A DNA stretch of 64,000 bases, taken from the NCBI GenBank assembly GCA_003024785.1, contig PUQB01000542.1:107123-171122 (forward strand), read 5' to 3'. The notes beneath the pieces were generated by a model. That model did not search any database, was not told the DNA's origin, and worked only from the letters and a program-made list of their open reading frames with translations. Both the position numbers and the translations under genes were made by a program. Position 1 is the stretch's first letter, and each line of letters starts with the position of its first letter. Origin of the DNA: Selaginella tamariscina (Eukaryota; Streptophyta; Lycopodiopsida; Selaginellales; Selaginellaceae). Of the stretch, positions 1 through 64,000 are shown one piece after another.

Positions 1-2455
1 AGTCTCATAGACCCATCTTTTTTCTTAACTAACAACACAGGTGCTCCAAAGGGAGACTTACTAGGTTGTATAAAACCTTGAGATATAAGCTCTTGAACTT
101 GCTTTTTAACCTCAAGTTCCTCTAGATGAGTTAATCGATAAGGACTTCGAGAACAGGCTTAGTCCCACTCTCAAGATCAATTTCTATGCTCAATTTCTGC
201 CGTGGGGGAAGCCCCTGAGGCAATGTATCAGGAAATACATCTGTATATTCCTTTAATATATATTGCAATTGAGCATTATACAAGTTTATTCTCACGTGTT
301 GTAAGTTTAACACTTAACTTTGAAGTTAAGCAAGAATTATCGTATTTGACATTTTCAGCTATGGAATTCTCCCAGCTATAACTTTATGACAATTTGGCTT
401 GCAAGTAAGTGAATTTAGGGTTCTAGGGTTAATCCTAATGTGAACAGGTTTAACACCTAAACCTCGATTAGCATTAATTACGTTTTTAAGTTTAATGGCA
501 AAAATAAGGTATGTCTATCTCTAATAACTATATTACCATGTTCATTAATATTAAAGGACGTACCTGAACATGATTGTTATCGATCTTTGAAGCATCCTCC
601 ATATCACACACATACACCAAATAACTTGCATGGAATTCCTTATTGCTCGCTTCATGGAAGTTGCAGAAAGTAACTTACTAGGAGAAGTATACTTCTTTCC
701 ATGCCAAACTATCTTGGAATTATTGTGCTCCATGAAAACTTCATAAGTATTCCAATCAATTACTGGTGTCATCTTCTTAAACCAAGGCATGCCAAAGATG
801 ATATCATATCGATTCAAGTTAGCCACAAAAAAGTCCTCCTTCACTGTAGTGCCCTCTACAGTTAATGGTATAGTAACTATACCATGATGCTCTTGTGGAT
901 CTATAACAGCCCCTTCAATAATATGGATTTGTAGTTTTCACTGGTAACTTCAAAAATTAACAAAGTTCCATGAAACCCAATTATCAAACTACAGAGTCCA
1001 ATAATACACTTGCAGAAGTACCATGTACTTGAGCCATAAGCACAATGACTGGTTCTTCTGGACCAACAGGAAGAGTTTTCCCAACAATACAGCTCACTTG
1101 TTTACTGTATTAGAAAGTTTTTTAGGACTACCCTTAATGATACTCTTCCTAATGGGGCAATCTCTAACCACATGTGTAGTGTCACCACACTTAAAGCATC
1201 CTTTAGTGGCTTGATAAGACTTGACATGTATATTTGAATTTTTTGAAATTTTCCTTTTTTGTCATACGGGTTATTACTTCCAAAACCCCCTTTTTTATCA
1301 TAAGGGTGGTGACAACGATCAAATCGTCCCTTATGACGATAAGAACGTCCATAACTTCTATATTCACGATGCTCCTTGCCTAAGGAAATATCAATATTCC
1401 TTGCTTTTTTAAACATCTCCTCAAGGTCTTGGACTTGCCAATCAATCCAAAAAGTACGTCTTTTGGACTTCCACTGGTAAAACAGTCCTCAAGAAATAAT
1501 CAGTCATTTCTTTGATGTAGCTATCCAAGCTATTTTGCTGTGTGCACTTATGTAGTGCTAGTAGTGCCACCTTAGAATCATTAACTTCTTAAACTCCTCA
1601 AGTGAGTCCACCAATCAACCACTTTTTCCTCTTTCTACACTCACACAATGCCACCACTTGAGTGCATCTCCTATCAAGGCAAAAGTCACTGCATGAAAAG
1701 CTTCATCTAATGTAAGGCCTTGCAGTTCCACTAGCTTTTTAGCGTTAGCTAGCCAAGCAATAGCTATCACCGGCCCGCCATGGCCATCAAAATTTGGCAC
1801 AAGCCTTTTTTCAAAATGTTTGAAAGAGGAACCCTTAAAACCATGAACTTCCTCGTAGTTCATCACAGAACAAATCAAGACCCTCATGAACATCTTTCAC
1901 AAGTGTTTTCAGAGTGGATTTAACACGAGCAAATTCAGCAGTAAGAGCTTCATCAGTCCACTCATACTCCGGAACAAAGTTGTTCCCTTCTTCATGTTCG
2001 ACTTCCATATTAATTTCTTCACCTTTCTCTGCCTTAATCACTCCAGGCACAACTACAGGGTTATTGCTCATGATCGTGTGACTCCAATACCAATTGTAAC
2101 ACTCCTAACACACGTGTATGGACACGCACACAAGATCTGCTAACTCAAACCTCTGAACCAAAGAACATGTGGTGTTCTCCCTCAAGCAATACGCAGACTT
2201 GTAATATCGTGTGCTTAACACACTAGTACAGTACTTTTCGCTAGTACCCAGATTGTCTTAAGGACCGTGATCACCCTAAATACTTTTGTTCCTTTTTATA
2301 TCATAAGCTTATATCCTTTTTATTTATGGACTCTCTATTTATGGACTGTGTACCTTTATGGGACTTTCAGATCTATATACACATGTCATTAATATATTCT
2401 TGAATATTCCACTTAGCAGTTATAAGTCCTTTGCATAAGTCTACTTCTTTACATC
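1..2455 (-). mobile_element. Ty3/gypsy LTR retrotransposon, 5' part, broken
   Basis: Read on the minus strand, this is the 5' portion of a Ty3/gypsy element that runs off the left edge of the window. From right to left there is a probable 5' LTR (about 2098-2455, beginning TGTAAAG and ending TTACA). A primer-site-like TGGTATTGGAGTC follows. Next comes a gag N-terminal region (about 2071 down to 1600) with the capsid-like stretch ALIGDALKWWH. A zinc-knuckle/protease region follows (about 1420-550; FGMPWFKK is typical of the retropepsin region of this family). The start of the reverse-transcriptase region is at the edge. The coding part is clearly broken in several places. With only one LTR visible, its age cannot be read. 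The domain order protease then reverse transcriptase favours Ty3/gypsy over Copia. Confidence 0.75.
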
Positions 2456-2967
2456 ATACGAATATAGTCGTGAAGAAAGGAGGGGGATGTAAAGGCAAGG
2501 GGGATGTGGAGTTTATAAAAGTGAAATCAACAAGGTCCAGCAGCAAGGATTGGTTTGAGACGTCCTCATTCGAGTAGGAGACTGCGTTGAGGCTGAAGAA
2601 GAGCTATACAACTTGTTGAGGCTGAAGAAGAGCTATACAACTTGTTGAGGCTGAAGAAGAGCTATACAATTTATCGTGTCACGTTGCTGTTGAACAAGCA
2701 GCAGCAGCAAGCTCGGCTCATGGTTCTAAACAATCCCGTCCAGCTTTGCCGTGACAAGGTACTTAGATTGGTGATCATAACTCCGCAAGAGCAATAATAT
2801 ACACATTTCGAAGCAGTTTTTAGCTCTGTTAGATTCAAGAATTTTCACTACACAACAACACACTGAAGATGAACACTAGGCATTTCTCTATCAGATCATT
2901 TTCCTGTGGTTACAGCTTCTCCAAAGCGTTCTAATCTTCTGCTTGGCAGCCTCCGAGACTGCAAAAC
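2456..2967. other. Intergenic stretch 3' of the RAF1-like gene
   Basis: Between the retroelement LTR and the stop codon of the minus-strand RAF1-like gene I see no coding sequence apart from a short tandem repeat (annotated separately). The part from about 2700 to 2967 probably holds the 3' untranslated region and polyadenylation signals of that gene. No convincing terminal structure was recognised. Confidence 0.4.
2586..2672. repeat. 29-bp tandem repeat, three copies
   Basis: Three head-to-tail copies of a 29-bp unit containing GAGGCTGAAGAAGAGC, nearly identical. It is a minisatellite in the 3' flank of the RAF1-like gene. It could encode a short acidic repeat, but no open frame uses it convincingly. 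Confidence 0.85.
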
Positions 2968-3967
2968 TCAAGTGGCCTGTTCAGCGAACAGCCTTTTCGT
3001 CCTCTTGGCTGCTTCCGTAGCAGCTCTGTAGTGCATCAATGCGTAGCAGTCACCTGGTATGGGACTAAATCCCTGCAAGCAGCAGTTTTTTTCAGTTACT
3101 ATGAGAAACAGCGTACCTCTCGAATCTCCGATCTTCGTTCGTACTGTTTAATCGCTCTGGCGAGTTCCTCTGCGCCTTTCGCATCCAGGTTCTTTTCTAG
3201 AATGAACTCCACAGCTGCCTACTAAAACATTTCTCACACTAAGCTTCTCACACTCGCAGAAACGAGCAACAACCTTACTTTCCGCTGTTTCTGGGACAGT
3301 ATCCTCAACGCATATAGACTGGAAATGTGGGAGTCGCGATCAAACGCTGAGAGCAGATCATTTGATGCCTCTGCCGCAACTAGCGAGTCGTAGACCTGCA
3401 ATAGAAGCATCAATCCTCGACAATCTCAGCAGCGGAAACGTGACATGCCCAGCTTGGGCATACCATAAAAAATGTGGTATGCCCGGGCATCCACTGTGAT
3501 GCGCAATGGAAATGAGAAACCAAGCTACATACCCTGGCAGCACCCACCATTGTCGTCTGCTTCAGTGGCGACACCATAGTGGCTTCGTATAGCTGCTCTG
3601 ACGTGAATCCCATCTGCTGGAGCTCCCACATCATGCTGGCCCTCTTGTGCCAGGAGCCCCTGTCGCCCCTGATGCTCTCCACCATAGCCCGCTTCTCCTC
3701 ATCGCTTCTTGCCGTGCTCTTGTCATCAAACCCTAAATCCTGGGGCCTGAAGCTCCCAAATCCCGGCGGGCTCGACTTCAGATTCCGGTGTGGCGCGTTG
3801 CTGTCGCTGCTGCTGCTGTTGTTGATCTTCTGTCTGGGCGCCTTTCTTGGAGGATTTGACGGCTTCCACGGATGGAAGTCGAAATTCAGGCATATGGCTG
3901 CGAATCCTGCGATTTTGAGGTTCGCCATTAAATCAGAGGAAGGAACTAGGGGAGCCGCGGAGTTCAT
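2968..3967 (-). CDS. Rubisco accumulation factor 1-like protein (alpha-domain only)
   Basis: A four-exon gene on the minus strand (3967-3533, 3395-3279, 3218-3117, 3072-2968), predicted 252 residues. All junctions are GT-AG and stay in frame. RAF1 is the plastid chaperone that helps assemble the large subunit of Rubisco. Residues about 95-145 (ELQQMGFTSEQLYEATMVSP) look like the helix-turn-helix of the RAF1 alpha-domain. The next exons read VYDSLVAAE, SLYALRILSQKQRK, LEKNLDAKGAEELARAIKQY and FSPIPGDCYALMHYR, the order expected for RAF1. The first 60 residues are basic and Ser/Pro-rich, compatible with a plastid transit peptide. The protein stops soon after the alpha-domain. Full RAF1 has a further beta-domain of about 150 residues, so this is a short paralogue or a truncated copy. 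It is divergent with the zinc-finger gene at 4027, only 59 bp apart, so the two may share a promoter. Confidence 0.8.
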
Positions 3968-4026
3968 GGATTGATTGATTGGATGCTTAGTACAGCTAAT
4001 CGTTGATTATTGTTTTCTTCTCCAAA

Positions 4027-4836
4027 ATGGCAGCTTATTGGACGACTGGTGCTGGAAGAGCCACATATGTAGCCATCAAGCTTTTGAATTTCCACGGAGC
4101 GGCTCCAGGCATGTCGGCTTGGCGATTGGCTGGAACGAACTTGCTTCTGGATGGGTTGATTCCAGTTCGATTGCATGGCAGCCAGGGTCAGGGAAGGCCC
4201 AGATTCATCGTCGCAGCAGCCAGCGACCAACAGCAGCCCCTGAAGCATGATCTGTACCCGTTTCTGCCAGAGCTGCCTTGTCGGACCTGCAAAGGTAGGC
4301 GATGAAGAATTCCTGCACAAACCCTTGATCGATACCTGTTTCGTTGGTCTCGGCAGGTATTAAGGAAGTGGATTGCGATCAATGCAAGGGCACAGGGAGG
4401 CTGGACACTAGCGGATATCATAGGAAGAATCCCGTGGATGTGAACAGAGTTGTGGTGAGTGATCGTTCGGCAGATCATCTGGGAGAGATTTGAATCCGTG
4501 GAAATTTTCCAGGTTCCAAATGGACAGCGATGGAGAGGACATTCGGCTGGAGACACTACGAAGCGCGCGAGCCAAGGAGAGGTACGAAGGGAACCACTGG
4601 TTCATCCAGCTGAGCGCTACTTGCGATAACAACATCCCAGTCTGGATGAATCTGAAAAATCTCAAAGTTGGTTCCTCGCATCGATGTTCCTAGAAATGTG
4701 TCAAAAGAATCGCAAGCTGTGGAGGATGGGATGGCTGGAGCCATCCGAGTACACCAAGGAAGTGACATCAGGACCCAAATGCAAGACTTGCAGAGCCACG
4801 GGCAAGCTGGAATGTCGCGATTGCGGCGGCACCGGC
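4027..4836 (+). pseudogene. DnaJ-type cysteine-rich zinc-finger protein, disrupted
   Basis: Plus-strand host gene with at least three exons. Exon 1 (4027-4294) starts at MAAYWTTGAGRATY and ends in LPCRTCKG. Exon 2 reads VDCDQCKGTGRLDTSGYHRK, and later sequence carries KCKTCRATGKLECRDCGG. These are CxxCxxxG repeats of the DnaJ cysteine-rich finger without a J domain, as in plant plastid thiol/chaperone factors. The end of exon 2 has lost one G: the inverted copy at 36.6 kb reads GTGGGTGAGTG where this copy reads GTGGTGAGTG, so the donor phase no longer fits exon 3 (GSKWTAMERTFGWRHYE). A further frame change lies about 4565-4580. The last finger is cut at 4836 by a Copia element. It is therefore probably dead. 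Family assignment is good; the exact orthologue is uncertain. Confidence 0.7.
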
Positions 4837-4992
4837 TGTTAGTAATAGAATACTTAAAATTTCTCTTATTATTTTAAACATCATGTCCAAGGTTATTATA
4901 TACATGAATAAGTCTGCACATCTTCAACTTCTTTTCAAGAGGAATATCACAAGTTGAACATGTCATGTCATGTAAAGCTAATATTCTTAATA
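4837..4992 (-). repeat. 3' LTR of Copia-1
   Basis: About 156 bp, aligned by eye over nearly its whole length with 9415-9571. It shares TTTCTCTTATTATTTTAAAC and a long central block. It begins TGTT on the plus strand, and the purine tract of the element lies just inside. Confidence 0.8.
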
Positions 4993-7900
4993 CTCCTCTC
5001 GAACTGATATGACATGATTTCTGATTGTCGGCTGGTTACCATCTGGTTTCTACACGGTCGACCACCGTGTCACACTGCTGCATGCCACCTCTAGCTTGGG
5101 GCATGTCCGCAGGGTACTGCCGCTTTCGCTCCTATCCATCTGCACTGCTCTAACCCACCTTTCCTGTGCCTCCACGGCTTCCATTGCCACTACAGGATCA
5201 GGAGTGGGCTTCGACACCTTTTGCAGTGCCCCATCTCCTCCGCTACCTAAGAGGATCTTTAGTGGTATGCACCAACTCTGCACCAACTCCTGTGGTGCCC
5301 TCGTTTCCTCTGCCTGCGGGGAGTTACTATGGGCTACGCCGCCTCCTGCAGCGCCTCAATCTCCACCATTACATCGGAGATCTATACTAGGTTGTGCCAC
5401 CTGCGGCTCCCCAATATCACCCAATAAAAGGCTACATATACTAGCTGAACTGCTAACTACCTAGCCAACGAATCTCTGTGAAGAAATATCCTATATCACT
5501 TCCACTCGAGCACAAGCATGCTCCTCTTAAGAAAAAATCTTGCTAACACCAAGTGTGTCTTGACGTGTCGCTGAAACGGTGTGAGCTGGAGAGCCTTAGT
5601 AAAGATATCTGCAGCTTGGTCCTCTGTGCGGCAATGTACTAGCTCAATGTACTAGCTCAAGAACATTTTGGGTGACTTGATCTCGAATAAAATGAAAGTG
5701 CACCTGGATGTGTTTGGTCCTCTTGTGATACTGAGCATTCTTTGTGAGAGCAATCACACCAATTGTCACAATAAACCACTGTTGCTTCAATTTGAGGATA
5801 ACCAAGTCCATCCAAAAGTTGGTGAAGCCAGCTGCACTCCTTTGCTACTTGTGTTGCTGCTACATATTCTGCTTCAGTTGAAGAGAGCGCAATAATTGTA
5901 TTTCGTTTACTGCATCACGTGACAGCACTGCTTCCAAGAGTGAATATGTAGCCAAAGGTAGACTTCCTCTGATCAACTTCGCCTGCAAAATCTGCATATG
6001 TGAAACCGAATAAGCACATCCTTATTGCAGGAACTTTGCTGTAAGTGAGAGCAAAATTCTGCATTCCCTTGAGGTAGTGGAAAATTCGTTTCACAGCAAG
6101 CTAGTGGACATGTCCTAGAGTCTCAAGAAACTGAGAGACTTATCCCACTAAGTCCAAACATGTGCAAACCATTAAGTAGACGAGATTGCCAACCTTCTGC
6201 CTGTATGGGATCTGCTCATTTGTTATTGTTGTTCTAGTGTTTGTGGAGCCTGGTCCTTACTAAGGTGAGAACCAGCTTCCATTGGTGTCACTGCTGAGTT
6301 GATGTCTGCAAGACCAAACTTCTGGAGAATTTCTTTTGTATATTTGCGCTGTGACAACTGAATGGTGCCAGACTTTTTGTCTTGAAGAATCTCTATGCTG
6401 AGGCAAAAATGAATAGGTCCAAGGTCCACCATCTTGAAACGTGCTTGTAACTCGTTTTGTTTGTAACACCTTTCTTGTGGGACCGAAGAGAAGACAATCA
6501 TCGACATAAAGAGCAAGGTAAATGCAAATCAAACTTCACTTGCGTAAATAGACGTTTGTGTTTGCTAAGGTGCTCACAAAGCCAATGGAGAGAAGATAAC
6601 TATTCATCTTCTCGTACCACTGCCATGGAGATTGCTTGAGTCCAAAGAGTGCCTTGCAAAGTTTATAAACTTTCCGTTCTTTTCCTTAAACCAAAATCCC
6701 TTTGGTTGCATGATAAAAATATCTTCGTCTAAGTCACCATTTAAGAATGTTGTCGTGACATCAAGCTGCTCCACTTCAAGATTCTAGGCCTTCTACTTGA
6801 GAATAACCTTTGGCGACTAATCTAGCCTTGTACTTGATATTGCCATCCAAGCTAGTCTTGAGCCAAAAAATCCACTTTGTCTTAATTGGTTTTCTGCCTG
6901 GAGGAAGATCCACAAGCTCCCAAGTTCCATTCTCTAGGAGGGATGAGTATTTTTGAGTTTGCTGCTTCACGCCATTGCTCTTACTTAGAACTGAAGAGAG
7001 CTTCTCGTAAATTCTTGGGGACGAGAATATCACGGCCTTGTAAAAAAAGCAGCTGTAATACTAGATCTAGAAGCTCAAGTGTTGTTTATTGCAATTCTGG
7101 AGGATCAGTAGAGAAATAATATGCATTAGAATCACTTGGATTAACCTGAGTACATTGAGCTTGCCGTGAAGCTCGTCGTGCAGCTTGAAGGTCAAGCCTC
7201 TCTCAGAATTGCACTCCAGCTTCTATAAGCATACGCACTTTGGTGGATCTGCGAAGAATGGGGGAAGCCTAGGCACTCCCAAAGCTTGACTCACTACCTA
7301 TAGGTGGAGATGATCCTTTTAGGCCAACAAGATCACTCCCACCAAGGTCTTGCACTCTTGGGGCCGGAACTACTGCAACACTTGTGCTTGGAATTGCATG
7401 AATATCTGGTGCTGAAGACACGTTTCCATGTCCATCTGGTACTTTAAGTGTTTCAACCCTAGGGCTAAAATGGTCTTCTTCATCACTTGTAACCACCATA
7501 AATTAATGACATTCAACTGGAGGGTCGATGGCTATGGGAAGATTGCGAGTGGATATAGTCTGAGACTCATCAAAGATCACATCCCGGTTGTGAATGAGCT
7601 GGACAAACTGAAGAGCTTGTATGCCTTCATTTGATCGCTATATCTAAGCAAGATACTTTGATGCTTGAGTTTCCAATCTTGTCATGATTCTTCTTTGAAA
7701 GAAATGCATATGCAACACATCTGAAGATCCTCAAGTGACTGAGATCTAGTTTCTTGCCGTACCATCGCTCGTATGGTGTTTGGTTGGAGACAACCAAAGT
7801 AAACTGGCAGTTTCTTAGATATGCCGCTACTGCTATAGCATCGCACCAAAACAGCATCTTGAAGAAGTGAGTGAGCAGCTTCTTGGAGTGTCCTATTTGC

Positions 7901-9414
7901 TCTCTCAGCTATCCCGTTCTGTTGCTGGGTGTTTGGGACTGAGTATTGTCTCTTGATGCCAGCATCATCACAAAGCTTGATGAACTGCTTGGAGGTGTAT
8001 TCTCCACCATCGTCGTTATGAAACTTCTTAAGTTTCTTGCCTATCTAAAGCTCTACTTGAGTCTTAAACATGATGAACTCTTCGATCACCTCAGACTTTC
8101 TAGCAAGAAATTTGACAGCAATCATGTGTGAGTAATCATCCACAAAAGTGACAAAGTAATGCTTGTTGTCTCTGGACTGCATGGGCATCGTGCAAGCATC
8201 AAAGTGGACCAATTCCAAGATTTCCGTAACTCTCGTGGCAGCACTAGACTTAAATGGGAATCTGTGTTGCACACACGGTTCACAATGACTTGTCTAGAGG
8301 CAAGACGAACTTTGATGGCCCCGACTCCAAACACACTGTGTGAGTAGTCGTCACCCAAGAAAATTCTCTTGTTGTATGGAAGTGGCTCTAACTGGCTAAA
8401 TAATTCCCAATATGTGTCGTGTGCTAGTTAGCTCCATTGTCCAACCACATGACTTCTCTTTGATCTGGAAGGCCAAACTCATAATCCCTAGTAGCGTGAG
8501 CTTGGAAGTCGATGTTGGAAGCCATGAAGAGACTACCGTCGCTTATAGCATCATCCTCACCTTATGCAAAATTAGCAACCTGCTTTCCTTTTCGAATTTC
8601 CTTGGCTCGCTTAGCAACTTTGTTTAGACAGTCACGAGCGAAATGTCTTGGTTTCTTGCAAGTGTTATAGAGTCCATTGTTCTTCCACTTCTTGATCTTT
8701 TTCTTATATTGTTGATCATTGCTATTGATGCCCTTGGTGGCTCTGTGCTGGCATGGCCCAGATAAATGCCTTGTTCTTGGCAACAAACATGGCCAAATTA
8801 GGAGTTGAATCTGCAATCTAGGTTGTTTCCAATAAGGTCTTCAAGGCAAGCATCTCATTGATGACTTCGTCAAATGTCTTTGTGGCAACATGACGACACG
8901 CAATGAGCTTGAACACGTCAAGAATGCTCTTCAAGAACACTACTATAATGTCACTCTCTTCAACCTTCGTTGGTGTCTGGAGATCCTCAATTTGCTTGAG
9001 AATGCCCTTAAGCCGACTTGTAAAATCTTGAATCGATTTGTCCTTGCCCTTGAGCATGCCACCGAACTTCATTTCATCTCAATTAAGTTTGTCTTGGTTG
9101 TCTTACCAAGAACTAGCTTTAAGGCTTCCCAATTCTATTTTGAGGTTTTACTAGTATATCAAGATGACATTGATAGATTTTTCCATGACGCGTCCAAGAA
9201 TGCCAAGTGCGCAAGTGTCCAACTTGGTCCATTCCTTGATCGCATCCATGTTCTAATGCTTCCAACTTGATATCGATTCCAGAAACGATCCCCACAGGTT
9301 CTTTTCCATAAAAAAGAATTCCATTTGTGACTTCCATCCATGGAAGTCCTTCCCATCAAAGACCTCAAACGCATCTGTTCAAAAGCCATACCCAATAAAT
9401 TACTGCCCAGGAAA

Positions 9415-9571
9415 TTATCACTACAATAACTTAAGATTTCTCTTATTATTTTAAACATTATGTACAAGGTTATTATATACATGAATAAGTCTGTATATCT
9501 TCTAACTTCTTTTGAAGAGGAACACCACCAGTTGGGATATCTCATGTCATGTAAGGCAAATATTCTTAACA
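9415..9571 (-). repeat. 5' LTR of Copia-1
   Basis: Partner of the LTR at 4837. On the element's own strand it begins TGTTAAGAATATT, and gag lies on its inner side. Confidence 0.8.
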
Positions 9572-10621
9572 ATAGCCAAGCGACGCTTAGGGTTTATGCA
9601 GGGGTATCATGGAGGTCGAGGTCAGAGGATGGGGAAGTAGCGCCTTCGTCAGTAGAAGCTGTAATGGAAATAGGAGGGTAATGGAGCATCCTACTACTGT
9701 CCTCGGGTGAATTTCGAGCCTTCGCCGCCGCGGGTGTATCCAGCGATGCAGCTCCCAAGCAACAATTTTTTCAAAGGAGTCAAATGGTGAAGAGGATTGC
9801 TGCTTTCTTGCTTGGATTGCTCACGTTCTTTCTGGCTTGCTGCCTGCACAGGTCTCCCGATGGCTTCTGCTTCTTGACCTGCAGCGAGGTTTGTAAGTCG
9901 AAGTCATGGGAGAAATGTAGCAGCTTCTATGACCTATGATACAGGCCAGCAAATAAACCAGGAATTCGAAGTCGGCGTTTCGAAAAGGGTATGTACTCCT
10001 GTCGATTCCAAAATCAGGCTTCTCTACTGATTGAGACATGAAGATTGTTGACAAGGAACTGGTCTTACATGCTCACCAATACATGATTAGCTTTGTCTGT
10101 TGTTAAGCCCTTGATAACTCATGGTCGGTTTAACTGAGGAACTGCTCAACAATTAAGACGAGATCAGGTCGAGGAGCTGTTGGGCCATCATGCTCAATAC
10201 CCGTATTCACGAGGAGCCGAAGAGCCATCGGGCCATGGAATCTCCAAGAAGCCAGCAATAGCTGGTGGGGCCTTCATACGAATAGACGGGTACGTCAGCG
10301 GGAGGAGTTATTGCACCAAAATGTCGGTACTGACCCAAAAAATGTTATGGAATGTAGTTCGATCGGTACAAAGCGAGAAAAGGGGCAAGATACAGCGCCG
10401 AGAACCAAATCCAAGAACACAACAAACGCGCTTGAATTTTCATAAAACAATGTATGTTGATTTGTTTCCAAGCCTCGCATGCCATGCCATTCCTTTAGAT
10501 GTAGTTATTATTTTGATTTTTGTTTCAACCCACAGGACATATTAGCATGACTGAAACAAACCCATTTGATTTGAAGCCATTACGGCATTACCACACAACA
10601 GCTCGTGGATATAAATTTGCT
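9572..10621. repeat. Non-coding half of an inverted host duplication
   Basis: This stretch is a diverged reverse complement of about 35,490-36,240. The run at 10,180-10,460, for example, matches the complement of 35,640-35,880. On the block-2 side it joins directly to the zinc-finger gene copy, while here it is separated from that gene by Copia-1. I see no convincing coding sequence in it; short open frames differ between the two copies. It probably holds the downstream flank of the cysteine-rich gene. Confidence 0.65.
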
Positions 10622-10836
10622 TCTAGACGACTTCCTGGATCATCAGGGAAGTCTTAGGACACATACCCATGTAACTACCAAATCCGTTTTTTTTACAACA
10701 GTAGTAATCGTGGCCATCTTCTCATAGTTGTAAGCAGCTGTCATTCTTCAAGCAGTAAAAGTGGTTTTTGGTTTCATCACACAGCTGTTGGTAGCTGCCG
10801 AACCCTCCTTCAGACAGCAATAGTACTTGATGTTAC
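10622..10836 (-). pseudogene. 3' exon fragment of the cysteine-rich repeat gene
   Basis: The minus strand is a close copy of the last exon of the gene at 34.9-35.5 kb, including the stop region and 3' flank. It has small deletions that break the frame (for example in the second and third CC repeats), and its 5' part is displaced beyond 12.3 kb by the tRNA-like and tandem-repeat block. It is a dead, split copy of that gene. Confidence 0.75.
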
Positions 10837-10871
10837 TATTGTTAAAACTAAGCTGAATATACACACAACCC

Positions 10872-10942
10872 GGGCAGGTAGCTCAGTGGTAGAGCACCTG
10901 ACACCAATGTGAGAGGTCTCAGGTTCAATCCCCAGCCTGTCT
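10872..10942 (+). repeat. tRNA-like sequence, copy 1
   Basis: 71 bases with a tRNA-like layout. The acceptor strand GGGCAGG can pair with CCTGTCT (with G-U pairs), there is an A-box-like TAGCTCAGTGGTAGAGC, and a B-box-like GGTTCAATCC. The anticodon arm does not pair well and position 33 is not U, so it is unlikely to be a working tRNA. A second copy lies at 12,203. Both are preceded by ACAACCCGGG and followed by AGATCCGTTTT. The shared tail suggests a tRNA-derived SINE or a duplicated tRNA pseudogene with an intact polymerase III promoter. Confidence 0.6.
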
Positions 10943-10971
10943 AGATCCGTTTTTCAATATGCTATCAGAGC

Positions 10972-11490
10972 TATGGATGTTAGGGATGGATGGCCTGTGA
11001 CTGCTGGCAGCTAGGGATGGATGGCCTGTGGTAGGCCCGGACTGGCAGCTAGGGATGAACACACATAGCTGGCAGCTAGGGATGGATGGCCTGTGGTAGG
11101 CCCCATCCCTAGCTTGTGGTAGGCCCGGACTGGCAGGTAGGGATATGGATGTTAGGGATGGATGGCCTGTGACTGCTGGCAGCTAGGGATGGATGGCCTG
11201 TGGTAGGCCCGGACTGGTAGCTAGGGATGAACACACCATAGCTGGCAGCTAGGGATGGATGGCCTGTGGTAGGCCCCCATCCCTAGCTTGTGGTAGGCCC
11301 GGACTGGCAGGTAGGGATATGGATGTTAGGGATGGATGGCCTGTGACTGCTGGCAGCTAGGGATGGATGGCCTGTGGTAGGCCCGGACTGGCAGCTAGGG
11401 ATGAACACACCATAGCTGGCAGCTAGGGATGGATGGCCTGTGGTAGGCCCCCATCCCTAGCTTGTGGTAGGCCCGGACTGGCAGGTAGGG
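10972..11490 (+). repeat. About 172-bp satellite-like repeat, three copies
   Basis: Units start at 10,972, 11,144 and 11,318 (TATGGATGTTAGGGATGG). Each unit is itself built from smaller blocks (GGCAGCTAGGGATGGATGG, GTGGTAGGCCCGGACTGGCA) and contains inverted copies of CATCCCTAGC/GCTAGGGATG that can fold back. It has no coding potential and lies directly downstream of tRNA-like copy 1. Confidence 0.85.
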
Positions 11491-11496
11491 ATGTGT

Positions 11497-11876
11497 GGTG
11501 TGTTTTAAAACTAAGTTGAATATACACACAACCCGTTCTTGTTGGCAGCTAGGGATGGATGGCCTGTGGTAGGCCCCCATCCCTAGCCTGTGGTTTGGTG
11601 TTTACGAAGAGGTTTGGTGTGTTTGCAATAAGTGGTCATTCTGATGCGTATTGGGCATATCCTTGAGCATTAATGTTTAATGTTGGTGTGTTTTAAAACT
11701 AAGTTGAATATACACACAACCCGTTCTTGTTGGCAGCTAGGGATGGATGGCCTGTGGTAGGCCCCCATCCCTAGCCTGTGGTTTGGTGTTTACGAAGAGG
11801 TTTGGTGTGTTTGCAATAAGTGGTCATTCTGATGCGTATTGGGCATATCCTTGAGCATTTAATGTTTAATGTTGGT
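11497..11876 (+). repeat. 188-bp tandem duplication
   Basis: Two nearly identical units (from 11,497 and 11,685). Each starts GGTGTGTTTTAAAACTAAG, contains TATACACACAACCCG (the same lead-in found before tRNA-like copy 1) and a block of the 172-bp repeat, and ends with AATGTTGGTG. The few differences indicate a recent duplication. Confidence 0.85.
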
Positions 11877-12202
11877 GGATGTGTATGTGGTATGCTATAG
11901 TGGTTGTCATGGAGCTACTTTGGCATCTGTTGCAGATTGGTTTGGCCTCATTTGTTTGTGTTTGCTTTTTTCTTTTGTGTGCTTGTGAGCTGTGGTTTGG
12001 AGATTGAAGCTCGAGACAGTATCCGGGCGAGAGACTAGACCCGTAAAGGTCTGAATCGATTACCTTCTTCTTCGAATACTTAGCGATGCTTGGGTTTAGG
12101 GGGATGGGAATAAGAGTAGGTTTATATAAAATCCGTTGGGATGTTTTTATGTACACTTGTATTTAGCCCCATGAATAAACTTTAAACACTCCTTCACAAC
12201 CC
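11877..12202. other. Unassigned spacer before tRNA-like copy 2
   Basis: Non-repetitive stretch between the tandem repeats and tRNA-like copy 2. I see no gene, terminal repeat or known motif in it. Confidence 0.4.
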
Positions 12203-12273
12203 GGGTAGGTAGCTCAGTGGTAAAGCACCTGACACTGGTGTGAGAGGTCTCGGGTTCAATCCCCGGCCTTTCC
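12203..12273 (+). repeat. tRNA-like sequence, copy 2
   Basis: Second 71-base tRNA-like sequence. Its T arm is better than in copy 1 (TCGGG/CCCGG around TTCAATC), the B box is intact and the A box reads TAGCTCAGTGG. The acceptor GGGTAGG pairs with CCTTTCC except at one position. The anticodon arm is again poor. Lead-in and tail match those of copy 1. Confidence 0.6.
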
Positions 12274-12299
12274 AGATCCGTTTTCCAATAACTATCACA

Positions 12300-12836
12300 T
12301 TCCTGGACGCACCCAAATCCATTCTTGAGGCAACAATAGGTGTGTCACTTAAACCTAGAAGGTAGCAAAACCACCCAAATCCATTCTTGAGGCAACAATA
12401 GGTGTGTCACTTAAACCAAACTCTATCCCAAGGCATAGGTGTGTCACCCAAATCCATTCTTGAGGCAACAATAGGTGTGTCACTTAAACCTAGAAGGTAG
12501 CAAAACCACCCAAATCCATTCTTGAGGCAACAATAGGTGTGTCACTTAAACCAACTCTATCCCAAGGCATAGGTGTGTCACTTAAACCTAGAAGGTAGCA
12601 AAACCACCTTGAGGCAACAATAGGTGTGTCACTTAAACCAAACTCTATCCCAAGGCATAGGTGTGTCACTTAAACCTAGAAGGTAGCAAAACCACCCAAA
12701 TCCATTATTGTTGCCTGTCACTTAAACCAAACTCTATCCCAAGGCATAGGTGTGTCACTTAAACCTAGAAGGTAGCAAAACCACCCAATCCATTCTGAGG
12801 CAACAATAGGTGTGTCACTTAAACAAACTCTATCCC
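12300..12836 (-). repeat. Tandem array of a piece of the cysteine-rich gene
   Basis: Repeated units of two kinds. One contains AAATCCATTCTTGAGGCAAC, the other CAAACTCTATCCCAAGGCAT. On the minus strand the first is the intron-3' splice site-exon junction of the cysteine-rich gene (compare 35,190-35,245) and the second is its upstream region (compare 34,885-34,905). The array is therefore local re-duplication of a gene piece, with about eight copies of the splice-junction block in differing states of completeness. No intact gene remains. Confidence 0.75.
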
Positions 12837-13234
12837 AAGGCATGCTTTCTTCAGATTTGCTTATAAACTCCTGGGCTAACATATTTTATTTAGTGAATTC
12901 TACTTCTTTCTTTCGCTTCGTTTACACAAAGTCGGCAGGATGTGCAAGACAGAGCAGTGCTCAATGCGCATCTAGACTCAAAGATACAATATTTGAAGCC
13001 GAACTACTTGCGCTCCTACCACATCATACTTTGACTTACTGAAGGGGCTTTTACAATCACATGAATAGATGCTGCTTGGATGACACAACTTAAATATGCT
13101 CCTAGAAGTTAGAACAGAGTGACATCAATTTTAATATTTGTACATACATAATTATATCATGTAGTTTACCAAAGTATAGAAATATCGTCCATTTACAATA
13201 GCACATTGCATTGAATGTCCATTTCAATCTTTTG
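12837..13234. other. Flank of the cysteine-rich gene copy and of element A
   Basis: 12,837-12,880 continues, on the minus strand, the 5' region of the cysteine-rich gene. 13,010-13,125 is a same-strand near-copy of 34,664-34,775 (shared ACTTTGACTTACTGAAGGGG). 12,930-12,970 resembles 27,588-27,640. An open frame at 12,812-13,042 has no recognised similarity and is probably chance. Confidence 0.5.
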
Positions 13235-13243
13235 CTTCTGGAG
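13235..13243. repeat. Target-site duplication of element A, left
   Basis: CTTCTGGAG, repeated exactly at 21,123-21,131. Nine bases is the length usual for Mutator-like elements. Confidence 0.85.
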
Positions 13244-13377
13244 GAGTCCCGACAAAAAGAGGGCTTCCGGGCTTCCGGGCTTCCGGCTTGGACCCGGAAT
13301 ATTCTAAAGAATCTACCAGAATATTCTTAGAATATTCCTAAATATTCTTAGAATTTAGGATTTTGGCTCAGTCGGCA
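13244..13377 (+). repeat. Left end of element A: inverted repeat, GAATATTC cluster and half-site
   Basis: After the terminal repeat come three CGGGCTTCC-type blocks, then AGAATATTC motifs at about 13,300, 13,323 and 13,332 with degenerate ones after them, then a CAGTCGGCA half-site at 13,369-13,377 that matches the internal palindrome array. Likely transposase and regulator binding region (inference). Confidence 0.7.
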
Positions 13378-13468
13378 ATTAACAACAAAAAATATTTAAT
13401 CATAGCCATGTTTATACTGTATTATTAAATGTTTTATTTCAACACCAAAGAGTACAATTCAACACTTG

Positions 13469-16400
13469 TCACTTCTTCTTACGATTGAGCAATGCTGCAA
13501 TTCGTGAACCACCAGTCCTACTTGACGTCGCTATTGGTTGGGTTGGGATTTCCTCTGGCTGGATGTTCTCTTTAATCCTGTTCATAGCAATTCTCCCGAG
13601 CTCAGGGTTCTTCTCAGTCCCAACAATGTTTCTCCCCAGCTCGATAGCTGCAAGCATTGAGGACCCCGTACCACTGCCTATATCCCAGATAAGATCACCT
13701 GGCCGGGTGAGTCGTTCTATCACGAGCTGCATCAATCGAGTGCTCTTCGGTTGGTAGTCCATCCTGCATGTGAAGATAATGGTAAATACTTAATTTGAAA
13801 TGAAATGCCTACCATGCTTCTTGGAACCGCTCAGGATTATCAACAAGAATTGTTGATGACAAACGCAGTGGATTATCGCGCAATCCTCTAGATGCATCTT
13901 GGAAGACAAGAAGGAGCAGGATGCTCTCCTGTTAAAATCAAAATCATTAATGAACTTCATGAATAAAGAAAAAAGTACCTTCATCTTGTTGCGGTAGCCC
14001 CAACCACGCCCTCTGTAGATGTAGTACGTTGCAGCAAGTTGAAGGTCCACCACACTTGCAGCTCGGACAACTTGATCCCAGGTGTTTGCTGCAGCAAACA
14101 CAACCAACCAACCATTTGCAGCCATATGCATACCTGCAAACTGGAGTGCTTCATCGAACTTCACTGGATCAAGGTAGAGGTATGGCGTATCACTCGTTGT
14201 ATTTCCTGGCAAGGTCCCATTTGGAAGGTCGAAGATCACCAAGTTGAAACCATATTCTCCCGCAATATGCTGGTAGCGAGTCTGGCTGTCAGCTGTATGG
14301 TACCTGGCCACCTGTGTCTGAACTTTTCTATAAGGAACCAGTCTAGCGTCAGGAACCTCCTCTTCCTTCTCATCCGTGAGCACGGCCTGTTGCATCTCCT
14401 CGATGTCATCAATCGCCAAGAAATTATCACCTCGAGTTGTAGCAAGTGAAGGGACGAATGTGACCAAGTCATCCTTGATGTCCATGGTTCCCTGCGATGG
14501 TAGCACTTCAGATAAATTGAAGAAGGCAGCTGGTCGCGAGTAGTGGAGGTGCCAGCTACTGTATCTGAGGTCTTCTTTGACTGCTGCACAGGCTGACGCC
14601 GCTTTGCCTTGGCCTTTGTCTTCTTAATGAAGTCGACCTCTGCCGGATCCCATGAGATGCATGGGAGATCTTTTGAGTGTTCATTGTAGAGATCCTTCTC
14701 CCATGTTGGTGGTTGCCCAGGTGGATAATCAAGCCAGAACGGTACGTGTACACGCTCGAACTCTGTCAGGCCAGATCTTGTCTTCGACCACATGTGTGGT
14801 GCTTCCATGTAATCTGACCAGAATACCATAGTCTGTGTGTGAGGCACCTTTCTCGCTGCGACATACCTGTAATGAACATATAGTAGTGTCAGAATGTAAC
14901 AATGTCAAGAAGATCATCCTTACCTCCAAATCATCCTTCTTGCTGTCTCTTCGTGTTCGAGGAACTCTTTCGCTCTATGGAGTAAGTGAACTTCACACAC
15001 TCATGGAATGGCTGGAACATCACGTTCTTGCATTTTACCCGCACTTCATCGCACCAAGTCGTGAAATCTGTAACCGGCCTGGTCCACTCGCCATCCTCGA
15101 TGAGTCCCGTGAGAATCTGTACTGCCTCCTCTCTGATTGCCGCCAATACAAATCGATAGTAAACCACCTTATCCACTCCTTATCCTGAACACCCGGCAAT
15201 CCAAGTGTCTCTTGCTCTCTCTTCAGATCGAGACGTACCAGTTTATTGAAGTACATGATTCTCGTCTCGTTTGGAATTCTCGCCCTTGAAAGCGCGTACA
15301 GCTTTTCCAACCCCATCCATCTGCATTGTTTCCATGTGATTTGGGTCACCTTGTCGAACCACTCTTCACCCAATGCAGGATCGATGATGGCTAAGATCTT
15401 CATCATGCGCTTGTCATGCTTAATGTAGACCTGTTGTTGCTCCTGGTATTTGTTGCCTTTGGATGCCCTTGCAGCCTTCTCAAGATCATCCTCAATCTCA
15501 CTCTGTAATTCACAGACGTAATCAACTAAGTGATATAAGTGTGAGACGTGGTACCTCAAAAAAAGATCTTTGCACAGATCAAATTCGGAAGTGGATGCCA
15601 AGCTTGTTGTCCAGTCGCGCTTTCCTTCCACTTTCTTATGTCATCTCGTTCCTTGTCACTGAGCCTGGCCAAGATCTTCGCTGTGCCCTCCTCACTGGTG
15701 CAACATGTCTTCACAGATAGCAGAAGATGTGGCAGTGTGGTTTGCACTGCCGTTGCGGAGGAACTGCATATTTGAAAAGCTCGAAGTTAGTTAATCCTAT
15801 GATCTAGAGGTCACTACTGTTTACCTATTAATTTGCTGAAACATTGTCACAAGCTGAAGATTATCCATGACCCCAGCACGGATGAAGCCTGAACGCACTC
15901 TCACTGCCCACTGATCTTATCTTCCGTGTCTTCTGTGTACAGCTTCTGAAGCACCTTTAGCCTGTGATTACCATCCCAACAGATGAACTTCTTCATCGAA
16001 AGCATTGGTGCCCATTGCCGGAACATGTCGGACTGAAGCTCCTCCTCAAAAGCCAAATGCTGAGCATACATCGCTTCATCGCTTCTCAATGCTGCCAGAT
16101 CTGCATCTGTCATGGGGTCCCCAACTTGAAGGATGAACTGAGTGGTGTTGCGCAAATAACCAACTGCCTTCTTGAAACTCCTAGTCAAAGATTCCAGATC
16201 CGCTGGATTGACTCTCCGCACCTGCTCATTTCCCAGAATTCGGCAAATAGGGACATCCGGTGCCTCTCCATATTCTCGGATTGTGATCTTCGCGAGAAGA
16301 CGCACTGCACTCTCCGAATGCATGCTGGCTGCAATGTTGTAAACTTCCTCATTATCTGGCACTTCTGCTTTCCCCTTCTTCTTCTTCTTAGCAGCCTCTG

Positions 16401-16782
16401 AATCTCCAGCAGCTTTGCGTCGTCTCTTCTTGCTCTTGGGTTCATCCTCTTCGTCACTCGACAAAGTCACTGCGCATGAGGCTTGTGTGCCTTCTGTCTG
16501 CTCCTGTGTCTCCTGTGGTAAGACATCATCCTCAACTTCTTCAACAAAGTCTGATTGTTCTTGTTGGGGTTGAACTACATCCTCTTGCTCTCCTGACCAG
16601 TCCTGCTGGCTTGCCTGTTCAACTGGAGCATCACTTGAAGGTCCTTGTTCCTGAACCACAGCCAGCTTCCTACTTCCTCTCCCACGACCCCGACGCCCTC
16701 TCTGAATTGCAGCTCTAGCTTCTGCTTCTCTCTCAGTAGGCTCCTTCATCTTCTTTTCTTGTAAACGTTGTGAAGAGCGCAT
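13469..16782 (-). pseudogene. Element A cargo: ParB-like plus N6/N4 methyltransferase-like protein, frame-shifted
   Basis: Minus strand, seven exons parallel to the intact copy in element B: 16,782 to about 15,815; 15,763-15,555; 15,502 to about 15,185; about 15,150-14,930; 14,867-13,979; 13,928-13,813; 13,763-13,469. The N-terminal 180 residues are charged and low-complexity. Next is a ParB/sulfiredoxin-like module ending in FICWDGNHRLKVLQKL, then a helical middle, then EFERVHVPFWLDYPPG. The methyltransferase-like part follows, with FNLVIFDLPNG where the catalytic DPPY would be, then KSTRLMQLVIERLTRPGD and the SAM motif WDIGSGTGSSMLAA. The C-terminus is lysine-rich (RKKK). Frame changes are needed near 15,915 (before QWAVRVRSGF), near 15,130, near 14,970 and near 14,520, so the gene is decayed. 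Gene order IV-X-I is the permuted beta class. Function is unknown. Confidence 0.75.
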
Positions 16783-16865
16783 CTACAAAAGCAATAAGGT
16801 TTAACAAAAAAGTAATAAATGTTCAAAGATGTTTAATAAAAATTAAAAAAACATACTAGCCCTCA

Positions 16866-17276
16866 CAGTCGGCGTGCCGACTGAGAGAGCAGTTGCTGTA
16901 AGTCCCAGTCGGCATGCCGACTGGGCTGGCTCAACAAAGGGAGTCCCAGTCGGCATGCCGACTGGGACTGGCATCAAAGGGAGTCCCAGTCGGCATGCCG
17001 ACTGGGACTGGCAACAAAGGGAGTCCCAGTCGGCATGCCGACTGGGCTGGCAACAAAGGGAGGCCCAGTCGGCATGCCGACTGGGACTGGGAACGAAACA
17101 AGGCCCAGTCAAAATGCTAGGTGGGACTAGAACAGTCAACCCTAGTCAAAATGCTGACTGGGGCTGGAACAGTCAACCCCGGTCAAAATGTTGACTGGAT
17201 CTGGAACAGTCCACCCCAGTCGGCCTGCCGACTGGGACGGACAACGAAGTCAGTCCGAGTCGGCAGGCCGACTCGG
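16866..17276. promoter_or_regulatory. Array of eleven palindromes between the divergent genes of element A
   Basis: Eleven units begin at 16,866, 16,906, 16,947, 16,987, 17,027, 17,066, 17,106, 17,143, 17,180, 17,217 and 17,257, a spacing of 37-41 bp. Eight carry a full palindrome of the form AGTCGGC-NN-GCCGACT (most often centred on AT, extended by CCC/GGG to 22 bp). Three (17,106, 17,143, 17,180) carry the altered form AGTCAAAATGCT. The array lies between the start codons of the cargo gene (16,782) and the transposase (17,752). Half-sites CAGTCGGCA recur near both ends of A and C. This is what an operator or replication/partition iteron array looks like; the bound protein is not known. Confidence 0.85.
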
Positions 17277-17751
17277 ATTTCTTGCAACTGTGAAGAGATG
17301 TAAAAAGATGAACAGATCATGAAAAGATCATGAGCAGATCATGAAGAAATCAGAAAATACTCACCCCCTCAATGGAAGCCTATTGTGATTAATCCCTGGA
17401 GCCACACTTGCTCCACGCTATGCCCCCAAATGCGCCGCTGCTCCACGAAAACCTAGCCGCCCTAATTGCAAAACCCTAGCCGCCCTAAATCAATTAAAAA
17501 CCAACCTAATTTCTGTAAACATATTGCATGCATGATCGCCACTTGTACATAGTAAAACTTTTTAATTTACAAAAAACCTACCCAGACGCAGTAAATTAAT
17601 TTCACTCTTCTACCCAGACGCACGCAATTAATATTATTTTTAATATTTGTCAATGAAATGATTGCCTCACGACTAACAAACACATTAACCATCGTGTGTA
17701 ATATGTTCATTGTCTTTGAATTTTAACTTTTGTTTGTTCCATTTTTGCTAC
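17277..17751. promoter_or_regulatory. 5' region of the element A transposase gene
   Basis: AT-rich stretch between the palindrome array and the transposase start, containing CCTAGCCGCCCTAA repeated twice and a pyrimidine-rich run before the start codon. Probably the promoter and 5' leader of the transposase. No clear TATA box can be chosen with confidence. Confidence 0.4.
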
Positions 17752-20700
17752 ATGGCAAGAATCAGCTACAATGGTGTTGACAAGGACTTCCCTGCAGATG
17801 AAGATGGTATTGCATTTGTCTTTGAAACAGATCTCAGGTCTGCATTTGACATTCCACCTTGGCAATCTTTTAAAGTGCTGCATTTGATGTCTGTTGTTGG
17901 TGGAGATGCTGCGAATGTTGAGGTAGAACCAGAAGGGGCAAGAGCTAGCAGTTTTGTGTATTACACACTTCTTCCTTCCAAAGGACCGCTATTCCGGTTG
18001 GAGACAACAGATCGGGACAATTCTATGGTAACAATACTTCGCAATAGTCAGAGATGTAGGATTGGGAAGCAACTGGTGGTCTCGTCATCGATTCAGCAAG
18101 TTGCTGAGGTCCCAGAAGATTGCAACGGAAATGTGATTTACGAGTTGCCAGCACACGAAACAATGAAGGACAAGTACAAAGGGATGAATAGGAAGGATGG
18201 GTGTGATTACTGGACTCAACGCTGCACAACACATTGGAATGTTCCAGCTCGTGTTAGTCGCAGTTCATGTATTGGCCACATGAAATGCGTAAAGGAAACA
18301 TGTCCGTTCATCAGCTTCAGTAAGAAAGCAAATGACTGCCAATTTAAGGGCACCATTGATAAAGTCCAGTTATCTTCAGATGGTAGAGTGCTTGGAATGA
18401 AGTGTGTGCATTGCAACAATGAGCCCCTTCTAGTGCAGACATGCTCCGTTGTTGCATATTACATAATTCCAGATGATATCACATGCACGAGGCTTTTCAT
18501 CCATCTTGGAGAACATCAACACCCACGTAGACCACCCGAATCCATGGTCTCTAAAGACAGAGCTAAGGAGACAATCAACAAAGCAGTCGCTGCAACCCCA
18601 AGAACTAATCAACGTGTCATAGAGTTTCAAGCAGCACGCAATATAATTTTGGAAAAACTGGTAACAGATTCTGGAGATGTATCATACGACAAGGTTCTGT
18701 CAGATCTACTACCACTCACAAATCACCGCCGGTAAAAAAAAAATTATTATTTCCTTTTGGAGATGCTTAACCTTTCCAATGTAGAACAAGAGAATGGATA
18801 TCTCAGGCTAGAACAACAGACACTCGTTTCAAAGAAGGTTACGAAGGACTTCTGCAGTTAAAGAAGAAGCTATCAATCCCATTCATACATGTTATCCACA
18901 TACCCGGAATGGACCTCAACGGAGCTGAAGAGCAGCCTTTAATCTTCAAAATGACGGTTGCCGGCCCAGGATCCGGAATAGACTACATTAGAAGGTGTCA
19001 ATCTGGAGGTGATCTCGAACAGCAGTGGGTGGTGCTAGACCACACATATCGTATTGATGATTGGTGTACACTGGGAATACATCTCTATGATCCATTGTAA
19101 GTATTAACATATCTATGTTTTAAAATACTTACTAATATAATGCACTTATGTTTGTGTAGTTTAAGGTCGATGGTGACACTTGCTTATGGTGACATGATCA
19201 GGGAGGATAGTGTGGCGGTGATCAAATTTTTGAACACTATGCTTCAAGTGTGCAGCAAGCAAGGACTTCATAATGTGAACTTTGCGGGGTTCATGTCAGA
19301 TGAGTCAGGTGCAATTTGGTTAGCATTGCGTCAAGTTTTCAACAATGGGTCAAAGATGAGAGGAAGAGAAAGGAGTTGTTTGTTCCATTACATGCAGTCA
19401 GTGCGTCAAGTTACAAAGAAGTGGATACTTGAGGAACACAGGGAGGAGCACATGAACCTTGCACGCTCATGGCCTGCAGCACTAACCAACCAAGATAAGT
19501 TGGAACGACGAGTAATGTTGGAGTCATTTTGGGAAGGCAGGTCCAGTAACGTTAGCGCTTTGCAAACATGGCTGTCATGGTGGGCAAGACATGAAGATCA
19601 TATTTCCATGACAGAGATAATTGACTTGACAGAAGATGGTGTTGCGAATGTGCCTACCACTAACAACTCCGAAGTTGTTCATGCAAGAGCACGAAGAGCA
19701 AGGCTGACGAAGCGTGTTCCTTTGTTGGAGGCAACAATGTTAGATTTAACAGATGCTGTTTTCCAAAGTGCAAAGGTCAAGGCATCATTTGAAGGGAGAT
19801 ATTCAGGCACAGGTCCTTCCATGGAAACTCTTCTGAAACGTGCACAGCAGAAACTTTCAGCGGGAAAATCAGTGTCTCCAACAACTTTTGCAAATCTTGT
19901 TAGTGATGAAGAGCATCTTGCAAGTCCAGAGTTTGCCTCTACAACAAATGTTCGTGTTCGAACCGTTCGTCAACCGTCAACTGGGGACCATGGGATTGAT
20001 GCACTTCGTACACATAGACATGACACACAATATGCAGAACAAGTCATCCCAAATGCACGCAGGAAAAAACTCAAGTTTCAAGATGTCAATGTCACTGAAA
20101 GAGAGACGTTGATGACTCAGTGGGCCATCAGACGCATTGGGGAGGCAAGTCAGGTGAAATGTCTAGGTCTCACTCAGGACGGTAACAGCAAGTGTGGCAG
20201 ACCCATAGGATATCCACATCGTGTACCGGCACCAGGATTTCACGGTAGACGGCAATATACAAATGCATTTGGGAACATTGAGTTCACTCATCAGATGCTA
20301 TGGTTCTGCCCACGCGATTCTTGTTGCTTCAGACGACCATATGCAGGGATTCCTCCTGAGAGTATTCCAGAAGTTCCAGAGGTTTGGCCAGTTCAAAAAG
20401 GAACAAACTTGAATGCAAATGAGGTTGAAGCTCTTCTGAAAGCAGGATTCAAGTTGGAGGGATTTGAAGAAATGGTAGACGACAGTAGTAGCCGAATGGA
20501 TCGAACACCATCACCACCAAGAGGAGAGGGAGCACATAGAGTACCAACATACCATGGACGGAGTGTGCGAACACCAACAAGAATGTCCAAGGAACATGAG
20601 AAACATTACAACCAGGCAAAGATTCTTCAAGGTCGGATCAACAACGTGGAGGTGGTTCAAAGAGGGAAGACTGAGGCCTTCATTGTCTCTGCAGGCATGC

Positions 20701-20924
20701 AATCTGCTAAGGTAACAATTTCTGCTGTTCCGTCATGCACTTGTGCAACTTTTCAGAAAGCCAAGAACTGGAGCCCCTGCCAACACATGTATTTTGTGTA
20801 CACTCATGTTCTTGGATTAGACCCAACGATTACTTACTTCTTACAGAGGCGGACCCTTACTCCAGCAGAAGTGCATCGGTTATTGGTTGGTTGCAAGCGC
20901 AATGTCGAACCTGCGACTTTTTAA
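17752..20924 (+). CDS. Element A transposase, Mutator-like, intact
   Basis: Three exons (17,752-18,731; 18,785-19,096; 19,160-20,924) joined by introns of 53 and 63 bp with GT-AG ends; 1,018 residues, no break. I chose the start at MARISYNG because element B's protein begins MARIVYGN in the same place. Residues about 145-270 hold a WRKY/GCM1-like zinc finger (YKGMNRKDGCDYW, spaced Cys pairs, ending FIHLGEHQHP). The DDE core has a first Asp in WVVLDHTYRIDD, a second in FAGFMSDESGAIW, the Mutator-type CxxH in RSCLFHYMQSV, and Glu in TTNNSEVVHARARRAR. A SWIM finger (CTCATFQKAKNWSPCQHMYF) lies near the C-terminus. The protein should bind the element ends and cut and join DNA. Because it is unbroken, element A may be young or recently active. 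Confidence 0.88.
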
Positions 20925-20946
20925 GTTTAGTCGGTATAGTAAAGTC

Positions 20947-21122
20947 TAGTCGGCAAATAATTAGCGTTTTTCACTTGTTGGTCGGCATTTTATAATGAAA
21001 GTTAAAGATAATCTACTTGGCAGAATATTCTAGAATATTCCCTTTTATTTGACAGAATATTCCTGGATATTCGGGAATATGCGAAAAGCCCGTTGTACGA
21101 AGCCCGGTTTTTGCCAATCCTC
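20947..21122 (-). repeat. Right end of element A: half-sites, GAATATTC cluster and inverted repeat
   Basis: Mirror image of the left end. It has TAGTCGGCA and TGGTCGGCA half-sites (about 20,947 and 20,981), then AGAATATTC motifs at about 21,021, 21,030 and 21,055, then CGGGCTTCG blocks on the complementary strand and the terminal GAGGATTGGC. Confidence 0.7.
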
Positions 21123-21131
21123 CTTCTGGAG
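21123..21131. repeat. Target-site duplication of element A, right
   Basis: CTTCTGGAG, identical to 13,235-13,243. Confidence 0.85.
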
Positions 21132-21604
21132 CCTACAAAATTACTTAAAAACGTTAGGTCACATTGTTGTACTAAATCAGTTTGTAAAGCTAAATTACAT
21201 TTTTTTTGCCAGGCTCTCATTTATTGTAACATTCAATAAAGCCAAAATTTTAATTTCAAATATGGGTATCTGATGCTATAGCTTATTTTGAAAAAGAATT
21301 GCCTGAATAGTTTCTGTGCCAGATATTGATGTTGGATCCGGAGACTGGGAGAAGCTCGGTTCAAGTCTTTGAATCCATCCATGCTGGTCAAATGCGGGAG
21401 CCTAAGAGCTGAACATTACCCAACAAGGTTTCCTAGACATCTGTTCAGGAATAAATTTTGGAAACTGGGCTTGCAGATTTATTACACTCGTGTTGCTGCA
21501 GGACATGGGCCACACAAACGACAAGGGGTAGTGCTGTATATAATAATCAATTTGAGATTCATTAGCATATTCAGTAGTCTATTATGGCAATTTCTACTAA
21601 GCTT
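21132..21604 (+). repeat. Repeat R, copy 1, part between elements A and C
   Basis: Near-copy of the reverse complement of about 27,450-26,935 (shared GAAAAAGAATTGCCTGAA, GGATCCGGAGACTGGGAGAA, CGTGTTGCTGCAGGACA). Homology stops at 21,604 (CTAAGCTT) and resumes at 56,703 (GCATGGAAATTGTT), positions that are adjacent in copy 2. A protein-like frame in copy 2 suggests that R derives from a host gene, not recognised. Confidence 0.75.
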
Positions 21605-21818
21605 GTTCTCCCACGGTCACCAGACCAGAGGGTCTCGGCGAAAGGAGGCTCTGGCTCAGGAGGCTTCATATTATTTTGATATTCTAGGGTTATTCTAGCA
21701 TATTCTAGAATATCTCAAGAATATTCTAGAATATATAAGTTTTTTTAATATGCCGACTGGCTTAATATATGTCGACTGGCTTAATAAAGCATTATCCTAA
21801 ACCCTAAACCATTTATCC

Positions 21819-23850
21819 TTATAGCACCGGTGGGTCATGCACTCTGCTGCAATTCACCAGCAAACGGTGGACCTCCATCTCACTGAGCGATCGCCTTTGT
21901 AGAAAATATGTGATGTCCGGGTTTCAAGCTAAGCACACGGCTATAGACAAAGTACATGTGTACACATGGGCTCCAACTTTTGCTCTTCTGAAATGTAGAA
22001 CAACTGCATGAAGGATAAGTATTAATAGTCACCTTGCAGAGTCATTTCCTGCCAACACAACGAAAGCCTCCTTCCGTCCTCTAAGCTGTCACTTCAACAT
22101 TTTGCACACAACTAAAAACGTCTTGGCCTTGCGGAAATTCTTCTCTTGTTCCTTAGACATTTTTGTTGGAGTCCGGACCATACGTCCTTCGAAAGGTGGA
22201 ATTGTTGTAGATCCAGCTCCACGTGGTGGCGATGGTGTTTTGTCCTTCTGACCCTCATCTACTCTTCCTGCCATCCCCTGTAAACCTTCCAAACAAAGCC
22301 TGCATCCTGTAGTTCTCTGACCTCCTCACTTGTCAGCTTCGTTTCCTTTAGCACAGGCCAAACCGTTGGTGGTTGTTGGAATTTGTGACTGAAGAATTTT
22401 GCTGTTTGGCCGCGTGAAACACCTTGAATCTTTTGGGTAGAACACATCATCTGTTGTACATACTCCTCATTCCCCAAGGCATCAATGTACATTCGTTTTC
22501 CATAGAATCCTGGTGCTGTCACTCTGCTTGGATAACCGATTGGTTTTCCACACAGAGCAGTTCCTTCCTGATTCATCCCCAAACACTTAACCTTACTGGA
22601 TGCTCCGATTCATCTGATGGTCCACTCTGTTGAGCAATCTCTCTCTCCAAAACCTCTTCGAACCTTAACCTCTTTCTCCTATTGTTTTGGACCACCCACT
22701 CTGTGTACTCTACATCATGTCTGTGTGAACGTCGAGCATCAACTGTTCTGTTCCTGTGACTGTTCTCCTAACAGTTTGCACTCGAACATTAGTGGTACTC
22801 GTGAACTCCGGGCTTGTCAAGTGTTCCTCGCCTTCCACCAGATTGATAATTGTTGATGGAGATACACTTTTCCCCTCAGAGAGTTTGCGTTGCACTCGTT
22901 TCAACAGAGTTTTCGAAGGCCCTGACCCTGTATACCTCCCTTCTATTGCCGCTTTCACCTTCGCACTTTGCATAACTGCATCGGTGAGGTCTAACATTGT
23001 CGCCTCCAGCAGTGGTACTCTTTTGGCCAATCTTGCTCTTCTTGCTCTCGCGTGAATCACTTCAGCATTGTTTTGTAGTTGGAACACTCGCGAGTCCTTC
23101 TTATGTCATGTCTCCCAGTTCCGCCATGGAGATGTGGTCCTCATGCCTAATCCACCAAGACAGCCATGTCTTCAAAGCTCGAATGTTTGATGCTTGTCCT
23201 TCCCAAAAAGACTCGAGAATTGCCAGTTGTTCTTTCTTAGATTGTTCATTTAGTGCTGCAGGCCAAGCACGAGCAAGCTTCATGTGTTCTTCGCGATGTT
23301 CTTTTGCGATCCATTTCTTTGTCACCTGACGCACGAATTGCATAAAGTGAAACAGACAACTTCTTTCCCTCCCTTTCATCTTTGCTCTGTTGTTGAATAC
23401 TTGGTGCAAGGCTATCCATATCGCTCCAGCCATCCGACATGAAACCAGCAAAGTTGACATTCTCCAAACCCTGCTTCTTACAAACCTCTAGCATTGTGTT
23501 CAAGAACTTCAGCACTGCAACATTATCTTCACGGCACATATCTGCGTAAGCTATAGTCACCATGGATCTGACACTGCAAGAGAGCGTTAGATAACGAGAT
23601 TAGAAAGTGTTATGAAGAGTTTTTACAACTTACAATGGGTCATAAAGGTGTATTCCAATTGTCACCCAGTCTGGTATGCGATGCGTGTGGTCCAGAACAA
23701 CCCATTGATCATGAAGGTCTCCTCCACTTTAACACCTTCTGATGTATTCAACTCATGAACCCGGTCCCTCAACTGTCATTTTGAAGATCAGAGGCTGCTC
23801 CTCAGCACCATGCAGTTCCATCCCTGGAACATGTATGATGTTGTTGTAGT
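21819..23850 (-). pseudogene. Element C transposase, 3' two-thirds, broken
   Basis: Minus-strand relative of the element A transposase. It starts inside the second exon (IHVPGMELHGAEEQPLIFK, beside the break point at about 23,850). It continues through the DDE region (MVTIAYADMCREDNVAVLKF, RSCLFHFMQFVRQVTKKWI) and the AEVIHARARRARLAKRVPLL glutamate region. It ends with SWIM-finger remains (STFQKSKSWSPCVHMYFVYS) and stops at 21,819. The first exon with the zinc finger is missing. Several frame changes are present, including within the DDE region near 23,400 and before the SWIM finger near 22,090. It is closer to A than to B. Confidence 0.8.
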
Positions 23851-23862
23851 TCACTTTTAAGT

Positions 23863-25036
23863 AAGGATGTTGTTGTAGTTCACTTTTAAGTAAAGAGTAA
23901 CCTAAAGTGTATAATGAATATAAAGAAAGGTCAATGTGCTCCATGAGGTTGTTACTAGAGATTTACATGTTAAATAAGGGTATAGTTGTAGACCTTACCG
24001 TTGGAGTTGGTTCAATTTAAAATGCTTATGTCACTTCAGGTGTCACATCTACTCTTTAAAAAGGGATGTTAATCTCCACTCAAGATGCAATAGGAGTTTG
24101 TTTTAGGTAGAAATTAGGGAGGCATACAAACTATTCATAGACAAATAATTTAACATTTAAATTAGTTAAAAGTGTAATACCTGAAAATAACAACAACGAT
24201 CGATTGAACATGCAACTCACATCCATCACAAGTCTTCTTTCCTATCATTTAAGAAGGAATAAAATCTACTTTCCCTCAATCCTAACTTGAAATAAGATGT
24301 GGTGTTTTAGTGAGACAAAAGACAATGAAGACTACTTCAGATGTGTGTACATCATTACAGGCTGCAAAACTCCCACAGAGAATTCAAGATGTACCATGTT
24401 GTATCCACGGAACAGATACATGTTCTCATATATGACATGTACACCATCTCTGTTACGTGTGTATAGTCATTATATGATCCCACATGAACCATCGGATCCC
24501 AATGTATTTAACATTAGGTCCTTTGTGTTTATCTGTGACACTTGTTTATGTTGCTGGTTAGTATCGCTGGTTAGTATGAAGATCCGCCAGTAAGGAGTGT
24601 TCTGTGTGCAAGTCTGCAGTGGAGGAAGCCAAGGTAGTTTCAATTTATGACATTTAAATGCGTCATATGCATGGAAAAGAAGTCGAAGATAGAAGAATAT
24701 GAACTAGGTAGCTGCAATTACAGATCTGTTAGGGTCGTTCCGCCAATCTAGTTGTAAATATTAATAAAGAAAGGCGAAATTTTCTACAGTGGTTTCTAAT
24801 TACAAAACTATCTGGTCTCCAACCATCAAAATAATGCCACGTAGCATGTGGTCTTGAACAACTTGATTGACAACTTAATTGCATATTATCAATTGATGCA
24901 CTTAGCCACGTCCGTCTGGTTGGGGTTTTACTGTTACTCAAACAAATAAGGCCTCCACTCAAGGAATGGATCGATATTACCTGTTGGACAGAGACGCTTG
25001 CAACAGATTGTGAAAGAGCTCATTGACTTCTATCTT
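23863..25036. repeat. 1.17-kb direct repeat, copy 1
   Basis: Nearly identical to 59,023-60,192, differing by eye only in a few short insertions or deletions, many in base runs (for example GTGTTTTAG against GTGTTTAG). It starts AAGGATGTTGTTGTAGTTC at the point where element C is interrupted. A further copy of its first 29 bases sits immediately before it (23,834-23,862). It ends at a splice-like block (minus strand, ELFHNLLQASLSNR then GTAATATCG) next to a GA/CA microsatellite. Open frames in it are not recognised. Confidence 0.85.
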
Positions 25037-25065
25037 GTGTGTGGTGTGTGTGAGAGAGAGAGAGA

Positions 25066-25612
25066 GAGAGAAACCTGCACTATCACCCATGATGAAGATT
25101 CTCGAGGAACCTACACAGCTGAACAACTCTGTGTGAGGCAAGTTATTGCCTGAGAAGAGTATGTCATGCAGCCATCTTAGTACATGCAGGCCATCTTCAT
25201 ATGCTGCTGGGAGCCGAAACTCTGGCGCAAGCCTGTTATAGTACACATTGTATATGTCATTTACACAAACATATAGTTCACATACACACGCACGCACGCA
25301 TGCACCCGTAATTAACAAACACATGTTCAACCCCTAATATGCTAACTATTTTTATAAAAACAAGAGCTTTTTTTTAGGGATGTTTTCATCACTATGAAGC
25401 CTCCACCATGGAAGTAAACGATCACTGGGAAACTCTCTTGTACGCTCTGTTCCGGATGAACATTCTTACCCATAAGTTAGTGTTTGGATCTACAAAATGG
25501 AATTGGGATTGGATGGGATTTCTGGGATAAGTGGGGAACGATTTGAGATTCTTGTGACTGAACCCTCTTCCTTCAGAATGAATTCCTTAATCTCTGCTGG
25601 AATTGCTTCCAT
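25066..25612 (-). pseudogene. Carboxylesterase (GID1/CXE-type alpha/beta hydrolase) remnant
   Basis: The minus strand begins MEAIPAEIKEF at 25,612 and reads through VDPNTNLWVRMF and ESFPVIVYFHGGGF (oxyanion-hole HGGG motif). After a splice-like ACAG at 25,233 it reads LAPEFRLPAAYEDG, VLRWLH and FIMGDSAG (nucleophile elbow GDSAG). This is the pattern of plant carboxylesterase family proteins related to the gibberellin receptor. The region between HGGGF and LAPE (normally including VVSVNYR) is missing. The frame changes twice before HGGG, and the end runs into a CT/CA microsatellite at 25,050. It lacks the Asp/His part of the catalytic triad. Probable pseudogene. Confidence 0.75.
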
Positions 25613-26729
25613 GATAGGCGTGTGTGGACTAGGCAAAGTGAATAACTGCCATTTAAATAAAAGAATATTCGAAGCATATATATCTGAGAAGCAGTATCCA
25701 GTGCAAGATCGTGACGCATACTCTATAATTCATTTTTTCATACACATTTGCACACACGTACACACGTGCACATACACAGCCCATTTACATGTAATATGTA
25801 TAGAGATTTCTTTTTCTTTTACATAATTGCGCACGCACGCACGCACGCACGCACACATCACGTATACGTAAATAATTATATATAAACATCGTACATGCAC
25901 TCGTATAATTACCTTACAGAGATACATGCGTAGGACGTTCGAAAACGAATGTCAATGGCTTGTAGATGACTTAATCGATTATAGTTCAGATATTTCGATG
26001 AAATTGCAGGTGAGAGATGATTCACATGATCAAAATTTATTAATATAGAATATTAAAATTATCAATATCTGAAGTTTTTAAAAAGTCTTCTATTATAAGT
26101 ATATATTATATGGCTTTTTGTTTTTGTTTATATTTTAAGTTTAAGTTTTATTAAATATTATTTTATACATGCACTTTACATATTGTGAACACTTTTAAAT
26201 ATTATATTTAAATATTATATTATTGTATTAGCAAATTATAAATTATATGTTAACATATATTAATCATATTGCTGTTTTATTTTCAAACATATTAAATTTT
26301 ATAATTTTTTCACTTCAAATTAAAAAATTAAATTAATAAAATGTCATTAATGTCGTACTGAGTTTATTGATATTGAACTTTTAACCGATTAATTTATTAT
26401 TTATAACATGCCTTCTCCATTTTAAAGTATATATATAGTACGTTAGATTTTATACATATTAATAATAGTAAAAAGAACTATAAAAATGTATAACTCTTTA
26501 ATAATACTATGTAAATATTTATTTTTAAACCTTACAAAAACATTAATTTAAATCCAATACAAATATTTTAAATTCAACACGTGAATGAATGGTATTAGAC
26601 TTTAAAACTTCATGAGAATTATTAACCACACTTTTTCTAAATCACTTTGTTTTATTCAATATATCAAAGTGATTTCATGTGTACATATTGTTGTGTTCAC
26701 CTCAGAATATATTTTATTAAAACTATAAT
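25613..26729. other. AT-rich spacer with short CA and ACGC repeats
   Basis: Contains CGCACGCACG-type runs at 25,830-25,856 and CACACGTACA runs near 25,745-25,780, then about 800 bp of very AT-rich DNA. No gene, terminal repeat or conserved motif was recognised. Confidence 0.5.
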
Positions 26730-27450
26730 GATTTTAATTCTTAAGCTACTGAAGTTATACTCAATAAAAGGAAAAGAATGTCATATATCAATTAATGTGT
26801 AAAGCGTAAAAAGTCCTCCTTAAGCACACACTATATATATTGCAATCGTGAAAGGAGCACTTTCAGATTGTATGGAAAAAAATCATTAAACATTGTCAGG
26901 TGTTTTACAAAATTTTAACAATTTCCATGCGCACTAGAAAAGCTTAGTAGAAATTGCCATAATAGACTACTGAATATGCTAATGAATCTCAATTGATTTT
27001 AGTACAAATATTATATACAGCAGCACTATGTCCCACTCCCCCCATCTTCAGGCTGATCCAGATGTCATATTATATGCACCACGCAATGTTCTTCGTTTGT
27101 GTGGCCTATGTCCTGCAGCAACGCGAGTGTAATACAAGCCCAGTTTCCAAATTTTAGTTCCTGAACAGATGTCTAGTTGCGTAATGTTCAGCTCTTTAGG
27201 CTCAGCAGGGATGGATTCAAAGACTTGAACCAAGCTTCTCCCAGTCTCCGGATCCAACATCAATATCTGGCACAGAAACTGTTCAGGCAATTCTTTTTCA
27301 AAATAAGCAGGAAAAAAATATATATCTGAAAAAAGTACAGGCATCAGATACCCATGTTTGAAATTAAAATCTTCTTTAATGAATGTTAAATGAGAGCCTG
27401 ACAGAAAAAATGTAATTTAGCTTTACAAAGTACAACAGTGTGACCTACAG
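26730..27450 (-). repeat. Repeat R, copy 2 (uninterrupted)
   Basis: Reverse-complement partner of both 21,132-21,604 and 56,703-57,075, continuous here across the position where element C sits in copy 1. The minus strand carries a protein-like frame (27,344-27,048; FEKELPEQFLCQILMLDPET, KELNITQLDICSG) that I do not recognise and that is broken in copy 1. Confidence 0.75.
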
Positions 27451-28190
27451 TTTTTAGGTATATTTTTAAATATATAAATTTGTATTTCTAATAAATATTT
27501 TATTTAAAGTGCATAACCTGTCTCTTAAGGTGGTCTAATATATTGGTGAGTGAGCAATCCAATACTCGGTTTGGGTTCGTTGACACAGCAGATGTGCAAG
27601 GCAGAACAGTGCCCAATGCACCCAAAGAACAATAGAACTACTTGTGCCCTTCAACAGTGCCTGTAAACCCCTAGGTGCAATTGTTTTTTCCGGTTCAAAT
27701 TTGAAATTTCTGATTCATTTAAAATTAAAAGGATGTACTACAGATACAGAATCTCATGTATAAGGCTTGAAAGATACAGATTTAAAAGTAGTCAGATTTT
27801 TTAGTACATTTAAAATCACAATGGAAATTATTTTTGCTATATAATAAATATATAGAAATATAATAAATAATATATTAAATATAAAATATATTAAATATAA
27901 ATAATTGTAATGAAATCTTTTAGGTTGAATTTAATTTAGGTTTACATTGCACACGATGCCAAAAAGGACGCTGGGAAAGAGGAAGGGTACACATGTGACA
28001 TTGTAACAAGCAAGCAAACTACTTTGAAATGGATGACCTCTATAGCTGAGTTTTGAGGGTGATGAGGGTGAGGAATCTGAATTAGCAGCAATAGAAGGTA
28101 GCAATCCACAAGAAGAGGCAACACAATAATGAATATTAGTAAATGGAGAGAGTACTTGAAAAAAAAACAAGTGGGACTGATTAGAGTTTG
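27451..28190. other. AT-rich spacer
   Basis: A short piece at 27,588-27,660 resembles 12,930-13,010. Otherwise I see no coding sequence or repeat structure that I can name. Confidence 0.4.
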
Positions 28191-31100
28191 ATGTTGTAAA
28201 ACAAGTTATGTTTTATGAGATTTACAAGAAAAGAATAGATAGCTATTTTGTAAAGGAGGACAATGTAAATCTGAGAACCTCAGCCATACATATTCATGCA
28301 ACTTTAGTGAGACATAGGGAAGTTGTTATGAAGATGTTTGTAACAAAGCAAAAGGAGACCAACCTTCTACTGTGACGTCTGTAATGAAAGAAGTTCAAAA
28401 AGCAGAGAAAGGTATGACTATTTTATTTTTACATGGTTAATATATTTTAACAAAGGAACATAAGCTTTTTCATCATTGTAAATGTGAGGCAAGTCAAGTC
28501 CGTTAAGTCTTTACAACTCAATTGCCTATGGGAATCAACGGAATGGTGCAAAATCTTTATGTAGTCTGAATCAAAACAATAACATCTATAAAATATAATA
28601 AAAAATTAAAACATCCATACCAATTCATCTAATTTTGAACTTTATTTAATACTTATTTTAAGTTTTGTGGGAAAATATTCTGGAAAAGGTGAAGTCTAGT
28701 TCATTCTATGGTATCATGGTGAATTTCTTTCTAATTTTCTATCTAATGTAGTAGATCGAACACTTAATCTTTTATGTGACTTACTTAGATGGAAACTCCA
28801 TTGAGACTCAGTACATGAGGATTGTGAATGTAAGTGGTGCTTGTGATGTTGCTACCATCATTGGGTGCATAAGGTTGTTAGAAGTGGGGGTTGGACATGA
28901 AGAAGTTTGTGGGTTTTGGATCAAATGGTTGCAATGTAATGGTATGGATCAAAACATGAGTTGTTGTTAGGTTGAAGGAATTAAATCCATACATGACTTC
29001 CATTCATTGTGTTGCCCATCAAGCAAATTTGTGTGTGGAAGATGCTTTTAAGGACGGGCTTTGCAAACAGGTTTTTGAGGATATGGATAAGCTTGTCAAC
29101 AAGGTCGCATTCTTCTTCTTTCATAGCTCAAATAAGATCACCTCGCTACTTGCTTTGGAGTAAGAGTTTGATTACACTCAAGTTGTAGTAAATACAAGAT
29201 ACTAAGTGGTTAAGTAGGCAGGGTGCAATTGCAAAGCTTTGTGAATGGTCTGAGCTTGCTATAGAGGTTCTTAAGCAGAACAAGAAATGAAAGGTCTATG
29301 ATCAACTTCAAAACTTGAAAAATCTGTATGTACTTCATTTTATGGGGGATATATTATTGGTGATGAAGGACTTTAATCTCCACTTTCAGCATACTCAGGT
29401 TGATGTGGCTTTGGTTGGACCCTTGTGCAAAGAGGTAATAATGAAAATACAGATGAAATATCTGGGGAATGAGATTGATTTGAACGGTTCACAAATGGAT
29501 ATTGTTGGTTATCCTTTGATTCTATATGGGGGAATTACAAAAGGCTTGCTCCATGAGTAAAGGGCTTCACTAAGGGGAAATATGTACATGGGTGTGGAGT
29601 TGGTCAAGGTCTAACTAGCTTTAGACTTCTAAACAACATTCTTAAATGCCTTGATCGATGGCATTAGGAGGTATATGTAAGAGTCAGGAGTAACTAGTGT
29701 GATATCAAAAATGCAAGTGTTAGCCCGACATCAATGAAGGAGCTAAAGCGATATGGCTAAGGCAAGAGAAATAGTTGAATTTTATAGAAGACATTAAGTG
29801 GTTGTTGTTCATGTTAAGACATAAACTGATGCTTCATTGTAACAGTGACAGGGTTTTAGGGTTCGGAGGCACATTTCTTGCTCTTTAATGCTACGTGTGC
29901 ATAAGTTCTAAAGAGGGTAGATTCTGAACATGGTATTAGAGTCGCTTTCGATTTGGGCGGGGAGCAATGTGTAATGTAGCTAGTGGGAGGCCATGGCCGA
30001 ATCTGGTGAGAATTCCTTGGAAGCTCATGTGGGAGCAAGCCCTTGGGGCAGAACTTTCTACTATGGAAGAAATTGATGGAGACTCGGCTGCATGTCAAAG
30101 GAGTTTTTGGGCTCATCCGTGGGACTGACCGAGCCGCCGAAGGGCAACTCCAATGAGACCCTTAGAATCCACCAGGAGTGGAAAGTCCGGGCTGAGCACG
30201 CCGTGGGCTGCATCTGCACTTATCTTAGCCAGGGATTATGCTCAAGGTGGATATTGACAAGTCCCCTGCTGAAGTCTAGAAGTGGTTGTCGGACACCTCC
30301 AGGAAATGGAAGTCATGTGGATCCACTTGGAGCTTGAAGCTTGTGTCTACGAAGATGGAGACATGTAGGAGCATGCAGACAAGCTGAGTCGGCTCTTTGC
30401 TGAACTTGTTACCCAAGGGGATGAGCATATCATCCCGGATTCTATGCAAAAGGTGAAGCTCTACCGGTCCCTCCCTGCTCAATGGGACAGGATGTCGAGG
30501 CTCTCAATCGTGAGGACAATCTCACATTTGAAATGGCAGTGGCCAAGCTTGTGGCCACAACCTTGCTCCGGAAGGAGAAGGCCAAAACCAATGCTTTGCA
30601 TGAAGTCATGTATGCTAAATGACGGGTTCCCGAGCATGAGTGGCCGGGCGTGATGCTGTTGCATCCTTGCTGCCTCCAGCCTTGGGCAATGCTTGGGCTG
30701 GCCGAGGTGGATGTGGATGAGCAGCTTTTGGAGGGGAATCGGAGAAGGGCGCACAGGACGCAGAGGTCGAGGACGAGGAGGTCGGCTTGGCCATGACCAA
30801 TGCAAGATATGCTGAGGGTTTGGACACTGGGGTAGGGATTGCCCCCATGCAAATGGGAAGGCTAATGTCGGTGTTGAAAGTGAAGAAGGTAAATGGGAAG
30901 AAGAGTCCTTCATAGTGGAGGAGTCCCTCAATGCTGAGAGCAGCGAAAAGATGCACTCCTGGGTGGTTGACTCGGGTTGGGGAACAATGCCTAATTGGAC
31001 ATTGCTGGTCGAGGCACTTTGACACTCTCACTTCAGGACGTGGGGAGATGACGTTCAAAGACGCCTTGCATGTCCCAGGCATGCAGAAAAACCTTATGTC

Positions 31101-34100
31101 GGTGGCGAGGTTGTGTGACGACGGGAAGTCAATCGTGTTTACTAGTCATGGTGCATATTTATATGACAAGTTGGATTTCCGTGTGACTGAGAGGAAAGTT
31201 CTCCATGCCAGGTGACGTGCAAACTTGTATGAGATTCTCTCACACCCTCATCTTGCTGCAGCCGCTGAGAACGTTGTTGGTGCAGATGCCTATTTGTGGC
31301 ATTGCCGGTTGGGTCATGCAAATCACAAGGCACTACACGAACTTGTGTCCAGCTACATGGTGGAAGGGTTGGATCTGGGGCCTGGTTTTTCACATGCATT
31401 TTGTGGTCATGTGTGTTGGGCAAACATCATCGCCGAAGTTTTGGATCTTCAAAGCACCGCTCTTTAGAGCTCTTGGAGCTGGTGCACTCCGACCTGTGTG
31501 GGCCCATGGACATCCCGAATCATTTTGGTGCACGTTACGTTCTTACGTTCATTGATGACTTCAATCGCCTCACCAAACTTTTCTTCCTACGTCGTAAAAG
31601 TGAGATGGTGGAGGCCTTCCGTGTGTACAGAGCTATATGAAGAGTTGTGTCGGAATGCCGGTATCCAACACCATGTCACCACCCGGTACACCTCCCAACA
31701 AATGGCGTGGCTGAGAGGAAGAACCGGACGCTGGTGAATGAAGCGCGCAACCTTCTTGCTCATGCACATTTAGGCAAGGAGTTCTGGCAGGAGGCTATTG
31801 CGGTAGCCATGCATATTCAGAACCAATTGCCAACTATGGCATTGAAAGGCAAGACGCCTGAGGAAGCATGGACGGGTCTGAAGCCTTATGTATCCCACTT
31901 AGGGTGTTTGGTTGTACAGCGTATGCCCATATTCTTGACCAGCTGCAAAAGAAGCTGGACCCCAAGAGCCAGAATTTGATCTTTGTTGGCTATGCACAAG
32001 ATGATGAACGGTGTCGGAAAGCATATAGGCTGTGGAACCCTATGACAAATGCACCATCATTAGCACAAATATGGTGTTTGTTAAGGATGACCTCACATGG
32101 TGTCGTTCCACAGAACAACCTGTGGACTCCTTATTGACAATGACTTGTTGGCTCCCCTAATCCCAGTTGGTTTTGTGGACATAGGGGAAGACCATGGCCT
32201 TGATGCCCCGGGGGAGCAGCTACCAGGTGATGCTCGAGGTGATCAAGGTGATGCTGATGTACATGAGCAGTTGGCACCTGAACAGCCTGAGCGGCAGGCA
32301 CAGCCGGAGCAACCAGTTGATGTCCATGAGCAGTTGGCACCTGAGCAGCCGGAGCAGTAGGTTGATCGACCTCCTCATGTTCCTCGCCGGTGGGGCATGC
32401 CGGATCTTGTGGTAGCTCCAAATAGACCACGCATGAGAGTCCTTTCTCGCAAGGTGTTGGAAGATGCCACTTCTCTACTTGATAGGAAGTCGAGATGTGC
32501 ATGTTTGTGGATGAGAAGGTTCCCTCCACCTTTGAAGATGCGGTGACTGGAGCGGAGTCTCTTGAGTGGAAGCGGGCCATTCAGGACGAAGTGGATGCAC
32601 AAGTGCAGAATTGCACATTTGAGGAGTGTGCTGCCCCACACGTCTTGTTGACTGTGGGTCTTCAGCGGAGTGGATCTGACTGGGGATGTCAGACACAAAG
32701 CTAGACTCGTGGCAAAAGGCTTTACCCAAGTGCGAGGAGTTGACTATAAGGAGACATTTTTGCATGTGGTTAAGTTGCCTAGTGTCTGCGCACTCTTGGC
32801 ACTTGCTAATGCTAGGAGGTGGCAAGTGCATCAAATGGATGTGAAGACCGCGTTCTTGCATGGGGATTTGCATGAGGAGATCTTCATGCGCATTCCCCTA
32901 GGCTTTCCCGGGCATGGGGACACAGCTCGAGCCTGGCGCCTTAACAAGGCCTTGTATGGTCTCAAGCAAGCTTCTCGGGTGTGGTACCAGAAGTTTGATG
33001 AAGCTTTGCGTCGACAAGGCTTTCGGAGAACACACAGTGATTCCAATGTCTATGTGCGGGAGTTGGTCGTGGACGGATCATTGTTGCCTGTATGTGGATG
33101 ATCTCTCATCACTGGAGGTGATGAAGACGGGATTGGCAGGTTGAAAGCAAGCTTGGCACAACGGTTTCGGATGAAGGACATGGGAGAGGTGAAGACGTTC
33201 TTGGGCCTACAAATTGAGCGGGATATGCAGGCTGGGACTTTGAAGATTCACCAGCAGCACTATGTGCAATCTCTTCTCTCTCATTTGGCATGCAGAACTG
33301 CCGTCCAGTTGAAACTCCCATGCTCGTCGGTGCTGTCAATCCGAACTCGCCTCAGACGGGAGGAGAGATATGTGATTCTGAGATTCCGTACCGCAGCCTC
33401 ATAGGTTGCTTGATGTTTCTGGCGTTTTCCTCTAGACCGGACATAGCATATGCCACTGTGCTGCTTAGCCAGTTTGGATCTGCTCCGAGTTTGTGCCATT
33501 GGAAGGCTGCCAAACATGTACTCAGGTACCTAAAGGGAACGCCTCACCACGGCCTATGCTTCTCAGGCCGTGACACTCAGCTGGTCACTTACACTGATGC
33601 AAGTTGGGGACAAACAAAGGAGCTCGGTCCACCACTGGCTACTCTTTGGAATTGTGTGGGCCTCGATTGCGTGGGGGAGCAAGAGGCAGAGTGTGGTGGC
33701 CCTTTCATCTGCAGAGGCTGAGTACATTGCCCTCACTTCTGGATGCAAGGAGCTTATATGGATGCGGGGACTCTTACAGGAGCTTGGAGCGGTGCAACGA
33801 ACCCCCATGCTGACAATCAGAGTAGCATTGCTATGAGCAAGAACCCCGTCTATCATGGACGGACCAAGCATGTGCTCATTCAGTTTCACTACGTTCGGAG
33901 CTTGTAGAAGGCGGTTTGGTGAAGGTGGCTCATTCTTCTGTGGATGAGATGGTGGCGGACGTGCTCACCAAACCGCTGGGCTTGACCAAGTTTGCTTTGT
34001 TCCGGAGTTTACGGGGGAGTGTTGAGACATAAATTGATGCTCCATTGTAATAGTGACAGGGTTTTAGGGTTCGGAGGCGACATTTCTTACTCTCCGATGC

Positions 34101-34560
34101 TACGTGTGCGGTAAGTTCCAGAGATAGGGTAGATTATGAACAATTCAAGACATAGTAGATATTAATAACTTCATGGGTGAGTATGAGGTTTTAAAAGCTT
34201 TGGCATTAGAGAAGTTCAAGGGACGGAGTTTCAATGATGTTTGACACATTCTTGGTTAGTCTAACTAGAAGGATAAATATCCAAACCTGGTTAAAGTGGG
34301 CTTCATTAACATGGTACAATGTTGTAGTACGATTAGCTATGAGCGTGGTTTTAATAGGGTAAACTCAGTAAAACCAAATTTAGAAATGGGCTTAACTTGG
34401 AGACACTTGATATGCCTGTGAGAATTTCGGAGGTACCTTATTTAAAAAAGTTTGATTATGATGCACATTGGTGTTCCACTGCTCATCAGATTTTCACTTG
34501 TTCTAGAGACAAAAAAATCCGTTTGTTTTGGCAATGCTTAAGGATTTTTACTGGTATAAA
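28191..34560 (+). mobile_element. hAT-superfamily element 1, broken, interrupted by Copia-2
   Basis: Plus-strand remains of a hAT transposase of the TTF-zinc-finger/ZNF862-like type. The order is KRIDSYFVKED near 28,225, a core block with LKELNPYMTSIHCVAHQAN near 28,975, MDKLVNKVAFF and SSNKITSLLALE, then VYDQLQNLKNLYVL and GPLCKEVIMKIQMKYLG to about 29,480. After the Copia insertion (29,812-34,142), the C-terminal dimerisation region reads MVQCCSTISYERGF with NLETLDM near 34,310-34,410. The same C-terminal block is in hAT element 2 (MVQCCSTTIYERGF). Many stops and frame changes make it long dead. I could not fix its terminal repeats. Confidence 0.7.
29812..34142 (+). mobile_element. Copia LTR retrotransposon (Copia-2) with very short LTRs, broken
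   Basis: Plus-strand Ty1/copia element inside hAT element 1. 5' LTR 29,812-29,930 (119 bp, TGTTAAGACA to CTGAACA), followed at once by a primer site TGGTATTAGAGTCGC. Then come gag about 29,990-30,900, integrase about 31,230-31,990 (LELVHSDLCGPMDI, FIDDFNRLTKLFFLRR), reverse transcriptase about 32,680-33,110 (VHQMDVKTAFLHGDLHEEIF), RNase H about 33,570-33,990, a purine tract ACGGGGGAG, and 3' LTR 34,020-34,142 (123 bp). Flanking bases GTTCA and ATTCA are a likely, slightly changed 5-bp target duplication. The coding region is broken in many places. The LTRs differ at roughly one base in nine, so it is old. A relative starts at 63,837. Confidence 0.9.
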
Positions 34561-34941
34561 TTAAGTTTTAAAGGATTAATCTGGAATAAATTCAAAAAAT
34601 TCCGGTGAGTTTGATCACTGGCCGGAATTTTTCCTTTACTGTCTATATGGTTTGCCTCCAACATCATACTTTGACTTACTGAAGGGGACTTTTACAATCA
34701 CATGAATAGATGCTGCTTGGATGGAACAACTTAAATATGCTCTTAGAAGTTAGAACAGAGTGACGCCAATGTCCATAAAAAACTTTGTATCTTATCTTCA
34801 ATCCGGTTGTCACTCCCACGAGGTGCACGCAGGGCATAATAAAATCGTTAGCCCAGGAGTTTATAAGCCAGATCTGAAGAAAGCATGCCCTGGGATAGAG
34901 TTTGGTTTTGAGAAGCTATTCAAGAGATGTCGTTCGATAGA
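34561..34941. other. Upstream region of the cysteine-rich gene
   Basis: 34,664-34,775 is a near-copy, same strand, of 13,010-13,125. 34,808-34,880 (CTCCCACGAGGTGC, TTTATAAGCCAGATC) resembles 57,455-57,525 and, complemented, 12,840-12,880. It probably includes the promoter of the cysteine-rich gene, spread with it as a duplicated unit. Confidence 0.5.
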
Positions 34942-35482
34942 ATGCTCTTCTCTTTTTGTGTTCTAGTTTTGGCTCTTTGCTGTTTGTGCTCGAGACCTTT
35001 GATAACCAGGGTAAGATTTAGAATCTGCCATCTTCCTCCATTCGCTTTTGTAGTTTGTCTGATGTTTCTTTGATCTGCAGTGGTCTTTGTGAACAGGGGA
35101 TCTAAGATGGACGAAGTGACTCAGGTGATTCCACGTACAGGTAAGTCTACAAAACCATTATCAAATTTTGCATTATATCTGGCTCTCGTTTTGTTACCTT
35201 CCAGGTTTAAGTGACACCTATTGCTGCCTCAAGAATGGATTTGGGTGCGTTCAAGAATGTGATAGCAGCATCAAGTACTATTGCTGTCTGAAGGATGGGT
35301 TCGGCAGTTGCCAGCAGCTGTGTGATGAAACTAAGAGCCACTTTTGTTGCTTAAAGAATGGGTTTGGCAGCTGCTTGCAACTATGCGAGAACGGCCACGA
35401 ATACTACTGCTGCAAGAAGAACGGACTTGGTAGTTGTGTCGGTATGTGTCCTAAGACTTCCCTGATACAGGAAGTCGTTTGA
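34942..35482 (+). CDS. Small secreted-type protein with four CC-x-C-x-C repeats
   Basis: The best-supported exon is 35,205-35,482. It encodes four tandem units of about 20 residues: YCCLKNGFGCVQEC, YYCCLKDGFGSCQQLC, HFCCLKNGFGSCLQLC and YYCCKKNGLGSCVGMC, ending PKTSLIQEVV and stop. The acceptor CCAG at 35,201-35,204 fits the frame of the exon before it (VIPRTG). A separate first exon (34,942-35,010) encodes a signal-peptide-like MLFSFCVLVLALCCLCSR followed by GTAAG. The middle exon (about 35,081-35,142) is uncertain, because the plain acceptor at 35,081 does not keep the frame; a later acceptor does. The pattern suggests a disulphide-rich extracellular peptide; function unknown, no family recognised. 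Broken copies at 10.6 and 12.3-12.8 kb show that the gene has been repeatedly duplicated. Confidence 0.65.
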
Positions 35483-36240
35483 AGCAAAATATCCACGATC
35501 TGTTGTGTGGTAATGCCGTAATGGCTTCAAATAAAATGGACTGTGATAGTGTGTGTCCTCAATGTGGCTTAAAACAAAAATCACATCTAAAGGAATGGCA
35601 TGGAGGAAAACAAATCAACATATTTTGTTTTATGAAAATTCAAGCGCGTTTGTTGTGTTCTTGGATTTGGATCTCGGCGCTGCATCTTGCCCCTTTGTGC
35701 CGATCGAACTACATTCCATGACACTTTTTGGGTCAGTACTGGCATTTTTGGTGCAATGACTCCTCCCGCTGACGTACCCGTCTATTCATATGAAGGCCCC
35801 GACCAGCTATTGCTGGCTTCTTGGAGATTCCATGGATGGCTCTTCGGGTCCTCGTGAATACGGGTCTTGGGCATGATGGCCTAACAGCCCTCGTCTAAAT
35901 TGTTGAGCAGTTCCTCAGTTAAACCGACCATGAGTTATCAAGGGGCTTAACTTCAAGGAAAGCCAGAATCTTCAGCAACCCATAAGACAAAGCTAATCAT
36001 GTATTGTTGAGGATTCTGGCATGTCTTGCCAACAATCTTCATGTCTCAATCTGTAGAGAAGCCTGATTCTGAAATTGACAGTAGCACATACCCTCTTTCG
36101 AAACGCCGACTTCGAATTCCTCCACTTCCAACGCATCATAGGTCATGAAAGCTGCTACATTTCTCCCATGACTTCGACTTACAAGTCAAAAATCCGCAAA
36201 CTCTTATCCTCCATGATAACCCCTGCATAAACCCTCCCGG
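35483..36240. repeat. Non-coding partner of the inverted duplication
   Basis: Complement of about 9,575-10,560 with scattered changes. It links the 3' end of the cysteine-rich gene to the zinc-finger gene copy and shows the arrangement before Copia-1 inserted at 4.8-9.6 kb. No gene recognised. Confidence 0.6.
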
Positions 36241-36815
36241 TGCGCTACATTCCAGCTTGCCCGTGGCTCTGCAAGTCTTGCATTTGGGTCCCGATGTCAC
36301 TTCCTGGTGTACTCGGATCGCTCCAGCCATCCCATCCTCCACAGCTTGCGATTCTTTTGACACATTTCTAGTCAGATCGGGAGGCAAAGAACATCGATGC
36401 GAGGAACCAACCTTGAGATCACCCAGACTCGGATGTTATTATCACAAGTAGCGCTCAGCTGGATGAAGTTCCCTTCGTACCTCTCCTTGGCTCACGCTTC
36501 GTAGTGTCTCCAGCCGAATGTCCTCTCCATCGCTGTCCATTTGGAACCTGGAAAATTTCCACGGATTCAAATCTCTCCCAGATGATCTGCCGAACGATCA
36601 CTCACCCACAATTCTGTTCACATCCACGGGATTCTTCCTATGATATCCGCCAGTGTCCACTTCCTTAGCGCCTGCCGAGACCAACGAAACAGGCATCGAT
36701 CAAGGGGTTTGTGCAGGAATTCTTCATCGCCTACCTTTGCAGGTTCGACAAGGCAGCTCTGGCAGAAACGGGTACAGATCATGCTTCAGGGGCTGCTGTT
36801 GCTCGCTGGGAGTTT
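36241..36815 (-). pseudogene. Inverted partial copy of the DnaJ-type zinc-finger gene
   Basis: Minus-strand copy of about 4,215-4,830. It starts inside exon 1 (the first CRTCKG finger is present) and runs to GPKCKTCRATGKLEC near 36,270. The exon-2 donor is complete here (GTGGGTGAGTG), unlike the copy at 4.4 kb. A small deletion removes the NHW residues. A frame break near 36,500 and the missing start make it a pseudogene. The break at 36,815 joins it to the TBC-gene fragment. Confidence 0.75.
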
Positions 36816-36869
36816 GTCAGGTATTTAAACCACCATCCTCCATATCTAAAAGGTTTGATGCATCCCAGT

Positions 36870-37660
36870 TTTAGGATGAGCTGCCAAAATCCGAATCAGG
36901 CGAGGCTAGACATTCTCTGGAGGAAGCAGAGGTACCCCTCGAAGCCTTCTTGTATGGAATTTTTAAAACATCTGTTTTGCAGTGGATTACATTCTTGGAT
37001 GCCGAAGGGCGTGTTACTGATCCTAGCGAGAGCTGAGAAAACGAGTATTTTAGGGTGGAATAAAACTCCCGACCTACGGTAGTTATCTCCATACACCTTG
37101 TCTCCCTCGACATACCTCTTGAAAATATGATGCATGTCTTTCATTGTAGGTGTGGAAATTCTTGCTGGACTTCTACCACTTATGAGGAGCGGGAAGCTAT
37201 TACTAATAGTAAAACGCAAGGGTACCGCATATTATGGGACATTTGTCTTTCAATTTTGTTCAATGCATTTATTATACACTTTCCAAAACGTTTCAGCGAT
37301 CTGGAGGAACGAAGAAGCCGCATTGAAAAGGACGTGGTATGTCCCCTCTTGTTGCTTCAAGTTCAGCTGATGATGGATGTTAATACAGGTTCGAACAAAT
37401 AGGACAACGGAGTTCTATTGTGGGGATGACGAGAACCCCAATGTGGTTTTGCTCCGAGACATTCTCATCACATACTCATTCTACAATTTTGACCTGGGTT
37501 ATTGCAGGTAGGTATATCAAAATTGCGAATCACATTTTCATTTCCAGGGAATGAGCGATCTTTTGTCACCAGTTTTGTATGTGATGATGAAAAACGAAGA
37601 GGAGGCCTTTTCGTGTTTTACATCTCTCATGGAACAACTAGGATGAGAACGTATGCAATT
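36870..37660 (+). pseudogene. TBC-domain Rab GTPase-activating protein, fragment
   Basis: Plus strand, several exons with frame breaks. The blocks read ELPKSESGEARHSLEEAEVP, then WITFLDAEGRVTDPSE (start of the TBC domain), then TTYEEREAITNSKTQGYRIL and FSDLEERRSRIEKDVV. Next is RTTEFYCGDDENPN, with VVLLRDILITYSFYNFDLGY following directly (the GYCQG glutamine finger is split by an intron, 37,508-37,550), and then GMSDLLSPVLYVMMKNEEEA. This matches the TBC1D15/GYP7 type that stimulates Rab GTP hydrolysis in membrane traffic. The second catalytic motif GYCQ is present. The Arg finger (usually IxxDxxR) reads RIEKDVVRTNR. Frame breaks after DPSE and at the third exon suggest it is dead, and the gene is truncated at both ends. 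Confidence 0.7.
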
Positions 37661-37680
37661 TCACACGCTTCTCAAGTTCA

Positions 37681-37875
37681 TTAATGGGACGCTTCGGGAT
37701 GCAGAAGTGCTCTGTAGATTCGGTTTAGCACATCATCCAGCATAGACGACGGGACTTTCATGGTCACATATTCTAGAAGGCGGCTTTTGAACATTTCGAC
37801 GATGGAGTAGTCTGCGTGGACTGACTTGGTATGTGGTGTTATATCTAGTACCCAAACAGGTTTCAGACTATGCAT
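37681..37875 (-). other. Short unassigned open frame
   Basis: 64 residues on the minus strand ending LDDVLNRIYRALLHPEASH. The composition looks protein-like, but I recognise no family and see no start context. It may be the last exon of an unrecognised host gene or chance. Confidence 0.25.
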
Positions 37876-37924
37876 TCCTGCTGAAGAACAAGGATGACAA
37901 GTCCTATGGCTCCTAGTTTTAGCG

Positions 37925-38640
37925 TTAGTTTCTCGACCCTGCCTTATAAATGCGGAAGTAGCAAGTTCCTTTTTCAGTTACGACCACTTCTCTAGTCTGA
38001 AGGTAGACAAGCTCTTATCCAGCGGAGATGCCAGCATAACCAACGGAGAGGTGTGGCTCACAGGCGACCCGCTATGGAAGGATAATGAGGCAGCAGAAGG
38101 TCCAGTTTTGCGATGCAGCAACGGGGCAGGTAGCTTCAGAATTCAGCTTTGTCATCACCAGGAAGAACGACTCCTTTGCCAACGCGGACGGTTTCGCCTT
38201 CGTCATAGCTGCCAGTGCGGCAGTGAGAGTTATGGTCGCTGGCTCTGGTTGATCCAGATACGAACGGATTGTCGAGCAACAAGCTGGTAGCGGTCGAGTT
38301 TGATACTTTCCGGAACACTCCTGGGAATGGTCAGGACATCGGCAATAACCACGTTGGTGTGGATGTCAACATCAAGCTCAAGCTCCTCTATTCGTTCCAG
38401 ATCTCACTTGGCTCGGGCAGCGCCATGTCCGCCAGGATCCAATACGATGGCCACCGCCAGGAGCTCAAGGTTTTTGTGGTTGACTTTGCGACTCCAGTGC
38501 TTGAGCACAGCATCAATTTGTGCGACTACATCGACAGCTTCTCGTATGTGGATTCTCCGGAGGTTCTGGAACGGCCCACAGGATCAAGTCATGGAAGTTC
38601 TCAGTTCTCAGTTTTAGGGTTTAGTTTACATGTCCCAATG
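37925..38640 (+). pseudogene. L-type (legume) lectin domain, fragment of a lectin receptor kinase-like gene
   Basis: Plus strand. A signal-peptide-like stretch WLLVLALVSRPCLINAEV (start codon lost) is followed by SSFFSYDHFSSLKVDKLLSS and GDASITNGEVWLTGDPLWKD. Then, after a frame change, EFSFVITRKNDSFANADGFAF, and after another, KLVAVEFDTFRN, NHVGVDVNI, MSARIQYDGHRQELKVF and SINLCDYIDSFSYVD. These are the conserved strands and carbohydrate/metal-site residues (ADGFAF, EFDTFRN, NHVGVD) of legume-type lectins. No kinase domain follows in the window. It lies head to tail behind the TBC fragment. At least two frame breaks make it a pseudogene. Confidence 0.75.
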
Positions 38641-38991
38641 TACAATCCTCGCACAATATGTAATCCCTGGGTCGGGGAATGTTCCAAAAGACATCTTTGT
38701 CGTTCAGAACAGACTGTCTTCTCGTGACCGCTGGCCACTAGTCGATGTCCAACGCCGAAACGCCCGCCATTTTGGACTTGCACAACGCCGCTCGGAGTTT
38801 GGATGCGGACAAGTTTGCATGATGTTTTACAAGCTAGGCCAATGGAAACATGCCAGTAACTTAAATGTATGGACAGGTTAGGAGAGGTCGTTGGTGTAAG
38901 CTCTTGTATCCAAGGAACAGTGTTTGCCAAATTCCGGGGAATTATGACATGCTACCGTTTTATTTTTAAATTTTCAGGTTTCAGAAACAAT
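38641..38991. other. Left flank of element B
   Basis: I see no gene or repeat structure. Short open frames on both strands do not match anything I know. Confidence 0.4.
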
Positions 38992-39000
38992 TATAGGAAG
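38992..39000. repeat. Target-site duplication of element B, left
   Basis: TATAGGAAG, repeated exactly at 47,985-47,993. Confidence 0.88.
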
Positions 39001-39110
39001 GGGTTTGACATTTCCTCGAGCGCAGTTTGCCGAGCGTACGGATTTCCGTCATACCGGAATATTCCATTCCGTACAGAATATTCGTTTTCATATAAAGAAT
39101 ATTCTGGTGT
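39001..39110 (+). repeat. Left end of element B: inverted repeat and GAATATTC cluster
   Basis: The terminal repeat is followed by ACGGATTTCCGT, a degenerate palindrome (39,038-39,049), then GAATATTC at about 39,058, 39,077 and 39,098. The right end has the same motifs in inverted order (ACGGAAATCGTACGG, GAATATTC). Confidence 0.7.
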
Positions 39111-39310
39111 GGCAGCTGGCCAATCATGGCGGCACGGTAATGTGTCAAAGTTTCACAAATTTGGGGGTTAATCTAACATATATATTTATATATTTATATT
39201 TATATTTATGTTTTTATTTTTTAATATTTATATTTATAACTATAATTATATTTTTATATAAATACCGCATCAAACTAAATAAAAATTACAATAAAAACAT
39301 AACTCAATCA

Positions 39311-39769
39311 TGAAGACTCGTTTCCACCAGCCAGTGCCTCGTCGTTAATGAATGCATTGTTACGGTGTCGTGAACGTTTCTCCAAAATCTGTCTGTCGTA
39401 AACTTCGAACTCTTCAACCATTTTCTTTGCCATCTGATTAGCGTAGTCTGGTAGAACAATACTGAAAACATATTAAAGTTTAAAACCAAAGAAATGATAA
39501 AACAAATCTCACTCATCATCTGATGACTCGTATGATCTCTCTTCTGCTGACTCATCTGATGACTCGTCGTTGTGCTCCACGGACTTCTCCGTAACAACAT
39601 CCTTGTCGTTTCGAGAAGGCGGATCCTGGTCTCCATCGTTGTCGCTAGCCAAAGGCAAATCCTGTGCTTCTGTTTCCATGGCCCTCTTCCACTCATCAAA
39701 AGGAGTAATCATCTTGATCCCCACCACCTTCAGCTGCTGTAACACTTGGAATGACCTTCCTGAAGACAT
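39311..39769 (-). CDS. Possible acidic C-terminal tail of the element B cargo protein, alternate frame
   Basis: Overlapping the last exon of the cargo gene in another frame is an open stretch (39,769-39,509) rich in Ser, Asp and Glu (SVEHNDESSDESAEERSYES). It ends at a good donor, and the next block (about 39,462-39,311) splices in frame to read IVLPDYANQMAKKMVEEFEV, then DRQILEKRSRHRNNAF and a stop. It reads like real protein but is not in frame with the methyltransferase exon. It may be an alternative 3' end, a separate small protein, or a lost C-terminal extension. Confidence 0.4.
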
Positions 39770-42700
39770 CTCTGGCTGCTAAAACCAGATCCTTGTTGAT
39801 GTCGATTCCATAACCATGTCTCCCTGTGTGAAAAGCTGCAAGAATACTAGCACCGGTTCCCACTGTTAGATCCACAACAGTTCCACCAGGCTTTGTGAGC
39901 TTCTCCACTAGCATCGCAAACAACTTGGGAGATTTCGGGCCAATTGAAATCCTGAAAGTTACAATATTAGAACATGAGAAATAACAAACAACATTATACC
40001 ATGGGAGCTGGAAATCTTCTGGCTCATCAAAAAGAAGAGTGTAGCGAGTGTCCAAGATCTCCTTGTTCTTGGCAACCTTAGAGTAGGGGGAACCAAAAAT
40101 ACACATGGCAATGATGCTTTCCTGAAAAATAAACATTAAAAAATGACATTCTCAAAAAGAAGAATTACCTTTCTAGAGAAACGGTATCCCCATGACTTTG
40201 TCGTGTGCACATAACTCATCTGCAGAAACTTTAGCTTGCAAGTTTCTGCAGTGTTCTTCAAAGCTAGAACATCATCCGGTAGCACAAACACTACCACATG
40301 GCCAGCTCTGTCTAATATCCCGAAAGCAAGGTTCACCAAGTTCTTCAGCAAAGCATCCGAGAACTTCGTGTATTGATCCACCATCCCGCCTGCCTCAGCA
40401 ACGCATCCGGTAGGCGGGTCGATGACAACGAGATCAACAGCTCCCTGGATGCATTTTGGTGGAGGCTTCGCACCAAACACATGAATAGTCCAACTTGACT
40501 TGTGACTCACGATCCAATCCTCAAGCTCCTTCAATCCTGACGGAAAAGGCCTTCCGGCTTTGAAGTACTGGACTGCAAGGTTCTCTGAATCTGCATGAAT
40601 GATTTCCCAGCTTCCATTTCCCTTCTCAGGCATCACCATCCTCAACATATCATCTTCTTCCAATCCAGCCGAGATGAAGGATGGGGCTGAAGAAGAAGCT
40701 TGTCCCTTGCTGACCTTGCTCGCCGATCTAGCATACCTGATATCCATCTTCACATGGAGCTTCCTTGCAGCATTGTCGTTCTTCCATAATAGCTCTCGCC
40801 GATCATCCTTGTGTATCTTATAGCTGGCCATCTCCCATTCGGGACAGTCACCAGGAAGGAAATCCAGCCAGAAAGGACAGTGTTCCACTTCGTAATCACT
40901 GATATCACGTAACAACCGGCTCCACATGCTAGAATCCTTGGTAACATCCATCCACTCTTTGAAATCTTCAGGGAGTGCATCGTTCTTCCATTTTAAAAAC
41001 CTGTAAAAATAGATAAAAATCTGTAAAGAAACAAAAAAAAAACTTGCCTGAATGCCATTCTTTTTGCAGATTTTTCCAGCTCAAATAGTCGAGGAGGTGG
41101 AATTGTCGCACCGAACTCCTTGTTCTCGAGCATGTTCTGGTACATATCCAACTTAATTTCATTGTGCATCTTCATATACCATGTCATGAACTCCTCTACA
41201 TGCTCGACCAAAAGCTCTTTAGCTGCCTCCGCGACCTGGCACGATAAAACGAATAAAAATGAAAAATATAAATATTAAATTACCTGGAACCAGTAAGTAA
41301 AGATGTGCAAAAACTTGATGAAGTCCTTGTCAGGCCAGCCGGTGACACCTTCCTTCTTGTCTTTCTCCGTCATGTTCACCAGCTTCTCAAGAACGCCACG
41401 TTCTTGAATGTGCACAAGCTTTCCAAGGATATCAACCTTGACGTTGGAAGGAAGCTGGGACTTCGCGAGCATTTGAAGCTTCTCCAGAGTTATTTGCTTC
41501 GTTGATGGTTTGATAGTGATATCTGTGATCGCCTTGAACCAATCTTCACCGACCGCCGGATCAGCAATGGTGAGGAATTTGTTCATCCGAACTGTGAATG
41601 TCTTGTAAACGCTGGAGAGGATCTGAGATTCTGTCTGGTTTGGTTTTCTGTTCGCAAGTTTTGTAGCGATTTGTCGCTTCAGTTGATTCTGCAAAAGAAA
41701 CCGAAAATCAAAAAACAGTCAAAAGAAGAAGAAAAGATTACCTCCCAAAAAATCTTCACCAATGTCGTCTTTGGATACTCGTACCAAACGTCTTCTTTTC
41801 TGTTCGATCTCCACACTTCCACAGCTTTTCTATCTTCCTCCGGCATCCCGCGAAGAACATGATCGGTAGAAAGATCTGCAGACTTCACACAACAATTCCG
41901 TAAGAACTGCAAGGTGTGAATGATTGTTGTAGGAACCACACGAGCAGTTGCTCTGCAAAACAAAACAACATTTATTTAGTATTTAAATAATGAAACAAAC
42001 AAGTCACTTACTCATTCAACCGATTGCAAGCAGCGATTAGTCTCTTCTCCTCTTGCACTGTGGATGCTATGAGTGTTGCACGTACACGCAAAGTCCATTT
42101 CAAACCTGGCTCTTCAGCAAGCAAAGTGTTCAAAGCAACCCGACGATGATTCCCATCCCACACCAGAAACTTTGCATCTTTCAGAAATCGATACCATGCA
42201 GAAAATGCTGGCTTATGCAAATCCGCTTCAAACTCTCTATCGACCTGTGCTTCTGACTCATTCCAACTTCGGCGTTCGTCTGCACTCAGCTGTGGTCCGA
42301 AAGATAAGGTGAACACTGACGTCTCCTGGTAAAATCCTTCAGCTCTAATCCATCCAACAAGGTCTTTCACGCCGTCCTTAGTGACATTCCTCAAACGTTG
42401 GTGTGGGAGCAACCTGTGAACCGGGATACGCGGAGGCTCACCAAGCTCAACTGGAACGTAGTGGTCTCGTCCTTGTAGCGATGTGTCAATATCTGTGTCA
42501 TACCGAATAACAAGATCCCGAAGAAGCTTGGATGGAGCCTCAAGTGTCAGCCGCTCCGGAATTGCATATGATTCGGCAACATCCTCAGGAGCATCCAGTT
42601 TCCTCTTCTTATTGAACATTTTACTACCAAGATCAATATCCGGTACTTCCTCTGCATTACCGTGTTCTGCAGAGCTTCCTGCAATCTCCCTATTTCTAGG

Positions 42701-42928
42701 CATCCATTCACTCACCACAGTATGTTCATCAATGACTTGCGAACTATCCACAGGTTCATTGTTCGTCGGCATCATCTCTTTGTGTTGCAGTTGTTGCTTG
42801 GCGCCTCGGCCTCCTTTCTTGCCACGAGGTTTTGGAGCCATATCTGCAAGAGCTTCTTGGACGATATGTTCTTGAAGTGTCAAAGTCTTGTATTTATCTC
42901 GTAGTCTCTTACTCTGCCTTTGTCTCAT
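39696..42928 (-). CDS. Element B cargo: ParB-like module fused to N6/N4 methyltransferase-like domain, intact
   Basis: Seven exons on the minus strand (42,928-42,012; 41,952-41,742; 41,688-41,284; 41,235-41,048; 41,000-40,169; 40,121-40,000; 39,951-39,696), 976 residues, all phases consistent. The fourth intron uses a GC donor (CAG|GCAAGT). Residues 1-110 are basic, with a nuclear-signal-like NKKRKLD. Residues about 165-290 form a ParB/sulfiredoxin-like module (IPVHRLLPHQRLRNV, then FLVWDGNHRRVALNTL). A helical middle follows. EHCPFWLDFLPGDCPEWE precedes the methyltransferase-like part: DLVVIDPPTGC (DPPT in place of DPPY/F/W), then KSPKLFAMLVEKLTKPGG and VVDLTVGTGASILAAFHTGR (SAM site). Catalytic-then-SAM order is that of permuted beta-class amino-methyltransferases. 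The role in the element is unknown; modifying or reading the element's own DNA is an inference. Confidence 0.82.
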
Positions 42929-43390
42929 TCTGCAATTACAACAACTGATAAGTGTGTGTGTGTGAGTTGTTTTAATTTATGGACACACATTTACTATATA
43001 TGTATACCTATCAATATATATAGACACACACGCACACACACACATATTTATACGTGTAATGTTGTTTGTGTGTGTGCTCACTATATAATGTTCCTTGTGT
43101 ATGTGTGTAATGTTGATTATGTGTGTGTGTGTGCAATGTTGTTTGTGTTTTGTGATGTGTCTGTGTGAGAGAATATGGGTATATTCATATCTCTTCACAT
43201 GTATATACAGACGAAAAAGCATCATCTCATATATACAAGTCTTAAATTCATATACTTATACATACATACATACATATATATATTATATTATATATATATA
43301 TATTTATATATATATTATATATACACACACATGTATACAAGTCTAATGTTGTATAATCATACGTGTGTAAAATGTTATTTATGTGTGTGC

Positions 43391-43463
<73 letters not shown>

Positions 43464-44400
43464 ATTTCCTGCCCGAATTGGGCAGGAATCCTGCCGCCCA
43501 GATGGTGCGGCCGCCGCACCATCCAGGCGGCAGATTTCCTGCCCGAATTGGCAGGAAATGTGTGTGTGTGTGTGTGTGTGTTTGCCGAAATCGGCAATAA
43601 CTCATGCGTCGGAGGTGTGTGTGTGTGTGCACACGCGCGTGCGTTTGTGAATACAAAGAAATCCTACTGAATTTGCACATACATTCACAGAAATTACTAT
43701 ACACATATATAAGATTTTACCTGTAGCCATGTCGCCGTGACGCTCACACTAGCCTCTTGTCGCCGCAAAAAAAAGAACAAAAGTGCCCTCTCTCAACAAT
43801 GGAGAATGGAGAAGAAGAATGGGTAGTCCTGAACCTTTACCCTAAAATCTAACACTTAACCCTTTGACCCTTAACTATAAACTGTGTTTAATTAAACCAT
43901 ACAACAGTATATAATACTTACGATAAAAACATACTATAAAAGGATACAAATACAAACACATATTTAAGTAAAAATTTGTATGTTAAAAAAACATATTATT
44001 ATATAATTAAATAAATATTCGTGTAAAAATATGTATTTATAATTGACAATTGGTAGCGGAGCAAGTATTAATCAACATCTACATTTGATAAAATACTGGA
44101 TCAAATAACTATATAATTATAATAAATAAATTAACAGAATATAAACAAGTCATAAATAAATATGTCAGATGAATGTAGATTAGACACACATTTATTTAAA
44201 AGACAATAAAGATTGCTCTATCTCTACGTGAAGTGCTATACTATATTAGCATCTAAGATCTATACGTTTCCTTGAATTAAATATTCGCCCACGTTGAGTC
44301 ATGATTGTGAATTTTTGAAATGGTAATATCCGATATTTACCAAAAGATGATTAAGTAATGCTGTTGTTTTTCTGTCACGTTTGTGGTAACTGCTTGCAAA
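42929..44400. promoter_or_regulatory. Divergent intergenic region of element B
   Basis: Lies between the cargo start (42,928) and the transposase start (44,401). It holds TG/CA-rich microsatellites from about 42,955 to 43,640, AT repeats about 43,270-43,325, the palindrome nest (annotated separately) and an AT-rich stretch 43,850-44,380. It probably carries both promoters. Confidence 0.55.
43395..43582. repeat. Nested GC-rich palindromes inside a (CA)n/(TG)n inverted repeat
   Basis: (AC)n runs 43,395-43,460 and (TG)n 43,559-43,582, so the two flanks are complementary. Between them lie two near-copies of a palindrome containing TTCCTGCCCGAATT (43,465-43,487 and 43,535-43,558) around a central palindrome with arms GATGGTGCGG/CCGCACCATC and outer arms CTGCCGCC/GGCGGCAG (43,490-43,532). 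The whole could extrude as one long hairpin. The core GCGGCCGCCGCAC recurs at 47,783-47,795 near the right end of B. It occupies the same place as the palindrome array of element A. Confidence 0.85.
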
Positions 44401-47400
44401 ATGGCCAGGATTGTTTACGGCAATTTGGATCACGATGTTCCTGTGATAGATGGTGTTGGAATCATTCTTACTAATCAGATTAGAACGTTCTTTGGCATTT
44501 TTGATTGGCAAAGTGTTCGTCTTTTTAAACTTCTTCATGGGCAATCTGCTTTACAGATCGAAATAAACGAGGACCAAGATGCTGGAGGGAAGGATAATCC
44601 AGGATATGTTTTGTTACCGGATGAAGGACCATTGTTTAAGCTTGTCGTTGCTTCTGACTCTGAATACTCAACGTTGAAGAACCTTTTCACTTCTAATACC
44701 TGCAAAAAGGGAAGAATTCTTATCGAGGGTTCCACGATCATTCATACAAATGAATTGCCTATTGCGTATGATGGGGATGTCATTTTTGAGCTCCCTCCTT
44801 CCGAATACAAATACAAAGGAATGAATCGGAAAGAGGATGGACATACCTGGACAGCAGGAACGACCAGCAACTGGAATTTTCAAGCGAGGGTGTCCAGGAG
44901 CAAATGTGTTGGGAGCCTTTGCTGTATCAACCCGGACTGCCCTGCTTCTAAGGCAGGATTTCCGAACTGCACTAAATGGAAAGGATGTATTGTTTCCCCA
45001 CCTTCAATCGACAAACTGGCAAAAGGATTGACATGTTTTTTCTGTAAAGAAAATCCATTGTGCCTTGAAGTTTGTCATGCTGTGGCGTTTTGCGTTTTCC
45101 CAGACGACATAACCAAGACTAGATTGTTTATCCACCAGGGAAAACATTCACATCCAGTGGGTGATGGTGTTTCTGCATCGAACAAAGAAGAAATGCATAT
45201 GGCGGTCCAGAATGCAACAGAAAGAACTCCCAGAGCTAGTCCAAGAGTCATCGAAATGGCAGCATGTAAAGATGCTATCTTTGGTTTTCTATTAGATAAT
45301 TCTGAGCCTGGAAGTTGGGATAAGCTCATGGATCATTTGCAACCATTATCAAACAATCGAAGGTACAATTAGAGTTTTACTTTGTGCTGAGCATTCTTTG
45401 ATAATACCTTTGATGCAGAGTTCGTCAATGGGTAGCGTCCGCAAAGAGAACTGCTGCTGAAATGCCAGAGAATATTGATGGATTATTGGAGCTGAAACGA
45501 AGGTTGTCTATCCCATTCATCCACGTGATTCACTATCCTGGGATGAATTTCCGTGGTTCAGACGACCAGGCATTAGTTTTTAAGATGACGGTTTCAGGGC
45601 CAGGTTCTGGAATCGATTATGTAAGGATGTGCCAACCTCCTCTTGGCCCTTTGCAGAAGAGTTGGGTTCTACTTGATCACACACACCGTGTTGTTGATAA
45701 GTGGATCACTCTGGCATTGCATGTTTACGACCCAAAGTAAGATGTTATCTTTTTGTTGTTTGCTTAACTCTTTGATTATTTTATAGTGTGCGCCGATTAT
45801 CCACCATTGCTTATGGTGACATGAAGAGACAAACGGCTGGAGCTGTGGAGAAGTTTTTTCGTGCTATGTTGGATGTCTGTTCCGAGAAGGGAATCTACAA
45901 TGTGCAGTTCGCTGGGTTTATGTCCGATGAAGCAGGAGCGATCTGGCAAGCAATTAGGAATGTGTTCTTTAATGGCCAAGAAATTCCTGGACGTGAACGG
46001 AGCTGTATCTTTCACTATGAACAAGCCATACAACGTGTGACAAGGAAGTGGGTCCCTCTTGAACATCAACAACAACATCTTCAACTTTTGAGATCATGGC
46101 CAACAGCCACATCAACAACTGATCGTGAAGAAATTGAAAATAATCTTTTCCGCTTTTGGAATGAAAATGTGAAGGATGTTGGAGTTATGCAGACGTGGTT
46201 TTCATGGTGGGAAAGACAGAAGAATCATATTTCAAATGTTGTTCTTGAAAGCATGCCGGAGAATGCTGCAAGGGTTGTGCCCATGACAAACCAGTCGGAG
46301 TCTGTTCACGGAAGATGGAGGAGGGCTAGAGATTCAAAATACATTTCATTGTACCAAGCTACAATCCACGACCTGACTGAATCAGTGCGACAATGTGCTC
46401 TTGTGAAGGCTTTTAGAGATGGAAGGTATAGTGGTTCCGGGCCGACTTCAGAGGAGCTCTCAGCAAGGTTCGAGAGAAGAATGTCAAATGCTACTCAACA
46501 ACACCTACAGCAAAGGTTATCATCGACTTAGTTGAAGATGTTGCTCCATCAAGCATGCAGGATACTGCTTTTGTGGCTGCCACGAATGTTGAACATCGCA
46601 CTGTGCAAAGAAATATGGGGTCAGAGGCTGAACGATCCCACCGACCGGACATCTTCTATAGTGAACAGGTTATTCCAACACAGTGTAGACGGAAGCGACG
46701 ATTGGATTTTCAACTTGCAGAAGAACATGAAGAATATGTTCTGGTTGAAGAACAAGATGTTACACCTGGACAATGGGCGATTAGAAGATGTGGTGAAAGA
46801 AGTTCTGTGAAATGTCTGGCAGGCTTTCCCTCTTCAGGAGGTCAGTGGAGTGCTTGTGACAAAAAGATCAGTCCTAGTGGTAATCGAGTGGCTGCTCCTT
46901 GTTTTTTTGGAAGGATCAGATACAATGACAAAGAAACTGGTGAAGAATGCTTTCGCTCACAAATGATGTATTTTTGTCCAACAAACATGCTTTGCAACAG
47001 ACATCCAAGACCAACTATTGTTTCTCCGCCAGCTTCTACCTCGGTTTGGAAAGTTCAAGTGGGCACGAAGCTGATAGCAATGGAGATCAATGATCTGGCA
47101 AGATCAGGTTTTATGCTAGCTGGGCTTCCTTCAGCTCATGCAGGAGTGCCAGGTTTTTCAACACCTCATGTTCCTTCAGTTCCTGTTGGAGTCACTGGAT
47201 TTTCAACACCCCCTGCACAATTTCGTGGACCTCCTGTTCCTGCAAGTGGTCGTGCAACAAGAACACCTTTAGGGATGTCTAAGAAACAACAGGTAAGTTT
47301 TGAAGCATGTTTGACGTTGGGAGCATATGTCGCAGAAGTTGACGTGGTTGATCCTCCAACATGCATTCGCTTCAGAGTATGTGACAACGACCATACATCT

Positions 47401-47619
47401 GCTTGGGTTGTCATTTGTAGCGCACCATCTTGTTCATGCTCGGAGTTCTGCAATGGTCGTCAGTGGGTGCCTTGCAAACATATGTATTTTGTTTACAAGC
47501 GTGTACTGGGAGCTGATCCTCGAGTTGTCAAGCATTTGCAACGTCGTACACTTGCACCCCGTGAACTAAGTTCTTTATTGATGCTACCAAGGAACCTCCA
47601 TCCTCCACCATCTATTTAG
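44401..47619 (+). pseudogene. Element B transposase, Mutator-like, one frame change
   Basis: Three exons (44,401-45,362; 45,419-45,736; 45,787-47,619) with introns of 56 and 50 bp. The start MARIVYGN matches element A. A WRKY/GCM1-like finger ends FIHQGKHSHP. The DDE core has WVLLDHTHRVVD, FAGFMSDEAGAIW, the CxxH motif in RSCIFHYEQAI, and TNQSESVHGRWRRAR. A SWIM finger near the C-terminus reads CSCSEFCNGRQWVPCKHMYF. Exon 3 is open to 46,531 in one frame. The rest (from about 46,485, reading STTPTAKVIIDLVED) is in another frame, so a single small deletion or insertion near 46,485 breaks an otherwise whole gene, unless a very short unseen intron lies there. The C-terminal third has a proline-rich linker with two VPVGVTGFSTP-like repeats not seen in A. 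Confidence 0.85.
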
Positions 47620-47782
47620 TGTGTTTGGTTTGTTTTCAAACAGCTTCGGTTTTATATTTGTTATTTCAAACTTATAATTTTCAATATAAATTTTAATGGT
47701 AATTTTATGTTTAGCATATTTTTAAGTAATTTAACATATATTTTCTTTAAATACAACAAAAATATACTACCATATTTTGTAT

Positions 47783-47984
47783 GCGGCCGCCGCACTAGAA
47801 TATTCTAGAATATTCTTGAAAATTTTGGAAGGTCCAATTGTGTGTACACTTGGCAGTACGAAAAATTTCCGTACAGAATATTCGAGGATATCTAGACGGA
47901 AATCGTACGGAACAACGGAATATTCAAGAATATTCGGAATCTAGGTCAAGCTTGTTGACCTGCGCTCGAATTTCGCCGTGCCCC
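47783..47984 (-). repeat. Right end of element B: palindrome core, GAATATTC cluster and inverted repeat
   Basis: Begins with GCGGCCGCCGCAC (shared with the central palindrome), then GAATATTC at about 47,799, 47,808, 47,875, 47,919 and 47,929, an ACGGAAATCGTACGG block, and the terminal CGCTCGAATTTCGCCGTGCC. Confidence 0.7.
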
Positions 47985-47993
47985 TATAGGAAG
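47985..47993. repeat. Target-site duplication of element B, right
   Basis: TATAGGAAG, identical to 38,992-39,000. Confidence 0.88.
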
Positions 47994-48126
47994 TGGTTCC
48001 TTTTACATTTTTTAAACATAGGAAAACTACCTTCTTAATTTAATATAAAAGGAAAGTTTGAAGGTTTAATTTAAACTTTTTAGGAAATGACTTTTTACAT
48101 AGTAGTATATTCTTTCGAATATGCTA

Positions 48127-48273
48127 TTAAATATTCTAAAAGAATATATAAAATATACTTTAATTAATGTGAACTACTCAAGTACTACGTTGAGTAGTTC
48201 AACGTAGTAGATTGAGTAGTTCACATTAATTAAAGTATATTTTCATATATTCCTTTAGAATGTATCAAATATT
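48127..48273. repeat. Long perfect-stem fold-back
   Basis: The left arm (48,127-48,181) and right arm (48,212-48,273) are inverse complements over about 55-60 bp. The inner 30 bases (ending GTGAACTACTCAA) match exactly. The 30-base loop itself contains ACTACGTTGA/TCAACGTAGT, which can pair. It may be a fold-back or MITE-like element, or the terminal region of hAT element 2. A transcript across it would form a long hairpin RNA. Confidence 0.8.
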
Positions 48274-49983
48274 ATGGAGAATGAGCAATATGAGCTTGAG
48301 CACAAGCGTAAGAGGAAAAAAAAATGAAAAATAGACCATTGGATAGCTGGTTTGGCAGAGTAAAAAATCATTAAATCAGGAAGCTCAGGTGGTGATTGAA
48401 AATCAAGAGCCTGAAGAAAACAGGATCAGAGATGCAAGAAAGCTTTGGAAATCAAGCTGGGTGTTAGAGTATGATTGGCTGAGATTTGATTATGATAAAG
48501 TAAGAGTGTTTTGTGTAGCTTGCAAGTAGGACAAGGGTAACAAGGCTACTTTTGGCAAGAATGGAGCTACAAATATCAGAACTTCAGCCTTCAACAACAT
48601 GCTAGAAGCTCAGCTCACAAGAATGCCATATGGTTGATGGAAAAAGGAAAAGGTTCTTTGGATACAGTTGTTGAGAAGCAGCAAGTTCATGTGAATGAGC
48701 AGCTAACAACACTCTTCAAGGCTGCTTTATTTGTTGGAAAAAGAGGATCTCTCCCTCAACAAGTTTCAGCCTTTGTGCTTGTTCTTGAAGTTTACTAGTT
48801 GTCATTTGCTTTCACATTACAACAATAACAAGGCATGTACAAAGTTCATCTCTAGCATCAGCCACATTTTAGAGAAGAATGTTTCTCAAAGGATCAATCA
48901 AAGTCCTTGGTTTGGGCTTATGATTGATGAGGCCACAGATATAGGCACTGTTTAGCACTTGATTTGCTATGTTTGATACGTTGAAGAGGCCGAAGTTAAG
49001 CATGTTCATTTAGGATTATTAGCCTTAACAGATAATAATGCAGAGGCTATTTTCAAGAAAATTATGGAGCTCAGTTTGGACATGAGCAAGCTGGTAGCAT
49101 TTGGCAGCGATGGAGCCTCTGTGATGGTAGGGAGAAATACTGGAGTTGCTACAAGGTTAAAGCAAGTCAATCCTTTCATCACATCTTTGCATTGTGTAGC
49201 TCATGGAAGTAATCTGGCAATGGGGGATTGTGCAAAGGATGTGAGGTGCAAAGAGATGCAAAGACAGATAGCAAAGGGTATGTACTTGTTCTTGATTATG
49301 GTAGATGGACAACTGCATGCACTTAGAGGGGCTGTGAAAGGATGGTTTTATAGAGGGATTGAGCTAGATAGAAGTGTGGATGGAAAAACGGTTCCAGCAA
49401 GACTTCTCAAAAGTGGTGGTGGAGAGTTTAAAGAGAAGGTTTAAGGAGGCATGTGTCTTGGAGAACTTCAAAGCACTTAGTCCTTTGCATATGCCTACAA
49501 GTAATAAAGCTTTGAAGGATTATGGTATTTTGGAAGTTGATGCTCTTTTGACGTTTTATGGAGAAGACAAACAGGTTGCTGGGAAGAGCTTTCTCAAGCT
49601 CTTATTTAGCTAAGGAAGCTGTTCTAGCTGAGTACAAGAAGTTCAAAGTTCAAGCTTCAATAGAATGGCAAGGAAAAAGTTTCTTGGAGGTGATGAAGGT
49701 TATTATGTCTGTGAGAGATTACCAAGAGAAGTACTCAGAGCTTGTTAAGCTGGAAGGACTTGGAATGGTTCAGTGTTGTAGTACAACTATATATGAAAGA
49801 GGATTCAGCAAGCTGAGCCATATCAAAGATAAATGGAGAAACAGATTGAAAGCCAGCACTATGGATTCTCTGTTGAGAATTGCTTTACAGAGGCCACCAA
49901 TGGAAAAACTTTATGAGTTTCCCATTCATCTAGCAATTCAACATTGGAAAGCTTCTGGTAAGTATGCTAAGCATCTCATGTAA
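48274..49983 (+). mobile_element. hAT-superfamily element 2, broken transposase
   Basis: Plus strand. The parts in order are LDSWFGRV near 48,340, and RDARKLWKSSWVLEYDWLRF with VFCVACK (TTF-type zinc finger, about 48,430-48,530). Next are ILEKNVSQRINQSPWFGLMI with DEATDIGTV (first catalytic region, to 48,955), then SKLVAFGSDGASVMVGRNTG with LHCVAHGSNLA (49,085-49,220). Last is the C-terminal hAT dimerisation block GMVQCCSTTIYERGFSKLSH, with TMDSLLRIALQRPP, ending at 49,983. Several stops and frame changes interrupt it, so it is inactive. It is similar in type to hAT element 1 but has diverged from it. Terminal repeats and 8-bp duplication were not identified. Confidence 0.75.
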
Positions 49984-51824
49984 AAAGGTACCATTTAAAA
50001 TCACAAGTTTTAGGAAATCTTACTTATAAACTTTTTTAATTATAGGAAGTTTACGGCTGGATTTCTGTATTTCCTTTTTTATTTCAAAGTTGTAGGAAAT
50101 TTTATAAGTTAAAATTTTAAATTTTGTAAACGCTACCAAGGAAGTAGACTTCTCGTAACTGTGTGGAATATTGAAGAATATAATATGTTCATATCCATGT
50201 CATTTATTCCCATATATATTAAAAAAAAAGTTGGGCCTTACTATAACATTTCTAATGTAAATGCATCATCGATAAATTTTGATATAACTTCGGTGTTGAG
50301 ATAACAAGAACAAAGAATTGATAATTAGGAAATATAAATGAGACAATAAAATTATGTGTGATAGCATGGCACACGTATTAAAATAATTTCCTTATGGGTA
50401 TTGTAGTCCTCAAATTTTTTCTCACATAAGAATTATTATAATTTTCTCAACAAATCTAGTGTTGTAATTATAATGTCCTTTAGAACAAATTAAATCAATT
50501 TAAAATTTTAACACAATATGTTACAAAACACTAAAAATAAGAAGCTAGTTTGCACAATGGGGCCCCTCTTAATTCCAATATTTTTTAAGAAGAATTTAGC
50601 ATGTATTATTGTTATGACATATGAAGTAAAATAAAATTAAATGTGAATTCCTTGTGAATGAAAATGTAAATTTCTTTAAGATTAATGCATTTTTGAATTA
50701 ATATGTTTTTTTTATTTAAATGCATATGTGGATGGGTTTTAGTGCATGTTAATTAAAAAAAAAAAATTAACCTAAAAAACCCTTGGAAACCCTTTGAATT
50801 TAAGAGAAATATGAATTTCCCCTCACTTTCTTATATATGTCTTAACAGGGGCCCCATTCTGCAAGTGTCCCAAATAAGAAATAAATATGATTTATGAATA
50901 AGTTTAGACCAACTTTAAATCTACTATTTAGAATAGTTCCAACTTATTTAAAACATAAAAGCATAAATGTTATTTCTTTAAGAAGAAACCTTAGATAGTT
51001 TTTTTTTTTTTCTTCACATATACTGCAAATGTTTGAACAAATGAAATTGATAATTATACTGCTTGGGTAAATGAAATTGAGAATTGCTTCAGATTCACCC
51101 GTTGATGTGCCTTTCCATAAGATCATTTTTTCCAATATATGTATATATATTGTATTTTTTTTTCATTTGACATAAATATCAAACCTAGTTGAAAAATTAC
51201 GAGTTCATCGTCAAGACATGCTATTTATATGATTAACTTACATATATGCATCTAATCTAGTATAAATTTGTATAAATTGTTGTTGAAAATACCCTTCCTT
51301 TCTGTTAATACTCAGATCGAGCTATTGTGCAATTTTTTAGTAATATATTGTATGCCAGGTATCATCCTTGGATATATACGTGGCACTTTGTCTTATTGCT
51401 GATGAATTATTCCCTTGCAGACACGTACACCAATGAGTTGAAAAGCATAGTTTAAAATCAACTTAATCCAGAATCAGTCAATATACTGAAACACTAGTTA
51501 ATAAAGATTCACCGTGTAAATTTGTTAAGAAATTTAAAAAGTTCATAATCTCTCTCTATGTATAATTTTAAATTTAATAAAAATTCATCGCAAACCTCAG
51601 GAGATTCGTTACGAATAATAAATCTAAATTAATTTTGTAATTATTTAATAACAAGTTGCTCAATAACTATGCGTTTATCAAACATGTACAGGGTTAAACT
51701 ATAGACTGTAGCCTATTGTTTGATTTGTATATATTTGGTCGTTTATAAGGAAAAGAAGAAGCGTCTTAAATTATATAAATGCCCTTAAATTTGGTTTACT
51801 CCCTGTCTAACGTTCTTTATCAAG

Positions 51825-51827
<3 letters not shown>
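49984..51827. other. AT-rich non-coding stretch
   Basis: Nearly 1.9 kb of AT-rich DNA with long A or T runs (for example 50,756-50,767 and 51,000-51,012). I see no gene, RNA motif or repeat structure in it. Confidence 0.5.

Positions 51828-51863
<36 letters not shown>
51828..51863. repeat. (AT)n microsatellite
   Basis: About 18 AT units. A second shorter run lies at 52,366-52,394. Confidence 0.95.
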
Positions 51864-51866
<3 letters not shown>

Positions 51867-51882
51867 TATTATATATAGACGA

Positions 51883-52010
51883 CCGCTTCAGCCCATAACC
51901 AAAAGGTACCTGCTCTTGTTTCTGACAGCGATCGTAGCGTCAAGCACGTTCTTCTCCGGCATGTATATCAACACCAAAGGAGATCGGAACATAACCACAA
52001 GGATAATATG
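51883..52010 (+). other. Possible exon with one membrane segment
   Basis: An open stretch reads ITKRYLLLFLTAIVASSTFF then SGMYINTKGDRN, a basic start followed by about 18 hydrophobic residues, as in a type II membrane anchor. It is more GC-rich than its surroundings, which supports a coding origin. It has no start codon in place and no recognised continuation, so it is probably a displaced exon of an unknown host gene. Confidence 0.35.
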
Positions 52011-52361
52011 CTAAAATTTGATAAGGATATTTATGCAAATTTATAATTTATTAGAGGGTAAACTTTAAAATTTTGAGAATATATATATCATGATTCAGGT
52101 TATATATATATTTTTCCTTTATTTAATAATGAATATTAACACATGTTTCAATTTGTATTATTATTCTTTATCTATTTATCTATATATATATCAAGCAATT
52201 GACATATTTTCGTGCAGGTTCTGAAGTGTATGATTATAGAGGTTAAAGTTAAAGGGTTTTAAAGGTTTAAAAAAATGTTGGAATGTCATTGATTTAAGAA
52301 ATGTTCCATTGACTTATCGGGTTGGTACACAGCTAAAACAGACCAAATTATTGTAAATTTA

Positions 52362-52395
<34 letters not shown>

Positions 52396-54340
52396 TATAA
52401 GTATATTAAAATAGATAGTGCTTGTGTATGGGATATAATATTTTATGTAAATATATTTGATACATACGATTGTTCATATAAAGCAAGTGTGTCATTAGAG
52501 TGGGTAGATCTCTGTACGGTGATCGTGGTGAATGTGCCCATTATGCTGGCAGGTCATATGGGGCGTACAGCTTCTCAAGGCCCATCTACCGACACTGCAT
52601 ATGAAAGATGTTGATCACCTTCTCGAACCGCTCCTCCCCGGTCTGACCGTGATTCAAGTCCTTGTGAAAGTCCTCGTTCATATGACAAGACATTTTAAGG
52701 AAGATCTATCCAAGTTGCCTAAACCGGTTTTGAATACATGTATCATCGTGTGTGTGCAGTGCACTCGTGTATATCTACTATTAGCATTCGTATGTGTAGT
52801 GTGCGGTGAGACATTCCTACTTATATATATGTATCTGTAGCCAAACATTAGAAAAAATCTCCTCTCTTTCTCTCTTGTATTTGTACGTGCACCGATGTAT
52901 GCTACACAATGGTGGGCTGCCAAAAGCTAAAGCATTAGCGAAAAATCTCTTTTCTTTATCTAGCATGTGCTGGACTTAAACTACAATGTCCCTTGAGAAA
53001 AGCTATATAAGCGCAATATAACACATATACACACATGATATATGAGGTTACCACATTCATGTTCCATTTATGATACGTTGGCACAGCGGTTAAATTATAC
53101 CCGGTAAATCTTTAGTAGGTGTACCTGATTAAGTGGACCTATACTTCCATTTATGTCCATTGATGTTATATGGTGTTACATTTACTTCCATTTACGTTAT
53201 ATGGTGTCACATTTGTAACAGATGTTTTTATGGCACGTTATTTATATTAAAGGTTTTGCATAGATGAATATGCAGCTATATAGATGTAATGTGTATATAG
53301 AGATGTATTGCTGACGTATTAAGAACTTTTGCAGGACTACGCCTTCGTCAACAGTTGAAGCAGACCACACCGAAGACGATCATAAATTCGACAGATGCAA
53401 AATGCTGGAGAAAGAACAAGAGGAATGGGAATCACACCAGCCGTCGATTCGTACACAGCCATCTCCCAGTCCCAGTGCTGCGGAACAAATGTCACCAAAG
53501 TGAACAAAGAAGAAGTGGCAAAAGAAGACTGCCGTTACTCCTGTTGCCTCCTCACGGGACACTGCTGCAACTTTGAAGTACAATTATTACAACTATGGTA
53601 TATAGTTCTTATATACAATTTGATTTATGCTCACATATATAACTGTTTACTATATGGTAATGATATACTATTTGTCCCATGTTAATGTGCCAAGTTTTAT
53701 ACACTAGTCTTAATTTGTACCCATTATAAATCTATACATATATATCTATACACGTGCATTTCCATATGTATTTTATAAAGTTTTTTATCACATTAATGGT
53801 GTAACTCGGAGATAATTATACATTTAAATGTATGGTGCGTGTGCACCTGTGCATGTTTGTTTTATCGTAATGTGTTCAAAAATAACACTTTTATGTACAT
53901 TTATTATATATTAATATTGATGTGTTAAAAGAAGCACCCTCAAACAAATATGGGTCTCTTTGTAATCTTAGGGGCACTTCACATTGCCCATTAACTAGCC
54001 TTAAAATGCCTTTTAAACTAAAATGGCTTCACACTAGTCCAATTAAGTAAAATTTAATGGAACTAATTTAAGCATGTAATTTAATGAAAATTTATATACA
54101 CCGGGCATTCCTTTAAATTAGTTTAAATGGGACTTTAAAATTTTAATTATTTTTTACCATTAAATTAAATGTGTCAAATTGTATGTTTAATCGCATTAGT
54201 TTAGGGCGGAGTAGAGATTTAGAATTGTTCAAGCATTTTGCCGCAGGAGGAGTGTGTGTAGCACCAGAGTAAGCTTTTGCCTCCTTATTAACAACAAAAC
54301 TATCGGTGATCGAAGCTTTCTCATCTACCTTGTGAAAATG
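52011..54340. other. AT-rich stretch with possible scattered exon remains
   Basis: Two GC-richer patches stand out. 52,510-52,700 reads RSSPPRSDRDSSPCESPRSY in one frame, like an Arg/Ser-rich domain. 53,335-53,570 reads RDYAFVNS, then FDRCKMLEKEQEEWESHQPS after a stop. They could be remains of an RNA-binding SR-type gene, but the support is thin. The rest shows no gene. Confidence 0.3.
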
Positions 54341-54399
54341 CCCCGACATAAGAATGGTATGTATTGCTCTTTTCAAGCTTCTTTCTTAATTTGTTGCTC

Positions 54400-54950
54400 A
54401 ATTTTAGATGCTGAGAAAATTAATAGTGAGAAGAATGGTGAGATCGACAACCTAATTGGTCTAACGATGAGACAATGATGCTGTTAGAAGCCAAATGCGT
54501 TGAATTTGAAGAAGCTGCTGCAATCACAGATCAGAGGGAGAAGATGGTATCTTCATCCGAAAAATGGGAAGCCATTTCGATGAAGTTGGCAAAATCTGGG
54601 GTCCTTCGTCCAGGAAGATCGTGTGCAACTCGTTAGGAAGCCATTCTTCAATTGTACAAGCGTATCCGGGACTATGATAAAAGCACGGGCTGTGCCGAAT
54701 ACTTTAGTTTCGATGAAGCACAAAGGCAAGCCCTTGTTCATGTGAAATTGCCGCGAAACTCACGAAGGACATGTTTGGACTGATGGAGGATATTTTAGCA
54801 TCGAAGCCAAATATAGCTCCAGTAAATGTGAAGGATACGAATGTAAGAGAGAGAGAAGTGGTAGAACGAAGAAGAGCATAAGAAAAGCCTGAAGCACTAA
54901 TTATGAGAATGAAGAAGAAGCAACTGAGAATGACATGACAGTTGCAGGTG
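54400..54950 (+). pseudogene. Trihelix (GT-factor)-like DNA-binding gene fragment
   Basis: The plus strand reads PNWSNDETMMLLEAKCVEFE, then SSSEKWEAISMKLAKSGVLR, PGRSCATR, a stop, EAILQLYKRIRDYDKSTGCA and EYFSFDEAQRQAL. Spaced Trp residues, G-x-RPGRSC and K-x-Y-KRIRD-x-x-x-STG-x-x-x-YF are the plan of the plant trihelix/Myb-SANT-like domain. The in-frame TAG at 54,636 stands exactly where the third helix normally has Trp (TGG), a one-base change. A further frame change follows near 54,760, after which MEDILASKPNIAPVNVKDTN continues. It could be a host transcription factor remnant or a passenger of a transposon. It lies just before the cargo fragment of element C. Confidence 0.6.
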
Positions 54951-55019
54951 ACAGGGAACAAGGTTCCACAGGTCGATTAAAGCGGAAGAGACTGCATTCG
55001 GTTCAATTATTCGATGGAG

Positions 55020-56487
55020 CCGAATGAGTTTCTGGAGCGTGAGGAATCTGCGCGTCGGATGATATGGAGGTAAGCTTTCAATCCAGCATTGCTACTGTCT
55101 GACTTTGTGTTATAGGTTCATACTAGCGAAGCAAATGACACCGTCCCATACGATGAAGCTGTGGACAGATCATACAAGCGAGCCTCACATGTGGTCGAAG
55201 AGCAGAGGAGCTCTAACACTGTTCGAACGGGAGCATGTTCCATTTCTGGCTCGACTGTCCGTCGCAACAGCCACCAGCTTGGGAAGCTCACTATTCGACG
55301 TGCATGGCAATGATCTACCAGCGATTGTTTGGGAGCTGGAAGAAGTAGAGGCTATCAAGAAGAGCATGAAGAAGACGGTGCGGAAGACAACTACACCTGC
55401 AAAGGGATCGGGAGCGGGACCAAGCTCTTCTATAGCACCTCCGCCGGCATTCGACTTTACAATCAATGAGGTGCAGCCACTTGTAGCTAGTTTGGACATC
55501 AAGGACGACCTGATGACCTTCATCCCAACCCTGGCTGCATCCCGTGGATCCTACGACCTAGCTGTGTGCGACATGGAGGAGATGAGCAGGTCTTTCTTCG
55601 AGCCGAGTGCTTCCCAAACAGAGGTGTACACCAAACTCCGACAACAGGTTGACAGACTACATACGGTTGAGTCACAAACGGTGTTCCAGGAAGTGGTAGG
55701 TGAATACGGCTTCAACCTCATCATCCTCGACTTGCCCAATGAGCTTGTATATGGAGGTGCTAGCATCAACAAGGACATTGTGCAGCTAGATCCGGTGAAG
55801 TTCCAGGAGGCCTTGCAGTTCAGTGGAATGCACTTGGCAGCGAGTTTTCATGGTCGTCTTCGCGAGTTCTCCTTCTGTTTCGGCGGTGATTCAGGCGGCT
55901 GCAGTAATCAACTTGGAGGTTGCAGGGACTTACAGTGTCTACCGTGCACGAGGCTGGGGATACCGTGACAAAATTAAGGTCAGCTAGCTATTCAAGTTCA
56001 AGTTTAACTTGGTCTATGTGGCAGGATAACTTGTTAGTTCTCTTGGTGCTACAAAGCTCTGAGAAGAAGTCGAAGAGGCCAAACCCTCTGGCGTTGACGA
56101 ACACGATCCTCGTCGACACCGCCGACTGTTATCAGGAGGCTTGGTAAGGAAGTACTTTGCTTTGTTTATCTTAATGGAAGTTTGTGCAGGATGATGATTC
56201 AACCGAAGAGTGTTCGACTCATGCAGCTTTTGATCGAGTGTCTCAGTAGACCTGGCGACCTAGTCTGGGATATTGGTTCCGGAACCGGGTCATCATTGTT
56301 AGCTGCCGTCGAGCTCGGAAGGAATATTATAGGAACCGAGAAGAGTTTCGAACTCTCTAGGTTAGCAACAAACAAGCTCACAGAGAACATTAGACCAGAG
56401 GAATTACCTACTCAAACACCTCCACGTCCAAGCGTAACTGGTGGTTCGAGAACTGCAGCTTTACTTAAGATGAAGAAGAAACTTTAG
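55020..56487 (+). pseudogene. Element C cargo: methyltransferase-like half, broken
   Basis: Plus-strand relative of the A and B cargo genes. It begins inside the exon-4 equivalent (NEFLEREESARRMIWR, donor GTAAGC). It continues in EPHMWSKSRGALTLFEREHV, DIKDDLMTFIPTLAASRG, the motif-IV region NLIILDLPNE and QLDPVKFQEALQFSGMHLAA. Then comes a frame change at about 55,840 (the other frame continues VVFASSPSVSAVIQAA and RARGWGYRDKIK). The next exon is LLVLLVLQSSEK. The last exon, after an intron ending at 56,189, is IQPKSVRLMQLLIECLSRPG, DLVWDIGSGTGSSLLAAVEL and a stop at 56,487. The ParB-like half is missing. It is closer to A than to B and shares A's DLPN in place of DPPY. Confidence 0.78.
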
Positions 56488-56559
56488 CTAATGTATATTG
56501 AGTAATAAATTAAGCTAATATAAAATAGAAAACGATAAAAATACAACAGTTTTACTAGA

Positions 56560-56702
56560 ATTTTTTTTTGCCGACTGAGGTCAATACTGCCGACCAGAAA
56601 GAATATTCCAAAATATTCTAGAATATTCTTGAATATTCGAGTCTAGGCCTCCTGGGCCCCAAGCCTCCAAAATGGCGGCACTCCAGACCAGATGCACCCA
56701 AT
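56560..56702 (-). repeat. Right end of element C: half-sites, GAATATTC cluster and inverted repeat
   Basis: TGCCGACTG (56,571) and TGCCGACCAG (56,588) half-sites are followed by GAATATTC at about 56,602, 56,624 and 56,633, then GCCTCCTGGGCCC and the terminal CCAGACCAGATGCACC. The order mirrors the left end of C (21,605-21,775). Confidence 0.65.
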
Positions 56703-57075
56703 GCATGGAAATTGTTAATATTTTGTAAAAACACCTAACAATGTTTAATGAATTTCTTCCATACAATCAAAATCTAAACGACAGTGCTCCTTTCATGATT
56801 GCAAAATATATAGTGTGTTCTTAAGGAATTTGCCATGTTGGACTTTTTATGCTTTACCCCAAATTCAAATTAATTGATTATGCCCAAAATCTTTTATTTC
56901 ATCTCAATATGAGTATAATGTTCCAAGTGGAATTGTAATTACAAATGTATAATATTGAAACTCTTTCAAAGGTAAATTTGTGAATTTGACAAGTTTGACA
57001 TTCTTTTCCTTTTATTGAGTATTTTTGAGTAGCTTAAGAATTAAAATCATTATATTTTAATAAAATATTATGTGT
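56703..57075 (+). repeat. Repeat R, copy 1, part right of element C
   Basis: Resembles the reverse complement of 26,930 down to about 26,700 (shared GTGCTCCTTTCATGATTGCA-type block, ATTCTTTTCCTTTTATTGAG, AGCTTAAGAATTAAAATCAT). It continues the homology that stops at 21,604. Confidence 0.7.
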
Positions 57076-59022
57076 CAATACTTTTGTCAGTTCATAGACA
57101 CAAGGTCACCAAATCATAAGAGCATATTTTAATTTTCTTTTTAATATTTTTTATATATAGTAAATATTAAAACTTTTACAAAATAAAATGGATCCCATTG
57201 GGTATATTGAGTATTTAAAAGAATCAATTAATTAAATAATTAATAATAGAAATCCTGTACCATATTATTTCTTAATTCAGTTTTAGTTTGTTTACTTTAT
57301 TTGTCCACAGGTCAGCCTCAATAACTTATCTTGGCCTATTGGCAAGTTCATAAATAGAAATAACGATGAGCCCATACTTACTGACCAGGTGGACGGTTGT
57401 TAGGATTTAACCTTTGAATTATCAGAGTGGGGACTAGTGGTAGTGGGACTCCATACTCCCACGAGGTGCAAGGCCATAATAAAAATTTGATAAACTGGAT
57501 GCTAATAAGCCAGATCAAAGTGGTGCTACTCTATATGAGTTTAGTGTTTCAAGCAGCTGCGGTGAGAGGTGAGATTTCGCTCAACAAAATGTCTTTGGTC
57601 TATCTCACTAAAGGGTTTCAAACCCTTTCATAAAGCAATGTTTATACATGTCCTCTTCTTATGAACTACTAGCAATTACCACTAACATAATTTTTGTCAC
57701 AGGTACATACACTCTTTAAACAACTCCAATGCGTCTGGTGAAGACCTATACAAGAGAGTAGACTTGACATACTCTTCAAAGGTATGTACATGAAGCATGT
57801 CAAGAATCATATCGAACAAGTATTCTACCCTTGGTACTTAAGAATGTGATAGAAAATTGCATGTTGAGAATTTTGAATCCTTGATCCACATTTAGGTGGG
57901 TTGCCCTCAATTCTAACAAGTTGTTGCTAGAGAGGAGAATCACTAGAGGAAGGTGAGGGACTTGAAATTGAACACAACAAAGAAAGAGAAGAAAAGCAAC
58001 ACATATATAATGAAGGTAATCCTCACAACAACGGGAGGCGAGGTGGGCAAGCCAATTCAAAATATTATTTGTAGAACACAATGCCACTTGAAAATCCACA
58101 CTAGCCAAGAACAAACCTCTTTCAAAGTTGTAAGAACATGGAAAGAAGGACTAACCCAAAAAGAAATTGGCTTTAGCTTTTATAGCCAATGAAATACATA
58201 ATAAAAACCTTCAATTGCCTAGTAATCATTGTCATTTAGAAATGACCTTAGGTGAACCTCAATGGAGGGCACATTCATCTCCTCCTTCATCTGGATGCTT
58301 CCCAATCTAATAGATAAATAATTGAAAGATCTACATTTGCATGTGCACCATATAACGATATGGTATATAACATAGTAATATACTTGTCGTTTATGGGATG
58401 AATATATTGTAGACTGGAAAATTGCTCACATAGGATCCTAATGTTTGCACAAAAGTGGTTCTCAGAGATTACATGAGAATGTCTTAGTTTTTCTCTGGTT
58501 TACTTAAGGATGCTTCATACAAAAAGAAACTCATTGACTAGAAGCAAGAGTTTGGGGGCCCTGATGCATCGATCTTATACTCTTTGATCTACTAGATAAT
58601 AGCCACCACTGAACACAATGACATCCTGAAGTGGAATGGAGCATAAAACATTCACATCACTACCGCTTTTGAAATTGTCGAATGCTTCCTCTCAAAGCAT
58701 GAAGTATTAGTGTTCATTACGATTGCAACAAGCCCACTTACAGCACACTTTCTATCCTGCCTTAGCAACAATAGAACTTTTAAGTATGTAAACTATGGTA
58801 TTTTCATGTGCAACAAAGGTTTGTCATGAATGGAAACAAGGTAGGCCTTCATCGTTAAACATCCACCGGATAAATCATTCTTCTTACTATGCATATTATG
58901 ACATAAAATTACTACATGACAACGTTGAAAGACATAGTATTCAAGCGTAACAATGATTTAATTGCACACACACTTAATAATTACAACCACAACATTGACA
59001 TTATCCCAATCGTATTGGACGA
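57076..59022. other. AT-rich stretch with one duplicated piece
   Basis: 57,455-57,560 resembles the region upstream of the cysteine-rich gene (34,808-34,890). The rest shows no convincing gene. Open frames at 57,800-58,192 on both strands are not recognised. Confidence 0.4.
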
Positions 59023-60192
59023 AAGGATGTTGTTGTAGTTCACTTTTAAGTAAAGAGTAACCTAAAGTGTATAATGAATATAAAGAAAGGTCAATGTGCT
59101 CCATGAGGTTGTTACTAGAGATTTACATGTTAAATAAGGGTATAGTTGTAGACCTTACCGTTGGAGTTGGTTCAATTTAAATGCTTATGTCACTTCAGGT
59201 GTCACATCTACTCTTTAAAAAGGGATGTTAATCTCCACTCAAGATGCAATAGGAGTTTGTTTTAGGTAGAAATTAGGGAGGCATACAAACTATTCATAGA
59301 CAAATAATTTAACATTTAAATTAGTTAAAAGTGTAATACCTGAAAATAACAACAACGATCGATTGAACATGCAACTCACATCCATCACAAGTCTTCTTTC
59401 CTATCATTTAAGAAGGAATAAAATCTACTTTCCCTCAATCCTAACTTGAAATAAGATGTGGTGTTTAGTGAGACAAAAGACAATGAAGACTACTTCAGAT
59501 GTGTGTACATCATTACCAGGCTGCAAAACTCCACAGAGAATTCAAGATGTACCATGTTGTATCCACGGAACAGATACATGTTCTCATATATGACATGTAC
59601 ACCATCTCTGTTACGTGTGTATAGTCATTATATGATCCCACATGAACCATCGGATCCCAATGTATTTAACATTAGGTCCTTTGTGTTTATCTGTGACACT
59701 TGTTATGTTGCTGGTTAGTATCGCTGTTAGTATGAAGATCCGCCAGTAAGGAGTGTTCTGTGTGCAAGTCTGCAGTGGAGGAAGCCAAGGTAGTTTCAAT
59801 TTATGACATTTAAATGCGTCATATGCATGGAAAAGAAGTCGAAGATAGAAGAATATGAACTAGGTAGCTGCAATTACAGATCTGTTAGGGTCGTTCCGCC
59901 AATCTAGTTGTAAATATTAATAAAGAAAGGCGAAATTTTCTACAGTGGTTTCTAATTACAAACTATCTGGTCTCCAACCATCAAAATAATGCCACGTAGC
60001 ATGTGGTCTTGAACAACTTGATTGACAACTTAATTGCATATTATCAATTGATGCACTTAGCCACGTCCGTCTGGTTGGGGTTTTACTGTTACTCAAACAA
60101 AATAAGGCCTCCACTCAAGGAATGGATCGATATTACCTGTTGGACAGAGACGCTTGCAACAGATTGTGAAAGAGCTCATTGACTTCTATCTT
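59023..60192. repeat. 1.17-kb direct repeat, copy 2
   Basis: Partner of 23,863-25,036, about 35.16 kb away on the same strand. Here the minus-strand block ELFHNLLQASLSNR continues into a longer open stretch (to about 60,260, EGTFSKCNLVAMEASQKIEV), whereas copy 1 breaks off at a microsatellite. Copy 2 therefore shows the more original junction on that side. Confidence 0.85.
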
Positions 60193-60504
60193 CTGGCTTG
60201 CCTCCATGGCAACAAGATTGCATTTTGAGAATGTTCCTTCGAAGATCTTAGGTACACGAGGTTTTTGACCGGATTCCTATAGTAGAAAGTGACATTGTGC
60301 CAAATCTCAAGATAGCAATTCAACAATTGCATATTGCTCATTGTCGACACGCACGAAATATTGCACTCTCCATGATTTGTGGTGAAGATGAACTTGCCTT
60401 CCCCGAATCGCAGAGAGGCTAGGTGTAACAACTCGGTTGTTAAAATCAGTTGTAGTTGCCAAGGGAGATATACAGACTGGTATAGCAACATGGTCGAAAC
60501 CCAA
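60193..60504 (-). other. Unassigned open region on the minus strand
   Basis: The minus strand continues from the direct repeat into protein-like sequence in more than one frame (GFDHVAIPVCISPLATTTDF; HHKSWRVQYFVRVDNEQYAI). It looks like an exon of an unrecognised host gene with breaks. No family recognised. Confidence 0.3.
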
Positions 60505-61440
60505 GGCGATTCAAAGGTGCACTCTCTCTCATGAGTACATCACTTTCTTTTAATGGGTTGTGTGTGTGTGAGAGAGAGAGAGATTCATACAGTTTCATTG
60601 CAAGGGAGCAGTAGTGGACTTCTGGGTTTTAAACACAAGGGTTTCCCCTCATGTTGATGACATGATAAAACAAAAGGGGGCAGCAACCTCATGTTCGACA
60701 TTACTTGGAAGTATCTCAGGTGGGTGTACAAAGACTCACATACACTCATTTAACATATGTATATGTTTTATATTAATCTATAAGACTTGAATATTTCATT
60801 TATACGTATTAATATATATAAGCCTTATCTATAAGAATAGGAACATAAACATATATGGAATGGAATAGGAACATACGAATATAGGAATAGGAATATATAT
60901 ATATATATATATATAAGCCTTATATATAGTGCTATTGTAATACTATTACTATATTATACATATTTTATGTGTGTGAGAGAGAGCCTCACATGTTTTAACA
61001 AGTATATATTCAAATGCATATCATGCATAATTAGCACATGCAATGTATTTGGGGCAAATCAATATATAAACAAATTAGTGATGACATCAATCTTGTTTAC
61101 AGTAGGTTAGTCTGAGAAGGTTGTGCTCAGTTTAGCTATACAAACTCCCAAACATTGTAATGTGTAAGATTATCTAACTAATTTGTAAGCTCCTCTAGAT
61201 GTATTGCAATTAGTCAAGTGATTACAACTTAGATCTGACTGCTTTTTACTTGGTCTAGTGATTGTTTTGTAAGGTTTGACTTTTGTATGACTCATCTGAC
61301 CTTGGACACACCCATATATTAATGCATATATGTATTTCTTGTCTGAAATTATTTTATGTTCCAAGCACAACTTTACAGTCAATTTTGTGATGCTCATCCA
61401 GAAGCCACTTGTGGCCTACGTACATTTGAGCATTTGAAGC
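60505..61440. other. Spacer with GA/TG and TA microsatellites
   Basis: Contains GTGTGTGTGAGAGAGAGAG near 60,550-60,585 and (TA)n at 60,894-60,913. No gene was recognised. Confidence 0.45.
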
Positions 61441-63119
61441 CCTTTTTCGTAAGAAGACTGCGAAGTTCAATCTCTGCTACTGCATAAACCATGTTAAAAT
61501 GATACTAGCCTGTGACTCTATCAACTGCATGTGAAGGAGCCTTCACCAAGAAGATTGTGCATGTGATTGTGCTGTTTGTTCCTCAGGTTGTCATATACCA
61601 TTGCCCCATCTGAGTGCTCCGATGGATAGCCTTCTGTGTGATCCCTGTATAGAGGATGGAATTCAATCTAGAGAGTGTTTCACTAGAACTGTAGGATGTG
61701 TGTTGTGCAAAGGCTTCAAATCTATCCACATGAAGAGGACCTAGATTCTACGATTAGGATTCAATGGCGGTATTTCCAACAGGTGGACATGCCAACTAGA
61801 TGGGGGGTAATGAAGAAGAAGTGGAGGCCTATCTGGAGGGATGATCCACCTGCTATTGTGGTTGCTGAGTTCAAGCTTATGTTGCATACTTACATTCCAC
61901 ATGTGTACATACAACAATGGCAAGAGGCATGCTTCAAAATCATGTTGGAGGAACTTCTTGAGGATTGTATTGTATCACAGATACAGTTTTTTAACTTCAC
62001 ACCAAGTCACAATTTTTGTGATCATCACTTATGTTCTACCACGTTGTTGCCTCAAGAACACAACAGGATTGACATAGGAGTGCACAAGGAAGTCCATGTT
62101 TTTATGTCTGATGATAAGAAACATGATGCTGACTTTGCAATGCATTGTTTACAACTCCAGTTGGAGTACATGAATCAATTTCTAGTGAAGAGGCCAAGTA
62201 AACATTATCTTTGGAGTGATGGGCCATCTCACAATTTTGTAACAACAAAATGCTTTCCTTTGTGAGTCGATATTACAAAGTAACATGTATCAAGCTGGTG
62301 TATTCATTTTGGGCTGCAGGTCATGGGAAAGGAGAGCATGATGCTTTTTTAGGAGTTTTGAAGCAACATTTACATCCCTAACAAATTCGTTATGATGCTA
62401 AAAGATGGAATGTGCTACAAATGTTGTCGAGTATTGCAATCCAAATTTTAAGAGTAAAAGGAATGTTCATTATCCAAATGATGTTCAGGCTATACAGTGT
62501 TACTTTTGGTTAGTTAAGGTTGGTGATGTTGATAGGTCTATAGATCGATGTTGTAAAACAATGCATGGCACAAGAATGTATTATTCTTGGAGGAGCGTCG
62601 CTTCTATAGATAGTCGTGTGATACAAGGCAAGTTACTAAGTTGTGCTTGTAAAGTTTGTTTGTCAAACTCAGAAAAACCATGCAACTATATAGATCACAC
62701 AGGTAACTGGGTTGATATGAGGTTAGTACCACCCCATGCTACATTAGTTGATGGAGATATGGATGTCATGACTGACCACTCACAAAGAGATGAAACTGGT
62801 TCCAATTCTTCCTCTGAAGATAATGTTATAAACCCTGGGCAACTTGTGCAAGAATGTGATATTTTTTGCAGTTCGACCTACAGTTAGTGATAATGTGGAG
62901 TCTGAAGATTACTTGCTATTGTATTGTTTGAAGTCAGCATTTCATGTGGTTGAGAAAAGTTTCATGGATGCATATGGGAATAGTGTATATGAAGGAGACT
63001 TATGTATTGAAGGAATATGGTATGAACGGGTTTTACATGCAAATAATCAATATGTACTGTTAGATGTTACAGAACCAGTGTACATACACTCAAGAACTGT
63101 GCTCATCATTGGGGTTTGA
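61441..63119 (+). pseudogene. Uncharacterised transposase-like protein (WSDGPSH and GHGKGEHD motifs)
   Basis: Plus strand, several frames. A Cys-rich N-terminal block (CDCAVCSSGCHIP, LLCDPCIEDGI, GCVLCKGF) is followed by 61,696-62,265 (WRYFQQVDMPTRWGVMKKKW; FNFTPSHNFCDHHLCST; KHYLWSDGPSHNFVTTKCF). After frame changes comes FWAAGHGKGEHDAFLGVLKQ near 62,320. Then DAKRWNVATNVVEYCNP-type sequence to about 62,880 and a last block to 63,119 (ESEDYLLLYCLKSAFHVVEK, GDLCIEGIWYERVLHANNQY). The pair WSDG...FK-like and GHGKG..D is, from memory, shared by uncharacterised multicopy proteins in plants and animals, and spacing of the two Asp suggests an RNase-H-fold nuclease core. At least three frame changes, so inactive. 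No terminal repeats were found. Confidence 0.5.
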
Positions 63120-63836
63120 TTAGAGAACATTGGGAATTTTGACTTAAAAGAGAGACAAATTCATGAGATTTCAAGGGAGGACCACCTGCACATATTAGAG
63201 GCACTTTAACTTAAACACGTGATCATATGTTGGTATCTTTTGAATATTCATTTTAAAATCTAATGGTTAAAATTTATCCATGTTATTATTGAGCTCATTG
63301 TAAACTTCAGTGTGTGTGTGTTGTGGATATTCATAGATGCATATAGAGAATATATATCTGCCTACATATAAAGTTAATCATGTAAATAATTAAAAGCAAA
63401 TATTTTCCTATTTACATGTACAATACATACCACATTCCTATCAATTAACTTGCTTTGTAGGTTACCAGTCCTCCACCCTTCCTGTAGGGGCAAGACATCC
63501 AATCAATCTCTCTCTCTCTCACACACCACACACCTTATAGATAAATATAATGCCATTTCTTAACAAAAAGAACTAACACAATATAAAATAAATGAAGATG
63601 ATTATATACTGCCTTCTTGAAAAGTTTACTTGAAAATCTGTACATGTCATTAGCAATTCATAAGTGTATATACGAGATATACATGTGTGTAATCTATATA
63701 TACTTATAGCAAACTTAATATATAAATATACAATATGCACGCATATATATAGAGAGACTTACTGAGCCACAACCACGTCCCTTTGGTTTTTTAGGTTACT
63801 CTAGCTGCTTCCTAGGTTGTTTCTTGCGATTAGTAG
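63120..63836. other. AT-rich spacer
   Basis: Includes TCTCTCTCTCTCACACACCA near 63,507-63,530 and TATATA runs near 63,700-63,750. No gene or repeat structure recognised. Confidence 0.45.
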
Positions 63837-64000
63837 TGTTGAGACATAAACTGATGCTCTACTGGAAATAGAGTAGTTTTAGGGTTTGTGGGCTATGGAT
63901 GCACATGTGTTTTTATACACTTCATGTTACTGAGGTATGGTTTTATGTTAGATTTTGAACATGGTATCAATCCGTTTCTGATTTGGGCAGGGAGCAATGT
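63837..64000 (+). mobile_element. Copia LTR retrotransposon (Copia-3), 5' end at window edge
   Basis: A 125-bp LTR (63,837-63,961, TGTTGAGACATAAACTGATG to TTTTGAACA) is followed by a primer site TGGTATCAATCC and TTTGGGCAGGGAGCAATGT. It matches the LTR and the sequence just inside the 5' LTR of Copia-2 (29,812-29,980), so it belongs to the same family. The element continues beyond the window, so its state cannot be judged. Confidence 0.85.

Follow-up and report, generated by a model that had tools for sequence, protein, structure and literature searches.

Mutator-like elements in Selaginella tamariscina that pair a transposase gene with a divergent ParB-like/methyltransferase-like gene

Introduction

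According to PMC12477816, the transposon Sola1-1_Ec32 of the brown alga Ectocarpus encodes a 1104 amino acid protein with ParB-like and N4C/N6A methyltransferase (MTase) domains, whose gene and the transposase gene are on opposite strands. The authors suggested that this protein binds and modifies its own transposon, and similar proteins were cited for transposons of green and red algae (PMC12477816). The gene type is therefore not new to transposons. In Arabidopsis, VANC is the second gene of the VANDAL elements of the Mutator superfamily, which have degenerate terminal inverted repeats (TIRs) and carry a short motif in variable tandem repeats of their own non-coding DNA (PMC5735166, PMC10398659).

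Further systems share single features with these elements. ParB-like domains are fused to amino-MTases in bacteria and phages, e.g. in Bce_0392 of Bacillus cereus (PMC5512222) and in PHROG_67. N4CMT of bdelloid rotifers is a bacterial-type amino-MTase in a eukaryote and is connected with transposons; it is, however, encoded by a host gene, contains an SPPY motif, and places 4mC on transposons, whereas in the elements described below the transposon itself carries the gene (PMC8885841). DNA-modification genes are linked to transposases also in fungal DNA transposons with TET/JBP genes (PMC12730594) and in virus-borne Mariner elements with MTase genes (PMC3627910), but these systems involve other enzymes and other transposon superfamilies.

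Here, we analyzed a window of 64,000 nucleotides from the genome of the lycophyte Selaginella tamariscina. Its elements resemble Sola1-1_Ec32 in that a ParB-like/N4-N6 MTase-like gene and the transposase gene share one element and point in opposite directions. Sola1-1_Ec32, compared by its description, belongs to the Sola1 superfamily, has a length of 21.5 kb, and resides in a brown alga, whereas the present system comprises 9-bp duplications, a Mutator-like transposase, a lycophyte host, three lineages, linkage counts, arrays of self-motifs, and a non-canonical motif IV. The likeness to VANDAL is also one of description and implies no homology to VANC; anti-silencing, in which the protein attaches to a clustered motif private to the element and DNA methylation is lost, has been shown for VANC in Arabidopsis, whereas for the Selaginella protein we infer it. 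The first-pass annotation knew of no Mutator-like group with such a gene, and indeed none was found among the literature matches listed, which covered freely accessible papers other than preprints, although the gene type itself is known from Sola1-1_Ec32. A scarcely studied gene class, so far noted in algal transposons, is thereby extended to a vascular plant and to Mutator-like elements. New are the evidence of selective retention of the second gene and the candidate binding sites, and self-marking of transposon DNA in plants becomes a directly testable question.

Architecture of the elements

Element A spans 7879 bp (13244..21122) and is flanked by an exact 9-bp target site duplication (TSD), CTTCTGGAG, at 13235..13243 and 21123..21131. 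Its TIRs (13244..13267, plus strand, and 21099..21122, minus strand) are short and degenerate, and a count by eye found the two ends identical at 17 of 24 bases. The boundaries drawn in the first-pass annotation were thus exact. A third copy of CTTCTGGAG in the window, at 6319, is unrelated to element A. Subterminal clusters with three exact copies of GAATATTC each are located at 13297..13337 and 21023..21062. The ParB-like/N4-N6 MTase-like gene occupies 13469..16782 on the minus strand (frames assigned by eye), and the transposase gene is encoded on the plus strand, which confirmed the divergent two-gene cassette. Transposase exon 1 (17752..18731) contains a zinc-binding-like part, recognized by eye, exon 2 (18785..19096) the first D of a DDE-like order, and exon 3 (19160..20924) the second D, the E, and a weak SWIM match. 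Together, the three exons yield an open frame of 1018 amino acids with no stop codon. Between both genes lies an array of the palindrome AGTCGGCATGCCGACT with a spacing of about 40 bp (16859..17277).

The same architecture, already proposed for element B, was verified there and was found in a third element, CD, that had previously escaped notice. Element B (39001..47984, 8984 bp) has the exact 9-bp TSD TATAGGAAG (38992-39000 and 47985-47993), a minus-strand ParB-like/MTase-like gene with seven exons and 976 amino acids (39696..42928), and a plus-strand transposase gene with three exons and one frame break near 46.5 kb (44401..47619). An acidic tail lies downstream of this MTase gene in a different frame, and TATAGGAAG has a third copy in the window at 50041. 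The A-type element CD (21630..56683) is split by later insertions. It combines a minus-strand transposase remnant at 21831..23911, with 11 stops in 655 aligned codons, and a plus-strand remnant of the C-terminal half of the MTase at 55105..56484. The exact 9-bp TSD of CD, CAGACCAGA, occurs in the window only at the two flanking sites (21621-21629 and 56684-56692). Element B sits inside CD with its own duplication, and a reverse transcriptase is found at 32.7 kb within the CD span. We therefore set aside cargo as an explanation of the CD interior in favor of later insertions of other elements, a preference that is not proven.

The TSDs of Mutator-like elements have lengths of 8-11 bp (PMC6446971), and the exact 9-bp TSDs of A, B, and CD lie inside this range. 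The transposases of A and B share the motif order LDHT(Y/H)R, FMSDE(S/A)GAIW, FHY, and TN(N/Q)SE, and the DDE-like residues of transposase A are at about 412, 478, and 602. This order, assessed by eye, may represent the DDE triad of Mutator-like transposases. Such transposases have a zinc finger, often of the SWIM type. The SWIM matches of the transposases reached 15.1 and 14.5 bits, below the cut-off of 19.6, and no Pfam transposase profile matched. Transposase A had no match in the protein database at E 1e-3, and no relative was found among the viral_contigs. TIRs are typical of the Mutator superfamily, although some of its groups lack them. The designation as Mutator-like thus draws on the duplication, the TIRs, and the motif order, but not on a Pfam profile.

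Linkage, spread and selection

All three window elements contain both genes. Linkage was also counted in the Selaginella tamariscina assembly that contains the window (300.7 Mb; one species). In family A, the MTase exon was present beside 41 of 43 probed transposase copies (of 45 scored copies, C927, which ends too soon, and C929 were left out), and the transposase was present beside all 30 probed MTase copies. In family B, a divergent transposase exon adjoined 47 of 47 scored MTase copies, and the MTase adjoined 10 of 10 probed transposase copies. Neither gene, therefore, occurs mostly alone in this genome. Copies inside one family are non-independent, so that independence rests on the families A, CD, and B. 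Together, the window elements and the genome-wide counts reveal a pairing in excess of chance, and the presence of both genes in nearly all checked copies suggests that the second gene aids the survival of the element in its host. These counts also bear on the view that the MTase gene is a captured plant host gene fragment of the Pack-MULE type. Mutator-like elements do capture host genes, yet the MTase copies adjoin a transposase in 30 of 30 and 47 of 47 cases, and the type of domain points to prokaryotes or phages. Genome searches that scored the best candidates found no stand-alone host MTase gene among the copies examined. We regard host-gene capture as barely credible.

Of 35 genomic loci, 32 extend to the same right end as A, where 31 distinct 9-mers adjoin them, and further exact 9-bp TSDs were found at the A-family loci L033 and, by eye, L031. 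These 35 loci, which were chosen as best matches, differ from window A by a median of 0.27% mismatches, and the low mismatch in such best-matching loci indicates that family A has spread recently. Because A-family loci are 97-99.9% identical over the longest alignment, copy counts alone are no proof of selection, and the MTase gene could be a passenger that was captured by chance in one ancestral element and amplified along with the copies. The absence of the MTase exon from 2 of the 43 probed A copies would also fit a passenger.

Comparisons between the lineages argue against it. For A versus CD, pN and pS were 0.346 and 0.746 for the transposase and 0.313 and 0.834 for the MTase, and codon third positions were the most divergent in all comparisons. 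Both genes are thus under purifying selection at saturated synonymous divergence, for the MTase in A versus CD as well as in A versus B, which bears out the proposal that the pairing is kept by selection. Since three lineages have retained the MTase although their synonymous sites are saturated, we consider a passenger highly improbable. Overall, both divergent genes persist in at least three elements that have 9-bp TSDs and are deeply diverged from one another, and A and B are multi-copy in the genome. Between A and B, dN is higher for the MTase (0.81) than for the transposase (0.54 and 0.73), and this faster divergence of the MTase counts against the explanation of the second protein that we favor below.

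The second protein

The second protein has roughly 1000 amino acids and a C-terminal beta-class amino-MTase fold. The profile PF01555 (N6_N4_Mtase) matched the last ORF of the second gene of A (E 7.5e-10, 39.6 bits), and two further matches had E 2.7e-8 with 34.5 bits and E 6.9e-9 with 36.4 bits, all above the cut-off of 26.7. The MTase part also matched PHROG_67 (4.5e-10), and profile comparison retrieved MboIIA (1.4e-5) and CcrM (4.8e-5). By weaker evidence, the N-terminal part appears ParB/DndB-like: WDGNHR and its surroundings were read by eye, and a DndB match in B (E 0.0052, 16.3 bits) stayed below the cut-off of 29.1. The intact A-type protein gave no DndB match, PF02195 had no match in the Selaginella tamariscina genome, and the ParB-like exon had none in the PDB. 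Fold predictions of this exon with two and three sequences were discarded due to low pLDDT values of 36 and 38. In contrast to the prokaryotic fusions such as Bce_0392 (PMC5512222), the gene is split into six or seven exons, and the long middle part of its product contains no known domain. The full B MTase had no match in the protein database at 0.1. The MTase-domain profile retrieved one protein at E 1 (P0001), which is 90% identical to B across 17% of the query, and among phages three records matched the MTase weakly, with E 0.1 for the best of them.

In window A, the second gene has five frame breaks, assigned by eye, each of which is consistent with a one-base shift, and the aligned pieces contain no stop codon. 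Gap letters outnumbered mismatches in 24 of the 35 A-family loci, but gap openings did so in only 7; the breaks may therefore be either assembly noise or real indels. An uninterrupted A-type frame of 1015 amino acids is present at locus L034, and because of this intact relative we dropped the reading that the breaks prove the MTase dispensable. In sequence, many A copies lie within a few tenths of a percent of the window copy and at least one MTase frame is uninterrupted, so that the ParB-MTase/transposase system may still be functional.

The fold thus agrees with the earlier label methyltransferase-like, but the catalytic motif does not. Motif I is retained (DIGSGTG, DLTVGTG), while the sequence of motif IV is DLPN in window A, L031, L033, L034, and CD and DPPT in B; the canonical (D/N/S)PP(Y/F/W) motif is absent from A, B, and CD in that the aromatic residue is missing. 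Catalysis is therefore doubtful, and methylation by the second protein is putative. These motif IV variants would suit a protein that is no longer an enzyme and uses the fold as a DNA-binding regulator, which might, for example, repress or balance the divergent promoter for copy-number control instead of counteracting silencing. The position of the palindrome array between the two start codons is in line with such a regulator, but the conserved motif I suggests that SAM is still bound, and we rate this alternative as somewhat unlikely.

Element-private motifs and a possible role

The motif GTCGGCA occurs 21 times in the window, compared with a mean of 3.2 and a maximum of 7 in 100 shuffles, and 19 of the 21 copies are in non-coding DNA of A and CD: they form the palindrome array that separates the genes of A and, in both elements, half-sites inside the ends. 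GAATATTC also occurs 21 times (shuffles: mean 1.5, maximum 4), with 18 copies within 250 bp of element ends. Both motifs ranked near the top of an unguided k-mer count. Palindromes of 20 bp that do not consist of A/T alone number 7 in the window (shuffles: mean 0.05, maximum 1), and 5 belong to the array of A. This array was present in 16 of the 17 A-family loci with a long enough stretch; L032 diverges from A before the array. The number of core copies varied from 2 to 11 across A-family loci, with 5 in the window copy, and gain and loss of repeats have been described for the VANC targets, too (PMC5735166). The ends and the intergenic region of B contain no GTCGGCA, a point against the explanation proposed below, and B carries other palindromes between its genes. 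The window contains two weak tRNAs according to Rfam and none according to ARAGORN.

Our preferred explanation, held with about even confidence, is that the second protein serves in self-recognition: it would attach to the element that encodes it and either shield or regulate this element. It would bind short motifs in the non-coding DNA of the element; candidate sites are the GTCGGCA palindrome array and the half-sites inside the ends in A and CD, and the other palindromes in B. The MTase part would mark, or merely occupy, the bound DNA, and the marked or occupied shared promoter and ends might escape host silencing or be properly regulated. The working principle would be that of VANC in the VANDAL elements of Arabidopsis, with a bacterial-type protein in its place.

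The GAATATTC clusters are common to the ends of A, B, and CD, although the TIRs and the palindrome motif differ. This, and the continued linkage of both genes, would also fit a role of the second protein in transposition, in which it marks or holds the ends, e.g. for the protection of ends after excision or for the distinction between donor and target. However, the clusters may just as well serve the transposase, and we think such a role of the second protein unlikely; sites of the transposase or of an end complex are the more probable function of the clusters.

A more far-reaching form of the self-recognition model is rather speculative and probably incorrect in at least some part. A lycophyte Mutator-like lineage might have recruited a bacterial or phage ParB-methylase as its own epigenetic shield, which would recognize family-private palindrome arrays, clamp or spread there in the manner of ParB, and write or read 4mC or 6mA, amino-methyl marks with which the silencing machinery of plants cannot cope. 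From family to family, the protein and its array would change in step, in parallel to VANC and its repeats, but the two systems would have evolved independently.

Paired genes in elements A and B

The Mutator-like transposon A had been delimited in the first-pass annotation by an exact 9-bp duplication, with a ParB-like/methyltransferase-like gene (MTase gene) transcribed away from the transposase. Both claims were borne out. Element A (13244–21122) is flanked by two copies of CTTCTGGAG, and its termini share 17 matching positions over 24 bp, as counted by eye. The transposase is encoded by three stop-free exons (1018 aa), while the second gene runs in the opposite direction from 16782 to 13469, and its last ORF matches Pfam N6_N4_Mtase (7.5e-10). 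At L034, a copy elsewhere in the genome, the MTase frame is uninterrupted over six exons and 1015 aa. Therefore, the frame breaks in the MTase gene of the window copy are either peculiar to this one copy or assembly-specific. Element B (39001–47984) was confirmed to have the same architecture, i.e. its own exact 9-bp duplication, an MTase gene of seven exons (976 aa), and a divergent transposase, which contains one frame break. A short public contig codes for a B-type MTase C-terminus. Its protein fragment, P0001, aligns with B over 69 P0001 residues at 90% identity and runs on into an acidic tail, whereas the same tail is in a different frame in B. Judged from this alignment, B may also be frame-broken at its extreme end.

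Co-occurrence of the two genes in the genome

The genome of S. tamariscina (300,702,823 bases, 1391 contigs) was searched for both genes. The linkage counts cover families A and B. Because only the best candidates were scored, the copy numbers are lower bounds and biased to recent copies, and some contigs are possibly duplicates (L023 and L029 have a common flank, and the alignments of L084 and L087 are alike). For transposase A, 45 copies were scored out of 3305 first-look candidates, and 43 were counted, as C927 was too near a contig end and C929 was unprobed. A divergently placed ParB-like exon was present in 41 of the 43 copies (12 among L001–L014; L031, L033, and L034; and all 26 probes L036–L061). 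The two copies without a ParB-like/MTase exon were L010 and L032. L010 retains the palindrome array described below and leaves the A sequence just past it; L032 is the most diverged A-family copy (1.79%). The search with the ParB-like exon scored 134 copies out of 1495 candidates. Thirty copies that did not adjoin a scored transposase were probed, 20 distributed over the upper end of the ranking and 10 from further down, and A-type transposase sequence occupied the divergent place in all 30, including L073, which has an internal deletion.

For family B, 47 MTase copies (of 2343 candidates) and 124 transposase exon copies (of 1636) were scored. Coordinate pairing revealed a divergent transposase exon at most 8 kb away for 47 of 47 MTase copies, at a distance of 1.38–2.51 kb in 46 cases, and none of the 47 pairs had another arrangement. 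The MTase was also found next to transposase B copies outside the paired set, both diverged (4 of 4, L092–L095) and near-identical (6 of 6, L096–L101). At L095, B-type MTase pieces of up to 100% identity adjoin a transposase exon of just 52% identity. Among the copies probed or paired in this genome, neither gene was found mostly on its own.

Selection on both genes and recent spread

Codon comparisons by NG86, in which synonymous sites were saturated so that the ratios are indications only, yielded pN and pS values between A and CD, a third transposon of the window, of 0.346 and 0.746 for the transposase (644 codons) and of 0.313 and 0.834 for the MTase (414 codons). The constraint on the MTase equaled that on the transposase. 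Between A and B, the respective values were 0.495 and 0.772 for the MTase (656 codons), and 0.386 and 0.802 as well as 0.467 and 0.748 for transposase stretches of 653 and 379 codons; here, the MTase diverged somewhat faster. Third codon positions differed most in all comparisons, and the compared MTase pieces contained no stops. With pN lower than pS for both genes, these results agree with the earlier proposal that the pairing is kept by selection.

Family A has spread recently. The exact right end of A was reached by 32 of 35 A-family loci, and 31 different 9-mers adjoin it in these 32. Identical 9-bp duplications were present on both sides of L033 and, by eye, of L031. The longest alignments of the 35 loci to A had a median of 0.27% mismatches and a maximum of 1.79%.

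Features of the second protein

From its sequence, the C-terminal part of the second protein is classified as a beta-class amino-MTase. The intact A-type protein has a Pfam MTase match (6.9e-9), residues 641–953 of the B protein match PHROG_67 (4.5e-10), and MboIIA and CcrM were matched by profile. Motif I is retained, as DLTVGTG in the B protein and as DIGSGTG in the proteins of A and CD. At motif IV, B has DPPT, A and CD share DLPN, and the aromatic residue is absent from both versions. In the bdelloid N4CMT, mutation of SPPY to APPA abolished 4mC addition (PMC8885841). The N-terminal part contains WDGNHR in a ParB/DndB-like setting (weak DndB match, 0.0052). For the middle of the protein, a Pfam match was not found in either B or the intact A-type protein.

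Motif clusters and a possible mechanism

GAATATTC occurs 21 times in the window, 18 times within 250 bp of the six element ends (100 dinucleotide shuffles: mean 1.5, maximum 4). GTCGGCA also occurs 21 times (shuffles: mean 3.2, maximum 7), and 19 occurrences lie either in the termini of A and CD or in the stretch that separates the two genes of A. In A, this motif makes up an array that contains perfect palindromes of 22–28 bp with a spacing of about 40 bp. It was present, with 2 to 11 core copies, in 16 of 17 A-family genomic loci reaching the region; the exception, L032, leaves the A sequence ahead of the array. The ends and the intergenic stretch of B contain no GTCGGCA, and other, imperfect GC-rich palindromes were seen there by eye.

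The two divergent genes are co-retained, and the elements have motif clusters private to them. We propose that the ParB-like part would bind the palindromes and that the MTase part would mark or occupy the element, which could counter silencing or set the promoter. Methylation is the weakest step of this proposal. VANC21, the second-gene protein of the Arabidopsis Mutator-superfamily element VANDAL21, counters silencing via a motif of 9 bases located in tandemly repeated non-coding DNA (PMC5735166, PMC10398659), and a role of this kind is what we infer here. The main text of a Mutator element survey has no word starting with 'methyl' (PMC6446971), and neither 'ParB' nor 'methyltransferase' is present in a review from 2026 that deals with gene capture in plants (PMC13317346).

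Element CD and its interior

CD is one A-type element in two halves, a transposase remnant at 21.8–23.9 kb and an MTase remnant at 55.1–56.5 kb, and B is located within it. Its ends resemble those of A, and directly outside them, starting at 21621 and 56684, are the only two copies of CAGACCAGA that the window contains. No match to the first part of either gene was found in CD, and its transposase is dead, as it contains eleven stops. Plant-like fragments of a legume lectin domain (4.4e-18) and an alpha/beta hydrolase (2.2e-11), listed in that order with the intervals 38227–38724 and 24980–25333, lie inside CD and may have been captured or may belong to later insertions. CD also contains a Copia-type reverse transcriptase, RVT_2 (32652–33098, 2.1e-44); around it, no direct repeats of at least 60 bases were found within 23.9–55.1 kb. 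ORFs resembling a hAT-type transposase were seen by eye at 48977–49980, and Pfam gave no match for them at 0.01. Elsewhere in the window, at 10972–11877, there are large tandem repeats 174 and 188 bp long, which are 98% alike, and two weak Rfam tRNA matches lie nearby at 10872 and 12203.
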